Of a stretch of 64,000 nt of DNA, positions 1 to 64,000 are shown one piece after another. The DNA is from Agriterribacter humi (GTDB lineage: Bacteria; Bacteroidota; Bacteroidia; Chitinophagales; Chitinophagaceae), in NCBI RefSeq assembly GCF_009192765.1, contig NZ_VOHQ01000014.1:62001-126000 (forward strand). Direction: 5' to 3'. The stretch's first letter is position 1. The number at the start of each line of letters is the position of its first letter. A model generated the notes under the pieces. That model searched no databases. It saw only the letters and a program-made list of their open reading frames with translations, and was not told the origin of the DNA. The translations under genes and the position numbers were made by a program.

Positions 1-2477
1 GGCGCAACAGGAAAGCGGCCAGGTGTAAACATTCCGCCAACAAACAAGTCGGGCAACCCGTTTTTATCAATGTCGGCCACCCGGGCACATGATCCGCTGA
101 TGGTTTCGCCGGGCAGGGCATTTTCCAACTGTTTGAAATTTCCTTTACCATCGTTTTCAAAAATCCTATCCTGATAATTTTTGCTTGCAGCGTTATATTC
201 TGCCCCCCCGCTTACGAGATATAAGTCAGTGTCTCCATCTCCATCTGCATCAAAAAACAATGCATCTGTATTGGTAATTTCTTTGTGATTGTTCCAGGGC
301 TGATTCACAGACCGGATAAAACTGCCTTTTGCAGTTTGAAGGTACAATCCGCTCTCCTGTCCCGAAGAAGCGCCAATAAAGATATCTTCGAGACTGTCCA
401 GGTTTACATCAGCTTTTCCCAGGCATGGTCCTGTTTTAGACAACTGAAACGGAAGGAGTGGAAAAATTTTAAAATCTACAAATCCTGATTGCCGGTGAGT
501 AAAATCAATTCCTGAAATTTCAGTAATATCGGTAAACATCGGCTTAGGAGCGGGAGACACATCCGTGGAGGACGGTATTGCTGCGCGGCTCTGGTAAACA
601 GTTATAAGCGTATCTGCTTTCACCTGTTCAAATTGCGATACTTTTCCTCCCGGCCATTTTATTAACAGTGTGCTTACCATGCTGTCGCCACCAAGCCCAA
701 TATGCATTACCGGATCTATTGTGGATTGGAATCCCCGGGTAAGATATTGTTCCTGCATTTGTGATGTGTGATTCGTTTTGATGAATACTTTAGCCCCTAT
801 ACCCTGTGTATTATGACCTTCCCCTATAAAACGTATCTTTAAAAAATGCGTATTTTTATCGTTTGAAGCATTATTCCTGTAAACCAGCGCCTCGTCATTG
901 AGCGTATTAATGATCAAATCTAAATCTCCATCATTGTCCAGGTCTGCATAAGCAGCGCCATTGCTTGAAGCAGTTTTGGTGATGCCCCAATTTTGTGTAA
1001 CATTGGTAAAACTGAGATCGTGATTATTACGAAAAACATGATTATTTAATGGGGGAGTAGGCATTTCCCTGATTTGTTCCCACATCTTCATTTTATCCTG
1101 CGTTTGCCTTTTTGATTTAGATGAATATACCAATGCATATTTTACAAAATCCAGATTGGTCATATCCCTTAAAATGCCATTTGAAACAAAAAGATCCTTC
1201 CAGCCATCATTGTCAAAATCTGCAAACAAAGGCGCCCAGCTCCAGTCGGTATTGGATATGCCGGCAAGTTGGCCGGTTTCACTAAATATGGGAACACCGT
1301 TTTTATCGTTGCCATTGTTTAACTGTAAAGTATTACGCATTTGTTGCCGGTGAAACCCAAGGCTAAGGCGTAGCATATATTTATCGTATTTATCTGGTCC
1401 TTTTAGTGTTTTTTGACGGTAATTGTCTTCCGGCAGCATATCCAGTACAATTAAATCAGGGTTACCGTCATTATTGTAATCTGCAATATCCGATCCCATC
1501 GAAGATTCTGAAATGTGCCGGGCTGCAGTATGTAATACTTCCCTAAAACTTCCATCCTGTTGATTCAGATATAAAAAATCTCTTTCATCATAATCGTTTG
1601 TAACATATATATCGGGCCAACCATCATTATTCAAATCGCTGACAGAAGCATTAAGACCAAAGTTCAGTCCACTGCCGTCTATATTCGCCTGTTCGCTGAT
1701 GTCTGTAAAAAAACCGTTTTCATTTTTGTATAAGCGGTTTCCAAATTTCGGATGTCTTGTTTTCCGGAGTTTATCCGAATTAAAAAAGGGGTTGTAAAAC
1801 ATGTCTGCATGATTTACCATAAACATGTCCAGGTCGCCATCATTATCCATATCAAAGAAATTCACCATGGTTGTAAATGTACCCGGAGCGTCCAGCCCGT
1901 ATATTTTTGCTGATTCTTTAAAATGGGGTATTCCATCCGTTATGCCCGTATTGATATACAGTTCATTGCTTCTTTCTTCATCTGTGCCGGGACCTGAATA
2001 ACAAAGATAAATATCCGGTAAATGGTCGCCGTTTACATCCACAATTGCAACGCCTGTCTTCCATTTCTCCCGGCTTGTGAAACCACTTTGCATCGTAATA
2101 TCTTCAAATTCTAAATCGCCCCTGTTTAGGTATAATTTATTTGCCGTCATATTGCCGGTAAACAATATGTCCTGAAGTCCGTCCTGGTTAAGATCGCCAA
2201 TGGCTACACCTCCGCCATTGTAGAGGTACTCGTAGGTGTCAATGTTATTATTCTCATCTTCTTTTATGTCGTTGCGAAAGGTAATATTGGAATGGCCGGA
2301 AGGCATACTGGTGAAAAGCGTATTTGAATTTTCTTTTGTGCTACAGGCAGGAGAGAGCAGAAATAGCGAGCACCCAAGAATTGCAAACGTTTGCAATTTG
2401 ATTTTAGTTAAAAGCCCAAAAGATAATCCTAATTTGAGGGGGTTATTTAATGATTTCAATTGTACCATTAATTTCAT
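1..2477 (-). CDS. FG-GAP/VCBS-repeat lipoprotein with ASPIC/UnbV domain (3' end outside window)
   Basis: An uninterrupted minus frame runs from the ATG at 2477 to the window edge (825 codons; the C-terminus is missing). The N-terminus has a basic stretch, a hydrophobic segment and a lipobox-like LLSPAC ending at Cys45, so export to the outer membrane as a lipoprotein is likely. Calcium-loop FG-GAP motifs recur (GDLNQDG, DVNGDH, DFDNDG, DLDNDG, DADGDGD, DIDKNG), as expected for a beta-propeller. Residues about 560-625 form an ASPIC/UnbV domain (GIGAKV, then WPGGKV), followed by more FG-GAP repeats. This is the CRTAC1-like family common beside SusC/SusD genes in Bacteroidota; its exact function is unknown, with glycan or surface binding only inferred. 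It is divergent from the SusC gene at 2921. A LacI-type palindrome lies inside its signal-peptide codons. Confidence 0.85.
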   Translation of the reverse strand, partial: MKLMVQLKSLNNPLKLGLSFGLLTKIKLQTFAILGCSLFLLSPACSTKENSNTLFTSMPSGHSNITFRNDIKEDENNNIDTYEYLYNGGGVAIGDLNQDGLQDILFTGNMTANKLYLNRGDLEFEDITMQSGFTSREKWKTGVAIVDVNGDHLPDIYLCYSGPGTDEERSNELYINTGITDGIPHFKESAKIYGLDAPGTFTTMVNFFDMDNDGDLDMFMVNHADMFYNPFFNSDKLRKTRHPKFGNRLYKNENGFFTDISEQANIDGSGLNFGLNASVSDLNNDGWPDIYVTNDYDERDFLYLNQQDGSFREVLHTAARHISESSMGSDIADYNNDGNPDLIVLDMLPEDNYRQKTLKGPDKYDKYMLRLSLGFHRQQMRNTLQLNNGNDKNGVPIFSETGQLAGISNTDWSWAPLFADFDNDGWKDLFVSNGILRDMTNLDFVKYALVYSSKSKRQTQDKMKMWEQIREMPTPPLNNHVFRNNHDLSFTNVTQNWGITKTASSNGAAYADLDNDGDLDLIINTLNDEALVYRNNASNDKNTHFLKIRFIGEGHNTQGIGAKVFIKTNHTSQMQEQYLTRGFQSTIDPVMHIGLGGDSMVSTLLIKWPGGKVSQFEQVKADTLITVYQSRAAIPSSTDVSPAPKPMFTDITEISGIDFTHRQSGFVDFKIFPLLPFQLSKTGPCLGKADVNLDSLEDIFIGASSGQESGLYLQTAKGSFIRSVNQPWNNHKEITNTDALFFDADGDGDTDLYLVSGGAEYNAASKNYQDRIFENDGKGNFKQLENALPGETISGSCARVADIDKNGLPDLFVGGMFTPGRFPVA
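2379..2398. promoter_or_regulatory. 20-bp perfect palindrome, LacI/GalR-type operator candidate
   Basis: AATTGCAAACGTTTGCAATT is its own reverse complement and has the central CG typical of LacI/GalR-family operators. It sits about 80 bp inside the start of the FG-GAP lipoprotein gene, in the signal-peptide codons. Its core GCAAACGTTTGC recurs exactly at 12799-12810, upstream of another SusC gene. Binding by a LacI-type regulator is inferred; no such gene is in the window. Confidence 0.5.
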
Positions 2478-2738
2478 AATAAGACAATATTAAAAATAAA
2501 ATTACTTAACTGGAATAATTACTTTTGGTATACAGCCCTGTTATTTTGCAAAGGGTAATCTTACAAGAACACATCTTATCCACTGAAATAATACAACTAA
2601 CCTGAGCTGAAATATTTTGTATTACGGCAATCAGCGATTGGCGCTATGGAACAGTAGCAACGGACCTGATTTTGAACAAGCCATATTGAATTATATAATT
2701 GTTCGTTTCCCCGATTTCAACCATTTTTTTGAAGAAGT

Positions 2739-2915
2739 ATGAATTATATAGCGATGAAGTTTTGCAGCAGAAGTGTAAATGTGTCGGAACTATTGAGAAA
2801 GCCCGGGTTAACGAATGAGGTGCATTTCCGGATTGAAAAAAGGACGATTACCGTTTTGCCTGACAGGGCCGCGAAGTATTGCTTTCAGCTAAGACAATTA
2901 TATAAACAAAACTAA
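2739..2915 (+). CDS. short ORF, possible remnant of an STN-like domain
   Basis: A 58-codon ATG frame ends 5 bp before the SusC start at 2921. It reads SELLRKPGLTNEVHFRIEKR and then TITVLP. This resembles by eye the second half of secretin/TonB N-terminal (STN) domains, which often end with a 'rIekrtItV' strand. The downstream SusC keeps only the first half of an STN domain, so this could be a displaced or decayed piece of that module. It has no recognisable signal peptide. It may equally be a chance ORF in the leader of the SusC mRNA. The rest of the divergent spacer (2478-2738) shows no gene. Confidence 0.3.
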   Translation: MNYIAMKFCSRSVNVSELLRKPGLTNEVHFRIEKRTITVLPDRAAKYCFQLRQLYKQN

Positions 2916-2920
2916 CAATT

Positions 2921-5900
2921 ATGATCCCATTCCGCACTCGTATTCCCGCCGGGCGAGAAAAATTGTCCCGGGCACTCAGGGTTTTGAAGTTTACTGTGTT
3001 CCTGATTACCTCCATTTGTGTTAAAGTAAATGGAGAGGTACATGCACAACAGGTAACCCTTTCGCTTAAAAATGTTCCCTTATCAAAAGTATTTAAGGAA
3101 ACCGTGATATCCAACATAGATGTAACGGGTACCATTAAAGATGAGAATGGCGAGCCTGTTGCCGGCGCCTCTATCTTAGTGAAAGGAAGCACGGTAGGTA
3201 CAAGTTCAGATGCTGCGGGTAACTTTAAGCTGCAGCTTTCGCAGCAAAAAGTAGTACTGGTGATTTCATCCATTGGATTTGAAACCCGGGAAGTTACCGT
3301 ATCTGCATCTGGTCCTGTAAATGTTGTGCTCGTTAAGAAAGGCGACACAAATGAAGAAATTGTTGTAGTTGGTTTTGGTACACAGAAAAAAGTAGATGTT
3401 ACCGGATCTATTGCTACTGTTTCCGGCGATAAACTTACCCAGGGTATCAATCAGTCGGCTGCCCACGCTCTGCAGGGTCGTGCTTCAGGGGTAACGGTTA
3501 TACAAAACTCAGGCGAGCCCGGTGCAGGTGTTGAAATAAGGATCAGGGGAGCCGGCTCCATCAATGATAATAGTCCGCTGTACGTAGTAGATGGTATTAT
3601 TTCTGGTGGTATAGGTGGTCTTAACCCTGCGGATATTGAGAGCGTATCTGTATTAAAAGATGCGGCTTCAGCTTCTATATATGGATCAAGAGGCGCCAAT
3701 GGTGTGGTAATTGTAACTACCAAAAAAGGTAGGCGCGATCAAAAAACAAGCGTATCATTTAATACAAGCCAGGGTATACAGCAGGCATGGAGAATGCCTA
3801 CTGCCCTGACTGCGGAGGAAAGAAATACGATTCACAAGGAAGCATTAACGAATGATGGTACTCCAACAACTGATCCAATCTGGGATTACTATAATAATCC
3901 GGACAATGCAGTAACAAGAACAGACTGGTTTAAAGAAGTGCTGAAGCCTGCTTATATCTCCAATTATGACCTTGCCATCAGGGGAGGTTCCAGCAAATCC
4001 AATTATTCTTTTAGCCTTGGCTATCTGAATAATGATGGAATAGTAATGAACAGTAATTTTAAAAGGTATAATATTCGATTCAACAGTCAGCATGAAATTG
4101 CTAAAAACCTCACATTGGGAGAAAATATTTCAGTGGTGTTATCAACGCAGAAAACTGCTGAAATCCGTAGCTCTTATACCGGTGTGTTGAGTTCGGCTTT
4201 ATTTAATATGCGTAACATACCCGTATGGCAGGATGAAGAAGCGGGTATTTACGGCACACCATCCGGAGATTTTCCAAATCCTGTAGCATCTTTAAACGCC
4301 AGGGATAATGTAAACAAAGGCGCCAATTTGGGGGGTAATGTTTACTTAGAGTATAAATTCCTGGGTATGTTTACCGCTAAAACTGATTTGGCCTATAACT
4401 GGGGCTTTTCAAAAAATAAAGGCTTTACTGCACTGGCGCCAGGTGGCGGACGCGGCCTTACAGAAAACAGTTTATCTGAAGCATACAATACCGGCAGCAC
4501 ATGGATATGGAACAATACCTTAAGCTTCGATAAAACATTTGGCAGACACCATGTCGCTGCTTTGGCTGGGATGTCGGCAGAGGAGGGTATTTCTGAGTGG
4601 TTTAATTCAGGAACAGCAAAAAGTTTCAGCAACCAGGAAAAAGCTTTACGCTATTTCAGTAATGCCGGAACTTTCCCCGATCATCCCAACGGAAGCGCCG
4701 ATGATTATACATTACAGGCATATTTTGGCCGGGTAAGTTATGAGTATGATGGAAAATATTTGTTCGCTGCTAATATCCGCAGAGATGGCTCATCCAAATT
4801 TGCACCTTCTAAACGTTGGGGCACTTTCCCTTCTGTTTCTGCCGGTTGGAGAATTTCAAAGGAAAAATTCTTTGATGGGGTAGCTGATCTGATCTCTGAT
4901 CTTAAAATACGCGGAAGCTGGGGACAGTTAGGAAATGATAAGATCAGCAATTACCAGTTTTTCAGTACAATAAGCGGTGTAGGTTCCCCAACACTTAATG
5001 GGGACCAATTTGCAGCAGTGGCACAGAACCGGTTAGCTAATAATACCATTCAATGGGAGTTTACCACGCAAACTGACCTGGGTATTGATATCAGCCTCCT
5101 TAACAACAGGCTGTCATTTACCGCTGATTATTATAATAAAGAAACCAGCGATATCCTCGTGCAGGTACCCTTGTTGTCTTCCTATGGCGTGGGTGTTGCT
5201 CCCTATCGCAATGCAGGTACGGTATCCAATACAGGTTTTGAGGTAAGCGCCACCTATAGAAGTTCTGGTACGAAAAAGTTTAATTACGAGGTTACTGCCA
5301 GTGTTGCCACCGTTAAAAACAAATTGAAATCACTGGGTGTTGCCGGTGCAAAAGAGATATTTGTATCTGATTATAAGAACACTTATGTTGGCAGAACGGC
5401 AGAAAGCGAAGCGATAGGTCACTTTTATGTGCTGGATGCATTGAGTCTTTTCCAGTCTCAAAGCGAAATAGACAATTATAAAAATAAAGATGGCGTTGTG
5501 ATTCAGCCAAATGCCGCACCGGGCGATGTGAAATTTGCAGACCTGGATGGTGACGGTTCTATTAGCGCTAAAGACCGCTTTAACGCAGGCAACAGCTTCC
5601 CCCAGTTTACCTATGCACTCAATGTTGCTGCCGGCTACGAGGGGTTCGACTTTAGCATGCTGTGGTCTGGTAGCCAGGGTAATAAAATATTCAATGGACT
5701 GAAACTGGGCGGAATGTTCATGCAGGGTACAGGTTACAATAACGGACCTGAAATCCTGGATCGCTGGACACCCTCCAACACCAACACATCCGTACCAAGG
5801 GTTACCGTGAAAGATGTGAACAATAACAGAACATACAGTACGCTTTATATTGAAGACGGAAGTTTTCTGCGTATGAAATATTTAACCTTTGGATATACTT

Positions 5901-6103
5901 TTGGCGATAATCTTATTGGTAAAGGCATATCAAAACTGCGTGCATTTGTAACATTTCAAAACCTTATCACCATCACCAAATACTCCGGTTTCGACCCGGA
6001 AGTGGGTGCTGATTTAGGCTCAAGCAGCAATATGTACGGTGTAGATCGTGGTGTGTATCCACAGGCAAAAGCTTATATCATAGGCATAAACTTTAATTTT
6101 TAA
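2921..6103 (+). CDS. SusC/RagA-family TonB-dependent outer-membrane transporter
   Basis: The 1,060-residue protein imports oligosaccharides or other ligands across the outer membrane with energy from TonB-ExbBD. Signal peptide is about 1-42. Residues 43-60 (QQVTLSLKNVPLSKVFKE) match the first strand and helix of an STN domain. The sequence then jumps straight to a CarboxypepD_reg-like domain (about 66-140), so most of the STN module is missing. A TonB-box-like EEIVVVGFGT lies near 145-154, followed by a plug (LYVVDG, then SVLKDAASASIYGSRGANGV) and a 22-strand barrel that ends in a C-terminal Phe. It is paired with the SusD gene 11 bp downstream. STN domains normally bind an anti-sigma factor, so the truncated one probably cannot signal. 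Confidence 0.95.
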   Translation: MIPFRTRIPAGREKLSRALRVLKFTVFLITSICVKVNGEVHAQQVTLSLKNVPLSKVFKETVISNIDVTGTIKDENGEPVAGASILVKGSTVGTSSDAAGNFKLQLSQQKVVLVISSIGFETREVTVSASGPVNVVLVKKGDTNEEIVVVGFGTQKKVDVTGSIATVSGDKLTQGINQSAAHALQGRASGVTVIQNSGEPGAGVEIRIRGAGSINDNSPLYVVDGIISGGIGGLNPADIESVSVLKDAASASIYGSRGANGVVIVTTKKGRRDQKTSVSFNTSQGIQQAWRMPTALTAEERNTIHKEALTNDGTPTTDPIWDYYNNPDNAVTRTDWFKEVLKPAYISNYDLAIRGGSSKSNYSFSLGYLNNDGIVMNSNFKRYNIRFNSQHEIAKNLTLGENISVVLSTQKTAEIRSSYTGVLSSALFNMRNIPVWQDEEAGIYGTPSGDFPNPVASLNARDNVNKGANLGGNVYLEYKFLGMFTAKTDLAYNWGFSKNKGFTALAPGGGRGLTENSLSEAYNTGSTWIWNNTLSFDKTFGRHHVAALAGMSAEEGISEWFNSGTAKSFSNQEKALRYFSNAGTFPDHPNGSADDYTLQAYFGRVSYEYDGKYLFAANIRRDGSSKFAPSKRWGTFPSVSAGWRISKEKFFDGVADLISDLKIRGSWGQLGNDKISNYQFFSTISGVGSPTLNGDQFAAVAQNRLANNTIQWEFTTQTDLGIDISLLNNRLSFTADYYNKETSDILVQVPLLSSYGVGVAPYRNAGTVSNTGFEVSATYRSSGTKKFNYEVTASVATVKNKLKSLGVAGAKEIFVSDYKNTYVGRTAESEAIGHFYVLDALSLFQSQSEIDNYKNKDGVVIQPNAAPGDVKFADLDGDGSISAKDRFNAGNSFPQFTYALNVAAGYEGFDFSMLWSGSQGNKIFNGLKLGGMFMQGTGYNNGPEILDRWTPSNTNTSVPRVTVKDVNNNRTYSTLYIEDGSFLRMKYLTFGYTFGDNLIGKGISKLRAFVTFQNLITITKYSGFDPEVGADLGSSSNMYGVDRGVYPQAKAYIIGINFNF

Positions 6104-6114
6104 TTGTCAATCAG

Positions 6115-7596
6115 ATGAAAAAGTATATCATATTCATTTTAATAACAGGCTTATTGAACGGTTGTTCGAAAAGTTTTTTGGATAAGGATCCGCACGAACT
6201 TACCGACGCGGCATTCTGGAAAACAGCAGAACAGGCAGAAGCTGCCCTGGCTGGTGCATATACCCCGCTGTCGGATGAAGAAGCGTTGGGTGGAGAAGAA
6301 TGGTGTGGCATGGAAACCTTTAGTGATATCGGTTATATGAATGATAATTATCCCGATTTCATAGCCATGAGCGAATTCAGGGCCAACCAGAATACAGAAA
6401 ACGATCTTAGTTTGAACAGCTACAAAGAGTATTTCCAGGTAATCAAAAGATCAAGTGATGTATTGGCACATGTACCTGATATTGATATGGACGAAGCGCA
6501 AAAAAAGAGAATTCTGGGAGAGGCGAACTTTTTACGGGCGTACGGTTATTTTACTGAAGTTATCCGTTATGGCGGCGTTCCATTATATGATCCGCTCAAC
6601 GCTGAGGCTGCAGCAATCCGGGCAACAGAGGAAGAAATCTGGGCTACCATTGAAAGCAGCCTGGTAGCTGCAACATCACAGCTTTCTTTCGATCATGAGG
6701 AAGGTCGTCCGGGTGCAGGTGCGGTATGGGGTTTACTGGCTAAAGTATATGCCTATCAAAAGAAATGGCCGGAATCAAAAAGCGCGGCTGAAATGGTCAT
6801 TAATTCGGGCAGGCATAGCCTTTATCCCGTTTATGCTGACCTGTTTACCATTGAACATGAAATGAACGATGAAACGTTGTGGGCGCTTGGCGCAAGGGAA
6901 GGCTCAAACCCTATTACCAGTATGATCATGCTTCCTAATGATGTATGGGGCGGTACGCATGATGAGCAAACAGGAGCAGGCTGGAGATTGGTGAGCGCTA
7001 CCGAAAATTTTTATGATTCTTATGAAGCGGATGATGCAAGAAAAGCCGCAACGGTAGCTAAACGTAACGTGGATATGGTTACCTATAATGGCGTTACCGA
7101 CATATTAAAAGCGCCTAACAACCAGTCTCCGGTTGTTTGCATCAAATTCCAGCAACCGTTTAAAAATGTTGTGGTTAATTTTAGTCCCGGGCTGGATATA
7201 CCGGCTATTCGCTTTGCAGATGTATTGCTGATACATGCCGAAGCCATTATGAACCTTAATGGAGGCGGACCTGCAAACAGAACAGTGGGTGTTGCAGCCG
7301 CTGCGGAATCGTTTAACCTGGTACGTGAGAGAGCGGGTCTGGACCCTATTGCAGCACCCACATTTAATGATTTGATGTATGAGCGTAAAGCAGAATTGGC
7401 ATTTGAAGGTGGCGACCGTCATTTTGACCTTGTACGCTGGGGGCTTGCAGAAGAAGTATATAATGCGCTTCCTGCGGAAGGAACGTATAAACCAAAACGG
7501 ACTTTTTTGCCTGATAAACACAGGTTACTGCCTTACCCTCAAAGGGAAATAGATAACAGCAGTGGAACAATTACTCAAAATCCAGGGTATAATTAA
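6115..7596 (+). CDS. SusD/RagB-family substrate-binding lipoprotein
   Basis: 493 residues. The lipobox is LLNGC (Cys17), so the protein is a lipoprotein that caps the SusC barrel at the cell surface. SusD-family marks include FLDKDP after the anchor, the TPR-like helices with ILGEANFLRAYGYF, and the C-terminal RFADVLLIHAEA and LVRERAGL blocks with a typical LLPYPQREID ending. It begins 11 bp after the SusC stop codon, so the two are almost certainly co-transcribed. Its ligand cannot be read from sequence. No glycoside hydrolase accompanies this pair; its only likely partner is the divergent FG-GAP lipoprotein. Confidence 0.95.
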   Translation: MKKYIIFILITGLLNGCSKSFLDKDPHELTDAAFWKTAEQAEAALAGAYTPLSDEEALGGEEWCGMETFSDIGYMNDNYPDFIAMSEFRANQNTENDLSLNSYKEYFQVIKRSSDVLAHVPDIDMDEAQKKRILGEANFLRAYGYFTEVIRYGGVPLYDPLNAEAAAIRATEEEIWATIESSLVAATSQLSFDHEEGRPGAGAVWGLLAKVYAYQKKWPESKSAAEMVINSGRHSLYPVYADLFTIEHEMNDETLWALGAREGSNPITSMIMLPNDVWGGTHDEQTGAGWRLVSATENFYDSYEADDARKAATVAKRNVDMVTYNGVTDILKAPNNQSPVVCIKFQQPFKNVVVNFSPGLDIPAIRFADVLLIHAEAIMNLNGGGPANRTVGVAAAAESFNLVRERAGLDPIAAPTFNDLMYERKAELAFEGGDRHFDLVRWGLAEEVYNALPAEGTYKPKRTFLPDKHRLLPYPQREIDNSSGTITQNPGYN

Positions 7597-7682
7597 TAAT
7601 TGTCTATAGCAATATGCTTCTTCTGGTTATTAGTAGGAGCACGGTTATTTATAAATGCTTTCAATGATGGCATTACAAAAAG

Positions 7683-7711
7683 GGCGGCAGATGATCAGTT
7701 CATCTGCCGCC
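7683..7711. terminator. bidirectional intrinsic terminator between convergent SusD genes
   Basis: GGCGGCAGATGA (7683-7694) pairs perfectly with TCATCTGCCGCC (7700-7711) across a 5-nt loop. It is followed on plus by TTCTTTT and preceded by AAAA, giving a U tract in both directions. It lies between the convergent SusD genes ending at 7596 and 7739. Confidence 0.9.
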
Positions 7712-7738
7712 TTCTTTTAAAGATATCTTAACCACAAT

Positions 7739-9298
7739 TTATTGCGGATAGCCCGGGTTCTGAGGTTTCAGATTCGGGTTATTCAGCATTTCCTGTACGC
7801 CCAGCGGGAATAGCAGGTGTTTTTCCTGCAAAGGCTGGTTGGAGCTTTTATTGATATGCCCAACAAAGTTGTCGAAGCCATTCGTGGTTTCGTTGTAAAC
7901 TTTTCTTAAGCGTACCATATCAAACCAGGTAATGCCTTCATAACAGAGTTCATGCCAGCGTTCTCTCCATACGGCTTCACGGAAACTATCCTGGGTGTAT
8001 GTGCCAATAGCCGGAGTTACGAGTTCTGCCCTGTCCCTGATCCTTTTAAACGCATCATATGCACTTTGATCGCCGGCTGCTACTTCATTCTGCGCTTCTG
8101 CGTAAATGAGCAATACCTCGGCATAGCGGATCTGAGGTACATTGAGATCATTCCTCCTTGTGCCTTCCACGCCAGGACTTCCAAATGCAACCACGTTAAA
8201 GTGTTTAAAAATATAGGGAGCACCGAGGTCAAAGGGAGCGCCGCTACCATTATGATAATAGCTGGTATAAAAATAACCTTCCTGGTCCTTTGCCCTCAGA
8301 TCGCCGGGTTCATACGATTGGTAGAAAGACAAAGTGGGTACAGTGCTTCCTGTGCCGTTTGCACCGTAAGCGCTCACAGGCTTAAAGTTGGGGAACATAT
8401 TTTCCATGGGGTTACCCGCAACATCAGCAAGATACTGGAGTTCAAAAAGGTGTTCAATTTTGTTTTCTGTATCTACATGATGTACTTCTCCATAAGTGTC
8501 AAAAAGGTTGATGACACCAGGGTTTGCATTGGCGTAATCAATTACTTCTTTGGCCTTATCTGCTGCCAATTTATAATAAGCCGCTCCTTTATTAAGGGGT
8601 TGTCCCGCCATGGTAAGGTATACCCTGGCTAACTCTGCCTTTACAGCAGCCAGTGAAACGCGACCGGTGGCATCCATCCATGGTAAACCCGCGGCTTCTG
8701 CTGCTAGAAGGTCTTCTACAATCAGGGTATACACATCTTCCTGTGCCGCACGGCCGGGAAAGAAATCTTCCGAAGTGGCCGCTTGAGGTGTGGTGATCAA
8801 AGGAATATCACCCCACAACCTTACCGCGTAAAAATAGGCCCAGGCACGAAGGAATTTTGCTTCACCCAGGATCTTTGCCTTTTGTGCTTCATCCATCGGT
8901 GTTATGCCCGGAATTTTATCAAGCGCAAGATTGGCATTTGCAATTACCTTGTACAGTCCGTTCCACCAGTTGATAACATGCCCGGTATTACCATCGTATA
9001 CCAATGAGTACAGGTTATTCAGATCAGAGTTCTGTGCTGTTTCCGTGGTAGAAGTTCCGGTAACGGCTTCCAGCAATTGCCAGTTGGAAGAAAAGATACC
9101 GGCGCCATCGCCGAAAAAGCGGGTATCGGCGTAAATGGCAGCAATGGCCGCTTCCGCATGTTCGGGAATGGTGTAAAAATTATCGGGGGTTAAATTGGAA
9201 GGATCCTGCTCCTCCAGGAATTTTTTACAGCCCGATGCCAGCAGCATCATTCCGCAAAGGATAAGAGCGCCTGCCTTTTTTATTATATTAAAATTCAT
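7739..9298 (-). CDS. SusD/RagB-family substrate-binding lipoprotein
   Basis: 519 residues from the ATG at 9298; the frame could be read 2 codons longer only from a TTG. The signal peptide ends at lipobox LLASGC (Cys24) followed by KKFLEEQDPSNLTPDNFY, a typical SusD start. The family helices ILGEAKFLRAWAYFYAVRLW and the C-terminal IRYAEVLLIYAEA and FKRIRDRA blocks are present. It lies directly downstream of its SusC partner (stop at 9329), with about 30 bp between them, and ends at the shared terminator. It captures a glycan or similar ligand at the surface and hands it to SusC; the ligand is unknown. Confidence 0.95.
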   Translation of the reverse strand: MNFNIIKKAGALILCGMMLLASGCKKFLEEQDPSNLTPDNFYTIPEHAEAAIAAIYADTRFFGDGAGIFSSNWQLLEAVTGTSTTETAQNSDLNNLYSLVYDGNTGHVINWWNGLYKVIANANLALDKIPGITPMDEAQKAKILGEAKFLRAWAYFYAVRLWGDIPLITTPQAATSEDFFPGRAAQEDVYTLIVEDLLAAEAAGLPWMDATGRVSLAAVKAELARVYLTMAGQPLNKGAAYYKLAADKAKEVIDYANANPGVINLFDTYGEVHHVDTENKIEHLFELQYLADVAGNPMENMFPNFKPVSAYGANGTGSTVPTLSFYQSYEPGDLRAKDQEGYFYTSYYHNGSGAPFDLGAPYIFKHFNVVAFGSPGVEGTRRNDLNVPQIRYAEVLLIYAEAQNEVAAGDQSAYDAFKRIRDRAELVTPAIGTYTQDSFREAVWRERWHELCYEGITWFDMVRLRKVYNETTNGFDNFVGHINKSSNQPLQEKHLLFPLGVQEMLNNPNLKPQNPGYPQ

Positions 9299-9328
9299 AG
9301 TCAATATCTTTTAAAATTGTTTAATGAG

Positions 9329-12300
9329 TTAGAGTCCGATGTTTACGCCCAAAAGATAAATGGTTGGTTTAGGATAGCTGTGCCAGTGCTGTCCCTGTGA
9401 GAATGCATTCCTGGCATCATCGGCATAACCGCCTGTAGGTGTTGTTTCCGGATCGGTGGTGAGGTCTTTGCTGGCGATAATGAAGGCGTTTTGAGCAGAA
9501 GCATAAATTCTGAGCTTGCTTAATCTTAGTTTTTCAGTAACGTTATTCGAAAAATCATAACTCAGTAAAAGGTTTCTGCCACGTATAAACGAACCATCTT
9601 TAATCCAACGTGTATCCACGTTGGTTACATAGCCGGCTCTTGTATCGCGCAATTCAGCAATAGGTGTGTTCTGGTTTTCAGGTGTCCATGCATTTAACAC
9701 GGTCCTGTAGCTGTTAGCCAGTGAAACGCGGTCTTCGCTGGAGTGGGAGGTCATATCTAATATATCATTGCCATAGGAATACTGAAGATCAATCAGTAAG
9801 CCAAAGTTCTTGTAACGGAAATTGTTCGTAAATGAACCCCAGCCTTTAGGGCTGCCATTGCCGATGATCATACGATCGGCATCCGTAATAGCGTAGTCGC
9901 CGTTTACGTCTAAGTATTTGATATCGCCGGGCAATATGGTTAGGCCGTTACGATAGCTCACAAACTTGGCTGCTTCCGCTCTTTCGGCTTCGCTCCATGT
10001 TCCCAGTCGCACCAGGCCCCAGAAAGAACCAGCCGCTTCACCTATACGGATAATATTGGTTGGGTTGGTGAAATTAGCGCCGCCTACGTTAAAAATGTCG
10101 GAGGGAGTTGCCAATGAAAGCACTTTATTCCTGTTCAGGGAAATATTGAAAGTAGAGGTCCAGTTGAAGTTTTCTTTGTCTATCACAACAGCAGTCAGCC
10201 CCAGTTCTATTCCTTTGTTCTCCATAGAGCCAATATTCTTGCGGATGCTGGCATAACCGCTGGTACGTGGTACCGGGGCATCCAGCAGCATATCCGTGGT
10301 TTTCCTGTAATAGTAGTCGGCTTCTAAGGTGATCCGGTTGTTCAATAAGCCTAACTCTAACCCAAAATCCATTTGGGCTGTTTTTTCCCATCTTAAATCG
10401 GGGTTGGCCAGCCTGTTTATGCCTGTTCCGCCTACCCGTGCGTTATTAATGATAGCAGCATAGTTAGAGCTTAACAGCGACAGGGATGAATAAGGAGGTA
10501 TTTCTGAGTTACCCGTTACCCCGTAGCTGGTGCGCAGCTTTAAGTTTGAGATGGTTTCATTATCCCGTAAAAAATTTTCTTCCGACACTCTCCACGCCAG
10601 TGCGGCAGAAGGGAAGAAAGAATATTTCTGGGTTTCGCCAAATTTGGAAGATCCGTCTGCACGTCCTGTAAATGTTATTAAATACTTGTCCTTTAAACTA
10701 TAGTTGATCCTTCCAAAATAAGAGTTAAAGGCGAACCTTGTCCTGTTGGAACTAAACCCGGGGCTGGTGCTGCCTGCTCCCAGGTTATTGTACATGAAAT
10801 AATCGGTTGAAAAGTTCTGGATACTGGCCCCGCTCCTGTAAAAATTGGTTTCCTGCCATGAGATACCCAATAACCCGGTAATAGAATGTATTTCATTGAA
10901 CCGTTTATTATAGGTTAGATAATTTTCCAGCGACCAGAAAATCTCTCTCCTGTTGTCTGCATTGGCTGTTCCTTTTTGGTTTCTGGCCAGCGTACGGCTC
11001 TGCGATTGCAGGTTTTCCTGTGCCAGAACATTTGTACCCAGTACGGTACGCATTTCCAGGCCTTTGGCCAGGCTGATATTAGAATAAACACTACCTATGG
11101 TGGTTTGCGTATTTAATATATACCGGGTATCCGTTAAGCGGTGTACTACGTTATCGCGACCTTCAGCATTGGGGTAATTCCGGTTATCGGCCCAGGTGCC
11201 ATCCTCATACTTTACAGGCAAAAAAGGAAAGTCTTCCACAATGCTGCGTGGAACCTGGTCGCTCTGGTCTACTATATTTTCCTGCTGGTTGTTATAGGTT
11301 AAGGTACCGCCTACCCTTAACCAGGGTTTGATCTCGCTGTCGAACGAAAACCTTGCCGAATAGCGTTTCAGGTAAGAGGTCAGCAACAACCCCTGGTCAT
11401 CGCGGTAACCCAGTGAAGCTGAAAAAGTGCTATGGTCACTACCGCCGGAAAAACCCAACTGGTGATTTTGTGAAAGCTTGTTTTGAGTGGCTTCTTCTAA
11501 CCAGTTGGTATCATACTTTGGGTTGCCATTGCTGTCGAAAAGCCTGGGGTCTGTTCTGGCCAAGGCAGGATTTCTGCCCACATACTTTCCGGCAGCCCAT
11601 CCAACAGGGTCATATTTTGCCATGTTCTGGTAAGCCAGGTCTTCCACCGCCAGGAATTCTTTCGCGTTTAATACCTTGGTCCTGATCGGTCCGATGGTTG
11701 GAACACTAACATCCGCATCATAAGTAACTTTTCCGGGGCCTGATTTTCCGCGTTTGGTAGTAATTAAAATAACGCCATTTGCACCTCTTGCGCCATAAAT
11801 GGCTGTAGAAGACGCGTCTTTCAATATTTCAACGGATACAATATCATTGGGGTTGATATAATCAATGGCCTGGCTGGCCTGTGTTTGATTATTGATCGGC
11901 ATCATTACCCCGTCAATTACATACAAAGGGTTATTGGAAGAGTTGATGGAACTGAAACCACGAATGCGGATATTGGTTCTTCCACCCGGACGTCCGGAAT
12001 TAGAGTTTACCTGTACGCCCGTAACCTTTCCTGCCAGCGACTGGCTGAGGGAAGATACGGAGCGTTCCTTTAGCTTGGCTTCAGAAACAGTTCCTACTGC
12101 ACCGGTAAGATCAGATTTTCGCGCTGTGCCGTACCCGATCACCACCACGTCTTCCAGCGCTTTTGTATCTGCTGCCAGTTCTACATTAATGGTGCTGCGG
12201 TTGTTTACTTTAATGGTTTGTGTGGTGAAACCAACGAATGTAAAAACCAGCTCGGCGTTGGATGATGCGCTGATGCTGTAGTTTCCCTGGTCATCCGTAG

Positions 12301-12484
12301 TGGTTCCGGCAGAGGCGCCTTTTACGGTAACCGATACGCCATACAATGGTTGTGCTTCAGATGTAACTTTTCCTTTCACAGTTATGGTTTGCTGTGCAAA
12401 GGAAAATAAGCTACATAAACTGAGAAGGGTGAAAAGAAATAATCCTTTTTCCCATCCCATAAAAGAGGGCTTTTTTTTAATCAT
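9329..12484 (-). CDS. SusC/RagA-family TonB-dependent outer-membrane transporter
   Basis: 1,051 residues. Signal peptide about 1-30 (ending FSFAQQ). A CarboxypepD_reg-like domain (about 33-108), the TonB-box-like EDVVVIGYGT and a plug with LYVIDG and EILKDASSTAIYGARGANGV precede a long barrel that ends in YLLGVNIGL. No STN domain is present, so it should not control an anti-sigma factor directly. It forms a pair with the SusD gene downstream. It is separated from the pentose/PUL genes upstream (13026 onward) by 541 bp holding a LacI-type palindrome. It could therefore be a second, separately regulated transporter of the same locus. Confidence 0.95.
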   Translation of the reverse strand: MIKKKPSFMGWEKGLFLFTLLSLCSLFSFAQQTITVKGKVTSEAQPLYGVSVTVKGASAGTTTDDQGNYSISASSNAELVFTFVGFTTQTIKVNNRSTINVELAADTKALEDVVVIGYGTARKSDLTGAVGTVSEAKLKERSVSSLSQSLAGKVTGVQVNSNSGRPGGRTNIRIRGFSSINSSNNPLYVIDGVMMPINNQTQASQAIDYINPNDIVSVEILKDASSTAIYGARGANGVILITTKRGKSGPGKVTYDADVSVPTIGPIRTKVLNAKEFLAVEDLAYQNMAKYDPVGWAAGKYVGRNPALARTDPRLFDSNGNPKYDTNWLEEATQNKLSQNHQLGFSGGSDHSTFSASLGYRDDQGLLLTSYLKRYSARFSFDSEIKPWLRVGGTLTYNNQQENIVDQSDQVPRSIVEDFPFLPVKYEDGTWADNRNYPNAEGRDNVVHRLTDTRYILNTQTTIGSVYSNISLAKGLEMRTVLGTNVLAQENLQSQSRTLARNQKGTANADNRREIFWSLENYLTYNKRFNEIHSITGLLGISWQETNFYRSGASIQNFSTDYFMYNNLGAGSTSPGFSSNRTRFAFNSYFGRINYSLKDKYLITFTGRADGSSKFGETQKYSFFPSAALAWRVSEENFLRDNETISNLKLRTSYGVTGNSEIPPYSSLSLLSSNYAAIINNARVGGTGINRLANPDLRWEKTAQMDFGLELGLLNNRITLEADYYYRKTTDMLLDAPVPRTSGYASIRKNIGSMENKGIELGLTAVVIDKENFNWTSTFNISLNRNKVLSLATPSDIFNVGGANFTNPTNIIRIGEAAGSFWGLVRLGTWSEAERAEAAKFVSYRNGLTILPGDIKYLDVNGDYAITDADRMIIGNGSPKGWGSFTNNFRYKNFGLLIDLQYSYGNDILDMTSHSSEDRVSLANSYRTVLNAWTPENQNTPIAELRDTRAGYVTNVDTRWIKDGSFIRGRNLLLSYDFSNNVTEKLRLSKLRIYASAQNAFIIASKDLTTDPETTPTGGYADDARNAFSQGQHWHSYPKPTIYLLGVNIGL

Positions 12485-13025
12485 AAAAGGTAGTTTGAAT
12501 TGGTTTTAGTATGTAAAAAGAAAAATACTCAGGTAGGTATGGAAAGTTCGCCGGAAAAGCGGCTGTATCAGCGTGGCTCTATGCGCTTAATGTGTTGCAA
12601 TAAATAAAATAAGGATTGGGAAGGCAAAGCATGTCTCATGATGGTAGAAGTTAAGCTCGTTAGTAATTTTGGTTTGCGTTCAAAAACAAACTTCCTTAAT
12701 AGTCTTGTTATGGCGTATTAAGTTTGTATTAAACGGTTTGCATCAGGTATTTGGTAAACTTACGATGATTCGATTGATAAAAAGCAATAATGTCATACGC
12801 AAACGTTTGCAATTTTTGCGGGTAAGTGCCGTTTTGGGTTTGCATACATGAACGAATCAATGATTACCATTACATTCTCGCATATAATAGCATGCTAACA
12901 CAGAGGAAACCAAAGTATTAATATAGAAGCAGCATTTAAACCCCGCAAAAAAAGGCAGGACATATTTATTGTTTTGTAGTTATAACATTTGCTGGGCGTC
13001 CGGGTTGGGATAATGGCGAAAAGTT
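12485..13025. other. 541-bp non-coding region upstream of the second SusC gene
   Basis: No convincing ORF or RNA gene. It holds the palindrome at 12799-12810. On minus, a TAAGTTTA element (12762-12755) resembles the Bacteroidota -7 box (one mismatch to TAnnTTTG), with a TTG at 12787-12785 in the -33 area. If used, transcription of the SusC gene would begin near 12745 and carry a leader of about 260 nt. Only the palindrome is clear; the promoter is weakly supported. Confidence 0.4.
12799..12810. promoter_or_regulatory. GCAAACGTTTGC palindrome, LacI/GalR-type operator candidate
   Basis: This perfect 12-bp palindrome has a central CG and lies about 315 bp upstream of the SusC start at 12484. 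It is identical to the core of the 20-bp palindrome at 2379-2398. On the right it continues with AATT as in that copy; on the left it diverges. Shared control of the two SusCD regions by one LacI-family regulator is inferred. Confidence 0.5.
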
Positions 13026-13883
13026 TTATACGGAAATCGGTTTATGGATGATCCTGTTCGATAAGGTGCCGATCTCATCAATGCTGATATTTACAATATC
13101 ATTTCCAAGCAGAGTAAAGTCATTATCGGGCACCAGGCAGGTGCCTGTCATTAAAAAGCAACCCGAAGGAAAATCGGTTTCCCTGAACAGAAATTCAGCC
13201 AGTTCAGGAAGCGACCTTTTCATCATGCTGAGTTTAATGGCGCCTTCAAATATAGGTTGGTTATTGCGGAGAATGTTCATGCTGATGGTAGTACCCGGAT
13301 CAATGGGGTATTGAGGTATATAAAGACAGGGTCCAAGCGCAGCGCTTCTTTCATAGGTTTTGGCCTGCGGCAGGTACAAAGGGTTTTCACCTTCAATGCT
13401 GCGTGAGCTCATATCATTTCCTATAGTGTAGGCCTCTATATTGCCCGCGCTGTTAATAAATAAGGTCAGTTCCGGTTCCGGTACGTTCCATGTAGAATCC
13501 CTGCGGATATGCACATCCTCAAAATGCCCGGCAACACGGTGGGGCAGCGATTTGAAAAATAACTCCGGCCGCTCTGCTTCATACACTTTATCATAAAAAG
13601 TAGCGCCTCCCGATTCCTTTGATTCTTCCATGCGTGCATCGCGGCTACGCAAATACGTTACTCCCGCGGCCCATACTTCCTGGGTTCCTATGGGTGCTAA
13701 AAGGGGACGTGTTAAAAACACCGCTATTTCTTCCTGCGATAGTTTGGGAAACTTTGCCAATGAATGCAGCAGGTATTCATAAAGGTTATTTCTGTTGATC
13801 AATGTGTCAAAAGCCGCTCCCGATATATAATATTCGCTATTGTGCTCCAGTACAGTTCCGTTCTGCGTTTTATACAATTTCAT
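13026..13883 (-). CDS. FAH-fold 2-keto-3-deoxy-pentonate (KDA-type) dehydratase
   Basis: 285 residues, fumarylacetoacetate-hydrolase superfamily. The C-terminal catalytic domain starts near residue 95. The metal-binding WNVPEPEL motif (residues about 132-139) is followed by GNDMSSRSIEGENPLYLPQ and a YERSAALGP segment. This pattern is known from 2-dehydro-3-deoxy-D-arabinonate dehydratase, which converts the sugar acid to 2-oxoglutarate semialdehyde in oxidative, Weimberg-like pentose breakdown. No signal peptide, so it is cytoplasmic. It is the last gene of the minus-strand row, 29 bp after the DUF6786-like gene. Its position in a locus that should release xylose and arabinose fits this role. 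A diketo-deoxy-sugar hydrolase is the main alternative. Confidence 0.75.
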   Translation of the reverse strand: MKLYKTQNGTVLEHNSEYYISGAAFDTLINRNNLYEYLLHSLAKFPKLSQEEIAVFLTRPLLAPIGTQEVWAAGVTYLRSRDARMEESKESGGATFYDKVYEAERPELFFKSLPHRVAGHFEDVHIRRDSTWNVPEPELTLFINSAGNIEAYTIGNDMSSRSIEGENPLYLPQAKTYERSAALGPCLYIPQYPIDPGTTISMNILRNNQPIFEGAIKLSMMKRSLPELAEFLFRETDFPSGCFLMTGTCLVPDNDFTLLGNDIVNISIDEIGTLSNRIIHKPISV

Positions 13884-13912
13884 ATAGGTGATTTTTTAAA
13901 TAATTTAGAATC

Positions 13913-15139
13913 CTATGGCATTTTAGCTTTGTCTAAGTCTGCGCCAAGCAGGTTCGCCGCCAGTGCTTTTAAAGTTGCATAATCGCCTTCAAAGTGACAG
14001 GTAGTTTGCCGGTAGGTTTGCGTTTCACCGGGTTGTAAGGCCCTGGCTGCAGAAGAAGATTCCAGTTCATAAAACGGGCCCAATTGTGAGCCATCTTCCA
14101 ACGGTCCATCATTATAAGCATTTACCACATCTCCTTTGTAGGGTTGTTTTTGCAATTCCCATTTGGAGTTTACATAATCGCCATTTGGATCAATATCAAA
14201 AAAGATAATGGTTAACATATTCTTTTTAAAATCGAAACTGCCGGCGAACGGTTTGGCAATAGCGGGAGATAAGCCCAGTTTGCTGCGGTGTTTTCCATCA
14301 CATTTTAATAACAGCACACTGTCTTTTGTAATGAGCCGGTCTGCAGGTATTTGCCCGAAGTAATTATCAGTAATAAAACTTTTAACGTCCTTGCGGTTGT
14401 GGAAAGGAACGATGGTCACTGTTTCTTCGGAAGGAGTAAACATGCCCAGCAGCCAAATGGAGAGCAGACCGCTTTCTTTTTTCCAGGCATTTTCACCCAT
14501 ATTTTTTATTGTATTTTCCGTTTCATAGGCCACCCATGTAAGTCCGGCAGGAACGATAGTTTGCAGGCGGGTATGTAATGCTGCTTTATCCAGCAGGCGA
14601 ACATTCCTGTTGATGAAAATATTGAATTCGGTTCCGCTGTAATTGGTAACAACGGCTTTCTGCGAAAACTCAACACTGGTACTGTCTGAATGCGTTACCT
14701 GGTAAGCCACCGTATCAATTATGGTTGGTACCTGCCAGTTATTTATATTGAAAGAATCTCCTTTTTTAAAATAAAAGGAATACTGGCCACCTTCCGGGCC
14801 AATCCATAACCGCTCTTCTCCGCCAACAGGGTTAAACTGATCCCTGAACTTTCCGGTAGCGATGAGGTCGTAATTGATCCAGCCGGCGCTATTGCCCGAA
14901 TCGCCGTTTGCAGTGCTTGTCATCACCCTTCCCTGGTAGTCGGCCGTAAGCAATACCCTGGCGCCATCTTCATTCCATAATTCTATAGTATTATCCAGGT
15001 GTTTTTTTAAAAAAGCGGCATCATAGCCATAGCTGCCTTTTGCATATTCAACTGCTTTTCCTGGTTGGGGTTCATTACAAGCCATCCATACAATAATTAA
15101 AAAAGATATTCCCCATAGAGAAGAAAAATATTTGTTCAT
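13913..15139 (-). CDS. DUF6786-like exported lipoprotein, probable mutarotase-like beta-sandwich
   Basis: 408 residues. The signal peptide ends at a lipobox-like VWMAC (Cys21). The body is rich in beta strands, with the segments LTADYQGRVMTSTA, GGEERLWIGPEGG and, near the C-terminus, FYELESSSAARALQPGETQ followed by TYRQTTCHFEG. These are features I associate with DUF6786 proteins, which look related to the galactose-mutarotase-like fold. It has no recognisable glycosidase signature. It lies between the small exported protein and the FAH-fold dehydratase in the PUL row, so sugar binding or anomer conversion outside the cytoplasm is plausible but not shown. The family assignment rests on memory of its motifs. 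Confidence 0.6.
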   Translation of the reverse strand: MNKYFSSLWGISFLIIVWMACNEPQPGKAVEYAKGSYGYDAAFLKKHLDNTIELWNEDGARVLLTADYQGRVMTSTANGDSGNSAGWINYDLIATGKFRDQFNPVGGEERLWIGPEGGQYSFYFKKGDSFNINNWQVPTIIDTVAYQVTHSDSTSVEFSQKAVVTNYSGTEFNIFINRNVRLLDKAALHTRLQTIVPAGLTWVAYETENTIKNMGENAWKKESGLLSIWLLGMFTPSEETVTIVPFHNRKDVKSFITDNYFGQIPADRLITKDSVLLLKCDGKHRSKLGLSPAIAKPFAGSFDFKKNMLTIIFFDIDPNGDYVNSKWELQKQPYKGDVVNAYNDGPLEDGSQLGPFYELESSSAARALQPGETQTYRQTTCHFEGDYATLKALAANLLGADLDKAKMP

Positions 15140-15232
15140 ACTGTTGCCGTTTAAAAATACGGGACGTTAAGGTAATAAGTTTATAAGGACGGAGCGCACT
15201 GAAGCAGATTTTTTATCGTGTATTGATCACAC

Positions 15233-15267
15233 TCATACCTCATACCTCACACCTGAAACCTCTCACC
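15233..15267. repeat. five degenerate 7-bp tandem repeats (TCATACC type)
   Basis: TCATACC, TCATACC, TCACACC, TGAAACC and TCTCACC follow one another without gaps. The last unit overlaps the 3' end of the gene that stops at 15263. Heptamer runs like this are seen in spacer DNA of many Bacteroidota; no function is known. The rest of the 15140-15262 spacer is featureless. Confidence 0.75.
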
Positions 15268-16021
15268 TTTCTCTTCTTTTCTTTCCGCCAGCATTATCAG
15301 TTGTGCTTTCCCTGTGCATGAATGCCCGGTAACTGTCGTTTATATACAATAGCATATCTGCTTTACTGCTTCGCCTGCAAAAAGCATAGTCCGGACGGTA
15401 TTGCAGCATAAAGCTGCGCAATGAATCGCCCTGCAATCCTGTTAGTTTGGATACATAGTCAAATGGAAATTTAAAGTCTATGTACAATTCTTCTTCCTGC
15501 CGTTCAAACATTTTTTTAAACCTGCGTTCATTTCTTTCTTTTTTAGAAAAAAAGGTTAAAGGGCTAAAAGTAATGCCCACACCATCTGTTGGTGTATTGC
15601 CTTTACCGCCCGCCAGTTTAGTGTTTCGTTTTGTGAGCACATCATTAAACTCCTCCCGCCTGCTGATTGAATCTGCCTGGTAACGGTTCAAATCGCCAAT
15701 TTCTACAATGCTTAATTCAATTACATGCCGTGCAAGAAAAACATCAAAAGATGCAGTAAGCATATTTGCTGTAACTACTATAGTGTCTGTTGTATAGCCA
15801 GCAGAAGAAAAAGAAACAATATCTCCGGGGGCTGCAGGTATTTTATAATTTCCGCCCATATCGCTTTGTGCCATTCTATCCTTCGATATATTTTTTATTG
15901 TGGCGGCCATGATCACCCTGTCGTACCATTTATCTGATACTTTACCTCTTAAACGGGTCTGTGTAAAAGCAGCATGACTCCAGAAAAGAACACAGGCAAA
16001 AGATAATACAACCTTTATCAT
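15263..16021 (-). CDS. exported CarboxypepD_reg-like domain protein
   Basis: 252 residues from the ATG at 16021. A longer reading that would overlap the GH9 gene by 56 bp adds 49 unlikely residues before an obvious signal peptide (MIKVVLSFACVLF, ending SHAAFTQT). Residues about 22-95 resemble a carboxypeptidase-regulatory-like/TonB-plug-associated beta-sandwich (LRGKVSDKWYDRV, then the GGNYKI turn and IVSFSSAGYTTDTIVV). The remainder is helical, charged and unknown, ending in a basic tail (KKRRER). It may be periplasmic or attached to the outer membrane. Proteins of this layout are frequent in Bacteroidota without a known job. It sits inside the PUL row, between GH9 and the DUF6786-like gene. 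Confidence 0.7.
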   Translation of the reverse strand: MIKVVLSFACVLFWSHAAFTQTRLRGKVSDKWYDRVIMAATIKNISKDRMAQSDMGGNYKIPAAPGDIVSFSSAGYTTDTIVVTANMLTASFDVFLARHVIELSIVEIGDLNRYQADSISRREEFNDVLTKRNTKLAGGKGNTPTDGVGITFSPLTFFSKKERNERRFKKMFERQEEELYIDFKFPFDYVSKLTGLQGDSLRSFMLQYRPDYAFCRRSSKADMLLYINDSYRAFMHRESTTDNAGGKKRRER

Positions 16022-16112
16022 TATACCTGCAAGATATGCAGGATGATATATTATTGTAATGTGGACTCCGTATGTTTCAATATTATTAACAATATGTATT
16101 AAGTAGCCGTTG

Positions 16113-17876
16113 TTAATGTACAGCAAATCCCGCCTCATATTGCAATGCTTCCAGCGCCCCGGAAACATATACCAGTGGCGCGTTCCAGTTAATGGCTATT
16201 TCATTGGAAGCATAGGAACAATCTGCATCCGTATAGGCCGTTTCGGGTTCTGTAAAAAGGTATTTGCATTTGTCCTGCATGCCGGGGTTGGGCCCGCCGG
16301 CCAGTAGTCCCGGCACTGGTTCCGTTATACCGTCTGCTATAGAAATTCTATGGTGTATATGCAAGGGCGAACGGCTACCCATACCCGTTACAAAACAAAA
16401 ACCGGCGGCATTTCTACCCAAAATATAATCTGCATTGGTTAAGGCAGCATCCATATAGCGTTTATCTTTTGTAAGCAGGTAAGCATTAATTAGAGCTATG
16501 CTTTGGTTCATCGCTACGGCGTTACTGCCCCATATAAAATCTTTTTTGCTTTGTCCCATAATGGTGCGGAATGCTTTGTTGCCTCCATTGCTGATCAGTG
16601 ATGCGGCAAAATTAATTACCTGTTCTTGTATTGAAGACAAGGTAAGCTGCTGGTATTTTGATAATACGTCTTTGTGCCGAAGGAGCGTATAAGAGCCGAG
16701 TATAGCGACATTACTCCATGAAGGAACCGTGGCGGTGGCAGGCTGGTAACGCCGTATTTCCTGTATGTATTCTTCTTTCCTTGTGGTTGCCAGCAATTCA
16801 CATGCCGCCCAGAACCACTCGTCGGTTACATTTCTGTCGCCATATGCACCTGTAGTTACGGCAGGCTGATACAATTTGTTCATCGTAGCCTGGTTATATA
16901 ACAGATGCGGATTTTTCCCGGACCACTGCCAGGCATATTGTGCGGCATGCACGCAACTGTCGCTTAAGCCAGGCAGTTGTTTTTTAAATTTGGAGAATAT
17001 CCTCGATGCCTGTGCCATTACCGCTGTAAAATCAAGTGTTGCCGCTGTAGACTTTTGCACCACGTATCTTGTGTTGTGACAATCTGCGGGCATCACCATT
17101 TTATCGAAAGCGGCATTGGTGCATTTGTGGTATACGCCGCCATCATTGGGATCCTGCATGGTAAGCATCCAGCGCAGGTTGTAAAGGATCTCATTAATAA
17201 TATCCGGCAGGCCGTTACCGGTTTCGGGAATATTCGTTTGCAGGGTATCAAAATAAAACGGGAAATCTTCATAAGCTGACAGCAGCGTACCCATGGTAAT
17301 GCCTGAGTTAACGATATACTTATTATAATCACCCGCATCGTACCAGCCGCCGGGCGATGATATAACGGTGTTGGCTGGCCGCTTTTCGGAAGCTGCAGAA
17401 GGATGAATGAATACTTCCGTATCCGGATGCCCGGCCGGCCTTGCCCATTTGCCTGCATATTGCGGCAGTATAGGCATTGATATCCGCTGGTAATAATAAC
17501 TTTTTAAAGATGTCAGACTTAGTGCATGGAGAACATTATTCTGGATGCTGAAAGGGTAGGAGTAGCCTGTACCCTGTACAAACAGTATGTATTTTCCTAC
17601 AGCAGTGAACGCTGAAAAATTTGCTATGCGTGTTGTAGTGGAAGAGTAAGCCGAAGTTTCTGGAGTTGACAGCATCCCTTTATATAAGGTATCTTTTTTA
17701 TTGACAGACAACAGGTAGAACATATTGGATTCAACGGGGCTTGTAACCACTGCTATTTTAGATGCATGCGTGTAAAATCCATCCTGGTTAAGCTGTATGC
17801 CGGTTAATGGCTGGGACTGTAAAATGCAGCTCCACGATATAAATACAATGAATAGAAATACCGCTGTAATTTTCAT
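16113..17876 (-). CDS. GH9 family endo-beta-glucanase (cellulase/xyloglucanase type)
   Basis: 587 residues. An exported protein with an N-terminal Ig-like CelD_N domain (about 22-115) and an (alpha/alpha)6 GH9 catalytic domain (about 120-580). GH9 signatures are clear: GGWYDAGDYNKYI (177-189, the catalytic base Asp pair at 180 and 183), FVTGMGSRSPLHIHHR (495-510, substrate-binding His) and SYASNEIAINWNAPLV (554-569, general acid Glu559). It inverts beta-1,4-glucan linkages. GH9 enzymes also occur in xyloglucan utilisation loci, where they cut the decorated backbone. The start is 8 bp after the GH51-like gene, so the two are translationally close. The leader (WSCILQSQP) has a poor lipobox; periplasmic or surface location is unresolved. 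Confidence 0.92.
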   Translation of the reverse strand: MKITAVFLFIVFISWSCILQSQPLTGIQLNQDGFYTHASKIAVVTSPVESNMFYLLSVNKKDTLYKGMLSTPETSAYSSTTTRIANFSAFTAVGKYILFVQGTGYSYPFSIQNNVLHALSLTSLKSYYYQRISMPILPQYAGKWARPAGHPDTEVFIHPSAASEKRPANTVISSPGGWYDAGDYNKYIVNSGITMGTLLSAYEDFPFYFDTLQTNIPETGNGLPDIINEILYNLRWMLTMQDPNDGGVYHKCTNAAFDKMVMPADCHNTRYVVQKSTAATLDFTAVMAQASRIFSKFKKQLPGLSDSCVHAAQYAWQWSGKNPHLLYNQATMNKLYQPAVTTGAYGDRNVTDEWFWAACELLATTRKEEYIQEIRRYQPATATVPSWSNVAILGSYTLLRHKDVLSKYQQLTLSSIQEQVINFAASLISNGGNKAFRTIMGQSKKDFIWGSNAVAMNQSIALINAYLLTKDKRYMDAALTNADYILGRNAAGFCFVTGMGSRSPLHIHHRISIADGITEPVPGLLAGGPNPGMQDKCKYLFTEPETAYTDADCSYASNEIAINWNAPLVYVSGALEALQYEAGFAVH

Positions 17877-17884
17877 AAACGTTT

Positions 17885-19630
17885 TTATTTTTTATCCGCT
17901 ACTATACATACCGCGCCTAATGGAGGCACTGTAATTTTAATACCATTCAATGTTGTTGCGGAATAGGCTTTTAACAACGCATAATCGGCTGGTCCGCCTG
18001 CAGCCTGTTCAGGTCCGCTTCCGTTAACCAAAACTTTTCTTGAAAATTCACCATTGTCATTACTGCCTTCTAAGCTATACCAGTAAAAACGATGGCCGGT
18101 ATTGAAATTATTTATTTTCACTTCTGTTGTCACCGGCGAGGCGGAGGTATTGATCAAAGTGATATTTACCTGCCCGGAACTATAGGTGGATGCGTATGGT
18201 ACAATAGCTGTAGTATTTTTTACGCTTACCGGTATGAACCGGTCGCCCAGCATTTTTTGAAAGAAATACATATAATAGAACGAAGGGCGTGGCGTCCATT
18301 TTGGAATACCGGGTTCGTTGCCATCGCTAAAGAGTCCATGATCATCGCCATTGCTCCATCCGTTAAGCAGATCCCAGCGGGCTGCCATACCATATTTATT
18401 TTTCAAGGCTTCCCCCATGATCAGTAAAGCAAAAACACCGCTGGTATTGGACACCTGCTGTTTGGAATTTTTGGCCCACATATTCCATTCGGTTAATGCA
18501 ATGGGCTTCACAGGGGCCCCTGTCGCTTGCAGTGTTTGCAATACAAAATCCATCATTTTAGCAGGAACGGTATATGCTGCACCAACTACTTCAGCCGCAT
18601 TGGAATTGGCGTTATAGGTTGTAAAATAATTGTGCACCACATAAAAATCGTGCTGATCGCCCAACTCAGGGAGCATGCTGCTGTTCCAGGTTTTTACCGT
18701 ATTGGTTTGCCATGTTTCGGCGGGCGATTCCACCAATGTTGCCCCTATATAAATTTTTTTGCCAATTTCCGTTGCGGCTTTTTGCATAGAATCTGCAAAC
18801 ACCTTAAAATGCTGCGCGTATAATTTACCGGTTAAATATTCAGGCTGCCCGTCTTTATTTTTAGCGCGGTGTATACGATACCCCCATTCCCAGTCACCGT
18901 AATTTTCGTTACCAATTTCCCAGTATTGCGTACGACCGTTATCGTAGCGCACCCAGTCGGCGGCAAGGTGAGCGGCTGCCGCAACGGGGTCGTTGCTGGT
19001 TCCATACCGGGCATAGCCGTAGTTAACGGTAATCATTCCCTCGTTGCCGCTTTGCTGCAGCATGGCGTAATACTGGTCGAGGTTGGCGCTCCAGTTGTTG
19101 TTGTTTTTGCCATACCAGTATCCCGGTTCTTTCAGCACACCGTCTTTATCCATTATCTGCTGAGGAACATCCGGGGGAAGTACACCCTGAGGCTGATTCC
19201 AGAAATACACATCGCTGCCGCTGCCGGCGGGCCAGCGAATAATATGCGGGTGCAGATTGGTGATATGATTCATGAACAGCGGCTCCGTTACCATGGGCGT
19301 CATCCAGGTGTTGGCGTTATGCCCGAACATAGAAAGTGGTATTTTGGTAATAACGGCGGATGCGTCTACCGTTATAATATTGTTCGTAACTGCTGTAACG
19401 GGCGTAACTTCTGTATAGGCTGGTGCTGTAAATGTTTTAGCCTGCCAGTCGTCTAAAAAAAATCCCATAGTAGTAGCGGCAGGCGGATCCGTCACCGGTT
19501 TAACCACTACCAGTGTATCGATTGGTGGAACAGGATCGGCGGAAGGTGATTTGTTTTTTTTGCAGGAAAATATACCTGTGCCTGCAAGAAGGAGCAGCAG
19601 GGGAGTAAAAATGATAACGGCTTTACTCAT
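17885..19630 (-). CDS. clan GH-A glycoside hydrolase, GH51 alpha-L-arabinofuranosidase-like lipoprotein
   Basis: 581 residues. The signal peptide ends near FSCKKN (Cys23), typical of a Bacteroidota lipoprotein, followed by a Pro/Asp-rich linker to about 60. A TIM barrel follows (about 85-430): IIRWPAGSGSD, then WEIGNENYGD (acid/base Glu242 in GNEN) and PIALTEWNMW (nucleophile Glu381). A C-terminal beta-sandwich (about 440-578) completes a GH51-like layout. Retaining hydrolysis of alpha-L-arabinofuranosides is the first guess; some GH51 members are beta-1,4-endoglucanases, so either debranching or backbone cutting is possible. It is 101 bp downstream of the surface glycan-binding protein gene and 8 bp upstream of GH9. 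Confidence 0.8.
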   Translation of the reverse strand: MSKAVIIFTPLLLLLAGTGIFSCKKNKSPSADPVPPIDTLVVVKPVTDPPAATTMGFFLDDWQAKTFTAPAYTEVTPVTAVTNNIITVDASAVITKIPLSMFGHNANTWMTPMVTEPLFMNHITNLHPHIIRWPAGSGSDVYFWNQPQGVLPPDVPQQIMDKDGVLKEPGYWYGKNNNNWSANLDQYYAMLQQSGNEGMITVNYGYARYGTSNDPVAAAAHLAADWVRYDNGRTQYWEIGNENYGDWEWGYRIHRAKNKDGQPEYLTGKLYAQHFKVFADSMQKAATEIGKKIYIGATLVESPAETWQTNTVKTWNSSMLPELGDQHDFYVVHNYFTTYNANSNAAEVVGAAYTVPAKMMDFVLQTLQATGAPVKPIALTEWNMWAKNSKQQVSNTSGVFALLIMGEALKNKYGMAARWDLLNGWSNGDDHGLFSDGNEPGIPKWTPRPSFYYMYFFQKMLGDRFIPVSVKNTTAIVPYASTYSSGQVNITLINTSASPVTTEVKINNFNTGHRFYWYSLEGSNDNGEFSRKVLVNGSGPEQAAGGPADYALLKAYSATTLNGIKITVPPLGAVCIVADKK

Positions 19631-19731
19631 TCGTTTATTTGTAAGGATGATGCAATACTTTATAAAGCAGCGACAACTTTTCAGGGTTACCGCTGCTTAT
19701 TGTACAGGCGTAGTGTCAAATGATTTTGTTA

Positions 19732-20793
19732 CTATTTAATAAACATAATATTGTCGAAATACAATGTTTTACCCTCATCGTTAATCTGGAAAAGAATAAC
19801 GCTTATTGAATTCATTCCAGGGATTAAAGTGGCGGTTTCTTCTTTAAAGTAAGTCCATTTACCGGCCGGTATAGTTAATGTTTTTGCCGGTGCGGTAAGT
19901 GCCCAGTTATTGCCTTTAATTTCAAGCTTTACCTTTTTTTCCACATCAGCTCCCTTAACCCAAAAAGTAAAATATTTGGTTCCTGCCGGGAGAGGTAGCT
20001 CCGAGCCCATGCCTATTTGCAAACCACCCCATGTTCCTGCGGGATCGTATGCTGCTTTCAGGCTTTTTCCTCCGGTTACAAAATCATCAGCAGAAGCTGA
20101 ATAGGTTCCACCCCATGACCAGCTTTGCGCCGGGTTAACAAAGTCGTTGGTAAATATCTGCGTTGCTTTATCTACATTCACAAACACGATATCTGTGGCT
20201 TTGTCGCCCCCGCTAGTGGTTAAAACCAGCTTTGCTTTTTCTGTTTCGGAAGCAGGCATCCGGATAATCATCTCATTTAATGATTGTGAAATGATGGTTG
20301 CTTCCTCAGTAGTGCCTTCTAAAACCACTTTGGTAACAAGGTCAAAATTATTGCCTGTAAGTTTAATGGTGGAGCCGGATTCGAATTCTGCAGGAAAGGC
20401 ATTATTAACAAGCGCAAGCGGTATTACATCAAACGGAATAGTTAAGGATTTGCCCTGGCTATTGGTGAGTACAATGTTTTGCGTACCTCTTGTAGCTGTA
20501 TCCGGCACCCTGAATAAAATAGCAGTTTCAGTATTTAGCGTTGACTGAAACAATGAAGGTGCACTGTTTTTATCGAAGATAATGCTGCGCATATCACCCA
20601 GACCGCTGCCTTTAAGGGTTAAAAGCGTGCCTGGGGCTCCACTGGCAGGTGTAATATTTTCTAATTGCGGGTTACCCGGCTTTACATCCGGGCTGCCATC
20701 TTTCATGTCTTCTTTTGTACATGCATTCATTGCCCAGGCCATTGTGAAAATAACAGCAAGCGCCCGGATCTTGTGAATAAATATTTTTTTCAT
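19732..20793 (-). CDS. IPT/TIG-domain surface glycan-binding lipoprotein (SusE/F position)
   Basis: 353 residues. The lipobox region is AWAMNAC (Cys25). Two IPT/TIG Ig-like domains follow: about 41-125, opening with LENITPASGAPGTLLTLKG, and about 126-208, with FESGSTIKLTGNNF. The C-terminal jelly-roll (about 209-353) has exposed aromatics (AQSWSWGG, GTWGGLQIG, and an ending in LYFDNIMFIK). This is the usual build of a surface glycan-binding protein encoded directly after SusC/SusD. It starts 19 bp after the SusD gene. It should hold a beta-glycan at the cell surface; the ligand is inferred from the GH9 and GH31 neighbours. Confidence 0.85.
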   Translation of the reverse strand: MKKIFIHKIRALAVIFTMAWAMNACTKEDMKDGSPDVKPGNPQLENITPASGAPGTLLTLKGSGLGDMRSIIFDKNSAPSLFQSTLNTETAILFRVPDTATRGTQNIVLTNSQGKSLTIPFDVIPLALVNNAFPAEFESGSTIKLTGNNFDLVTKVVLEGTTEEATIISQSLNEMIIRMPASETEKAKLVLTTSGGDKATDIVFVNVDKATQIFTNDFVNPAQSWSWGGTYSASADDFVTGGKSLKAAYDPAGTWGGLQIGMGSELPLPAGTKYFTFWVKGADVEKKVKLEIKGNNWALTAPAKTLTIPAGKWTYFKEETATLIPGMNSISVILFQINDEGKTLYFDNIMFIK

Positions 20794-20812
20794 ATCAGTA
20801 TTTTTATGTTTT

Positions 20813-22387
20813 TTAATAATATGGTACAGGATCTTTACTTAATTCCGGATCCTGCAGCACTTCTACAGCGGGTATGGGCAGGTGCATCATGCTTTCCGTG
20901 AATGTGGTGATGTAAGAAGGGTAATCGGCTGTGCCCCTGTTTTGCGCGCTTATAATAGCTTTAGCCTTAGCAAACCCCTGTCGCTGAATATCAAACCAGT
21001 AATCGCCTTCAAAAGCGAATTCAACACGGCGTTCCTGCAATATATCATCTGCGGTAATAGAAGATTTAACAGGCACATGTGCACGCTCACGTACTTTGTT
21101 AAACGCGGCAAGCGCTTCTGTATCGGTTGTAGATGCGTTGTCTCCCAGCACCGCTTCGGCGTAGATCAATAATACATCTGCATACCGCAATATCATGGTA
21201 TTGATACCGGTATTCATTCCCAGTACCGTCTCTCCCCCGTATTTAGCGCCGGGGCCTACAACGTATTTTGCAATATTGGAACGGGTGTCATTTTTCTGTC
21301 CGCCATCACCTACGGTTTGCGTGGTGTCATATTTATAGCCGCCAGCCATAAATGCATTATAGGTAGCATTTGAGTTTTGCGGTTTCCATGCGGGTTTGCT
21401 CCAGCCATGTTCCATCATAGAGCCCTGGCGGCGAATGTCGCCTGTTTCATACGCTTCTCGCATGTCCATTGTTGGAAGATATAATTCCCACATGCTGGCT
21501 TCATCCGTTTGTAGATTCCCGGGCCCCCTGTCTGGATTCTTTTGATTACCCGAACCCCACGGATTACCCGTAAGCTGGTGCTGTACGGCAAAAATGGATT
21601 CTTTGTTGTTGTTATTAGCGCTGGAATTAAACATACCGGCATAATCTTCCACCAGGTCGTATTTATTGGATTGAATGACTTCGAGCGCTTTTGTTTTTGC
21701 ACTGTCATAATCTTTACGGTATAAATATAGTTTAGCCATCATGCCTTTGGCTGCATATTTATTCAGCCTTCCGGGAACAGGATCTGTTTCGGGTAAACCT
21801 GCTTCGGCCAGCTTTAATTCTTCGAGTGCAAATTGTAAAACATCTTTTTTCAAATATCGGGGAACATTAAATTGCCCGCCTAAAGCGGTTTCCCCGGGGT
21901 TGTTGATAATAGGCGCATCACCCCATATGCGTGCAATAAAAAAATAAACGGTTCCTTTAAAAAAATGGCATTCGGCAATAGCCGGATCAATAAAGGAGGC
22001 ATCACCACCCATAGCTTTCTTTTGCTCTAAGGCCTTCATGTACTCGCTTGTCCAACCTCCGATTTTATAAAATACTTTCCATGCGTCTGCAACTCGAACA
22101 GCCGTAGAAGCAAGGGTGAAATTTAAAAAGGGCGCATCATCGGCATTGCCCCCACCCGTATATTCATTGCCGGCCATTACATCGCCAATTACATCCATGG
22201 CGCGGTTTTCATAGCCCGACCAGGGGAGTCCATACAGCGTACTGGTTAAACTTCTCACTTCTTCGGCTGTATTGTAATAATTGGTGAGCGTTGTTCCATC
22301 AAGGGACGAACGTTCAATAAATGTTTTTTTACACGATGCCGTTATTATCACGATGGCTAATAAGGCATACAATTTTTTATTTTTCAT
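20813..22387 (-). CDS. SusD/RagB-family substrate-binding lipoprotein of the PUL
   Basis: 524 residues from the ATG at 22387, which is preceded by the SusC stop at 22416; the longer frame would overlap SusC and hide the signal peptide. The lipobox is ITASC (Cys19), then KKTFIERS. SusD-type helical repeats are present, e.g. CHFFKGTVYFFIARIWGDAP. The C-terminal blocks LRYADVLLIYAEAVLG, FNKVRERAHV and LQERRVEFAFEGDYWFDIQR are classic. It caps the SusC at 22416-25589 and, with the IPT protein, should select the glycan handled by GH9, GH31 and the GH51-like enzyme. Confidence 0.95.
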   Translation of the reverse strand: MKNKKLYALLAIVIITASCKKTFIERSSLDGTTLTNYYNTAEEVRSLTSTLYGLPWSGYENRAMDVIGDVMAGNEYTGGGNADDAPFLNFTLASTAVRVADAWKVFYKIGGWTSEYMKALEQKKAMGGDASFIDPAIAECHFFKGTVYFFIARIWGDAPIINNPGETALGGQFNVPRYLKKDVLQFALEELKLAEAGLPETDPVPGRLNKYAAKGMMAKLYLYRKDYDSAKTKALEVIQSNKYDLVEDYAGMFNSSANNNNKESIFAVQHQLTGNPWGSGNQKNPDRGPGNLQTDEASMWELYLPTMDMREAYETGDIRRQGSMMEHGWSKPAWKPQNSNATYNAFMAGGYKYDTTQTVGDGGQKNDTRSNIAKYVVGPGAKYGGETVLGMNTGINTMILRYADVLLIYAEAVLGDNASTTDTEALAAFNKVRERAHVPVKSSITADDILQERRVEFAFEGDYWFDIQRQGFAKAKAIISAQNRGTADYPSYITTFTESMMHLPIPAVEVLQDPELSKDPVPYY

Positions 22388-22415
22388 CTTAAAAAATTTA
22401 ATCTTAAAATTCACT

Positions 22416-25400
22416 TTACAGTTCAATATTAGCACCCACCGTAATGGTGCGCGGATTGGGATAATGACCCGCATCCACGTTCATTAAGCGGATATTATTA
22501 TTGAAGGCTCCTACTTCAGGATCATACCCGCTGTATTTTGAAAATGTCCAGAGATTTTGCACAGACAGGTAGAGCCGGATATTATTTATTTTAGCACGGT
22601 TCGTAAGTGCCTTAGGTATCCTGTACCCCAGCGTAATATTTTGTATGCGCAGGTAAGATCCATCTTCCACATAGCGGTCAGACATAGCCACATTGTTAAC
22701 CTGTCCGCTCACAAACCGCGGCAGCTTGCCCTCGGTATTTGCATCTGTATACCTGTCCATTACGGTACGTAGCTGATTGTGATAGATATTGTCCATTTTT
22801 TCCAACTGCCACCGCAGGAAATTGAATATTTTAGCACCATAGCTTCCCTGTATAAATACAGTAGCGTCAAAATCTTTGTACTGGAAAGTATTGGTTAATC
22901 CATAAGTGAATTTGGGAAGTGGGCTTCCTATATAAGTGATGTCTTTTTCATTTATCACATTGTCAGGCTTACCATCTGTACCGCTTACATCCTTAAACCG
23001 TATATCACCCAGCCAGGTATGGCTTTCATCTACCGAATAACCAAATTGCGGAAGGCTGTTATCCAGGTCCTGCTGCGTACGGAACAACCCGTCTGTTACC
23101 AGTCCAAAGTAAGAACCCACTGCATAGCCAGGGTTAGTGTAGGAAATGATATAATTATCATAATACACTTTCCCGGTTAAGCCTGCTGTTGAATTGGCCA
23201 TTTTATCCAGCTTGTTTTTAAACTGTGAATAGACCAGGTTGGTTTTCCAGGAAAAATTATTGGTTTTAATATTGGTGCTGGTAATGCTCAGGTCAACACC
23301 TGTATTCGACATTTGACCGACATTGCCTACAGGTGCTTTCAGATCATCCCACTGGTCACCAACGCCTATAAGCCTTGGACCGGTAAGGAACAACAGCATA
23401 TCGGTAGTTGTTTTTTTATACACGTCTACTGTAGCGTCAATTCTTCCATTTAAAAATGAAATATCTATACCCGCATTTTTAGTTACTACGGACTCCCAGC
23501 TTAAATCAGGATTGGCAATACCGTTCAGGTAGCTTGAATTTCCAAAGCCAACAGGGCCGGGCCAAAAACCAATAGCAGAAGTATAAGGAGGGTTTTGAGC
23601 GCCGGAGGGAAGATTCTGATTGCCCACAGCGCCGTAGCCCAGCCTCAGTTTGAGGAAATTAATAGCGGGACTTAAACCGTCAGCAAACCCTTCATTGCTG
23701 ATGGTCCAGCCAATGGAAGCGCCCGGGAAATAACCCCATTTATTGTTGGGGCCGAAATTGGAAGATCCGTCTGTTCTGAAGCTCACCGATAATGAATAAC
23801 GGTCATCGAAAGAATAAGTACCTCTTGCAAAATACGATTCCATGGCCCACTGGCTTTTTCCCCCGTTCAGTTCCCAGGTTGTTTTATCGCTGCTGCCTGC
23901 ATTAATATCTAAAATATTATTTTGCAGATTCACTCTTTTGCCGGCAAGTCCTTCATAATACGAGTATTGAGCTTCGTGCCCTGCCGTGGCTGTTATGCTG
24001 TGTTTGCCTATATATTTATTATAGTTCAGATAATTCCTGATAGCGTAATAATAGCTGTTGCCCCTGCTATCAAATAACTGGCTCTGTAAACTGGTGGTGC
24101 CTACATTGCCGGCTAACTGGTAAGCCAGGTTATTGTTCATGCCCAATGAGTAGGAGATTTCATTTCTCAGGTTTAATCCTTCTATGAATTGAACATCTGC
24201 ATAAATATTTCCGAACACCTGTGAGTTGGTAGATTTATTGCCCCGCATATTGCTTCTGGCTATGGGGTTGTCCTGCCCGTATCTTACACCGCTGATGGTG
24301 TTGCCGCCACCCCATGTACCGTCAATATTTTTTACGGGGATCAAAGGATTTTGAATGGCGCCCCACCAAATGGTTCCTTCCGCGGCATCGGCTAATGTTA
24401 CATTTTGTATGCTTCTTGAGGCGTTGGCGCTTACACCTATCTTTATCCAGTTCTTTAACTGATGATCTAAGCTGAACCGGGTAGAATAACGTTTAAAATC
24501 GGAGCCGATCAGTATCCCCGACTGGTCAAAATAATTTAACGACAGGTAATAATTGGTTTTGTCTTTTCCACCGGAAAAGCTCAACTGGTGGTTTTGTACT
24601 TCCCCTGTTCTAAACATGGCTTCCTGCCAGTCTGTTCCCGTTCCTAATAAAGTTGGATCCTGAAATTCTTCCGTAGGGGTAGCGCCTAAAATGGGCGCCA
24701 CTTCATTTTGATACTGCGCAAACTCCCTCAGGTTCATTACATCTAATTTTTTAACCACATTGGATTGCCCGTAGTATACATCATAATTTAATTTTCCTTC
24801 GCCCGACTTTCCCTTTTTAGTAGTGATCAGTATTACCCCGTTCGCTGCCTGCGAACCATAAATAGATTGTGCGGAGGCATCTTTCAGTACGTCAATGGAT
24901 TCAATGTCGTTGGGATTTAAAGTGGCCATTACACTATTACCTGTTTGCCCGTCTGAACCACCCAGTCCTGCATATCCCGAGTTTGATTTGGTATTGCTGA
25001 TAAAGGGAACGCCATCAATTACAATCAAAGGGTCATTGCTGTTAATGGTGGTAACGCCACGTACTTTAATAGATACGCCTCCTCCCGGCTGACCGCTGTT
25101 GTTGGTAACCGTTACGCCGGCTACTTTCCCCTGCAATGCCTGGTCAATACCGGCAACCGGCAGATCTTTAATGTCTTTTGCGCTAACTGACGAAATAGAA
25201 GAAGTTACATTGGTTCTTTTGGCAGTTCCATAGCCAATAACCACCACCTCATTCAGGTTTTGCGACACAGGCTCCAGCACTACTGACATGATACCGGAGG
25301 TATTAATGGTTACCTCTTTCCGGAGCATGCCAATGGAACTTAATACAAGCGTTCTGGCATTAGCCGGCACCTGGATGGTGAAAACGCCGGAAGTGTTTGT

Positions 25401-25589
25401 TACGGTAACCAATTTAGTGTCCTTCACCTCCACGGTTACACCCGGAAGAGGGTTCCCATTATCGTCTTTAACACTTCCGTTGATCTTTCTTGCACCCTCC
25501 TGGGCATGCACATGGTTCATCAGCAGTAGTAATGAGAAAACCGTCCATATAAGGACTTTCGTTTTTCTCATCGTTTTGATTCTTTTCAT
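22416..25589 (-). CDS. SusC/RagA-family TonB-dependent transporter of the PUL
   Basis: 1,057 residues from the ATG at 25589; a second ATG six codons in (25571) would keep a better-spaced signal peptide. Leader about 1-29 (ending HVHAQ), CarboxypepD_reg-like domain about 32-110, TonB-box-like NEVVVIGYGT, a plug with LIVIDGVPF and DVLKDASAQSIYGSQAANGV, then the barrel ending ITVGANIEL. No STN domain. It is preceded by the GH31 gene (30 bp gap) and followed by SusD (28 bp gap), so it is an inner gene of the row. It imports the oligosaccharides made at the surface. Confidence 0.95.
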   Translation of the reverse strand: MKRIKTMRKTKVLIWTVFSLLLLMNHVHAQEGARKINGSVKDDNGNPLPGVTVEVKDTKLVTVTNTSGVFTIQVPANARTLVLSSIGMLRKEVTINTSGIMSVVLEPVSQNLNEVVVIGYGTAKRTNVTSSISSVSAKDIKDLPVAGIDQALQGKVAGVTVTNNSGQPGGGVSIKVRGVTTINSNDPLIVIDGVPFISNTKSNSGYAGLGGSDGQTGNSVMATLNPNDIESIDVLKDASAQSIYGSQAANGVILITTKKGKSGEGKLNYDVYYGQSNVVKKLDVMNLREFAQYQNEVAPILGATPTEEFQDPTLLGTGTDWQEAMFRTGEVQNHQLSFSGGKDKTNYYLSLNYFDQSGILIGSDFKRYSTRFSLDHQLKNWIKIGVSANASRSIQNVTLADAAEGTIWWGAIQNPLIPVKNIDGTWGGGNTISGVRYGQDNPIARSNMRGNKSTNSQVFGNIYADVQFIEGLNLRNEISYSLGMNNNLAYQLAGNVGTTSLQSQLFDSRGNSYYYAIRNYLNYNKYIGKHSITATAGHEAQYSYYEGLAGKRVNLQNNILDINAGSSDKTTWELNGGKSQWAMESYFARGTYSFDDRYSLSVSFRTDGSSNFGPNNKWGYFPGASIGWTISNEGFADGLSPAINFLKLRLGYGAVGNQNLPSGAQNPPYTSAIGFWPGPVGFGNSSYLNGIANPDLSWESVVTKNAGIDISFLNGRIDATVDVYKKTTTDMLLFLTGPRLIGVGDQWDDLKAPVGNVGQMSNTGVDLSITSTNIKTNNFSWKTNLVYSQFKNKLDKMANSTAGLTGKVYYDNYIISYTNPGYAVGSYFGLVTDGLFRTQQDLDNSLPQFGYSVDESHTWLGDIRFKDVSGTDGKPDNVINEKDITYIGSPLPKFTYGLTNTFQYKDFDATVFIQGSYGAKIFNFLRWQLEKMDNIYHNQLRTVMDRYTDANTEGKLPRFVSGQVNNVAMSDRYVEDGSYLRIQNITLGYRIPKALTNRAKINNIRLYLSVQNLWTFSKYSGYDPEVGAFNNNIRLMNVDAGHYPNPRTITVGANIEL

Positions 25590-25619
25590 ATACTTGCAAT
25601 TATTGGTTTATAAAAAATT

Positions 25620-28508
25620 TTAAAATTTACCATTCATTGTTACCGTTTGTTCGTTTCCGTTATAGGCTATGGCGGTATCCGATGGTGATGAAAAATCCAG
25701 CGCTGTTGATTTGCTTTTGGTTACCCAAACTATTCTGAACAGCCTGTTCTTCAGCATATCTTTAAAATCTCCTTCTCTTTTCCCAATGGTTAATGTTTTA
25801 TTAGCTTCATTATAGGTAATGGGTATATTGCTATACTTTCCTTTTTCGTAATTGTAATTAACGCCTTCATCTTCGTACAGGGTAAAGCTGCCATCCTTAC
25901 CGGTGTAAACATATAGCGTGATGTCATCTGCCGGTTTTTCCCCGGTGAATTCAATCTGCGGCCCAAAAGGAATGATGGAGCCTTCCTTTACAAATACCGG
26001 CATTCGTTCATAGGATGCAACGGCTGTTATGTGTTGCCCGCCTGTTGTATATTCACCCGTATATAAATTGTACCAGCCTTGCCCCGCTGGTAAATATACC
26101 GGGCGGAAAGTGGCTTTATATGTGTATACAGGGTTTACCAGAAAAGAAGGCCCGAACATATACTGGTCGCCTATATTTTTAACATTGGCATCGGTACCAA
26201 AATCCATAATTAACCCCCGCATCATCGTATAGTTGTTATGACAAGTGTTGCCTGCTACCGAATAGATATAGGGCATGAGGCGGTAACGCAACTGGTTATA
26301 ATACAGCATGCTTTTGTATGCGGGATGATCATCGGGAGCTATATTAAATATTTCGCGGTACGGGTACTGACCATGGGAACGAAACAGTGGACAAAATGCA
26401 CCGAACTGGTACCAGCGTGTATTTAATTCACGCCATTCTTCCAAAGCATTTCCGTTAGGATGGGGTTTATCGTATTTGTCTTCCACGAAAAAACCGCCAA
26501 TATCGTTTGTCCAGTAAGGTAAGCCTGATAAAGAGAAGTTAATGCCAGCAGGTATTTGCCGTTCCATTTCATCGAACCGTGCCGCTATATCGCCGCTCCA
26601 GGTAGCAGCGGCATAGCGTTGCATGCCTGCATACGCCGAACGGGTAAGGATAAATACCCTTTGGTTCGGGCGCGAAGAACGCTGCCCTTCATAAATTCCT
26701 TTTGCGTTTTGCAACGGGTAGCCATTAAAATATTGTGTGGAAGATCCTGATGCGGTGGGCTGCATCAGTTGCTTCCGCTTTTCAATGGTGGCGTTCGACA
26801 AAATATCGGGCTCGGTAGCATCTAACCACCATGCGTCAACGCCTTTAATGAAAAGACTGCTGTCCAAAAGTTTCCAGAAGCCCATACGGGCGGTGGGATT
26901 AAAAGCATCGTAAAAAGTAGATATATATCCTTTCCCTATCCAGTCGCGCTGCTGATCTTTTATATTTTGTTTGTACAGCCAGTTTTGCTTATCAAAAATT
27001 TTATAGTTTTCAATGCCCTCATAAAATTTGGGCCAAACAGAAATCATGAAGCGGGTATTATACCGTTCATGCAATCTGCCGATCATACCTGCCGCGTCCG
27101 GAAAGCGTGCCCTGTCAAATTGCTGGCTGCCCCAGGCATCTTCCTTCCAGTAGCTCCAGTCTAATACTATATTATCCAAACCAATTTTCCTTTTCCTGAA
27201 TTCGGCTACCACATTTTCAATTTCCTGCTCCGTTTTATACCGTTCGCGGCTTTGCCAGAAACCCAGTGCCCATTGAGGAAGCAGGGTAGCCTTACCTGTT
27301 AGCTGCCGGTATCCCCCAATCACTTCATCGGCATTAGCGCCGCAAATAAAATAATAGTCAATGTTTTCAGCAGCTTCAGACGACAGTGTCATTTTATTGT
27401 GCAGCGCCGGCGGTGTTGGACTTAACCATTGCAGGGATGCAAATGCCTGGGTTGATTCCGGGATCCATTCTACTTTAATAGCATGTTTTTGCCCTTTGCT
27501 GAGCATATAGCGGAACTGGGAGGGACCGGGATTCCAGCCTTCACGCCATTTATCTAATAATAATTTACCATCCAGCCAAAATTTAAGGTAGCCGGATGCA
27601 GACAAATAAAACTTGTGTTCCCCGGTTGTATCTGCGGTTATAAATCCTTCCCAGGTTACTTTGCCTTTTTCCATAGGGAACCCGGCGGGTATGTTTTTTA
27701 AAGAAGGAAGAAAGCTGTAATCTATTTTATCTTCCTGCCGCTGCATATAAATATGCGTGCTGTCTGTTCTGTCGCTATACGTTGCCGTTAATCCTTCGGA
27801 TGTGCCACCTTTACCGGTTAATTGCAAAGCGGATAGCTGTTGTTTTTCGCGGTTATCTCCAAAATGTGTAATAGAATAATTATCCCATAACAAGCCATAA
27901 TTACGGTTCGACAGTAAGAAAGGAACTGCCACTATAGAATTGTACTGGGTGAGATCAACATCCTCGTCCTTATAGTTAATTTGGCCGGTCTGGGGCTGTC
28001 CCAGGCCATAAAAGGCTTCCCCGGCAGGTGACTCAAATTGCTGGCTGATACGGTATAATGGTTTATCATCAATTATTACCGGGGTGATCTTTTTCCCGCC
28101 TCCTGTTTTCTCCTGCAAAATAATATTGCCATTCTTGTCTTTAAAAATCACTTCTCCTGTAGTAAATGATACCGAAGCAACCAGTTCACTGGTTTTGACC
28201 AGGGCTTCCTTATCAGTTTGTTCGGCGCTCCATTCTGCAGCAACATGAAAAGTACTGTCTATCATTAAACTTTTGCCAGCAGTAAATTTGTTGTCGTTTG
28301 ACGCGGTAACCCGTATGATCTTCGGAGAAACAGCCTGTAACCTCACCCATTTTGCAGAACCGGGAGCAGGATCTTTTATTTCAACGGTAATGCCATCGCC
28401 CTGGCGTATAAATGTTGTATGCTGAGTACAGGAACAAAATAGTAGTATTAATGCTAATACAGCAAAAGGAAGGAAATTCATCCGTAATTTGATGCGGGCA
28501 GTTGTCAT
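25620..28508 (-). CDS. GH31 alpha-xylosidase/alpha-glucosidase with PA14 insert
   Basis: 962 residues from the ATG at 28508; a TTG three codons earlier is less likely. Lipobox-like LLFCSC near residue 27. An N-terminal beta-sandwich is interrupted at about 235-365 by a PA14-like domain (KVTWEGFITADTTGEHKFYL, LKFWLDGKLLLD). The GH31 barrel follows: WWLDATEPDI with nucleophile Asp about 563, ATWSGDIAARFDEM with acid/base Asp about 640, and distal beta domains with SFTLYEDEGVNYNYEKG. A PA14 insert at this site is known from alpha-xylosidases acting on xyloglucan oligosaccharides, such as Cellvibrio Xyl31A. It should therefore remove non-reducing-end alpha-1,6-xylose in the periplasm or on the membrane. 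It is the first gene of the minus row. Confidence 0.9.
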   Translation of the reverse strand: MTTARIKLRMNFLPFAVLALILLFCSCTQHTTFIRQGDGITVEIKDPAPGSAKWVRLQAVSPKIIRVTASNDNKFTAGKSLMIDSTFHVAAEWSAEQTDKEALVKTSELVASVSFTTGEVIFKDKNGNIILQEKTGGGKKITPVIIDDKPLYRISQQFESPAGEAFYGLGQPQTGQINYKDEDVDLTQYNSIVAVPFLLSNRNYGLLWDNYSITHFGDNREKQQLSALQLTGKGGTSEGLTATYSDRTDSTHIYMQRQEDKIDYSFLPSLKNIPAGFPMEKGKVTWEGFITADTTGEHKFYLSASGYLKFWLDGKLLLDKWREGWNPGPSQFRYMLSKGQKHAIKVEWIPESTQAFASLQWLSPTPPALHNKMTLSSEAAENIDYYFICGANADEVIGGYRQLTGKATLLPQWALGFWQSRERYKTEQEIENVVAEFRKRKIGLDNIVLDWSYWKEDAWGSQQFDRARFPDAAGMIGRLHERYNTRFMISVWPKFYEGIENYKIFDKQNWLYKQNIKDQQRDWIGKGYISTFYDAFNPTARMGFWKLLDSSLFIKGVDAWWLDATEPDILSNATIEKRKQLMQPTASGSSTQYFNGYPLQNAKGIYEGQRSSRPNQRVFILTRSAYAGMQRYAAATWSGDIAARFDEMERQIPAGINFSLSGLPYWTNDIGGFFVEDKYDKPHPNGNALEEWRELNTRWYQFGAFCPLFRSHGQYPYREIFNIAPDDHPAYKSMLYYNQLRYRLMPYIYSVAGNTCHNNYTMMRGLIMDFGTDANVKNIGDQYMFGPSFLVNPVYTYKATFRPVYLPAGQGWYNLYTGEYTTGGQHITAVASYERMPVFVKEGSIIPFGPQIEFTGEKPADDITLYVYTGKDGSFTLYEDEGVNYNYEKGKYSNIPITYNEANKTLTIGKREGDFKDMLKNRLFRIVWVTKSKSTALDFSSPSDTAIAYNGNEQTVTMNGKF

Positions 28509-28572
28509 GGTCTTCAATCGTTTATTTGCTTCCGCCGTTGGAATGGAATCCGGTGGTAGAAAACATAGCGAT

Positions 28573-28580
28573 CAAAAATA
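28573..28580 (-). promoter_or_regulatory. possible -7 promoter box for the GH31-led gene row
   Basis: On minus this reads TATTTTTG, an exact match to the Bacteroidota TAnnTTTG element. It would start transcription near 28566 and leave a 5' leader of about 58 nt before the ATG at 28508. A matching -33 TTG at the usual distance is not evident, which lowers confidence. The remaining spacer up to 28787 holds no gene. Confidence 0.4.
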
Positions 28581-28787
28581 TAAATATCAAAGTGAGATGA
28601 GGTGACTCATATGTTTATAAAGAGAGGGTGAAATGTTAACTAAGGGGTTCATTTGATAACCTGAGGGGTATGGAATGTTAAGGAGACATAAAAATTGCCA
28701 GCAACATTTCTTTCCAGCCTTGTTTTTGGCGGTTGTTTTAAATCCGGGAATTTTTATTGTTAGGGAAGATACCGGGATACCATTATT

Positions 28788-29600
28788 TTATCTTTTCCTG
28801 TGCTCATTCACGTATTTTGCAACCGTTCCTACCGGCGCGATCCATATTTCATTGGCGGGATCCTGTGCATATTCAATCAATTTTTTCAGCATAGCAAGTC
28901 GCGTGGTTTGTGGGCCGCTATTCCCCATTTCATGACCGGCAAGTACCACCCATTGACCTGCCTGTTGTGCTGATTTTATCAGGGGCAAAATATCTTCAAA
29001 GTCTTTTCCATCCATTTCAATACCGGTGAGTTGAGCCATATCGCAAAATGCAGGGTCGTTCGGACTTTCTGCCAGCCAACCCCTGCCACTGATAAAAATA
29101 TCGGCTACCAGGGGGATATAGCTTTGAGTATTTTTTCCGCGGCCCACATATGTTTGCCCGCAGGGGTATGCAAAAACCTCTGGTTTTACGCCCAGCAATT
29201 CCTCAATCTGCTTGTTGGCTGCTTTCAGTTGCCCCCGCATCTGTTTCAAAGTATAATCTTCCAGTGCATTTTCCCTCGACCACAAAAAATTCCCGGAGCA
29301 GGGATGGCTGATAGAATGATTACCGATCTCATGGCCGCCGGCTGCCGCTTTCTTCCAGCCTTCCAGGCGATTTTTTACAGTGGGAGGCTGCACATAAAAA
29401 GTAGCTTTTACATTATAGGCATCTAATAAACCCGTTCCGGTATCTACCTGGCTTGCACGGGCATCGTCAAAGCTTAAGCTGATTGCCATCTTTTTGCCTT
29501 CGGGCCAAATAAATGCAGATTCCTGCGCAGATGAAATCTTACTACAAATCAAAAAAACAATACAGAAATATAGCAGAGAAGAAATTCTTTTTGTTTGCAT
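28788..29600 (-). CDS. exported polysaccharide deacetylase (NodB/CE4-type)
   Basis: 270 residues with a signal peptide (about 1-25, ending KISSAQ). NodB motifs are all visible: LSFDDA (motif 1, Asp45 base and Asp46 metal ligand), HEIGNHSISHP (motif 2, metal ligands His95 and His99) and FAYPCGQ (motif 3). A late VVLAGHEMG segment supplies the leucine/histidine pocket. The enzyme hydrolyses N- or O-acetyl groups on a polysaccharide, likely in the periplasm; acetylated xylan, xyloglucan or chitin-like polymers are candidates. It is divergent from the SGNH acetylesterase gene at 29829 with a palindrome between them, so the two deacylating enzymes may be co-regulated. Confidence 0.85.
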   Translation of the reverse strand: MQTKRISSLLYFCIVFLICSKISSAQESAFIWPEGKKMAISLSFDDARASQVDTGTGLLDAYNVKATFYVQPPTVKNRLEGWKKAAAGGHEIGNHSISHPCSGNFLWSRENALEDYTLKQMRGQLKAANKQIEELLGVKPEVFAYPCGQTYVGRGKNTQSYIPLVADIFISGRGWLAESPNDPAFCDMAQLTGIEMDGKDFEDILPLIKSAQQAGQWVVLAGHEMGNSGPQTTRLAMLKKLIEYAQDPANEIWIAPVGTVAKYVNEHRKR

Positions 29601-29729
29601 GATGTATTCGTTTTATGATTATACAGCGGGTTCGCAAGGGAAGATAAATAATTTGCTGCAACAAATGATAAAAGCGCTGAGGTGGCAGTCAATTTTCAAA
29701 GAAACAGGTCCATATGCCACCTCCCGCAA

Positions 29730-29745
29730 TTTAAAACGTTTTAAA
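29730..29745. promoter_or_regulatory. 16-bp perfect palindrome with central CG between divergent deacylase genes
   Basis: TTTAAAACGTTTTAAA is fully self-complementary and lies in the 228-bp divergent spacer, about 130 bp upstream of the deacetylase start (29600) and 84 bp upstream of the acetylesterase start (29829). The AAAACGTTTT core and its position fit an operator for a LacI/GalR-type regulator controlling both directions. The half-site differs from the GCAAACGTTTGC sites, so a different regulator may act here. Confidence 0.5.
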
Positions 29746-29828
29746 CAGGTATCGTTTAACCCCGGTATTCTCCTTATGGGGATTGTTTTTATTTGTATTT
29801 TTAATTTTTTAGCCTTCAATTATTTGCT

Positions 29829-31802
29829 ATGCCATTCAGAATGATCCTTTCTTTCTTATGCCTGCTTTGTATTAACCAGGCCATTGCAGACGTTCGCTTA
29901 CCCAAAATTTTTGATTCACACATGGTACTTCAGCGCAACAAACCCATACCCGTTTGGGGCTGGGCCGATGCCGGCGAAAAGGTAACCGTTGAACTAAGCG
30001 GCAGTGGAATAACAAAACAAAGCAAAACCATAAAAGCGGGTAAAGACGGGAAATGGATCCTTCGGCTGAATGCCGCTGAAGCGGGCGGCCCTTACCAGTT
30101 GGTAGTTAAAGGAAAAAAGAATGTGCTTACGCTCGATGATGTATTGATTGGAGAAGTATGGATATGTTCGGGCCAATCCAATATGCAATGGCCGGTAAGC
30201 GCTTCTGATAACGCGGAGGAAGAAATAGCCGCTGCCAGTTACCCGCTGATCCGTCATTTTGAAGTGCCGCGGGAAATAAGCTTAGCACCCAAGGATGATC
30301 TGTCAAAAGGGGAATGGAAAACAGCCACACCCGAAAATGTGGGGCAGTTTACCGCGGTGGGTTATTTTTTTGGACGAGAATTGTATAAGAAATTAGGCAT
30401 ACCCATTGGTTTGATCAACACCTCATGGGGCGGCACCATTGTAGAAACATGGATCAGCAAAGAAGCCATGAAAAGTTTTAACGAGTTTTCGGATGTAGTG
30501 GATGCAATGCCTGTATCTATGGATGCGCTCGGCGAAAAACGTAAAACAACGCTTACCAATGCCATCAATGAATTGCAGGGTGGCATACCGGCGTCCGGGG
30601 ATGTTCAATCATGGTCATCTGCTTCTTTTGATGACAGCGAATGGAAAACGATTGAAGTGCCGGGCAATTTCGACCGCAAGGATTTCCAATACCTTGACGG
30701 CGTAGTTTGGTTTCGCCGCGAATTTATATTACCCGATTCATTAACCGGTTTAAGTGTGGCACTGTCGCTGGGTACTATTGATGATGTGGATGCTACTTAT
30801 GTAAATGGCATAAAAGTGGGCGGTACTGCCAGTAAAACGGCAACCGGCCGAATCTATATACTGGAGCCATCACAACTGCATGCGGGAAAAAACAGCATCG
30901 CGGTGCGCATTGAGGATTTTGGAGGACGGGGTGGCTTTACCGGTAAGCCTGAAGACGTAAAGATCAGCCGGGGCGCTTATGAACAATCGCTTGCGGGAAT
31001 ATGGAAATACAGGATCGAATCTTACACAAACAATAACCAGTTTGCCGGTCCCAATGACGCGGGTACTTTGCTGTACAATAGTATGATCGCGCCGTTGATT
31101 CCCTATGCCATGCAGGGCGCCATCTGGTACCAGGGCGAAAGTAATGCAGGACGCGCCTACCAGTACCGAAAATCCTTTCCACTCATGATCAGCGACTGGC
31201 GTAACCGCTGGAAGGAGGAGTTTCCTTTTTTGTTTGTACAGTTGGCCAGTTTTAATGCCAATAATGGCGATAGTAGAAAAGGAAGTAGCTGGGCCGAATT
31301 ACGCGAAGCACAGGCTTTAACCCTGCAGGCTTTGCCGCGTACAGGCATGGCCGTTATTCATGATATTGGCAATCCAAAAAATATTCATCCTACCAATAAA
31401 CAGGATGTAGGAAAAAGACTGTCGCTCCAGGCTTTAAAAATAGCATACGGGCAAAATATGCTTTCGCAGGGTCCGCAATTTCAATCCATGCAAAAGGAAG
31501 GGAATAAAGCGATACTTACTTTCACTGATACGGGAACTGGTTTAATAGCTTCAGGTAAATATGGTTACCTGCAGGGTTTTGAAATAGCAGGCGCCGATAA
31601 GGTATTTCATTGGGCGAAAGCTGAGATCCAAAATGGGAAAGTGGTGGTTTGGAGTGATGAGGTAGCCAACCCGGTTGCTGTGCACTATGGTTGGGCCGAT
31701 GACAATATGGAAGCTAACCTGTTTAATAAAGAAGGCTTACCTGCCGCGCCCTTCCGTACAGATACCTGGAAAAGCATTACGGAAGAAGTGCGGTTCAAAT
31801 AA
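29829..31802 (+). CDS. sialate O-acetylesterase-family (SGNH) exported esterase
   Basis: 657 residues; a second ATG at 29841 would give a shorter leader. Signal peptide about 1-20, then DVRLPKIFDSHMVLQRNKPI, the standard opening of this family. The SGNH blocks are WICSGQSNMQWP (nucleophile Ser117), the oxyanion/Asn segment WYQGESNAG, and a late Asp/His pair near NIHPTNKQD (about 518-526). A galactose-binding-like jelly-roll of about 150 residues (about 255-400) is inserted between the esterase halves, as in many Bacteroidota members. Despite the family name these enzymes often act on acetylated plant glycans. It is the first gene of the plus-strand row that continues to 42357. Confidence 0.88.
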   Translation: MPFRMILSFLCLLCINQAIADVRLPKIFDSHMVLQRNKPIPVWGWADAGEKVTVELSGSGITKQSKTIKAGKDGKWILRLNAAEAGGPYQLVVKGKKNVLTLDDVLIGEVWICSGQSNMQWPVSASDNAEEEIAAASYPLIRHFEVPREISLAPKDDLSKGEWKTATPENVGQFTAVGYFFGRELYKKLGIPIGLINTSWGGTIVETWISKEAMKSFNEFSDVVDAMPVSMDALGEKRKTTLTNAINELQGGIPASGDVQSWSSASFDDSEWKTIEVPGNFDRKDFQYLDGVVWFRREFILPDSLTGLSVALSLGTIDDVDATYVNGIKVGGTASKTATGRIYILEPSQLHAGKNSIAVRIEDFGGRGGFTGKPEDVKISRGAYEQSLAGIWKYRIESYTNNNQFAGPNDAGTLLYNSMIAPLIPYAMQGAIWYQGESNAGRAYQYRKSFPLMISDWRNRWKEEFPFLFVQLASFNANNGDSRKGSSWAELREAQALTLQALPRTGMAVIHDIGNPKNIHPTNKQDVGKRLSLQALKIAYGQNMLSQGPQFQSMQKEGNKAILTFTDTGTGLIASGKYGYLQGFEIAGADKVFHWAKAEIQNGKVVVWSDEVANPVAVHYGWADDNMEANLFNKEGLPAAPFRTDTWKSITEEVRFK

Positions 31803-31986
31803 TGATTTCGGGGATGCATGGGTGCACATTGTTGTCTATGCCTTACTATGTGCCTACTGTGCCTATGTGTTCATTTTTTTTTACACGTAGTCACATAGAT
31901 GCATAGGTACAAATAGGTGTTGTGTTAAATTATTAAGTACTTAAGCGCTGGCATCAATTAACCCAAACCAATAAATAAAAGATAAG
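31803..31986. repeat. spacer with degenerate CTATGTG/CACATAG inverted repeats and a 12-bp palindrome
   Basis: Copies of CTATGTG and GCCTA occur around 31835-31870 and their complement CACATAG/GCATAGG at about 31890-31905. They flank a run of nine T, so the RNA can fold into an imperfect hairpin that may act as a weak terminator. TTAAGTACTTAA at 31933-31944 is a perfect palindrome about 43 bp upstream of the next start codon. Function of either is unknown. Confidence 0.45.
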
Positions 31987-33471
31987 ATGGCTGTATCTTT
32001 TCAAAAACGCGCTTTACTTTCTGTATATCTGTTATGTATTTTCAGTGTACAGGCAACGGAATTGTATATTGGGAAAGCAACCGCAGATATTACCCCAAAG
32101 TTACCGGTAGCATTAATGGGACAGTTTGAGCTTCGCATTGCAAACAAAGCGGAAACGCCCTTAACCGCCAATATCATTGCGTTAGAATCGAGAAATGGCA
32201 GCCAGTCGGTGGGAACAACCATCATGGTTTCCTGCGACCTGGTTTTTATTCCAGCCGATTATTTACAAAAGGTGAGAGCGGAAGTAAGCAAACGCCTGCC
32301 TGGCTTTGACGTGAATAATATTATTCTGAATGCTACACACACCCACACGGCGCCCGTACTGGAAGATGATCCGGATAAAGTATCCTTTCAATATAAGATA
32401 CCAAAAGAAGGCGTTTCGCAGGTATCGGAATATCTTCAATTATTTACGCAGCGGGTATCTGAGGCCATCGTAAAAGCATGGAAAAACCGTAGTGCCGGAA
32501 GCGTTACCTGGGGACAGAGCAGGGCGGCGGTCGCTTATAACCGCAGAGCGGTATATGCCGATGGAACTGCCGCTATGTATGGCAAAACCAATACGCCCGA
32601 ATTTCTGAACCTCGAAGGTTATGAAGATCATGATGTAAATACCCTTTTTTTCTGGGACAACAATAAGAAGCTTATTGCAATGAGTATTAACGTAGCCTGC
32701 CCCGCACAGGAAGTAGAGGGGCGTTCTACTGTAAATGCCGATTACTGGCACGTGGTACGCGTTTCCTTACAAAAAAAATATGGCGCCGGTCTTTGTGTAC
32801 TCGGCTGGATAGGCGCCGCGGGCGATCAGTCGCCACACCCCATGTATCGTAAAAAGGCCGAAGAAAGAATGCGGAAACTGAGTAATACGGATCGTATGGA
32901 AGATATAGCCCAGCGTATTGTTTGGGCAGTTGATAAAACCTACGAAGCGGTAAAAAATGAAGCGCGTACAAATGTTCCTTTAGTCCATAAAGTTGAAAAG
33001 CTGCTACTGCCTATGCGTATTATTACAGAAGAAGAATCCAAAAATTCAATGCAGGTGCGGGATGATGCTGCCCGGCAAATAGCTAAAGACCCTAAAATGG
33101 CAGATCAGTTGCATGCAAAAATGACCTGGTTTGGTGATGTGGTGAAGCGCTATGAGCGGCAAAAGACGAACCCGAATCCGCAATATGAAACGGAAATACA
33201 TGTGGTGCGCATAGGCGATGCTGTTATATGTACCAACCAGTTTGAATTGTTTACCGATTATGGCATCCGCATGCAGGCACGCAGCAGGGCCCTGCAAACA
33301 TTTGTGATACAGCTTGCCGGTCCCGGTACTTATTTGCCAACAAGCAAGGCGGTAACGGGTGGCGGATACAGCGCGGTTTGCCAGAGTAGCGCGGTTGGCC
33401 CGGAAGGGGGGCAGCTATTGGTGGAACGCACTTTAGCGCTGATTGATGAACTTTGGAAAGAGGCAAAATGA
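31987..33471 (+). CDS. neutral-ceramidase-like exported protein, subfamily 1
   Basis: 494 residues with a signal peptide (about 1-23). It has the N-terminal domain fold of neutral/alkaline non-lysosomal ceramidases: GKATADITP at the start, the zinc-site motif NATHTHTAP (His118, His120) and a GDQSP motif (279-283) where true ceramidases carry the nucleophile Ser. The position of the next zinc His, usually within a V-x-H-x-T-type motif, appears to be VACPAQE (Cys238, no His). The C-terminal Ig domain of full ceramidases is absent, and length is about two thirds of theirs. Real activity on ceramide is doubtful; an amidase or lactonase role on another substrate is possible. It overlaps the next gene by ATGA. 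Confidence 0.7.
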   Translation: MAVSFQKRALLSVYLLCIFSVQATELYIGKATADITPKLPVALMGQFELRIANKAETPLTANIIALESRNGSQSVGTTIMVSCDLVFIPADYLQKVRAEVSKRLPGFDVNNIILNATHTHTAPVLEDDPDKVSFQYKIPKEGVSQVSEYLQLFTQRVSEAIVKAWKNRSAGSVTWGQSRAAVAYNRRAVYADGTAAMYGKTNTPEFLNLEGYEDHDVNTLFFWDNNKKLIAMSINVACPAQEVEGRSTVNADYWHVVRVSLQKKYGAGLCVLGWIGAAGDQSPHPMYRKKAEERMRKLSNTDRMEDIAQRIVWAVDKTYEAVKNEARTNVPLVHKVEKLLLPMRIITEEESKNSMQVRDDAARQIAKDPKMADQLHAKMTWFGDVVKRYERQKTNPNPQYETEIHVVRIGDAVICTNQFELFTDYGIRMQARSRALQTFVIQLAGPGTYLPTSKAVTGGGYSAVCQSSAVGPEGGQLLVERTLALIDELWKEAK

Positions 33472-34949
33472 CAATATTGAAGATTAAAAACGGCTTCCCA
33501 ATTACAATCCGTATTGCCGCTGCTGCTGTTGGTATTGCGCTGCTGACGCTGTCAGGTATAGCATCGGCACAAACCGATGCGGGCAGGATATTTCGTGCAG
33601 GAGCGTCAACCAGTAATATTACACCCGCGGTCGGAACATCCATCAATGGAAATTTTAGCGATGAAACCGTGCAGCATATTCACGATGAAACGCATGTACG
33701 TTGTATAGTGCTTGATGATGGGAATACACAGCTTGCTATTGCCGTAGCTGATCTTTGCATGGTTTCAAGGGCAACATTGGATAAAGCCAAACGCCGCGCA
33801 AGCAGTATAACCCATATTCCCGTTGAGCATATGCTGGTCTCTGCCACGCATACGCATTCCGGTGGCACTGCCTGTTCGGTTTTTCAAAGCGATCCGGATT
33901 CTGGATATCTTCACTTTCTTGAAAGTCGCATAGCCGATGCCGTTATAAACGCCCATAATAACCTGGCGCCGGCGCGTATAGGCTGGGGCACGGGCAGCGA
34001 AGCCGGTCAGGTATTTAACCGCCGCTGGAACATGAAACCCGGTGAACCGCTGATCAATCCTTTTGGAAATACAGATAAGGTAAAGATGAACCCAGGTGTT
34101 GGTAACCCCAACCTGCTTGAACCCGCCGGTCCTACGGATCCTGGTATTTCGGTGGTTTCCATTCAGGCTTTGGATGGAACGCCTGTTGCTATACTGGCGA
34201 ATTATTCCCTGCATTATGTGGGCGGCGTTGGTAAAGGCGAAGTATCCGCTGATTATTATGGTATGTTTGCCGGTCGTATGCAGCAGTTGCTAAATGCGGA
34301 TAGACAGCACAATCAGTTTGTCGCCATCATGTCTAACGGTACCAGCGGCGATGTGAATAATATTAATTTCGGTGCTGCATCTTCCGTGTCTTCCCCTCCC
34401 TATCATCAAATGCAAAAAGTTGCCAATATTATTGCGGCGGAAGTATATAAAGTAGTACAGCAAATAAAGTATCAAAACTGGGTTCCTTTAAGCGTTAAGC
34501 AAAAACAAATTGAATTGATGGTACGCAAGCCCGATAAAACGGAACTTACCCGCGCTAAAACAATTCTTTCCAAAGTAAACAAACCCGTACTCACTTCCGT
34601 AGAAGCGCTGTACGCCCGTGAAACGGTTTTAATAAATGATTATCCAAATCAGGTATCACTCCTCCTTCAGTCCATGCGCATAGGCGATTTGGCCATAACT
34701 GCAATTCCTTGTGAAGTATTTGCGGAAACCGGTTTGGAGATTAAAGCAAAAAGCCCTTTCAAATCCACTTTCACTATTTCATTGGCTAATGGATACAATG
34801 GCTATTTGCCCACACCGGCGCAACACCAACTGGGTGGTTATGAAACATGGCGTGCCCGTTCAAGCTATCTCGAAACAGAGGCATCAGTGAAGATCACTCA
34901 ATCGCTATTTGAAATGTTGGATTTACTTAATAAAGAAAACAACCCGTAA
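33468..34949 (+). CDS. neutral-ceramidase-like exported protein, subfamily 2
   Basis: 493 residues from the ATG at 33468, which overlaps the previous stop (ATGA); the frame extends upstream only to a TTG. Signal peptide about 1-34 (ending GIASAQ). Motifs: GASTSNITP, VSATHTHSGG (His128, His130), NYSLHYVGG (His249, zinc-ligand position kept) and NGTSGDVNNI, where the expected nucleophile Ser of GDxSP is Asn297. It is thus complementary to its neighbour, which keeps the Ser but seems to lack this His. Start/stop overlap implies coupled translation of the pair. Substrate unknown; the name is by fold only. Confidence 0.7.
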   Translation: MTILKIKNGFPITIRIAAAAVGIALLTLSGIASAQTDAGRIFRAGASTSNITPAVGTSINGNFSDETVQHIHDETHVRCIVLDDGNTQLAIAVADLCMVSRATLDKAKRRASSITHIPVEHMLVSATHTHSGGTACSVFQSDPDSGYLHFLESRIADAVINAHNNLAPARIGWGTGSEAGQVFNRRWNMKPGEPLINPFGNTDKVKMNPGVGNPNLLEPAGPTDPGISVVSIQALDGTPVAILANYSLHYVGGVGKGEVSADYYGMFAGRMQQLLNADRQHNQFVAIMSNGTSGDVNNINFGAASSVSSPPYHQMQKVANIIAAEVYKVVQQIKYQNWVPLSVKQKQIELMVRKPDKTELTRAKTILSKVNKPVLTSVEALYARETVLINDYPNQVSLLLQSMRIGDLAITAIPCEVFAETGLEIKAKSPFKSTFTISLANGYNGYLPTPAQHQLGGYETWRARSSYLETEASVKITQSLFEMLDLLNKENNP

Positions 34950-34962
34950 ACGCTTTGAAAGA

Positions 34963-37900
34963 ATGAAAAAATTATCCGGCTTATGCGGGCATTGGAGCTA
35001 CTGCATTTGTTTTTACTTTTTGTTGGTGATCGTATTGCAAGCCTGTGGCAATTCGCCGCTATCTTATACCGGTGGAGCAATAAAACCTGAAGCTGCACTT
35101 GCTACATTTGAAATAGAAGAAGGATTTACTATTGAACTGTTGGCTGCTGAACCGCTTATTGCCAGCCCGGTAGATATGGAAATAGATGAATACGGCCGCC
35201 TCTATGTGGTGGAGATGCCTGGCTATCCATTAGATAATAGTAGAACAGGCAAAATAAAATTATTGACGGATACCGATGGCGATGGAAAGATGGATAAGAG
35301 TATTGTATTTGCCGACCAGCTCATATTTCCTAATGGCATACAACGCTGGAAAGGTGGCGTAATAGTAACCGATGCACCCAATGTACTTTATTTGGAAGAT
35401 ACGAATGGTGATGGCCGCGCTGACTTGAGGGACACTCTGTTAACCGGGTTTTCTTTATCCAACCCCCATGTGAATGTAAATAACCCGGTATATGGTTTGG
35501 ATAACTGGATTTATCTCTCGCATTTTGGAGCGATAGGCACCCGCAAATATGGAACTGAATTTGGCGACCAGGGAACGGAAATTTATTTTCCTGGTCAGCC
35601 TGATCAACCACGCTTACCTAAAAATGCCGAAGCACGTACGGTTCGGTTTCAGCCCGATCATAAAAAACTGGAAATGACTGCCGCAAAAAGCCAGTTTGGA
35701 CAAACATTCGATCAGTGGGGGCATCATTTTTTAACGCATAACCAAAACCATATTTATGAAGAAATGATAGCGGCGCCTTATCTGAAACGCAATCCCGAAC
35801 TGTTGCTTTCAAACGCCACCCAATCTATTTCAGATCATGGCGATGCTACGGAGGTTTTTCAGATCACTAAAAATCCAGACCGCCAATTATTTACACCCGT
35901 TGGTTTAACTACTTCATCAAGCGGAATAACCATGAGCCTTGGCGGGCTTTTTCCTTCGCCCTTTGATGGCAATGTGGCATTTGTTGCGGAATCGGTAAGT
36001 AACCTGGTACATGCGGATATTATAAAAGACAATGGCAGTAGTTTTATAGCAGGCCGGCATCGTAGCGATAAAGAATTTCTGGCTTCAACCGATGCCTGGT
36101 CGCGCCCGGTAAATATGTATGTTGGGCCTGATGGCGCTTTGTATGTGTTGGATTATTATCGCCGTATTATTGAGCATCCCGAATGGATGTCGGATGAAGC
36201 GGTTGCCGCTGGCGGTTTATATGATGGCTATAATATGGGCCGTATTTACAGAATTACACCGACTGGTACAAAAGCCGCAAACTGGACAAAAGGTCTTGCA
36301 TTGGGTAGCGCTACCATTGAGCAATTGGTGGGCCATCTGGATGATAAAAATATTTGGTGGAGACTAAATGCGCAACGGTTATTGGTTGACCGGATGGATA
36401 AGACCGCGATACCTGCTTTGGTGAAGATGAGTGAAAACCGGGATGCTCCATTAGGAAGGTTGCATGCACTATGGACATTAGAAGGAATGGGTGCACTAAG
36501 TTCCGAACTTATAAAAAAGGCGTTACATGATACTGTTGCAGGAGTACGGGAGAATGCTGTTAAACTGACAGAGTTGCATTTAGCAGCTTCTCCGGAATTA
36601 GGGACTACGCTGTTGTTATTGCAAAATGATACTGATCCCAAAGTACGGTTTCAACTGTTGTGTACCCTTGGATATATTAATACAGCAGAAGCAGCCACAG
36701 CAAGACAAAAACTTTTATTCAGCAACCTCAGCGATGAATGGATGCAGGTAGCCGCTTTATCTGCATCCGCTTCTCAGGCTGGTTCCCTGCTGAAAGAAGT
36801 GCTGAACACTTTCAGGAATGATGTTCCGGCTTATGCTTCATTAACACAAAGACTTGCCGCAATGATTGGCGCCGGAAAAACGCAAGAGGCGATTGGTAAG
36901 CTGATACAAAAAGCGATTGCTCCGGGTTTTAAAAAAGAAGAAAGCTGGCAGGCACCGGTACTAAAGGGTTTGAGTGAGGGATTAAAGCGAAATGAGCCCG
37001 CACGCGCTGTTTTACAAAACCTCCAGCCCCTTTTGGTAAATGGCTTTTTTGAACATCCTGATGCGGAAGTGCGCAAAGCAGCGCTGCAGTTATTAAAGCT
37101 TACCGCAACTAAAGGGAATACAATTGAAACCGGAATTGTGAAGGCCGTTTCCATAGCCGGAAATAAAAAACTACAGGAGGAGCGAAGAGAAGAAGCCATT
37201 CATTATTTAGCCTTGAGCGATGCCGCCCCCTACGGTAATATATTAAAAGGATTAATCGTTCCGCAGGAACAGCCATCAGTGCAAATTGCGGCCATTAAAA
37301 TATTAGCTAAACTGCCCGGCACTAACGTTTCTACCTACCTGCTGCAACAATGGGATGTGCTGACGCCAGGCATACGCGATGCGGCGCTGCCTGTTTTTAT
37401 GCAGGATGAAGAACGGATACGGTTACTGCTGGATGCTGTTGAGAAAAAACAAGTAGCGCCAACCAGCATTAGCTGGAACCGCAGGGTGCAACTCATGAGC
37501 AATGAAGATGAAAAACTCAGAAATCGCGCCCGTGCTTTACTCACTAAAAATGATTCCCCAAAAACGAACCTCGAATATCAGAAAGCGCTGGAATTACCAG
37601 GTAACAAAGCCAAAGGAAAGATAGTGTATACACAGAACTGCGCTATCTGTCACCGGGTGAGAGGAGCATCGGGCATAGCGTTTGGTCCGGATTTGGGAAC
37701 CATACACAACTGGCTTGCTAAGGATATTATGGTGAATGTGCTGGATCCTGATTTTTCCATAGCACAGGGTTTTGATCTTTGGGAACTGCAATTGAATGAA
37801 GGTGGTACGCTTCAGGGAATGATAAGGAGTGAAACCTCGGCGGCCATCACCTTACACAGTGCGCCAGGCGTTGAAAAAACAATCAATCGCCAGGATATTA

Positions 37901-38010
37901 AATCTATAAAAGCGCTGAATATGTCGCTCATGCCGGGTTTGGGAGCTCAGATCAATCCGCAGCAAATGGCCGACCTGATTGCTTTTTTACGAAACAGCAG
38001 GCAGGAATGA
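34963..38010 (+). CDS. PVC-type heme-binding CxxCH lipoprotein (TIGR02604/TIGR02603 type), copy 1
   Basis: 1,015 residues from the ATG at 34963. Lipobox VLQAC (Cys28). Residues about 45-440 form a beta-propeller-like dehydrogenase domain related to PQQ/sorbosone-type enzymes (MEIDEYGRLYVVEMPGYP, TDTDGDGKMDK, QSISDHGDA). HEAT-like helical repeats fill about 450-860. A c-type cytochrome module follows, with CAICH (893-897) as the heme site and the Met of NMSLMPG as a likely axial ligand. The layout is known from Planctomycetes, Verrucomicrobia and Bacteroidota, and no member's substrate is established to my knowledge. It probably oxidises a sugar or alcohol outside the cytoplasm and passes electrons to the heme. 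It begins 13 bp after the ceramidase-like gene. Confidence 0.85.
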   Translation: MKKLSGLCGHWSYCICFYFLLVIVLQACGNSPLSYTGGAIKPEAALATFEIEEGFTIELLAAEPLIASPVDMEIDEYGRLYVVEMPGYPLDNSRTGKIKLLTDTDGDGKMDKSIVFADQLIFPNGIQRWKGGVIVTDAPNVLYLEDTNGDGRADLRDTLLTGFSLSNPHVNVNNPVYGLDNWIYLSHFGAIGTRKYGTEFGDQGTEIYFPGQPDQPRLPKNAEARTVRFQPDHKKLEMTAAKSQFGQTFDQWGHHFLTHNQNHIYEEMIAAPYLKRNPELLLSNATQSISDHGDATEVFQITKNPDRQLFTPVGLTTSSSGITMSLGGLFPSPFDGNVAFVAESVSNLVHADIIKDNGSSFIAGRHRSDKEFLASTDAWSRPVNMYVGPDGALYVLDYYRRIIEHPEWMSDEAVAAGGLYDGYNMGRIYRITPTGTKAANWTKGLALGSATIEQLVGHLDDKNIWWRLNAQRLLVDRMDKTAIPALVKMSENRDAPLGRLHALWTLEGMGALSSELIKKALHDTVAGVRENAVKLTELHLAASPELGTTLLLLQNDTDPKVRFQLLCTLGYINTAEAATARQKLLFSNLSDEWMQVAALSASASQAGSLLKEVLNTFRNDVPAYASLTQRLAAMIGAGKTQEAIGKLIQKAIAPGFKKEESWQAPVLKGLSEGLKRNEPARAVLQNLQPLLVNGFFEHPDAEVRKAALQLLKLTATKGNTIETGIVKAVSIAGNKKLQEERREEAIHYLALSDAAPYGNILKGLIVPQEQPSVQIAAIKILAKLPGTNVSTYLLQQWDVLTPGIRDAALPVFMQDEERIRLLLDAVEKKQVAPTSISWNRRVQLMSNEDEKLRNRARALLTKNDSPKTNLEYQKALELPGNKAKGKIVYTQNCAICHRVRGASGIAFGPDLGTIHNWLAKDIMVNVLDPDFSIAQGFDLWELQLNEGGTLQGMIRSETSAAITLHSAPGVEKTINRQDIKSIKALNMSLMPGLGAQINPQQMADLIAFLRNSRQE

Positions 38011-38086
38011 AAAATATACATGGTAAATATTGCGGTATTCGTCCTCTTTATTATAAGAATGAAATTATTATTTGAAAGGTTTGAAA

Positions 38087-41000
38087 ATGAAAAACAATAA
38101 TCAGTTCAGCAAAGCATTTCCGGTTCTCTGGCTGCCCCGGTTTGTGTCTCCACTAACCGGCGACAAGAAGTCCATCCAATTATTTGGGGTTGCTCTCGTT
38201 TCAATCGCCTGGCTGCCCCGGTTCGTGTCTTCACGAACCGGCGACAATTTGAAATGCACTCAATTGTTTTGGGTTGCTCTCGTTTCAACTGTCTTTTTTT
38301 GTTCCTCTTGTGGAGAGCAATCTGCCACGCAGGCAAACCTACCGCAGGTACCCGAAGGGTATACGGTAGAAGTAGCGGCAGGGCCCGATCTTTTAGATTA
38401 TCCTATGTTCGCTACACTCGATGAAACCGGCAGGCTCTTCGTTTTTGAATCTACCGGTAATGTATATCCTAAAACAGATTCCGCATTGAAGAATCCCCAA
38501 TTCAGGATCAAGCTCATAGAAGATACCAATGGAGATGGCGTATACGATAAAAGCACCATCTTCGCCGATAAGGTTGGATTTCCACAGGGCGGCGTTTTTT
38601 ATAAAGGAAGTTTGTACGCTACTTCGGCGCCCGACCTGCTGAAATTTACTGATACGGATGGCGATGGTGTAGCCGACAAGCGGGAGGTGCTGCTAAGCGG
38701 GTGGACACTTAATGTAAATGCCAACAGCCTTATTGGTCCATTTATGTCGCCCGATGGCTGGCTGTACATGACCAGTGCAATTATGGGCTTTGATGTAACA
38801 ACAAAAGAAGGAGTGAAGCTGAAGGGTGAGACAGCCCGCATTTGGCGTGTGCGCCCCGATGGCTCGGGACTGGAATGGATATCCGCCGGCGGTATGAATA
38901 ATCCTGTTGAACTGACATTTACTGCAGCCGGCGAACCTATTGGCACGGAAACATATTTTACGGATCCCAAAGCGGGAGAGCGGGATGCATTGGTGTACTG
39001 GACGGAAGGCGGCGTATACCCGAAACCCAATAGCAATATTGACCGCGATAAGCTGGTACGTACGGGCGACCTGATGCCGGTGGTGAGTAAATACTCCCGC
39101 GTATCGCCGGCAGGCATTGGCCGTTACAGGAATACCGTACTGGGGGATGATTTTAAAGATAACCTGTTCAGCGCCCAGTTCAATACGCATCGCATTATCA
39201 GGCATAAACTATCCAGGGAAGGCGCGTCTTTCCGTACGGAAGATGAACCGTTTTTCTGGTCGGATAATGAAGACTTTCATCCTACAGACGTGCTGGAAGA
39301 CGCAGATGGAAGTTTACTCGTAGTAGAAACCGGCGGATGGTTCATCAAGGGATGTCCGTTATCGCAGGTATCCAAACCCGAACTAAAAGGATCAATCTAC
39401 CGGGTACGCCGCAACGGAGTAAAAAAAGCGGATGATCCCTATGGCAATGCTGTGCAGTGGGCAAACCTTCAGCCCAACGATGCGGTGAAGCATCTTGGAT
39501 CCGCCAACGCTTTTGTAAGCGATCGTGCGGTACAACGGCTGGTGGATGCCGGTGATGCTGCTATTGAATCAATTAGGACTGTACTTCAACAATCTCAGCC
39601 GGTGGAAGCAAAAGTAAAAGCGGTTTTTGCACTCTACCGGGTAGGTACACCCGGAGCGATGGCAGCAGTGAGGACTGCATTAAGTGATACAGACCAACAG
39701 GTGCGTATAGCCGCGGCACGTGCGGCCGGACTGGCAAAAGATGTTCAGGCAGTGGATAAGCTGATGGAACTGGTGGCCAAAAGCGACCCCGCAGTACGCC
39801 GGCAGGCGGCTACGGCACTCGGACAAATCAAAGATAAAAAAGCCGTTGAAGCTTTACTTGCCGCGGCCGGCGATACAGAAGACCGGTTTATCCGCCATGC
39901 CATTATTTATGCGCTCATTTCCATTAATGAACCGGCGCTGGTTGCGTCAGGGCTTGCCGATGTTTCCGCCGGAGTGCAGGAAGCAGCGCTTATAGCGCTC
40001 GACCAGATGCCTTCATCTACTTTGCAGGCAAAACAGCTCACACCTTTTCTTACCACCAATAATATATCGTTAAAGCATACCGCCTTATGGGTAGCGGCTC
40101 ATCATCCCGAATGGTCGGCTGATATGGTACAGTTTTTAAGAAGCCGTTTTCAGCGCGCTCCGTTAAGCAAGGAGGAAGAACGACTCTTCGGCAATATACT
40201 GGTTTCATTTTGTGGCGATACCCGTATGCAGCAATTTATAGCGGATCAGTTTACAATAGCAACGCCGGCGCATAAGCTTTTCCTCCTCGGTTCAATGGAA
40301 GCCTGCAAGGTTGAAAAATTTCCGGATCCATGGACGAACCAGCTTCAAAATCAGTTAGCCCGCGGCATGGACGCACAAGTTAAATCGCAGGTTATGCGAT
40401 TGATCCGTTTGCGGGGGATTACTACATTGAACAACGGTTTACAACAAGTGGCGGACGATACACAAAATTCAACGGAGCTGAGGGTAGAGGCTATTACCAC
40501 TATATTAAAATCAGAACCAAAAATCACCAACCACAATTTTGATTACCTGTATCAACAGTTGCAGGTGGGAAAAGAGGCCGCAGTTCGTCAGCAGATTGCT
40601 TCAACGTTGGCAGAGGGTGAACTTTCTGAACAGCAGTTACTGCACCTGGCTACCGATTTTCTTCCTAAAGCAGATGCTTTTATTTTGCCCCGGCTTGTTC
40701 CTGTATTTCAGGGAAAACATGCTGTTGAAATAGGTAATGCATTGGCTTCAGCATTAACACGGTCTTCAAGCCTCTCCGGTTTTACACCCGAATATCTTCA
40801 AAAGGTTTTTGAACAATATCCTAACACAATCAAACCCGCTACAGATCAGCTCATGGCCAAATTGAATGAAGTAAGAGCCGATCGTTTAAAGCGGCTTGAA
40901 GCATTGGAAAAGAACATTCCCAACGGCTCACTTGACCGCGGCCGTATACTATTTTTTGGGAAGGCTACCTGTGCTACCTGTCATACCATTGGAGCCGATG

Positions 41001-41368
41001 GCGGACATTTTGGCCCGGACCTTACTTCTATTCAGCTCGACCGGTCGGCACACGATCTTTTGGAAGCCATTGTGTACCCCAGTGCCAGCTTTGTAAGGGA
41101 ATTTGAAAGCTATCGGGTGAAAACGAAAGGGGGCGGGCACACAGGCATCATCAAAGAAAGAACCCCCGATGAAATTATTCTTGCTACTTCCGCTCAAACT
41201 GCTGTTCGTATTCCACGTGCAGATCTTGTGTCAATGGAGATATTGGATATGTCGCTGATGCCACAGGGTTTTGATCAGTTACTGAATAACCAGGAAATGG
41301 CGGATCTAATGGCCTTTATTCTGGGTCAGGACCAGGATCCCGAAACCGACCAGAAGTTATTGAGGTAA
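38087..41368 (+). CDS. PVC-type heme-binding CxxCH lipoprotein, copy 2 (divergent), with repeat-built N-terminus
   Basis: 1,093 residues from the ATG at 38087; a TTG five codons earlier is less likely. Residues 15-68 are two copies of an about 27-residue segment (WLPRFVS..TGD..., ending QLF.VALVS) encoded by a palindromic DNA repeat. The real secretion signal seems to be the second VALVSTVFFCSSC with lipobox Cys75. A propeller domain follows (LFVFESTGNVYP, EDTNGDGVYDK, MSPDGWLYMTS), then HEAT repeats (about 480-850) and a cytochrome c module with CATCH (962-966) and a distal MSLMPQG. It has the same overall plan as copy 1 but is only distantly similar. 76 bp separate it from copy 1. Confidence 0.83.
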   Translation: MKNNNQFSKAFPVLWLPRFVSPLTGDKKSIQLFGVALVSIAWLPRFVSSRTGDNLKCTQLFWVALVSTVFFCSSCGEQSATQANLPQVPEGYTVEVAAGPDLLDYPMFATLDETGRLFVFESTGNVYPKTDSALKNPQFRIKLIEDTNGDGVYDKSTIFADKVGFPQGGVFYKGSLYATSAPDLLKFTDTDGDGVADKREVLLSGWTLNVNANSLIGPFMSPDGWLYMTSAIMGFDVTTKEGVKLKGETARIWRVRPDGSGLEWISAGGMNNPVELTFTAAGEPIGTETYFTDPKAGERDALVYWTEGGVYPKPNSNIDRDKLVRTGDLMPVVSKYSRVSPAGIGRYRNTVLGDDFKDNLFSAQFNTHRIIRHKLSREGASFRTEDEPFFWSDNEDFHPTDVLEDADGSLLVVETGGWFIKGCPLSQVSKPELKGSIYRVRRNGVKKADDPYGNAVQWANLQPNDAVKHLGSANAFVSDRAVQRLVDAGDAAIESIRTVLQQSQPVEAKVKAVFALYRVGTPGAMAAVRTALSDTDQQVRIAAARAAGLAKDVQAVDKLMELVAKSDPAVRRQAATALGQIKDKKAVEALLAAAGDTEDRFIRHAIIYALISINEPALVASGLADVSAGVQEAALIALDQMPSSTLQAKQLTPFLTTNNISLKHTALWVAAHHPEWSADMVQFLRSRFQRAPLSKEEERLFGNILVSFCGDTRMQQFIADQFTIATPAHKLFLLGSMEACKVEKFPDPWTNQLQNQLARGMDAQVKSQVMRLIRLRGITTLNNGLQQVADDTQNSTELRVEAITTILKSEPKITNHNFDYLYQQLQVGKEAAVRQQIASTLAEGELSEQQLLHLATDFLPKADAFILPRLVPVFQGKHAVEIGNALASALTRSSSLSGFTPEYLQKVFEQYPNTIKPATDQLMAKLNEVRADRLKRLEALEKNIPNGSLDRGRILFFGKATCATCHTIGADGGHFGPDLTSIQLDRSAHDLLEAIVYPSASFVREFESYRVKTKGGGHTGIIKERTPDEIILATSAQTAVRIPRADLVSMEILDMSLMPQGFDQLLNNQEMADLMAFILGQDQDPETDQKLLR
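38129..38288. repeat. two tandem copies of an 81-84-bp palindrome-bearing repeat inside a coding region
   Basis: Unit 1 starts at 38129 and unit 2 at 38210. Each opens with TGGCTGCCCCGGTT and contains a hairpin: CCGGTTTGTG-TCTC-CACTAACCGG (38137-38160, one mismatch) and CCGGTTCGTG-TCTT-CACGAACCGG (38218-38241, perfect 10-bp stem). Each ends with GGGTTGCTCTCGTTTCAA. The middle 15-20 bp differ in sequence and by 3 bp in length, keeping the reading frame. This looks like a REP-type element or a relic of one that became part of the gene. Confidence 0.8.
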
Positions 41369-41433
41369 TGATTAGAATGCAATAGTACCGGTAAACCCGA
41401 ACACATCAATATAAACGCTTTAAATTTTCGACT

Positions 41434-42357
41434 ATGCAACGACGTCAATTTATCAATGGGCTGCTCACCAGCGTTGCGGCATTAACCGCTACGCAGGTAC
41501 CGTTGACAATGGTTTCCGCAAAAGAAAAGCGCTTCACAGAGCCACCCTTCAGGATGAAGTTCTCTCCCGATTTTAATATTTTTTCTAATCTGCCTGGAAA
41601 GGATGTGGTGGATAAGATTAAATGGGGCTACGACCAGGGGTTCCGGGCATGGGAGAATACTTTTCTGAAAAACAGGAGCCTGGAGGAACAGGAGCGCATC
41701 AGCAAAACGATTCAGCAGTTGGGTATGGAGTTCGGGCAATTTGTAGGTACCCATACTTTTGAGCACGTAACTTTTGCAGGGAGGGATGCCGCCTTACGCG
41801 AAAAAGTGCTGAGTGATGTTCGTGCGTCGGTGGATGTAGCCAAACGGATGAATACCAAATTTATTCATAATGTGCTGGGTATGGCCGATCCCAAACTTCC
41901 CGATGATTTCCAGATGGCCAATGCTATTGAATTACTGAAACGTATAGCCGAAATTTACGAGCCGCACGGTTTGGTGATGGTAATGGAAAGTATGAACCAC
42001 CGGATTAATCACCCCGGTATGTTTTTGCATACTATCCCCCAGGCCTATGCACTGGCAAAAGCTGTGGGAAGCCCTTCTGTAAAAGTGCTTTTTGATTTTT
42101 ACCATGTGCAGATTGAAGAAGGAAATATCATTCCTACCCTCGACTACGCCTGGGATGAGATCGCTTATATACAGATTGGCGATACACCGGGGCGTAATGA
42201 ACCTACCACGGGGGAAATCAATTTTGTTAATGTGCTCCAACATGTTTACAATAAAGGTTACCGTGGGTTTATGGGCATGGAACACAGCATCAGCAAGCCC
42301 GGCAGGGAAGGAGAGCTGGCTGTATTAAAGGCTTATCGGTCTATTGATCCGAAGTAA
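41434..42357 (+). CDS. twin-arginine-exported sugar isomerase/epimerase-like TIM-barrel protein
   Basis: 307 residues. The N-terminus MQRRQFINGLLTSVAAL is a twin-arginine signal. The body is a xylose-isomerase-like AP2 TIM barrel of the hydroxypyruvate-isomerase type: QGFRAWEN, HNVLGMADP, LVMVMESMNHRINHPGM (metal-ligand Glu), VKVLFDFYHVQIEEGN (Asp/His) and a C-terminal GFMGMEHS (Glu). Such proteins are often exported in Bacteroidota and Planctomycetes beside sugar oxidoreductases. It probably isomerises or epimerises an oxidised sugar. It is 65 bp after the second heme protein and seems to close the plus-strand row. Confidence 0.82.
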   Translation: MQRRQFINGLLTSVAALTATQVPLTMVSAKEKRFTEPPFRMKFSPDFNIFSNLPGKDVVDKIKWGYDQGFRAWENTFLKNRSLEEQERISKTIQQLGMEFGQFVGTHTFEHVTFAGRDAALREKVLSDVRASVDVAKRMNTKFIHNVLGMADPKLPDDFQMANAIELLKRIAEIYEPHGLVMVMESMNHRINHPGMFLHTIPQAYALAKAVGSPSVKVLFDFYHVQIEEGNIIPTLDYAWDEIAYIQIGDTPGRNEPTTGEINFVNVLQHVYNKGYRGFMGMEHSISKPGREGELAVLKAYRSIDPK

Positions 42358-42411
42358 AGGGCTTATAATTCTGTTTTGAAATTTAGCTATTAATTGGAAA
42401 TTAACTTATAA

Positions 42412-42942
42412 GTGAATACCTTTGCATTAGAAATATGGGATGATGAAGGTGCTAAATGTACCTTTTATACCGTTAGATGGGAAGATGCCAGGCATAATGA
42501 AACCGATAAGTTCTTTACCAAATATGATGCAGTTACTGAGCTGAAAAGTGAAATTCAAAAACTGCTAAGTTTTGTATTGGATAGTATAGGTGATGATCAT
42601 GGAGCAATAGATATTTTATTTAACAGGTTTGAGCAGGAAGTGGTTGGGTTGCCGAATAAAGGAAAAGTCAATGTAGGAGGCATTATGTTTCTTTATCCCA
42701 ATTTTCCGTTAAGGCTGTATGCATTAAGGATAAAGAACCGGAAGGATTTGGTTGTATTATTTAATGGCGGCATAAAATCAGCCCAAACAAACCAGGCAAG
42801 TAAGGGCCTCAACCTAAAGTGGATTGAAGCGTGTCAATTTGCCAGAAGAATTGAAGAAGCAATAAGAGATAAAGAAATAATAATTGATTCTAAAAACCGA
42901 AAACTATTAGCAGCAAACGGAGATGAGGAAATTATCTTATAA
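42412..42942 (+). CDS. putative toxin of a type II toxin-antitoxin pair (unnamed family)
   Basis: 176 residues from a GTG; the N-terminal NTFALEIWDDEG looks conserved and no in-frame ATG occurs for about 90 codons. The C-terminal half (PLRLYALRIKNRKDLVVLFN, GGIKSAQTNQ, WIEACQFARRIEEAI) resembles the core of HigB/Gp49-like toxins, where a 'lRlfy..r..ivlLhgf.KK' strand-turn-helix lies at the active site. The N-terminal 80 residues are extra and of unknown role. It is followed 14 bp later by a short XRE helix-turn-helix gene, the usual toxin-then-antitoxin order of higBA loci. An ordinary uncharacterised protein beside an HTH gene remains possible. It is 54 bp after the TIM-barrel gene. Confidence 0.55.
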   Translation: MNTFALEIWDDEGAKCTFYTVRWEDARHNETDKFFTKYDAVTELKSEIQKLLSFVLDSIGDDHGAIDILFNRFEQEVVGLPNKGKVNVGGIMFLYPNFPLRLYALRIKNRKDLVVLFNGGIKSAQTNQASKGLNLKWIEACQFARRIEEAIRDKEIIIDSKNRKLLAANGDEEIIL

Positions 42943-42956
42943 AACGAAGATTTTTT

Positions 42957-43226
42957 ATGAGAAGTAAAGTTGCCAAAAAGATACAAAGTGAAACGCCTGA
43001 AGAGTTACGCATTTTTGTGCGTCAGTATACCGATATTATTATCAGGATAAATGAGCTTATAAAGGCTAAGGGGTACACACAGAAAGACCTGGCAGAGAAG
43101 CTGAATAAACGACCTTCTGAAATCAATAGATGGCTTAAGGGAAATCACAATCTTACGCTTAAAACTATCGCTAAGCTGGAAGCTCAATTGGGCGAGCCAA
43201 TCATTTATGTTAAGAAGGCTTCTTGA
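42957..43226 (+). CDS. XRE-family helix-turn-helix antitoxin/regulator
   Basis: 89 residues. A Cro/C1-type HTH spans about 38-80 (YTQKDLAEKLNKRPSEINRW, then LKGNHNLTLKTIAKLEAQLG), with a short basic N-terminus (MRSKVAKKIQ). Its size and place 14 bp after the putative toxin fit an antitoxin that neutralises the toxin and represses the operon. After the gene (43227-43514) lies a 288-bp spacer containing imperfect AGCGATCAGCCATCGGCTATCAG-like inverted segments but no gene. Confidence 0.75.
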   Translation: MRSKVAKKIQSETPEELRIFVRQYTDIIIRINELIKAKGYTQKDLAEKLNKRPSEINRWLKGNHNLTLKTIAKLEAQLGEPIIYVKKAS

Positions 43227-43502
43227 TGCTATGCAATCAGCGATCAGCCATCGGCTATCAGTTGAGTATCTGCTAACGATGGGATGAACGCTTCTTTTTA
43301 ATATTGATTGTGGCTCATAGCTGATTGCCGGCAGCCTCCATCGGATTTTTAGTTTGTGGGTTATCGTTGGATTTTCCTTCGAATTTCGGATTTAGCACTT
43401 CGGATTTAGCATTTATAATTTATTGGGTTCTTGTCATTTACTATTTGATTCTTTGTATTGCTAATAAGCATGCTTTTACAGCACCGAAGCAAAGCAACTG
43501 CC

Positions 43503-43510
43503 TAACTTTG
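43503..43510 (+). promoter_or_regulatory. -7 promoter box TAACTTTG giving a near-leaderless transcript
   Basis: This is an exact match to TAnnTTTG, ending 4 bp before the ATG at 43515. Transcription would begin at or within a few bases of the start codon, so the mRNA may be leaderless. A clear -33 TTTG is not at the standard distance. Confidence 0.45.
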
Positions 43511-43514
43511 GCAA

Positions 43515-44300
43515 ATGGCATCATTAATAGGATCTGTTTTGTTTTTCGCTTTATGCCTCGCTTTATTTTTTGTAATAAGAAAGAGAAAGCGATATGTATA
43601 TGCAGTACCCGATAATATTCCCCAACTGTTATCAGATCATGTAGCTTATTACCGGGAGCTGGCGCCTGAACAAAAAACGGCATTTGAAAAAAGAGTAAAA
43701 GCGTTTCTTTCCTATATCCGCATTCATGGTGTGAACACCGAAGTGGAAGACTTAGATAAGGTGCTGGTGGCCAGCAGCGCGGTAATACCGGTTTTTGGAT
43801 TTGATGAATGGCGTTATTATAATTTGAAAGACGTGTTATTGTATGGCGATAGGTTTAATACAGAAGATTTTTCCACAACGGGTGATGAACGCCATACACT
43901 TGGAATGGTGGGAACAGGCGCCCTGCAGCGCATGATGATCTTATCGAAACCCGCGCTCAGGCAGGGCTTCCTTAATGAAAGCCAGAAAGACAATACCGGT
44001 ATCCACGAATTCGTGCATTTATTAGATAAGGCCGACGGCGCGACCGATGGTATACCCGAAGCGTTATTACACCAGCAGTATACCATTCCATGGATCAAAT
44101 ATATGAGTGAAGCCATCCATCATATAAAAACCGGCCAGTCGGATATTGATGTGTACGGCGCCACTAATCATGCGGAATTTTTTGCAGTGGCAGCCGAATA
44201 TTTTTTTAACCGCCCCGACCTGTTTAAGGTAAACCACCCCGAACTCTTTGCATTGATGGAAAAAATATTTAACCAGCGGCGGGGGACTAACGGGCGATAA
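43515..44300 (+). CDS. MtfA-like zinc metallopeptidase (M90 family), membrane-anchored
   Basis: 261 residues. One N-terminal transmembrane helix (about 4-21) followed by RKRKR, so the catalytic part faces the cytoplasm. The zinc site is HEFVH (164-168) with the third ligand probably Glu221 in NHAEFFAVAAEYFF. Family landmarks such as FGFDEWRYYNL and the aspartate-rich loop DKADGATDG are present. MtfA in enterobacteria binds the regulator Mlc and has aminopeptidase activity; the role in Bacteroidota is unknown. A second M90 homologue is at 49464-50300. Confidence 0.85.
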   Translation: MASLIGSVLFFALCLALFFVIRKRKRYVYAVPDNIPQLLSDHVAYYRELAPEQKTAFEKRVKAFLSYIRIHGVNTEVEDLDKVLVASSAVIPVFGFDEWRYYNLKDVLLYGDRFNTEDFSTTGDERHTLGMVGTGALQRMMILSKPALRQGFLNESQKDNTGIHEFVHLLDKADGATDGIPEALLHQQYTIPWIKYMSEAIHHIKTGQSDIDVYGATNHAEFFAVAAEYFFNRPDLFKVNHPELFALMEKIFNQRRGTNGR

Positions 44301-44719
44301 AGGGGGAAAGACCTGAGTAAATGAAAAGAATAAGAGGGGTTGGCGGTTGAATAGCAATGCTTTTCTGCATTTTTTTTGTTATCCTGTCGCAGATTTAGTA
44401 AATATTTGCGATACCACAAGAGAACTTTTAATCCCAACTAATTGCCCCAAAAACCAAAGCCTTTACAAATGAGTAAAAAAAGTAACAATTCTCTTTACTG
44501 CTTAGCGTTAGATTGATTTTTTAAAATGTTGAGATAATTTCGCCAGGTTTGTGCAGATAGGGAAATAGAACTGACCGCCAACAATGATAAATGTAACGGA
44601 ATTTTTAGCTCAAATTTAATTTACATTCGTCAACACGAAACTGCTGTCTAAAACTGGTGTCATTTTTTTCGTCTGTTCACTTGCATCAAGGTTTGTCGTA
44701 AGATCGGTTTTTCAATTAT
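44301..44719. other. 419-bp spacer between convergent genes
   Basis: Besides the weak hairpin at 44356-44377 nothing recognisable is present: no ORF with coding character, no tRNA and no long repeat. It is A/T-rich compared with the flanking genes. Confidence 0.5.
44356..44377 (+). terminator. weak intrinsic terminator after the M90 gene
   Basis: AATGC (44356-44360) can pair with GCATT (44367-44371) across TTTTCT and is followed by a run of T to 44377. The stem is short, so strength is doubtful. Confidence 0.45.
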
Positions 44720-45028
44720 CTAGTTATCTGGGATTATATATACAGTATAAACTTTATCTCCTGTTGAATAGACTACTTGAGATTTTGAACCTTTTGTTTC
44801 CCAAAAATCGAAATTCGGAATATTACTATTATTAGGAGATATTATCTTTTTTACAACTTCACTCTTTACTTCGATTTCTCCAGCAAGCTCTGTTTGAATA
44901 ACTGTTTTGGTACCGTAGCAATCCACATAGACTTTATGAGACCCGTTTGGAAGTTTATCTGATTCGCCTTCGCCACAAGAGATAAAACCTGAAATGCCCA
45001 GGATGCTAATAATTAATGATTTTAACAT
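44720..45028 (-). CDS. small lipoprotein of unknown function
   Basis: 102 residues from the ATG at 45028; an upstream TTG would add four residues. The lipobox is GFISC (Cys about 18) followed by GEGESDK. The rest is a short beta-rich segment (HKVYVDCYGTKTVIQTELAG, then VVYSTGDKVYTVYIIPDN) with one extra Cys. I do not recognise a family. It is convergent with the M90 gene and lies downstream of another lipoprotein gene with a strong terminator between, so it probably has its own promoter. Confidence 0.6.
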   Translation of the reverse strand: MLKSLIISILGISGFISCGEGESDKLPNGSHKVYVDCYGTKTVIQTELAGEIEVKSEVVKKIISPNNSNIPNFDFWETKGSKSQVVYSTGDKVYTVYIIPDN

Positions 45029-45055
45029 GGTTACAACCAAATGAATGCATAAAAA

Positions 45056-45087
45056 GTAAACCCTTCTTTTTTACAAGAAGGGTTTAC
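45056..45087 (-). terminator. strong intrinsic terminator after the 231-residue lipoprotein gene
   Basis: GTAAACCCTTCTT (45056-45068) pairs perfectly with AAGAAGGGTTTAC (45075-45087) across a 6-nt loop. On minus, a TTTTT tract (45055-45051) follows the stem, as expected for the gene ending at 45110. Confidence 0.92.
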
Positions 45088-45109
45088 AAAACAGTTAATA
45101 TCATTATCA

Positions 45110-45805
45110 TTATTCAGGGCAGGAGAGATAACCATTATCAATCTTTCCATCCGTATAATTCTCATTGATTTTAGAAGCTGTTTCAAGAACCTGTTCAATG
45201 GTATAGCTGGTGCTGCATCCGCCCAATACCTTATTGGCTTCTTCCAGGAAGGCCGATACAGGCTGGTTGGCAAAGCCGCCGGATGTGATTATCATACTGC
45301 CAAGACCAGTTCCTGCAGTGCCAAATGCCGGATCGTAATTGTCGAAGCCAACACTTAGTGTTAGAGCAGTTAAATGACTGACAAGTGTATTTTTTAATGC
45401 TGTAGTAGATGGGTTTGTATAATTGGCCGACAATGTCGCCGGGGTGCCTCCCGCAGGTAAATAATCAGTAATTGCCTGGGCCGAAGTTAGTTTTACATAA
45501 TAGTTATCGGGGTAACAGCCAATGTACAGTCCATCAGGAAATGCCGCCGTGAAATTTGAGTGAAGATACACACCGGGATTATTACCCTTAGGTACAGCTC
45601 CCCAGCCTCCGGGCGTTTGTGTTCTTAACTGTCCGCAGTCGGCAGGAAGTGTAATCAGGAGAGACATTTGGTCTCCTGCCTTCATTGTGGCACTGGTGTT
45701 GCCATTTTTCCCGGAAAGGGTGCTATAACTTGTTTCTTTCTGACAGCCGTAAAAGAATAACAGCATAAGGACTAAGGGTTGTAACCTGAAAATTTTTTGG
45801 AGCAT
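45110..45805 (-). CDS. lipoprotein with recurrent Bacteroidota surface-protein module
   Basis: 231 residues. The lipobox is FFYGC (Cys21), then QKETSYS. From about 55 on the sequence has a pattern I have seen as a module in large Bacteroidota surface proteins: CGQLRTQTPGGWG, NNPGVYLHSNFTAAFPDGLY, a middle LVSHLTALTLSVGFD and late ANKVLGGCSTSYT with INENYTDG near the end. Four Cys after the anchor could form disulphides. Here the module stands alone as a lipoprotein. No enzymatic signature is visible and the function is unknown. Confidence 0.65.
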   Translation of the reverse strand: MLQKIFRLQPLVLMLLFFYGCQKETSYSTLSGKNGNTSATMKAGDQMSLLITLPADCGQLRTQTPGGWGAVPKGNNPGVYLHSNFTAAFPDGLYIGCYPDNYYVKLTSAQAITDYLPAGGTPATLSANYTNPSTTALKNTLVSHLTALTLSVGFDNYDPAFGTAGTGLGSMIITSGGFANQPVSAFLEEANKVLGGCSTSYTIEQVLETASKINENYTDGKIDNGYLSCPE

Positions 45806-46147
45806 AAGGTTTTTTTACATTAACAATTAAATTACCGGTGTTTTTCAGTGTAGAAATTGAGGCGCTGCATGTTAAGATATGAATGCGCTAAATTAGTTAA
45901 CTGTTACGGAAACCCATAGCCTGCTTGGTTATCATAGGATACTATTTCAAAATCGGGGCCATGCGATGATTATTTCAGACGGGTGAATTTTTTCAATGAA
46001 ACTGCAATTTATGTTTTCGGCGCCTCCTCAGGGTGTTGTTTTAAGTGAAAATCATTACCCGTATTGACCTTCCTCTTATCGTACTATTAACCCCAGGTTG
46101 TTTGAATCTTTAATGCACTATCAAATTGCTCCAATTCATCTATCGTC
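45806..46147. other. 342-bp spacer upstream of the lipoprotein gene
   Basis: No ORF of coding character and no exact TAnnTTTG box on minus was found near the lipoprotein start. No stable hairpin follows the heme-protein stop at 46148. I see nothing definable here. Confidence 0.4.
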
Positions 46148-49100
46148 TTATTTCGCCTGCCGTATAAATGCCAGCAGGTTGGACATTTGCTGTGGCGTGA
46201 TCTGTTTTTCCAGCCCGGCCGGCATGGCCGACATGCCCAATGCTTTCAGCGACTGTATGTCCTGCCGGGCAATGATTGTTTTTTGTCCGCCATAATTGTT
46301 TAAGGTAATTGCAGTGGGTGTTTCCGTTTCAATCAATCCCTGCACGGTTTCGCCCGATGTTAATTGCAGCAGCCATATGTCATAGCCATCGGCAATAGAC
46401 AAGCCGGGGTTGAGGATATCGTTCATTACCGATTCTGGACGGCGGTTACGGATCGTACCCAGGTCAGGACCAAATGCTACGCCATAAGCGCCGCCCACCT
46501 GGTGGCAAACAGCGCAATTTTTCTGGTAAACCATTTTACCACTGTCGGCATTGCTTTTTAAACTAAGTGCCGGAAGATAGGCTTTAATGATGGCTGAGCG
46601 TTCACCCTCCTGCTTGCTGAGCAAAGCACGGGAGCGTTTGCGCAATGTTTCGTTGCCCTGCGCCATCAGCGCTACGCTCCGCGGCCATCCAATAACGGAA
46701 GGATCAATTTTATCGGCTTCTATCGCGTCTAATAATAATGTGATCCGGTCATCGCCCCGCATAAAGCTATTGATACCTGCATCACGCAGGGCGGGGGTAA
46801 GCGAAGTCCAATGCTCCAACAGGTAATGACTGATCATCGTACCGGGTATGGCGCTCAGCGTACGCAATGCCGCCAGTTGAATGGCTGTGGGTTCTGTTGG
46901 GGAGATTAAATTTTTTAAAAGGTCAGCGTTATGCGAAGGATCGCCTAAAGAAAGGAATTGGATGGCTTCTAATCTTTCTTCAATGGGACCACGTTGATCT
47001 GCCGCCGTTCGGGCCGACCGTTCAAGTCTTGTTTTCGTTTGTTCACCTTTGGGTAGCCCCATTACCTGCAATAATTGCAAACCGGCGTTTCGTATATCCG
47101 GAGAAGGGTGAGTAAATGCAGATTGCAGCAACAGTTCCTGTTCTTTTTCAAAGGGAGCGTAATCCTTTTTGTTACGCATACCTCTTGCCAATCCTTTTAA
47201 AACGGCTGCCTGCCATCCCGCATTGTTTCCGGCTTTCGTTTGCAATGCTTTCCTCATTAAAGATGAAATGACAGCAGCATCTCCACCGGCCGCTGACATA
47301 GCACTTAAGTGTTCCACCAAAGATGTATAGGCGGGAACATCATCTTTAAAGCGGGTTAATACTGTTGTTAATAAATTGGATTGAAAAGCAGGCTTTGCCG
47401 AAAGTGCCGCGATCTGTATCCAGGGATCGTTGATATCGCGGAATAAAATATTCTTCCTTGCTTCAGCGGCTTCTGCTGTATTGATATAACCCAGTGAGCA
47501 AGCCAACTGGAAACGAACCTTTGCGTTGCTGTCGTTTTGAAGCGGGTACAATTTGTTTACCAGTTCAGGGCTTGTAGTAAGAAAAGGTTCGGACAGGCGG
47601 ATGGCGTTTTCACGAATGCCTGCTATGGTATCATGCAGCGCTTTTATAATATGCTCCGGGCGGAGCTCATCTAATCCTTCAAGTGTCCACAGCGCATGAA
47701 GCCTGCCTGCAGGTGATTGTGTGTTCCCAGTCGTTTGGATGAGTGTTGGTATTGCTTCTTTTGCCTTTCGGTCTGTCAGCAAACGTTGTGCATTCCTTCG
47801 CCACCATATATTCGGGTCGGCTAATTTTTCCACAAGTTGTGCGTCAGTGGCATCGCCTAATTTCAGACCGGCAGCCCATGATGCATGTGGGGTACCCTTT
47901 GGCGTTATACGGTATATTCTCCCCTGGTCCATGCCATTATACAGCGCTCCTGATTTCACCACTTCATCGGCCATCCATTCGGGATGTTCAATAATTTTCC
48001 GGTAATAATCGCATATATACAAAGCGCCATCGGGTCCTGTATACATATTAACAGGTCTGAACCAGGCATCAGTAGAAGCTAAAAATTCTGTATGATCATA
48101 TAAACGGCTGGCGCTAAAGCTGGCGCCCTTATCCCGCACGATATCCGCATGCACTATATTGCTTACCGGCTCGGCAACAAAACTCACACTATCAAAAGGC
48201 GAAGGGAAAAGCCCGCCCTGGTAAAAAGTCAGTCCGCAAGCGGAGGTGAACACGCCAATATCCGTGAGCAACTGGTGATCCGGGTTTTTGGTGATGGGGT
48301 AAACATCTGCAGCATCGCCATGGTCGGAAATGGATTGCGTGGCATTCGACACCAGTAGTTCCGGGTTGCGACGCAGGTAAGCATCGGCAATTACTTCATG
48401 CATGATATGATTGGCATTGCTCACCAATAAATGTCGGCCCCAGGTGTCGAAGCTATGGCCGAACTGGGTATTGCCGGAGAGTGTTTCTAATTGCATCCTG
48501 TCTGGCCGAAAGCGAATGCTGCGGCCCAACGCATTATCAGGCAAACGCGGACTATCTTTTTGCGCGGTATAGTACACATCGGTTCCGCGGTCGCCAAATT
48601 CTTTTTCGTATACTTTGGGTGTCACGGCGGGCTCATGTCCTATATATATCCAGTTATCAATTCCCAGTAAGGGATTGTTTACATTATGCTGTGGGTTCGA
48701 CAATGCGAAACCCGTTAGCAGGGTGTCGCGGATATCGGCTTTTCCATCGCCATCGCTGTCTTCAAAATACATCACATTAGGCGGGTCGGTAACCATCACG
48801 CCTTTCTTCCAGCGCATAATGCCGGTGGGCAAAACCAGTCCCTCAGCAAAAACAATACTTTTATCCATCTGCCCATCGCCATCGGTATCGTTGAGCAGCT
48901 TTATTTTTCCCGAACCGGTTTTATCCAATGGGTAGCCATGCATTTCCACCACGTACATGCGGCCGTACTCATCAATTTCCATAGCCACCGGGTCGGAGAT
49001 CAGCGGTTCGCTGGCAACCAGTTCAATCTGAAAGCCAGGCGCCAGCTCAAAAGTGGAAAGTGCTTCTTCCGGCGATAGGCCGTGCTGCGGCGGACGGCTG

Positions 49101-49183
49101 TTACGGCAGCTAATCATTACCGGTAGGAAAAGTAACAACTGCAGAAACGCATGGCAAAAAGGACGAACAAAAATAAATTTCAT
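46148..49183 (-). CDS. PVC-type heme-binding CxxCH lipoprotein, copy 3 (paralogue of copy 1)
   Basis: 1,011 residues from the ATG at 49183; the 19 residues read upstream precede an evident signal peptide and are unlikely. Lipobox VMISC. It follows copy 1 block by block: MEIDEYGRMYVVEMHGYP, NDTDGDGQMDKS, QSISDHGDA, FVAEPVSNIVHADI, HEAT repeats with GRLHALWTLEGL, and a cytochrome c module with CAVCH (890-894) and GMSAMPAG. The two clearly descend from a recent duplication, while copy 2 is far more distant. It stands alone on the opposite strand, without ceramidase-like or TIM-barrel partners. Its job should mirror copy 1: oxidation of an unknown substrate with heme electron transfer. Confidence 0.85.
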   Translation of the reverse strand: MKFIFVRPFCHAFLQLLLFLPVMISCRNSRPPQHGLSPEEALSTFELAPGFQIELVASEPLISDPVAMEIDEYGRMYVVEMHGYPLDKTGSGKIKLLNDTDGDGQMDKSIVFAEGLVLPTGIMRWKKGVMVTDPPNVMYFEDSDGDGKADIRDTLLTGFALSNPQHNVNNPLLGIDNWIYIGHEPAVTPKVYEKEFGDRGTDVYYTAQKDSPRLPDNALGRSIRFRPDRMQLETLSGNTQFGHSFDTWGRHLLVSNANHIMHEVIADAYLRRNPELLVSNATQSISDHGDAADVYPITKNPDHQLLTDIGVFTSACGLTFYQGGLFPSPFDSVSFVAEPVSNIVHADIVRDKGASFSASRLYDHTEFLASTDAWFRPVNMYTGPDGALYICDYYRKIIEHPEWMADEVVKSGALYNGMDQGRIYRITPKGTPHASWAAGLKLGDATDAQLVEKLADPNIWWRRNAQRLLTDRKAKEAIPTLIQTTGNTQSPAGRLHALWTLEGLDELRPEHIIKALHDTIAGIRENAIRLSEPFLTTSPELVNKLYPLQNDSNAKVRFQLACSLGYINTAEAAEARKNILFRDINDPWIQIAALSAKPAFQSNLLTTVLTRFKDDVPAYTSLVEHLSAMSAAGGDAAVISSLMRKALQTKAGNNAGWQAAVLKGLARGMRNKKDYAPFEKEQELLLQSAFTHPSPDIRNAGLQLLQVMGLPKGEQTKTRLERSARTAADQRGPIEERLEAIQFLSLGDPSHNADLLKNLISPTEPTAIQLAALRTLSAIPGTMISHYLLEHWTSLTPALRDAGINSFMRGDDRITLLLDAIEADKIDPSVIGWPRSVALMAQGNETLRKRSRALLSKQEGERSAIIKAYLPALSLKSNADSGKMVYQKNCAVCHQVGGAYGVAFGPDLGTIRNRRPESVMNDILNPGLSIADGYDIWLLQLTSGETVQGLIETETPTAITLNNYGGQKTIIARQDIQSLKALGMSAMPAGLEKQITPQQMSNLLAFIRQAK

Positions 49184-49463
49184 GAAATGCGGAGTATTGT
49201 TGTTTGAAGGGTATACAAAATGCCTGAACGAATGTATCAATTAATCCGTGCAGTACAAAGCTCTAATGGTGTGCAGGGGTCGAGTTAAGTAGGGTTTTGG
49301 AACACAGTGACACGGGAGGCACAAAGACATGGCGGTAGTTGCTGTAGACAGTAATCGGTCGGATAAGTTGCGGTACCATGGTGATTGTAAATATAATTAC
49401 TTTCCTGACAGTGCTGCAACTTCACTCCATAACTTTTCTGATCAGGCGCTTTTTAGTCTATGC

Positions 49464-50300
49464 TTATATATTTGGCGGGTGCTGGTTTAATAGCGCAGTC
49501 ATGCTCTCATACAAATCCGGGTACGTTGCTTTTAGTTGCGCGGGACGTTCAAAAAACAATTCAACGCTCTCTGCCCAAAATTCCTGAAAATTATTCAATG
49601 CATATTCCGAATAAAGATCATTGCCCGGAGATTTTTCCTGCTCAAAAACCTTGTTTCCGAAATTGTTGAATTGAGAAAAATGTGTTACAAAATTACTATC
49701 CGCATTTTGGTTGGTCTCAAAATTCTGAAAATAATACGCGTGGGCCATTTCATGCAATCCCACATTTTCACCATCATCAGGATATTGATATCCTTCTAAA
49801 AAATGTTTCCACGAAATACGAATGCTGCTTCCTGATACGTTGCCGGCCAATACACGCAAAAATGGGCTTACGCCAATAAATTCAGCGGGAAAAATATGTA
49901 TGAATTTAAAATGCGGTAGTAAATACGTTTCAAGCCCGAAGCTTAGCTTTATTGCTGTGGCACTAACAAGAATCGGCATTTCCCTGAAGCCGCTTTTATC
50001 ATGAATAATAAATATTTTTCTCCTCATAAATTCTTTAAGGCGGCGTAAAAAAATTTCTTTGTCAGGCGCAAACAGGTTGTTGAAATAAGAAAGATGCTTT
50101 GTAATCACTGTTCTTAACGTTTCATCGGAGAAATGCAGCTCACTGCCGCGGTAAATCAAAAACCCGTTTTCATTTTCGTTTTCTGCGGTCTCATTTCCGT
50201 TATTGTTTGTAAGCGCATCCCTGCCTTGCCCGCCTATCCGGTTAATAAAAAAGATCAATGCAATAACAGTCACCAGGGCAGCAATAAATTCAAATAACAT
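49464..50300 (-). CDS. MtfA-like zinc metallopeptidase (M90 family), second copy
   Basis: 278 residues. One N-terminal transmembrane helix (about 2-20), then an Asn/Glu-rich linker (about 28-46). The catalytic domain has HEMAH (183-187) and the third ligand region NFQEFWAESVELFFERP (Glu240). It shares the M90 layout with the protein at 43515-44300 but is clearly divergent. Its substrate is unknown. It is not in an evident operon; the spacer 49184-49463 contains an ACACAGTGACACGGGAGGCACAAAGACA-like degenerate repeat and no gene. Confidence 0.83.
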   Translation of the reverse strand: MLFEFIAALVTVIALIFFINRIGGQGRDALTNNNGNETAENENENGFLIYRGSELHFSDETLRTVITKHLSYFNNLFAPDKEIFLRRLKEFMRRKIFIIHDKSGFREMPILVSATAIKLSFGLETYLLPHFKFIHIFPAEFIGVSPFLRVLAGNVSGSSIRISWKHFLEGYQYPDDGENVGLHEMAHAYYFQNFETNQNADSNFVTHFSQFNNFGNKVFEQEKSPGNDLYSEYALNNFQEFWAESVELFFERPAQLKATYPDLYESMTALLNQHPPNI

Positions 50301-50372
50301 TCCCGCTGTTTTTATCTATAGAATAATTGAGATTTTACTTCCGTACTATATTTTGAGCAATGCCGCACCTTC

Positions 50373-51716
50373 TTATGCTTCCAGCCCCAGTCTTGCGGAA
50401 AGATCGGAAGCAAATACATTTGAAGGGTCGTACTTTCTTTTAATAGCTAACCACGCTTCGTACTGCGGGTACATGAGCCTGAAGGTTGCTTTATCGAGCA
50501 TGGCATCTTTACCCAGGTATATCCTTCCGCCGGCCTGTAATACAACCTGGTCTAACTGTTTGGTAAATGCTTTCAGATCTTTGGTAACCGGAAAATCAAT
50601 TGCCAGCGTATACCCATGAAAAGGGAAGGATAAAATGCCCTGTCCTGCCCCCATTTTTTTAAAGACATTAAGGAATGGGGTGCAGCCGCTGGAAGCAATC
50701 ATTTCCATGATATGCCTCAGATTAACTATGCCATTTTGTTCGGGGATCACAAACTGGTATTGAATAAAGCCCCTTTTGCCATAACCCCTGTTCCAGTTAT
50801 TGATCATATCCAGCGGAAAAAAAAACTTTTCATAATGTACATAAGGCCTGGGAGAATTTTGTATAAACCCGATCAGCTTGTTTAGCAATCGTACCGTAAC
50901 ATTATTCAATGCAAAACCAGGTAAGAAAAACGGAACGCCGAGTTTGGATGAAGTATGAATTTTTAAAGGTTCCTTTTTTAATGCTTCCGGTAGTTCTTCT
51001 AATGTGGCAGCGTTGCCCACTGTTAACACGCCACTGCCTATGTTTTTTCCGGTAGCAAGTGGGTCAATCCAGGCAACGGAATAATTGTAGTCTTTATACT
51101 GCTCCAGCGCATTCAGCATTTCTTCGAGGGAATTAACCTTTATGGATTGCTGCCTGAAATAAGTGGTTTCCGTTTTTCTGAGCCTGATCTGAGCCGTTAG
51201 TATAATCCCAAGTAAGCCGAGTCCGCCAAAATTGGCGATAAATAAATCCGGATGTTCTTCTCTTGAAGCAGTAACTATACTTCCATCGGCCAGTAAAATG
51301 GTAAAGGAAATTACGCAATTGATGAACGAGCCATCTGCATGATGTGCCTTGCCATGTATATCGTTGGCTATGGATCCGCCTATGGTTACGAACTTGGTTC
51401 CGGGACAAATCATAGGCATCCACCCGCGTGGAGCAAATGCGGTTATAATTTCATCAAGGCTTGCGCCGGCTTCACATTCAAGGATACCCTCCTCCTCATT
51501 CCACGAAAGAAAATGGTGCATCCTTGTACAAATACAAACTTTTTTATTGGTATGGATGGCCTGGTCGCCGTAACTTCTGCCCAGCCCTCTTGCAATAACG
51601 GTTTCCTGCTCTACGGTTTTCTTTAATTCCTGTTCATTTGCCGGGACAATTACATATGAATTGGCTTTTGGATAATTGCCCCAGCCCGCTAATATTTCCT
51701 GATGTTCGGTTGCCAT
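50373..51716 (-). CDS. FAD-linked oxidoreductase, DprE1/L-gulonolactone-oxidase-like
   Basis: 447 residues from the ATG at 51716; an upstream TTG would add six. FAD-binding type-4 (PCMH/VAO) domain about 15-200, with VIARGLGRSYGDQA and a pyrophosphate-binding PGTKFVTIGGSIANDIHGKA followed by HHADGSF. A C-terminal substrate domain follows with KRGFIQYQFVIP and FKKMGAGQGILSFPFHGY. These match the family of DprE1, the decaprenylphosphoryl-ribose 2'-oxidase, although the prenyl-sugar pathway is not evident here. It probably oxidises a sugar or sugar-lipid in the cytoplasm. A promoter box lies just upstream. Confidence 0.82.
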   Translation of the reverse strand: MATEHQEILAGWGNYPKANSYVIVPANEQELKKTVEQETVIARGLGRSYGDQAIHTNKKVCICTRMHHFLSWNEEEGILECEAGASLDEIITAFAPRGWMPMICPGTKFVTIGGSIANDIHGKAHHADGSFINCVISFTILLADGSIVTASREEHPDLFIANFGGLGLLGIILTAQIRLRKTETTYFRQQSIKVNSLEEMLNALEQYKDYNYSVAWIDPLATGKNIGSGVLTVGNAATLEELPEALKKEPLKIHTSSKLGVPFFLPGFALNNVTVRLLNKLIGFIQNSPRPYVHYEKFFFPLDMINNWNRGYGKRGFIQYQFVIPEQNGIVNLRHIMEMIASSGCTPFLNVFKKMGAGQGILSFPFHGYTLAIDFPVTKDLKAFTKQLDQVVLQAGGRIYLGKDAMLDKATFRLMYPQYEAWLAIKRKYDPSNVFASDLSARLGLEA

Positions 51717-51731
51717 AATATAAAAACGCTG

Positions 51732-51739
51732 CAAACTTA
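51732..51739 (-). promoter_or_regulatory. -7 promoter box TAAGTTTG upstream of the FAD oxidoreductase
   Basis: The plus sequence CAAACTTA reads TAAGTTTG on minus, an exact TAnnTTTG match, 15 bp before the ATG at 51716. Transcription would begin about 7-10 nt before the start codon, giving a very short leader. The glycerate kinase gene ends at 51774, so the oxidoreductase can be expressed independently. Confidence 0.5.
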
Positions 51740-51773
51740 TGGTTTAGTAGGTTGAGATAATAATTTTTGATTT

Positions 51774-53108
51774 TTATTGGTTATTGACTACTCCCACCAC
51801 TATATCCATTACATTGGTTTGTGTAGGCCCTGTTATAATAAGCCCCCCTGCCTTTTCAAAAAAATGAAATGCATCATTGTTATGAAGGTAAACTTCAGGA
51901 TCAATGGAAAGCTCATTCAATTTGATAAAAGTATCTGAATCAATCACTGCTCCCGCCGCTTTCGTGGGACCATCTGTTCCATCTGTACCCCCCGAAAGGA
52001 TAGCGGCGTTGTTATTCTTCAGCCATTCCTCATCTTTCAATGCACATAATGCAGCTAAAGCAAATTGCTGGTTGCGACCGCCTTTGCCCGTTCCTTTTAT
52101 TGTAACTGTTGTTTCACCACCCCATAAAAAACAGGCGGGAGAACTGTTATTTTCATTTTTAAGCCGGCTGATAAAAGCCTGAGCCTGTAATTCGGCTTCA
52201 CCTGTAAGCATAGGCGAAAGAATGGTTGTGGTATAACCCAGTGCTTTTGCTTTTTGGTCTGCGGCATCCAACGCTGTTTGATTCGTAGCCACCAGCATAT
52301 TATACACTTTACCAAATGCAGGATTTCCAGGTTTTGGCGTATCCGGTACGGCTTTCTTAATTCCGTTTTGCAGCCAGTTCCTGATGCCGGCCGGAAGTTT
52401 TTCTGAAAGCTGGTATTTTTCTATTATTCCCCATGCGTCCTTAAAAGTTGTTGGGTCTGGTACCGTTAGCCCGCTGGCAATTACGGAAAGATCATCGCCA
52501 GGTACATCGCTTAACAGAAGTGCTATCACTTTTGCCGCTGTGTATTGCATCAATTGTCCGCCTTTTATAAGCGACAGATGTTTTCTTACGGTATTTATTT
52601 CATCAATAGCTGCGCCGCAATCAAGAAGCAATTGTCCTGTTTGCTGCATGTCTTTTAAGCTGCAACCGGGAGGAGCGTCAACCAGCAGAGCGGAAGCTCC
52701 TCCACTAACCAGTAAAAGAATAACATCTTTTTTTTCAGCTTTTTTAAAAAGGTCTGCTATTGCTTTCCCCGCCAGCATGCTACTGTCATCGGGCACCGGA
52801 TGTCCTGCTTCAATAGTCCGGCTATGAACCAGCTCAAGCGCATGATCGTATTTGGTAACAACAATTCCTTCTGTTATGCAGGAATCTAAAATTTTTTCTG
52901 CTTCTAAAGCCATTGCCGCTGCGGCCTTTCCCACTGCAGCAATATAGAGGTTATTAATATCAGTTAATGCAAAGCTTTGGTCCGCTATTTTTATCCTGTC
53001 TTTCTCAAATTGAATATGCTGTGGAATGAAATGTTCAGGTTTTACTGCCTCCACACCTGCAAGAAATATCTGTATGGCATCTGCTCTTGACATACCCGAA
53101 ATTAACAT
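51774..53108 (-). CDS. glycerate 2-kinase (MOFRL family)
   Basis: 444 residues from the ATG at 53108; an ATG at 53093 (MSRADAIQIF) is equally good, while the longest frame starts at a TTG. The protein phosphorylates D-glycerate to 2-phosphoglycerate with ATP. The N-terminal nucleotide-binding DUF4147 domain has VAAVGKAAAAMA near residue 50 and LLLVSGGASALLVDAPPG. The C-terminal MOFRL domain has GGETTVTIKGTGKGGRNQQF and ILSGGTDGTDGPTKAAGA. It is cytoplasmic. It is divergent from the FadJ-type gene with an imperfect inverted repeat between them. It would feed glycerate from hydroxypyruvate or tartronate metabolism into glycolysis. Confidence 0.9.
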   Translation of the reverse strand: MLISGMSRADAIQIFLAGVEAVKPEHFIPQHIQFEKDRIKIADQSFALTDINNLYIAAVGKAAAAMALEAEKILDSCITEGIVVTKYDHALELVHSRTIEAGHPVPDDSSMLAGKAIADLFKKAEKKDVILLLVSGGASALLVDAPPGCSLKDMQQTGQLLLDCGAAIDEINTVRKHLSLIKGGQLMQYTAAKVIALLLSDVPGDDLSVIASGLTVPDPTTFKDAWGIIEKYQLSEKLPAGIRNWLQNGIKKAVPDTPKPGNPAFGKVYNMLVATNQTALDAADQKAKALGYTTTILSPMLTGEAELQAQAFISRLKNENNSSPACFLWGGETTVTIKGTGKGGRNQQFALAALCALKDEEWLKNNNAAILSGGTDGTDGPTKAAGAVIDSDTFIKLNELSIDPEVYLHNNDAFHFFEKAGGLIITGPTQTNVMDIVVGVVNNQ

Positions 53109-53167
53109 TAGTTTTAAATCCCTGACGCTGTACTTTCCCAATCAATTTTATATTATCTTCGGTGTCA

Positions 53168-53189
53168 ATTAGTTGTTTAACTAACTAAT
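53168..53189. promoter_or_regulatory. 22-bp imperfect inverted repeat between divergent glycerate kinase and FadJ-type genes
   Basis: ATTAGTT (53168-53174) is complemented by AACTAAT (53183-53189), with TTAA at the centre; 18 of 22 positions match the reverse complement. It lies 34 bp before the FadJ-type ATG and about 60 bp before the kinase start, a good place for a TetR/FadR-type repressor. The regulator is not in the window. Confidence 0.4.
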
Positions 53190-53222
53190 TTGAAATATCT
53201 TATAAACGCAAAGGATAGTTGT

Positions 53223-55634
53223 ATGAAACGTATAATAAAAAAAGTTGCGGTATTAGGTTCAGGTGTGATGGGTTCCCGTATTGCATGTCATTTTGCAGGG
53301 ATAGGGATCCCGGTTTTACTGTTGGATATTGCTCCAAAAGAATTAACGGATGCGGAAAAAGCGAAAGGATTGACGCCTGATCATCCCGCCATAAAAAACC
53401 GCATTGTAAACGATGCCCTTGCGGCGGCCATAAAGTCGAATCCTTCGCCGGTATATACAAAAGATGTTGTGAAGAAGATTAAAACCGGAAACTTTACAGA
53501 TAACATGAAAGACATCGCGGCCTGCGATTGGATCATTGAGGTAGTAGTGGAAAGATTAGATATTAAGCAAAGTGTATTTGAGGAGGTGGAGAAATTTCGC
53601 AGGCCCGGAACGCTGATCACTTCCAATACTTCCGGTATTCCTATACACCTCATGGCGGAAGGCAGGAGCGAAGATTTTAAAAAAAATTTTTGCGGCACCC
53701 ATTTCTTTAATCCTCCCCGTTATTTGAGATTATTAGAAATTATTCCCACCGCTTATACCGATAAGGGCGTAATAGATTTTTTAATGGAATATGGTGATTT
53801 GTACCTGGGTAAAACCACCGTATTGTGTAAAGATACTCCTGCTTTTATTGCCAACAGGATCGGGGTATACAGTATGGCATCCATATTCAAACTTGTTGAA
53901 AAATTAGGCTTAAGCATTGATGAAGTGGAGGCGCTTACAGGTCCGGTTTTTGGTCGTCCCAAATCGGCAACTTTCCGAACTGCCGATGTTGTTGGCATTG
54001 ATACATTGGTTAAAGTTGCCCGTGGGGTTTATGATAATTGTCCTGATGATGAAGCAAGAGATACTTTTATTATTCCTTCATGGGTAGAAAAACTTGTGGA
54101 GAATAAATGGCTGGGCGATAAAACCGGGCAGGGATTTTTCAAAAAAATAAAATCGAAGGGTGGCGGTTCCGAAATATTAGTGCTCAACCTTTCAACGCTT
54201 GAATATGAGCCACGTAAAAAGCCAAAATTCGCAACAATAGAAACCACTAAAGGTATAGATGATTTGAAGTTGCGTATAAAAGCACTGGTGGCCGGGCAGG
54301 ATAAGGCCGGAGAATTTTACAGGCAATTTCATTACAGTTTATTTTCTTATATCTCTCACCGGATACCTGAAATTTCTGATGAAGTATACCGTATTGATGA
54401 CGCTATGAAAGCCGGCTTTGGCTGGGAGATCGGCGCTTTTGAAACCTGGGATGCCCTGGGTGTGGAAAAAACGCTTAAAGCGATGAAAGATGCGGGCTAT
54501 ACTGTTGCATCGTGGGTTGATGATATGCTTGAAAAAGGGAACACCACTTTTTATAAAGTTGAGAAAGGGGGTACATTATGTTATTCGCCCGTCAGCGGTA
54601 CTTACGTTTCAACTGTGGCTGCAGGAACAGAAAATGCTTTTCTGGTAATGAAAAATTTTGCAGGCCAAACGGTTTGGAAAAATAGTGCGGCTAATGTGTA
54701 TCATTTGGGCGATGATGTGCTTGGACTGGAATGGAATACCAAAATGGGAACAATAGGCGGGGAGGTGCTGGAAGGTATTCAAAAGGCAATTGCATTAGCT
54801 GAAGAAAAATACAAAGGTGTTGTAATAGCCAATGATAGTCAGAACTTTTCTGCCGGTGCTAATGTGGGTATGATCTTTATGTTTGCCGTGGAGGAGGAAT
54901 ATGATGAGCTTGATATGGCTGTTCGGGCATTCCAGAATACAATGATGCGTGCCCGGTATTCAAGTGTACCCGTAGTGGTGGCGCCTCATGCTTTAACCTT
55001 AGGCGGCGCCTGCGAGTTGAGTTTGCACAGCGACAAAGTGCTGCCTGCAGCAGAAAGCTATATAGGATTAGTAGAACTGGGCGTGGGGTTGATACCCGGA
55101 GGTGGCGGTACAAAGGAATTTGTACTGCGTGCCGCTGATGAAATGCACGAAGACGAGCCGGATACGATTACTTTAAAGAACCGTTTTTTAACGATAGCAA
55201 CCGCTAAAGTTTCTACCAGTGCCTTTGAAGCTTTTGACCTGGGTATTTTAAGAAAGGGACATGATGAAGTGATCATTAACCAGGACAGGCGGATTGCTGC
55301 CGCTAAAAGCAGTGTTATAGAAATATTTGATAACGGCTATGTTACTCCTGTACAGCGTACCGATGTTAAAGTGGCCGGGCGTTCTGCTCTTGGGGCTTTA
55401 TATGCCGGTATTAATGGTATGTGGAGAGCCAATTATGCTACAGACCATGATGTGGTGGTAGCTAAAAAATTAGCATACGTAATGTGCGGCGGCGACCTTA
55501 GTGAACCCTCTTTGGTTAGCGAACAATATTTGCTTGACCTCGAAAGAGAAGCGTTTCTGAGCCTTTGCGGTGAAAAAAAGACGCTGGAACGGATACAAAG
55601 TGTTTTAAAAGGAGGTAAGCCGGTTCGGAATTAA
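53223..55634 (+). CDS. 3-hydroxyacyl-CoA dehydrogenase / enoyl-CoA hydratase fusion (FadJ/FadB type)
   Basis: 803 residues from the ATG at 53223 (MKRIIKKVAVLGSGVMGSRI); the frame extends 11 codons upstream without signal. The dehydrogenase half comes first: Rossmann GSGVMGSR, the NTSGIPIHLMAEG loop, the catalytic-His region GTHFFNPPRYLRLLEIIP, and a C-terminal helical domain to about 330. The crotonase half is about 480-790 (FSAGANVGM oxyanion loop, LGGACELSLHSD, LGVGLIPGGGGTKEF). The dehydrogenase-first order is the reverse of E. coli FadB but common in Bacteroidota and Actinobacteria-like forms. It does two steps of fatty-acid beta-oxidation. No thiolase or acyl-CoA dehydrogenase gene is next to it. 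Confidence 0.93.
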   Translation: MKRIIKKVAVLGSGVMGSRIACHFAGIGIPVLLLDIAPKELTDAEKAKGLTPDHPAIKNRIVNDALAAAIKSNPSPVYTKDVVKKIKTGNFTDNMKDIAACDWIIEVVVERLDIKQSVFEEVEKFRRPGTLITSNTSGIPIHLMAEGRSEDFKKNFCGTHFFNPPRYLRLLEIIPTAYTDKGVIDFLMEYGDLYLGKTTVLCKDTPAFIANRIGVYSMASIFKLVEKLGLSIDEVEALTGPVFGRPKSATFRTADVVGIDTLVKVARGVYDNCPDDEARDTFIIPSWVEKLVENKWLGDKTGQGFFKKIKSKGGGSEILVLNLSTLEYEPRKKPKFATIETTKGIDDLKLRIKALVAGQDKAGEFYRQFHYSLFSYISHRIPEISDEVYRIDDAMKAGFGWEIGAFETWDALGVEKTLKAMKDAGYTVASWVDDMLEKGNTTFYKVEKGGTLCYSPVSGTYVSTVAAGTENAFLVMKNFAGQTVWKNSAANVYHLGDDVLGLEWNTKMGTIGGEVLEGIQKAIALAEEKYKGVVIANDSQNFSAGANVGMIFMFAVEEEYDELDMAVRAFQNTMMRARYSSVPVVVAPHALTLGGACELSLHSDKVLPAAESYIGLVELGVGLIPGGGGTKEFVLRAADEMHEDEPDTITLKNRFLTIATAKVSTSAFEAFDLGILRKGHDEVIINQDRRIAAAKSSVIEIFDNGYVTPVQRTDVKVAGRSALGALYAGINGMWRANYATDHDVVVAKKLAYVMCGGDLSEPSLVSEQYLLDLEREAFLSLCGEKKTLERIQSVLKGGKPVRN

Positions 55635-55686
55635 TTTGAAAATTTGAAAATTTGAAAATTTGAAAATGTGGAAATGTGGAAATGTG
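55635..55686. repeat. 8-bp tandem repeats TTTGAAAA x4 then TGTGGAAA x2.5
   Basis: The run starts right after the FadJ-type stop codon: four perfect TTTGAAAA units (55635-55666) followed by two TGTGGAAA units and TGTG (55667-55686). Such arrays are frequent in Bacteroidota spacers and are prone to length change. Confidence 0.9.
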
Positions 55687-55720
55687 CGGTCGTTACGCAA
55701 TGAAGGAGCGTCAGACCGCA
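55685..55720. terminator. two-stem hairpin between convergent genes, possible terminator
   Basis: TGCGGTC (55685-55691) pairs with GACCGCA (55714-55720) and, inside, ACGC (55695-55698) with GCGT (55708-55711). It lies between the convergent FadJ-type and anti-sigma genes. There is no clear U tract, so it may be an intergenic palindrome rather than a terminator. Confidence 0.45.
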
Positions 55721-55745
55721 TACAGGAATTTGGAAATGGAAAGGA

Positions 55746-56099
55746 TTATAATCTCCCCTTTAGAAGAAAATAAAACATCAGCACCAGCAATAATATAATG
55801 ATGGTAGCTGCAACAGGTGTTATCAATTCAGGTTGTTTTTTTGATAACAGCTTTTTTCTGCGTTTGGAGAGTTTTTTTACCAGCATTTTGTTAAGCTCAT
55901 TAACTACCACGGGAAGGTTGCTCTTATCCTGCACCTGCTCTAATCCTTCTGCTGCATCGCTGTCGAAATCGGAATCTACCAGTATCTTTTCTATTTCATG
56001 CTTTTCTTCCGGCGATAGTTTATCTTCCAGGTAGTCTAACAACTTCTGTTGGTCTATTTCTTTTGAATGGGATAATATGTTTAATAAATCATTGTTCAT
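55746..56099 (-). CDS. single-pass membrane protein, probable anti-sigma factor
   Basis: 117 residues. The N-terminal cytoplasmic part (LLDYLEDKLSPEEKHEIEKI, then LVDSDFDSDAAEGLEQV) resembles the zinc-less N-terminal helices of Bacteroidota anti-sigma proteins. A basic patch (KKLSKRRKKLLSKKQ) and one transmembrane helix (about 92-112) end the protein; there is almost no periplasmic part. It follows the ECF sigma gene by 18 bp, so it most likely holds that sigma factor at the membrane. It lacks a FecR domain, so it is not a SusC-signalling anti-sigma factor. Confidence 0.7.
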   Translation of the reverse strand: MNNDLLNILSHSKEIDQQKLLDYLEDKLSPEEKHEIEKILVDSDFDSDAAEGLEQVQDKSNLPVVVNELNKMLVKKLSKRRKKLLSKKQPELITPVAATIIILLLVLMFYFLLKGRL

Positions 56100-56117
56100 A
56101 TTTTATAATTACTGCGA

Positions 56118-56696
56118 TCACACTTTATTTTCCTTCATTTTTTTCTCCATAATGATCTTCAGGTTACGTTTCCCGTTTTGAATATGGCTTTTAATTTGCA
56201 TGGGCGAATACCCGGTTAATGAAGCTATATCATGATAGGATTTTTTTTGGAGGTAAAAAAGGATAATGCATTGTTTTTGATCCTCATTAAGTTCTTCAAG
56301 GGCTTCACTCAGGGCAGAAAATGTAGCATCTTTTTGCTGATGGTGAAGTATGCTGTTATTTTCATCCGGTTCTGAGGCCATCATCTTTTCTGTAACAGGC
56401 AAAGGGGTTTTCCCTTTATCTCTCAGTTGCATAAGACAATAATTGCGGGCTACCATATACAACCAGCTTTTGAAATAGGTAACGGGGTATTTTTGCAGTT
56501 CTGAAATGGCTTTTAAAAAAATTTGCTGTACTGCGTCTTTGGCTTCCTCCTCCTGCTTTAAATACTTCATGCACACACCATACAACAGTAAGGTATACCG
56601 CTGCATCAGTATACCCAGCCATTCATTATTACCATCAGCATAATAATTTTCCAATAGCCCGGTATCTGTTATATGGTTATATTGTAAAGAAGCCAC
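56118..56696 (-). CDS. ECF-type RNA polymerase sigma factor
   Basis: 192 residues from a GTG; no in-frame ATG precedes it. Region 2 spans about 15-85 (MQRYTLLLYGVCMKYLKQEEEAKDAVQQIF, with FKSWLYMVARNYCL). Region 4 spans about 125-180 (LEELNEDQKQCIILFYLQKK, SYHDIASLTGYSPMQIKSHI). It directs polymerase to a small regulon and is likely controlled by the membrane protein encoded 18 bp downstream. Its targets cannot be read from this window. Confidence 0.92.
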   Translation of the reverse strand: MASLQYNHITDTGLLENYYADGNNEWLGILMQRYTLLLYGVCMKYLKQEEEAKDAVQQIFLKAISELQKYPVTYFKSWLYMVARNYCLMQLRDKGKTPLPVTEKMMASEPDENNSILHHQQKDATFSALSEALEELNEDQKQCIILFYLQKKSYHDIASLTGYSPMQIKSHIQNGKRNLKIIMEKKMKENKV

Positions 56697-56812
56697 ACCT
56701 GCAAAATGAATTTGTATATAACCTATAGATGCTGATTGTTATTAATTCCACATGCTGTAAGAGCAAATAGAAGCAAGGTTCTCTAAAGTCAGGCGTTTAC
56801 CCGCCATGCAAC

Positions 56813-57361
56813 TTATTTCTTTTCTCCAAAATTCTCTTTGTAAAAAAGGATCGCCTCTTCTATTATTTTGAGTGCCGTTGCCTTATCCTGGAATTCATTA
56901 ACGCTCACTGTTTTGTTTTCCAGCTTTTTGTATTCTTCAAAAAATTGCCGCAATTCACTAAAAAAATGTTTGGGCATTTCTTCTATATTATTGATATAAT
57001 TTACACCCGGATCGTTGTTGGCAACCGCTATAATTTTATCGTCTGCATCACCTCCGTCAATCATCTGCATTACACCAATTACTTTGGCCTGAACCAGGCA
57101 TAAAGGTTGTATGCTCAAACTGGAGATCACCAGTATATCAAGGGGATCTTTATCACCGCCATACGTTTGTGGAATAAAGCCATAGTTCACAGGATAATAA
57201 AAAGAAGAATAGATGACCCTGTCTAACTTAAGCAATCCGCTTGGCTTATCTATTTCGTATTTCTGCCTGGATCCCTGGGGTATTTCTATTACAGCATTTA
57301 CAATTCGTGGTGAACTTTCGCCGGGAGCTACGCCGTGCCAGGGATGAAGTACTGTTTGCAT
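56813..57361 (-). CDS. ppa: inorganic pyrophosphatase (family I)
   Basis: 182 residues. Hydrolyses pyrophosphate to two phosphates in the cytoplasm and drives biosynthesis forward. Family signatures: [15 protein letters not shown] (substrate Lys/Glu), [15 protein letters not shown], and the metal-binding DKDPLDILV, followed by [10 protein letters not shown]. Length is normal for bacterial family I enzymes. It is encoded alone; the neighbours are an ECF sigma factor and a small lipoprotein. Confidence 0.96.
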
Positions 57362-57473
57362 AATTAACTGTGATTTTACAGGAAAGATAGCAATAAAACC
57401 AAACAGCGTATCTGGATTTTTTTGCCGGATTTATATGGTGGCATGCATACAGATGAGATATGATAAGTACATT

Positions 57474-57890
57474 TTATTCGGCTGCTGTATCTCCCGTGAA
57501 AGTATATTTGAAGTCAACCCACCACTCGCCATTCCTTTTAATTAATTTAATCTCGCTGTTCTCTCTTTTGAAAGAATTGGAATAATTAATAATGGTGATG
57601 GAATCATTAAGAGACTGGGATTTATTAATGATGATACTGGCGTCTTTATAATTATCCTTCTCTTCCTGGCTTTCTGCAGCGTATTTCTTTTCAATATTTT
57701 CAAATAATCTTTCATTAGCCGCACCGGGCAGGATAAATATTTTGGCTCTGCGCATATCACCATCGAGGGCAAAACGGATAAATTCTCTACCGGCTTCAAG
57801 CGGATCATCGGGTTTTTTGTAATCCGCATTTCCCGCACAACCGGTTGTTATAATAAAAATGGCTAAAAGAAAGATAATTATACTGCGCAT
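57474..57890 (-). CDS. DUF4878-like small lipoprotein
   Basis: 138 residues. The lipobox is ITTGC (Cys18). The rest has the cystatin/NTF2-like pattern of DUF4878 and related lumazine-binding-like domains: a first helix (DPLEAGREFIRFALDGDMRR) then strands ending in IKLIKRNGEWWVDFKYTF. Such proteins sit on the inner face of the outer membrane; function unknown. A clean promoter box lies 18 bp upstream. Confidence 0.75.
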   Translation of the reverse strand: MRSIIIFLLAIFIITTGCAGNADYKKPDDPLEAGREFIRFALDGDMRRAKIFILPGAANERLFENIEKKYAAESQEEKDNYKDASIIINKSQSLNDSITIINYSNSFKRENSEIKLIKRNGEWWVDFKYTFTGDTAAE

Positions 57891-57907
57891 GTAGTCAATA
57901 ATTGTAA

Positions 57908-57915
57908 CAAAAGTA
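57908..57915 (-). promoter_or_regulatory. -7 promoter box TACTTTTG for the DUF4878-like gene
   Basis: The plus sequence CAAAAGTA gives TACTTTTG on minus, an exact TAnnTTTG match, 18 bp upstream of the ATG at 57890. Transcription would start near 57901. The -33 region (GATTCTGACAG on minus) is a weak match. Confidence 0.55.
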
Positions 57916-57932
57916 CGAATAAAACGCTTCTG

Positions 57933-58586
57933 TCAGAATCCCGTACGTCCATCTCTTACTTTTACTTTCTTCTTTCCTGCATTCTTTTTTTCCCATTCAG
58001 CAACTGCTTTGGGCTTTTCGGCTACTTTTTTAGAAGCTGTTGCAGTGGTTGTGTTACCGGAGTTTTTTTCTTTTTGTCCAAAAAAATAGTTTTCCTGCTT
58101 TACAATAAAGCCTGTATTGGGATCGTAAAATTTCCAGGTGCCGTGCGCTACCGTGGCTACTTCTAATTTTATGATTTTTGTTTCCCATTTATCGGGAATG
58201 GCGGGGTCCGGTACCTGTACGGTGTCATAAGGGTTTTCAGGGTTGGTAGCCCTCCAGCTTTCTTCCCGGAGCAAATCACCCATTTTGGTATAATACTGTT
58301 GTTTGCCATCTTTTTCACCCCACTTGTAATTTTCTATAGCTATCAGGTCACCAACAAGATTATATTTTCTCCATAGGCCTTCTTTTATATCATCAGCAAA
58401 ATAACCTTCTTCTTCATAACCAGGTTCACCACGCAATGCATCTACATGAATTACCCATGGCCCTTGTTTTTTGTTGTTGTTATCTACCCTGTTAAGCGTA
58501 TCTCCTTTTATGGATATGATAAAGCTTTTTAATTGCGCCTGGCTCTGCAGGGAACTGAATAACAATACAATAAAAATGTAGCGCAT
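57933..58586 (-). CDS. exported MORN-like repeat protein with basic tail
   Basis: 217 residues. Signal peptide about 1-17 (ending LQSQAQ). The middle holds YwqK/MORN-variant repeats (KKQGPWVIH, YFADDIKEGLWRKYN, YKWGEKDGKQQYY, ATVAHGTWKFYDPNTG). The C-terminal 45 residues are Lys/Ala-rich (AVAEWEKKNAGKKKVKVRDG). MORN-like repeats in exported Bacteroidota proteins are common; no function is assigned. It has its own -7 box and lies 42 bp upstream of the DUF4878-like gene. Confidence 0.7.
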   Translation of the reverse strand: MRYIFIVLLFSSLQSQAQLKSFIISIKGDTLNRVDNNNKKQGPWVIHVDALRGEPGYEEEGYFADDIKEGLWRKYNLVGDLIAIENYKWGEKDGKQQYYTKMGDLLREESWRATNPENPYDTVQVPDPAIPDKWETKIIKLEVATVAHGTWKFYDPNTGFIVKQENYFFGQKEKNSGNTTTATASKKVAEKPKAVAEWEKKNAGKKKVKVRDGRTGF

Positions 58587-58617
58587 AGAACAATATTTAA
58601 AAGAAACCCTGATCCTG

Positions 58618-58625
58618 CAAAGATA
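58618..58625 (-). promoter_or_regulatory. -7 promoter box TATCTTTG for the MORN-like gene
   Basis: The plus sequence CAAAGATA gives TATCTTTG on minus, an exact TAnnTTTG match, 32 bp upstream of the ATG at 58586, so the leader would be about 25 nt. No good -33 TTG at the normal distance. Confidence 0.5.
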
Positions 58626-58841
58626 TACCCAACAACAATGCCATGTTACACTAAAAAGTTAAAGAAGCGGGTGTCAGGCCTGCAAGGCCCCATCCGCGTT
58701 CTGTAGTATAACTGTAGAAGTCTGAAGCTGATTCAGGTGATGCAAGGTACGTACAGGACAATGTTCGGTTTTATAAAAAGATTACCATTTGTTAAATATC
58801 ACTGGTGCCTTATTTGCGTTAAGAGGTAAAATTTTTAATCT

Positions 58842-59369
58842 ATGAGAGCAATGCTCAACGGTATTTGGCGTATAATGTTTATATGCGTTATTTTTTCCTG
58901 TACCAAAAGTGATATGGAAACTGATTTAAATGAGCAAAAGGCAGCCGATGTTCAAAAACCAGATATTGCCTATAATGTAAAAGCCGCAGTAATGCTGGAT
59001 ATGGTAAACGATGTTCGGACAAAGGGCTGCACCTGTGGAAATACAGCAATGCCCGCTGTTGCGGCGCTTACCTGGAATGATCTGTTGGCCAAAGCCGCCT
59101 TTGATCATAGCGATGACATGAAAGTAAATAATTACTTTTCGCATACAAGTGGTGAAAATACAACGGCCGGCGACAGAATAAGATTAGCAGGATATGAATG
59201 GCGCGCCTATGGCGAGAATATCGCTTTGGGGCAAACAACAGAACAAATTGTAATGAATAGCTGGCTGAACAGTGAGGGCCATTGTAAAAATCTTATGAAT
59301 AAGAATTTTAAAGAAATGGGTGCGGGGCGTTCAGGTAATTACTGGACACAGGTATTTGGTGCAAAATAA
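58842..59369 (+). CDS. CAP-domain (SCP/PR-1) lipoprotein
   Basis: 175 residues. The lipobox is VIFSC (Cys20). The CAP domain spans about 48-172: MLDMVNDVRTKG at the start, LTWNDLLAKAAFDHSDDM (first His), NYFSHTSGENTTAGDRIRLA, YGENIALG (Glu) and a C-terminal GHCKNLMNKNFKEMGAG (second His). An insert with CTCG between helices 1 and 2 may form a disulphide. The His/Glu cavity typical of CAP proteins is kept. Role unknown; CAP proteins bind lipids or act on peptides in different organisms. Confidence 0.88.
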   Translation: MRAMLNGIWRIMFICVIFSCTKSDMETDLNEQKAADVQKPDIAYNVKAAVMLDMVNDVRTKGCTCGNTAMPAVAALTWNDLLAKAAFDHSDDMKVNNYFSHTSGENTTAGDRIRLAGYEWRAYGENIALGQTTEQIVMNSWLNSEGHCKNLMNKNFKEMGAGRSGNYWTQVFGAK

Positions 59370-59414
59370 TGGTAATGCTTTTAAATATTCAGCCCTGGTA
59401 GCTTTACAAAACTT

Positions 59415-60623
59415 TCAGTTGATTCCTTTTAACGGCTCTGTAAATTCATTTTCGCTTTTTGATATTACCAGTGTAGCCACACCATTGCCGATAATATTGG
59501 TAATAGCCCGTGCCTCACTCATAAATTTGTCAACAGCCAGTAAAAATGCCAATCCTTCTAATGGAATTTTATGAAGCGCGGTAAGTGTGGATGCAAGTAT
59601 AATAAAGCCACTGCCGGTTACACCTGCGGCGCCTTTGGAGGTAACCATGAGGATACCCACTATAGATATCATTTCAATGCCAGACAAGTGTACATTGTAT
59701 AACTGTGCAAGGAAAATAACTGCCATAGAAAGGTAGATGGATGTGCCATCTAAATTGAAAGAATATCCTGTAGGAACAACCAGTCCTACTACTGGTTTAC
59801 TGCATCCCATCTTTTCCAATTTTTCCATCAGGGAGGGCAGGGCGGTCTCTGAAGATGAGGTTCCGAGTACAATCAGCAGTTCTTCCTGTATGGTGCGCAG
59901 GAACTTCCATATGCTAAGCTTATAATAGCGCAGGATAAGTCCTAATACAATAAAAATAAACACAGCCATAGTGCCATACATGGTAAGCATTAATTTACCC
60001 AGGGGGATAAGTGTTTTTATACCGAATTTCCCTACTGTATAAGCCATTCCCCCAAAAGCTCCCAATGGAGCCAGGTACATTACATATCTTAGCGCTTTAA
60101 ATACGAAGTTTGTTATTTTCGTTAGCAGGGGTATAACTTTATTTTGATGCCTGCTCATACCCAGCAAAATCCCGCATACAATAGCTACTATAAGTACCTG
60201 CAATGTAAAGTTCTCCCTGATAAAATGAAGCCAGTTAAAATTGGCATTACCTCTTTCATATGCAGAAACATCTTTTATGGGTAGGCCTGTTTTATCAATT
60301 TTGCCCGGTTGAACTATATTGGCAAATACAATTCCGATGATGAGAGCAATGGTTGTAACTATTTCAAAATAAATGACCGCTTTTAACCCAATCTTTCCTA
60401 CTTTTTTAAGGTTGCCCATTCCAACAATACCCAGTACGATGGTAAGAAAAATAATGGGGCCGATAAAAAATTTGATCAGTTGTATGAAGCCAGTGCCCAT
60501 CCATTCGGTTTTTATGGCTGTAGCCGGGAAAAAGTAGCCCAGTAATACGGCAATAACAATTGCAAGTAAAACCCAGAAAGTAAGGTGAGAAAAGATACGC
60601 TTAAACCCTTTGGCTGGTTGCAT
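59415..60623 (-). CDS. dicarboxylate/amino acid:cation symporter (DAACS, DctA/GltP type)
   Basis: 402 residues with eight predicted transmembrane helices plus two re-entrant hairpins. HP1 GTSSSETALPSLMEK, TM7 SFNLDGTSIYLS, HP2 TSKGAAGVTGSGFI and TM8 VDKFMSEARAITNIIGNGVA are all present. The TM8 Asp and Arg positions are those that decide between glutamate, C4-dicarboxylate and neutral amino acids; the mix here (SEARAITNIIGN) fits the DctA/GltP branch without deciding. Imports its substrate with Na+ or H+. It is convergent with the CAP gene (45-bp gap). Confidence 0.93.
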   Translation of the reverse strand: MQPAKGFKRIFSHLTFWVLLAIVIAVLLGYFFPATAIKTEWMGTGFIQLIKFFIGPIIFLTIVLGIVGMGNLKKVGKIGLKAVIYFEIVTTIALIIGIVFANIVQPGKIDKTGLPIKDVSAYERGNANFNWLHFIRENFTLQVLIVAIVCGILLGMSRHQNKVIPLLTKITNFVFKALRYVMYLAPLGAFGGMAYTVGKFGIKTLIPLGKLMLTMYGTMAVFIFIVLGLILRYYKLSIWKFLRTIQEELLIVLGTSSSETALPSLMEKLEKMGCSKPVVGLVVPTGYSFNLDGTSIYLSMAVIFLAQLYNVHLSGIEMISIVGILMVTSKGAAGVTGSGFIILASTLTALHKIPLEGLAFLLAVDKFMSEARAITNIIGNGVATLVISKSENEFTEPLKGIN

Positions 60624-60773
60624 GCATACAATATTGAAGCAGTGGGTGAATCTATAAAAAATTTAAATGTAGTGTAAAATACAATACCGGTTGAGCGTTA
60701 TGAACATTCTTTTGAACCCTGAAACGGGGGAAGAGAATAATGCTTTTATTTGTAATGAAATTGTGCATTCAAA

Positions 60774-62153
60774 ATGAAAATTGATATTGACAGCTTAGAT
60801 AAAGTATTTTTTATTGGTGTTGCAGGTACAGGTATGAGTGCATTGGCGCAATACCTGGCCGGCATGGGAAAACGGATATCCGGGTCCGACCGGTATTTCT
60901 CCACAGGCGATTCCGGCGATGTGCAGACAAAATTGGAACTTGCAGGAATACGATGCTTCAGGCAGGATGGAGAAGGTATTACAGCAGATACGGAGCTTGT
61001 GGTAACATCTGCAGCCGTTGAAGATACTGTAATGGAAGTGCAAAAAGCAAAACAACTGGATATCCCCATTATTAAGCGGTCCGAACTGCTTGCTGCTATT
61101 GTCAAAAGCAGGAGAACCATTGCTATTGGAGGTACTTCAGGCAAGAGCACTACAAGCGCCATGTTATTTGAAATTTTGAAATATGCCGGGCTTGAGCCTG
61201 GTATTATAAGCGGCGCAGGATTGGTGAGTCTTATGGGGCAGGGCAAATTTGGCAATGCTGAAACAGGCAGGGGTGAGTGGCTGGTAATTGAAGCGGACGA
61301 AAGCGATGGCTCTATTGTACAATATGAGGCCGAAATAGGGGTAGTGTTGAACATCGATAAGGATCACCAGGAGATAGATGCGCTTATGGATATTTTTGAT
61401 GTATTTAAAAGAAATACAAAGGGTACATTTATTGTTAACCAGTCACATTCGCTGGCGGCAAAGCTTTCACGAGATATCAAAACAGATTTTTCTGCAGATA
61501 CCGGCTCGGGTGCAGGGTATATTGCTACAGGTTTCAGACAGAATGGATTACATATTGAATTTTTGGTTAACGGTATTCCGTTTTCCCTGCATACAGTGGG
61601 AAGGCATAATATGGAAAATGCGCTGGCAGCAGTGGCAGTTGCGGGGTTTTTGAATATTGATTTACAAACCAGTGCTGCCGCACTGGAAAAATATCAAGGC
61701 ATTTACAGGCGGCACCAGGTTATAGGCAATAAGCATGGCGTATGGCTGATAGATGACTATGCGCATAATCCCGCCAAGTGTGCTGCATCTATAGCTGCAT
61801 GCCAGTATATTGCACCAAAAGTTATAGCCTGGTTTCAGCCTCACGGCTATGGACCCACGCGATTTTTGCATCATGATTTCGTAAAGGAAATTGCTGCCGT
61901 TTTAAGACCGGCGGATGAAATATGGATGAGCGAAATATTTTATGCAGGAGGTACTGCGGTTAAGAATATCTCTGCCAATGACCTGATCAATGATTTGAAG
62001 GCACTTGGGAAAAAAGCTTTTTTTGCCGAGCGTCGGGAAGATTTTCCGGAAGGAGTACGGGATCATCTTACTGACAATTGTGTGTTGCTGCTTATGGGTG
62101 CGAGGGACCCTTCCTTAGAAGCATTTGCACAAAAAGTATGGGAAGAATTATAA
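60774..62153 (+). CDS. stand-alone Mur ligase, MurC-like (UDP-MurNAc-alanine ligase family)
   Basis: 459 residues. Domain 1 is a Rossmann-type UDP-substrate domain (FFIGVAGTGMSALAQYLAGM, ISGSDR). Domain 2 has an ATP P-loop IGGTSGKSTTSAML; most MurC proteins read GTHGKTTT, so the loop is a variant. EADESDGS is the metal site. Domain 3 has LIDDYAHNPAKCAASIAACQ. It adds an amino acid to a UDP-sugar or related acid, or acts like Mpl on recycled peptide. It is outside any dcw cluster, so a second, accessory ligase is more likely than the essential MurC. The ATG at 60774 follows TTCAAA closely and has no clear Shine-Dalgarno. Confidence 0.82.
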   Translation: MKIDIDSLDKVFFIGVAGTGMSALAQYLAGMGKRISGSDRYFSTGDSGDVQTKLELAGIRCFRQDGEGITADTELVVTSAAVEDTVMEVQKAKQLDIPIIKRSELLAAIVKSRRTIAIGGTSGKSTTSAMLFEILKYAGLEPGIISGAGLVSLMGQGKFGNAETGRGEWLVIEADESDGSIVQYEAEIGVVLNIDKDHQEIDALMDIFDVFKRNTKGTFIVNQSHSLAAKLSRDIKTDFSADTGSGAGYIATGFRQNGLHIEFLVNGIPFSLHTVGRHNMENALAAVAVAGFLNIDLQTSAAALEKYQGIYRRHQVIGNKHGVWLIDDYAHNPAKCAASIAACQYIAPKVIAWFQPHGYGPTRFLHHDFVKEIAAVLRPADEIWMSEIFYAGGTAVKNISANDLINDLKALGKKAFFAERREDFPEGVRDHLTDNCVLLLMGARDPSLEAFAQKVWEEL

Positions 62154-62164
62154 GGTGACTGATC

Positions 62165-63097
62165 TTATACTGCTGGTTTCATTCTTATATTCCACCATAT
62201 TCCTTTAAAAAAGGATTGCAGGTGCATAAATTGTCTTTTCACTGAAAACTTTATAATGGTAGCAGGTACCGTGCAAAACGTAAAAAAGGATAAGAAAACA
62301 AAAAATTGTAGCAGATTGCTGTTCCGGCGCATAAACAGAATGCGGTTGCGGGTGGTATAATATACATGGATTGCGCTTTTGGGCGAGGAGAGGAGGGGGT
62401 TTTTATTATAAACGACAGCTTTAGGCTGGTACAATATTTTATATCCTTTTTTTAATATGCGGGCACTTATATCGGAATCATCAAAATAAGTAAAGAAATG
62501 TTGTGGTAACATGCCTGGATGTTGAATTACACTTTTCCTTATCATCATAGCGCCGCTGTATGCGCCGTGAGTATAAAGAGGTGTATCATATTGTCCCCTG
62601 TCTTCTTTTTTATTGCCGATGATGGTGTTCCGGCCGGTTACCCTGTTCAATGCATTATATCCGGCATACTGTATTATATTTTTTTTGTGAAAAGAGCAAA
62701 TTTTAGGGCAGGTCACCCCAAGCGCATGGTTTGTTAGAAACGGGGCTAAAAGATCATCTAATATTTTTTCTGTTACTTCTATATGATTGTTTATCAATAA
62801 AATAAAATCACCTTTTGCTTCCTGTACGGCCCAGTTTATGCTGCCTCCTGTATAAGCTTCCCTTTTTAAAATGCGGGTATTAGGATAGTTTCCTGCAGTT
62901 ATCCTGCCTGTGGGATCAGCCGCAGAACCCATATCACAGACCAATATCTCATAATTTTTGTAATGGAGATGCCTTGTAGATTCTAAAAATTGACAGGTAA
63001 TTTCTGTTTGATTCCAGTTAAGGGTAATAATTGATATTAAAGGCGTTGCTTTTACAAGCAGGAACTTTTTTTCAGGCATGCTATTATTTCTCTTCAT
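62165..63097 (-). CDS. family 2 glycosyltransferase (rhamnosyltransferase-like)
   Basis: 310 residues, GT-A fold. N-terminal LISIITLNWNQTEITCQFLE nucleotide-sugar binding strand, the DMGSAAD region where DxD-like acidic residues bind metal, LLINNHIEV as the DxD-equivalent position (here N-N-H instead of D-x-D), and C-terminal YFDDSDISARILKKGYKI followed by a partly hydrophobic membrane-associated tail (about 255-285). It transfers a sugar onto a polysaccharide or lipid-linked intermediate at the inner membrane. The LLINNH variation is seen in the WbbL/rhamnosyltransferase group. It is convergent with the Mur ligase gene (11-bp gap). Confidence 0.86.
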   Translation of the reverse strand: MKRNNSMPEKKFLLVKATPLISIITLNWNQTEITCQFLESTRHLHYKNYEILVCDMGSAADPTGRITAGNYPNTRILKREAYTGGSINWAVQEAKGDFILLINNHIEVTEKILDDLLAPFLTNHALGVTCPKICSFHKKNIIQYAGYNALNRVTGRNTIIGNKKEDRGQYDTPLYTHGAYSGAMMIRKSVIQHPGMLPQHFFTYFDDSDISARILKKGYKILYQPKAVVYNKNPLLSSPKSAIHVYYTTRNRILFMRRNSNLLQFFVFLSFFTFCTVPATIIKFSVKRQFMHLQSFFKGIWWNIRMKPAV

Positions 63098-63665
63098 ATT
63101 AGTATAGATAAAGATCCGATGAACGTTGAGAAATAAAGGATTTAAATACAGCTTTTCAAATATGAAGTTGGATCGGAATGTATGGGTAAGTAACCCTGAA
63201 GGATAAGGGATCTCTAATACTGGATTAATCTGGTTAGTACATGTTATAAAAATAGTGAAATATATATTTTCTGCCGCAGGTTATTATGGTATTGTCTCTT
63301 AAATATTGAACTTTTATTTGATGAGATTTTATAAAAATTTGTTTGTAAACCATATATACATTGCGATGTTTATATACATGTAAAAATTTTACCGGGAATT
63401 TATCTTTTGGTAATTCATTTTCATGTGATAAATATTGAACAAATGGGGGTGGATATTTTTTTAGAAAAAGAAACTAACTTATTGATTTTTAGAAAAAAGA
63501 TAAGAGAGGATGAGTTTTTTATTTTTAATAAACATGTATTTTACTTAAATCATTTAAATCATATTTTCTTCAGTTGAAAGTTTTCCACTTTTAGCATTTA
63601 TTAAGTAATTGGTATAATACTTGCAGTCTTCTTCACTCTTTTATAACATACTAAATCCAGTTACT
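63098..63665. other. A/T-rich non-coding region upstream of the leader-like ORF
   Basis: 568 bp without a gene. It is markedly richer in A/T than the flanks. Near its right end TATAATACTTG (about 63614-63624) may hold a promoter for the rightward genes; the match to TAnnTTTG is imperfect. Nothing else is recognisable. Confidence 0.45.
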
Positions 63666-63725
63666 ATGCGTAAACTTTACTTAAGGTTTCTCCGCAGGAA
63701 AGAATTATGCACCTACTATGAATAG
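63666..63725 (+). CDS. 19-residue leader-peptide-like ORF
   Basis: ATG to TAG gives MRKLYLRFLRRKELCTYYE. It lies 67 bp before the ATG of the exported protein at 63793 and its last codons enter the 5' arm of a hairpin (63709-63742). That arrangement is typical of translation-coupled attenuation or leader-peptide control. The peptide is strongly basic. It could also be a chance ORF. Confidence 0.4.
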   Translation: MRKLYLRFLRRKELCTYYE

Positions 63726-63742
63726 ACTGTTTTTGTAGGTGC
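63709..63742 (+). promoter_or_regulatory. hairpin overlapping the end of the leader-like ORF
   Basis: GCACCTAC (63709-63716) pairs perfectly with GTAGGTGC (63735-63742) across an 18-nt loop containing the ORF stop codon. GGAA (63697-63700) and TTCC (63744-63747) can extend it outside. A weak T-rich stretch begins about 15 nt later. It may be an attenuator or an RNA-stability element. Confidence 0.5.
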
Positions 63743-63792
63743 CTTCCAAATGTCAATTTTATTTTTAAACCCCTTTTATTTCCTGAAAAATC

Positions 63793-64000
63793 ATGAACCA
63801 GAACCAGAAATGTGGCATTCTGCCCAACTCATCATTGCGTAAACTTTTTTCTTTTTTTCTTTTCCTTTCTTCTTTTTTCTTATTCAGTATTCAAAGCTCA
63901 TTTGCACAATACCAAAAAACGCAAAGAGCTGTTTATCAAAAAATGGGTTCCTATGTAAATGCATATTACGAATCCTTGCCCGTTGATTATGCCGCAAATC
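63793..64000 (+). CDS. exported protein, 5' part only (probable secreted hydrolase)
   Basis: 69 codons are visible before the window ends, all open. Signal peptide about 1-38: basic SLRKL, a Phe/Leu-rich core, ending SSFAQ. The mature start (MGSYVNAYYESLPVDYAAN) recalls Bacteroidota proteins in which this stretch leads into an alpha/beta-hydrolase (PHB-depolymerase or prolyl-oligopeptidase-like) domain. That domain is beyond the window, so the function is an inference. The ORF is preceded by the leader-like ORF and hairpin. Confidence 0.7.
   Translation, partial: MNQNQKCGILPNSSLRKLFSFFLFLSSFFLFSIQSSFAQYQKTQRAVYQKMGSYVNAYYESLPVDYAAN

Follow-up and report, generated by a model that had tools for sequence, protein, structure and literature searches.

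A set of genes encoding two ceramidase-fold proteins (CerA and CerB), a heme protein (HemA) and a barrel protein (TIM), with a polysaccharide deacetylase gene (PDA) nearby, was found in the 64,000 nucleotides of Agriterribacter humi that were analysed (the window). The best explanation, to which we give a probability of about 0.4, is that this core is one form of a cassette conserved in Bacteroidota and used to catabolise by oxidation a compound that contains sugar and is probably acylated. The first-pass annotation of this DNA had proposed an undescribed oxidation system; the theme of oxidation is supported by the evidence below, although the set of genes differs from the one it put forward. 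No description of the gene set was found in the literature searched (open-licence PMC papers).

The row of six genes lies on the plus strand between positions 29829 and 42357, and the open reading frames, coordinates and gaps first given for it were all reproduced. It consists of an acetylesterase with a SASA domain (SASA; 29829-31802; PF03629), CerA (31987-33471; exported) and CerB (33468-34949; a predicted exported hydrolase), both related to Ceramidase_alk (PF04734), HemA (34963-38010; of lipoprotein type), a second heme protein, HemB (38087-41368), and TIM (41434-42357), an AP_endonuc_2 barrel (PF01261) with a twin-arginine motif. The gaps along the row are 184, -4 (an ATGA overlap), 13, 76 and 65 bp and rest on ATG starts at 33468 for CerB, 34963 for HemA and 38087 for HemB. 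Signal peptides on SASA, CerA and CerB, lipobox-like cysteines in HemA (LQAC) and HemB (SSC) and the RR motif on TIM were read by eye. On the minus strand are PDA (28788-29600; PF01522), which is divergent from the row, a third heme protein, HemC (46148-49240), and neighbours resembling a polysaccharide utilisation locus (20813-28517), namely the adjacent SusD (20813-22474) and SusC (22416-25589) genes, a pair spanning 20813-25589, and GH31 (25620-28517). A GH9 gene is also among these divergent genes next to the row. PDA and the divergent SusC, SusD, GH31 and GH9 genes had been overlooked earlier.

Conservation was assessed in the loci of the best 80 of 562 confirmed HemA relatives, which contain 82 Hem genes; these loci were picked by likeness to HemA and therefore share ancestry; 79 carry titles that name Bacteroidota or a taxon of that phylum, and one is titled 'uncultured bacterium'. 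A Cer gene lies within 9 kb of Hem in 57 of the 80 loci and PDA in 38, with one or the other in 67; neither lies within 9 kb in 13 and no Cer in 23, some loci being cut by contig ends. Among the 54 loci that extend 9 kb or more to each side the numbers are 42 for Cer, 30 for PDA and 49 for either. Nearly all Cer copies are on the Hem strand (93/96), and a same-strand Cer directly adjoins, at 400 bp or less, 52 of the 82 Hem genes. The arrangement Cer-Hem-TIM is kept in five loci, from Dyadobacter, Cyclobacterium and a Cytophagaceae bin. Relatives of CerA were found at 540-754 bits in L053, L054, L055, L058 and L062, and relatives of CerB at 399-473 bits in L054, L055, L058 and L059. Moreover, in five genomes chosen for having Cer genes, the window's own included, 30 of 67 Cer genes among the matches listed are at most 5 kb from a TIGR02604 gene, where random placement would give about 2.7 (the weak fragment G000:C1:284990 was excluded from this count). 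Cer counts as an uncommon partner because PF04734 was detected in at least 14 of 198 genomes of the phylum, with a model that misses CerA-type proteins. The window's own genome has 19 TIGR02604 genes over the cut-off, and only 4 of the 19 have a Cer within 5 kb. Conservation of the neighbourhood, the lack of which the first-pass annotation had named as evidence against its proposal, was thus found, while the membership it proposed has to be revised: SASA is without a match, HemB belongs to another branch and PDA had been omitted.

HemA and HemB each combine a propeller (DUF7133/TIGR02604), HEAT repeats and a heme domain (Cytochrom_C/TIGR02603), the latter a His/Met c-type domain in HemA. This architecture had been recognised from the start, although the third paralogue with the same three parts, HemC, had been missed. 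Scores for TIGR02604 and TIGR02603 are 266.6 and 112.2 bits for HemA, 170.1 and 95.4 for HemB and 291.2 and 115.7 for HemC, all over the curated cut-offs of 122.2 and 68.15 bits. C893, C896, H897 and M990 are invariant across 66 alignment rows, and the distal methionine of HemA aligns with the mutated Met292 of a solved His/Met cytochrome domain. CxxCH is present in 81 of the 82 Hem proteins, the exception having its heme domain on the next open reading frame; it is absent from 4 of the 16 other TIGR02604 open reading frames examined in the window's own genome. Profile comparison by HHalign of the HemA propeller with GSDH proteins gave 88% probability and an E-value of 3e-6 over 80 columns, and the controls gave 1.8% (lactonase, a two-sequence profile) and 0.4% (SusD). 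Sequence-profile search found no solved relative of the propeller, the 50 Foldseek matches listed for HemA contained HEAT-type folds and the heme domain and no propeller, and no cofactor site was found in the propeller. In the best reading Hem is a putative periplasmic c-heme-coupled sugar or glycoside dehydrogenase.

The tree places HemA together with the five Cer-Hem-TIM loci, from which HemB is absent. HemC, which has no adjoining Cer in the window, groups with Cer-Hem-PDA and Hem-PDA loci, and HemB is on a separate branch with L051, its nearest relative being in a Hem-DUF1080-Cer locus. Of the 80 loci, only L065 and L078 contain two Hem genes. HemB was rejected as a core part on account of its branching and the rarity of paired Hem genes.

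Purified Lac161_ORF7 (AGW45552), a protein with TIGR02604, HEAT_2 and TIGR02603 domains, reportedly frees glucose from lactose with a Km of 1.8 mM and a kcat of 13.2 per s (PMC5342196), and the earlier statement that this architecture has no proven substrate was too strong. The excerpts available of that report describe the protein as a hydrolase and contain no redox test. The Hem propeller might likewise cleave a glycosidic bond itself, either hydrolytically or through transient oxidation with elimination, the heme being auxiliary and Cer and PDA deacylating first. Besides the activity on lactose, this would agree with the lack of a recurring single glycoside hydrolase family near Hem and with two Cer-adjacent propellers of 703 and 685 aa (L149 and L152) that have no heme domain and so take weight from the dehydrogenase reading and add it here. 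Nevertheless the activity comes from one report, with no redox controls in the excerpts available (PMC5342196), and CxxCH in 81/82 proteins together with an invariant methionine would be unexpected in a simple hydrolase; we regard this explanation as rather unlikely.

With PF04734, CerB scores 49.6 bits, over the cut-off of 32.1, and CerA 27.4, under it. The AF2 model of CerB (pLDDT 86.7) has neutral ceramidase 2zws as its best structural match (E 7.7e-28, TMq 0.69), and all zinc ligand positions of neutral ceramidase are present in CerB. Positions 97, 204, 411 and 448 of 2zws, which we take to be the zinc ligands, are kept in 59, 52, 59 and 59 of 59 alignment rows, respectively. The seven CerA-type rows have a proline at position 204, and CerA is without the His204-type ligand, having CPAQE there instead. 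Against the NCBIfam neutral ceramidase equivalog CerB reaches 25.3 bits, with a cut-off of 1200, and CerA gives no match; ceramidase proper was downgraded for Cer on this score. The Cer proteins are best read as putative zinc hydrolases, and because of the fold and ligands they may take off acyl groups or break an ester, amide or lactone bond. They could also be true N-deacylases in the breakdown of an N-acylated glycolipid or amino sugar, with PDA as N-deacetylase and Hem oxidising the amino alcohol or amino sugar so released. The fold and zinc ligand positions of CerB, the presence of PDA in 38/80 loci and the occurrence of Cer with class III aminotransferases in other clusters (by Pfam in L037 and L042) point in this direction; the low equivalog score of CerB, the missing ligand of CerA and several neighbours that indicate sugar acids speak against it, and we consider it unlikely.

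Regarding the remaining proteins, a relative of TIM follows Hem in five loci, either immediately or with one gene in between. TIM scores 120.4 bits against the hydroxypyruvate isomerase equivalog, whose cut-off is 353.45, and its assignment as hydroxypyruvate isomerase or 2-oxo-tetronate isomerase was rejected on the cut-offs. The PDA of the window falls in one cluster with the PDA proteins beside Hem in other genomes, at 321-421 bits. Searched at E 1e-10, the open reading frames of the 80 loci contained no match to SASA, which was rejected as a part of the system. Different hydrolases of GDSL/SGNH type were seen near Hem in 4 of 100 same-strand neighbour open reading frames, and a cluster of this type is present in 5 Larkinella loci (Pfam-tested in L075).

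Within 9 kb of Hem, the 80 loci contain SusC in 36 cases, SusD in 33, FecR in 27 and an ECF sigma factor in 19. When Hem, Cer, PDA, SusC/D, FecR and sigma genes were excluded, 154 same-strand open reading frames were left, tested as 100 and 54, and these included AP_endonuc_2 (16/100), Gfo/Idh (8/154), GMC (5/154), GSDH (3/100), ThuA (3/100) and DUF1080 (2/100). No single glycoside hydrolase family occurred more than once among the 100 or among the 54. Single glycoside hydrolases, for example Alpha_L_fucos, are near some Hem genes among the matches listed. GMC with Gluconate_2-dh3, presumably a LacABC-type dehydrogenase, is found in 5 of the 80 loci (by Pfam on both proteins only in L119) and not in the window row. 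DUF1080 adjoins Hem and Cer in L033, L051 and L150 (the last by a home-made profile), and no DUF1080 ketoglycoside hydrolase was found in the eight window proteins examined. An aldonate-type dehydratase (ILVD_EDD), an SDR and an SGL-family lactonase follow Hem-Cer-PDA in L062 and L064, MR_MLE is in L124 and a GntP-type permease in L119. These last genes and the distant GSDH likeness of the HemA propeller would suit a route that starts with oxidation of a free sugar at C1 by HemA, giving a lactone; Cer would be the lactonase, and dehydratases would yield 2-keto-3-deoxy acids. This route is improbable, as its supporting genes are in few of the 80 loci and none is in the window row, and the SGL protein of L062 and L064 would make a second lactonase redundant.

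The Bacteroidetes promoter pattern TTTG-N17..23-TANNTTTG occurs twice in the window, 3.9 matches being expected, and neither match is in the row. Sigma-70 type promoters and terminators were fewer than in shuffles, and Rfam at gathering scores gave no match in 28000-46500; promoter or terminator support for the six genes as one transcript was not found. Mere adjacency by chance, or a general clustering of exported enzymes without joint function, would agree with this lack of promoter, terminator or expression support and with the large 184 bp gap between SASA and CerA, but it is very improbable: the conservation counts (30/67 and 93/96 above) contradict it where Cer stands with Hem and with PDA or TIM, though it may hold for SASA and HemB.

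In the preferred reading of a cassette for oxidative sugar catabolism, the SusC/SusD pair, whose proximity is observed, would import the substrate into the periplasm, where the presumably zinc-dependent ceramidase-fold protein or proteins and the deacetylase would strip acyl groups or cleave an ester, an amide or a lactone. The HemA propeller may then oxidise a sugar hydroxyl, its His/Met c-type heme passing electrons towards the respiratory chain, and the AP_endonuc_2 barrel may isomerise, epimerise or hydrate the keto product. Oxidation would in this way do much of the work of the glycosidases in an ordinary polysaccharide locus. This reading is backed by the conservation counts and the tree groupings of HemA and HemC, by CxxCH in 81/82 Hem proteins, the match of the heme domain to a solved His/Met domain, the distant GSDH likeness and the sugar-oxidation neighbours, and also by the reported action of a TIGR02604-HEAT-heme protein on lactose (PMC5342196). 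Points against it are the GH31 and GH9 genes next door and the single glycoside hydrolases near some Hem genes, the zinc ligand loss in CerA, the lack of a solved propeller relative, the description of the lactose-active protein as a hydrolase, the ancestry that the 80 loci share, the heme that is not universal in the wider family, the low number of own-genome TIGR02604 genes near Cer (4/19) and the loci with neither Cer nor PDA (13/80) or with no Cer (23/80). It is also possible, although doubtful, that these are utilisation loci almost free of glycosidases, in which SusC/SusD, a ceramidase-fold hydrolase and a propeller-HEAT-heme oxidase dismantle an acylated glycan or glycolipid by respiration-coupled oxidation and the zinc-ligand-deficient CerA branch has acquired a different activity, for instance elimination on ketoglycosides or the opening of lactones.

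TIGR02604/TIGR02603 proteins are numerous and still named by motif, and a conserved partner set is a handle on their role. Taken together, Cer and PDA, the SusC/SusD pair for uptake and the neighbours linked to sugar oxidation indicate a part in oxidative sugar catabolism, and with such partners a substrate screen becomes possible. In addition, the ceramidase-like genes of environmental bacteria would gain a role beyond sphingolipids.

Compared with known systems, neutral ceramidase (Pseudomonas aeruginosa 2zws, human 4wgk) is like CerB in fold and zinc ligand positions. However, identity in the fold alignments of CerB is 15-18%, its score is far under the equivalog cut-off, it is shorter, CerA is without one zinc ligand and the genomic setting resembles sugar catabolism. 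HemA, HemB and HemC belong by both curated cut-offs to the PVC-type heme-binding CxxCH proteins (TIGR02604 and TIGR02603; DUF7133), for which no settled function was found and which are here tied to a Cer/PDA/TIM cassette. Their propeller-HEAT-heme order is that of Lac161_ORF7 (PMC5342196). The C-terminal heme domain of HemA resembles the diheme cytochrome c Kustd1711 (7zs0; PMC11791136), with the Met ligand at the corresponding position and, as judged from secondary structure, a strand-rich insertion in both; the His/Met domain of Kustd1711 is reported at about +350 mV (PMC11791136), and this anammox protein, unlike HemA, has no propeller or HEAT part. SusC/SusD polysaccharide utilisation loci share SusC/SusD, FecR and ECF sigma genes with the Hem loci, whereas no single glycoside hydrolase family recurs in the Hem neighbours tested. 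Finally, the 3-ketoglycoside pathway, described in the available parts of PMC9007349 for LacABC and DUF1080 in Caulobacter and for BT2157, is an oxidation-first sugar catabolism as is proposed for the cassette. GMC with Gluconate_2-dh3, DUF1080 and AP_endonuc_2 barrels are shared by related loci, and the window row has a TIGR02604 heme protein where the known dehydrogenase would stand.

The row under study is real: it runs on the plus strand and encodes a SASA-type acetylesterase (29829-31802), two ceramidase-fold proteins named CerA (31987-33471) and CerB (33468-34949), two proteins with a TIGR02604 propeller, HEAT repeats and a TIGR02603 heme domain named HemA (34963-38010) and HemB (38087-41368), and an AP_endonuc_2 barrel, TIM (41434-42357). 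An ORF check agrees with the six positions in the first-pass annotation, and its gaps of 184, -4, 13, 76 and 65 bp were reproduced using ATG starts at 33468 (CerB), 34963 (HemA) and 38087 (HemB). Its family names are backed by Pfam and NCBIfam, CerB scoring over the Ceramidase_alk (PF04734) cut-off and CerA under it. Signal peptides, lipobox-like cysteines and a twin-arginine motif were seen by eye in the row proteins. Within the 184 bp between the esterase and CerA (31803-31986), inspection by eye shows an AT-rich stretch with CTATGTG/CACATAG words able to pair, which would agree with a boundary of transcription at this point. Overlooked at first were HemC, a third propeller-HEAT-heme paralogue (46148-49240, minus strand; Pfam and NCBIfam), a polysaccharide deacetylase gene divergent from the row (PDA, 28788-29600, minus strand; Pfam), and GH31, SusC, SusD and GH9 genes past PDA. 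M90 peptidase genes lie on either side of the HemC region, at 43515-44300 (plus) and 49464-50300 (minus), and a weak M90 match is present near Hem-TIM2 in locus L049. Also near HemC, an FAD/ALO-type oxidase gene is paired with a glycerate kinase-like DUF4147/MOFRL gene (50373-53141, minus), possibly a glycerate branch that would fit the hydroxypyruvate-isomerase-like TIM.

Named genomes scanned with five HemA/HemC-type proteins gave at least 562 confirmed relatives, and the best 80 were kept as loci (by title, 79 from Bacteroidota or taxa within it and one "uncultured bacterium"). Their ORFs were called mechanically and then clustered, each cluster being named by Pfam on one member. The neighbourhood analysis proposed in the first-pass annotation does reveal conservation: within 9 kb of Hem, Cer occurs in 57 of these best 80 loci, PDA in 38 and either of them in 67. 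The same range holds SusC (36/80), SusD (33/80), FecR (27/80), ECF sigma (19/80), Gfo/Idh (14/80), the cluster of the window's TIM (5/80) and a second AP_endonuc_2 cluster (9/80). When only the 54 loci that extend 9 kb or more to either side are counted, the figures are Cer 42, PDA 30, either 49, SusC 35 and SusD 32. Moreover, 93 of the 96 Cer genes in range are on the Hem strand, and Cer immediately adjoins (within 400 bp) 52 of 82 Hem genes. The 23 loci without Cer, some of them ended by contig edges, count against the reading as a cassette.

Two forms of the cassette can be distinguished. In L053, L054 and L055 (Dyadobacter), L058 (a Cytophagaceae bin) and L059 (Cyclobacterium qasimii) two to four Cer genes are followed by Hem and TIM, with SusC-SusD upstream where the contig extends far enough; L059 has a second barrel between Hem and TIM, and L053 carries two genes of the CerA type and lacks the CerB type. 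The top scores of relatives in these loci are 754 (CerA), 473 (CerB) and 523 bits (TIM). The second form, found in many other loci, has the order Hem-Cer-PDA. In a tree of 85 Hem proteins (SH-aLRT support), the reliability of which is limited by long branches and a short search, HemA falls in an eight-row set with exactly the five Cer-Hem-TIM loci and two short contigs without mapped neighbours (support 100), HemC joins four Cer-PDA loci and two with PDA only in a set of seven rows (support 99), and HemB has as sole partner L051, a Hem-DUF1080-Cer locus of its own genome. From these groupings and gene orders, the window therefore combines a Cer-Cer-Hem-TIM core with two members of the other form, HemC and PDA. 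The six-gene set originally proposed is thus conserved in its core; a search of the 80 loci at E 1e-10 found no counterpart of the esterase, and HemB pairs only with L051, so that both look like local additions. A stretch of about 81-84 bp in the signal-peptide region of HemB (38128-38288) is duplicated in tandem; the duplication has a palindromic core (CCGGTTCGTG..CACGAACCGG), pieces of 39-49 bp are found again at three other genome sites with 86-89% identity, and it is perhaps a REP-like element inside coding sequence.

Genes of the ceramidase type are not common: the PF04734 model, which fails to detect CerA-type proteins, has matches in 14 of 198 genomes of the phylum, and CerB-like proteins occur in 25 of 147 genomes of the family. 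In five genomes picked for holding Cer, and with one weak Cer fragment left out, 30 of 67 Cer among the matches listed have a TIGR02604 gene no more than 5 kb away, against about 2.7 expected by random placement, and 34 of 67 have one within 10 kb, against about 4.9. Of the 19 TIGR02604 genes in the genome of the window, 4 have Cer within 5 kb, and therefore most family members there live without Cer. Hem-free Cer clusters also exist, in two orders. In one (L034-L041, L043, L045, L046) Cer is found with a class III aminotransferase, a 3HCDH-type dehydrogenase and an M19 dipeptidase (Pfam in L037 only), and in the other (L042, L044, L052) with a class III aminotransferase (Pfam in L042 only) and kinase-, isomerase- and aldolase-like genes; the remaining loci of both orders were grouped by eye and by gene size.

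The AF2 model of CerB (59 input sequences, pLDDT 86.7) has neutral ceramidases as its four best fold matches, alone at probability 1.00 among the matches listed. Zinc ligand positions were read off a profile alignment to 2zws, in which the catalytic serine region did not align. Taking the ligands of 2zws to be numbered 97, 204, 411 and 448, the residues H, H, E and Y are present in 59, 52, 59 and 59 of 59 Cer sequences; the CerA-type rows, seven in all, are precisely the ones that lack H204, and each of them has Pro at that position.

CxxCH and the distal Met are invariant across 66 Hem sequences, and in the 80 loci 81 of 82 Hem ORFs have CxxCH; the heme domain of the sole exception (L124, = L147) is encoded by an ORF of its own immediately downstream. 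Heme is not universal outside the HemA-type clade: 4 of 16 other TIGR02604 ORFs of the window's genome lack CxxCH (L134, L136, L137, L139), and short propellers without a heme domain still adjoin Cer (L149:8666-10777, L152:6558-8615). HemA was modelled at pLDDT 87.8, and a profile search with its propeller found no solved relative. Against GSDH proteins from neighbouring loci HHalign gave 88% probability over 80 columns; the controls gave 1.8% (a lactonase propeller, from two sequences only) and 0.4% (SusD). GSDH-type proteins of about 700-1150 aa form a cluster that occurs in 7 of 80 Hem loci (L053, L081, L083, L084, L100, L101, L128); the L053 protein, the one scanned, has PKD, CBM6-like and cytochrome c parts.

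The neighbours of Hem that were scanned comprised 154 ORFs (batches of 100 and 54) that lie on its strand no more than 5 kb away and are 200 aa or longer, leaving out Hem, Cer, PDA, SusC, SusD, FecR, sigma and ORFs cut by contig ends. AP_endonuc_2 was the commonest (16/100, first batch), accompanied by Gfo/Idh (2/100 and 6/54), GMC (2/100 and 3/54) and, in the first batch, GDSL lipase (4/100), GSDH and ThuA (3/100 each) and DUF1080 (2/100); among the 25 families listed no single glycoside hydrolase family exceeded one protein in either batch. GMC and Gluconate_2-dh3 clusters, a pair which we take to be a LacABC-type 3-dehydrogenase, occur together in 5 of 80 loci (Pfam on L119). In addition, ILVD_EDD dehydratase, SDR and SGL lactonase genes lie downstream of Hem-Cer-PDA in L062/L064, L124 has an MR_MLE gene and L119 a GntP-type permease. 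Neighbours of these kinds are typical of the oxidative catabolism of sugars and sugar acids. The core of the row is a conserved cassette, undescribed in the literature searched, and oxidative sugar catabolism is its best-supported use; what it acts on, which bond it oxidises and what Cer does are inferred. The oxidation system first suggested is supported in part, for the core and its theme of oxidation, with the esterase and HemB probably outside it.

LacABC and DUF1080 are described as cooperating in lactose use (PMC9007349); in three loci (L033, L051 and L150) DUF1080 adjoins both Hem and Cer. Kustd1711 is reported to have His/Met hemes at about +350 mV (PMC11791136), and the C-terminal domain of HemA matches its C-terminal heme domain, the distal Met included. 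Lac161_ORF7 has the TIGR02604-HEAT-TIGR02603 order of Hem, and the purified protein reportedly freed glucose from lactose in a glucose-oxidase assay with a Km of 1.8 mM and a kcat of 13.2 per s, the printed kcat/Km of 7.3 x 10^4 being ten times the quotient of these printed values (PMC5342196). This result supports action on glycosides and is compatible with either cleavage or oxidation coming first.
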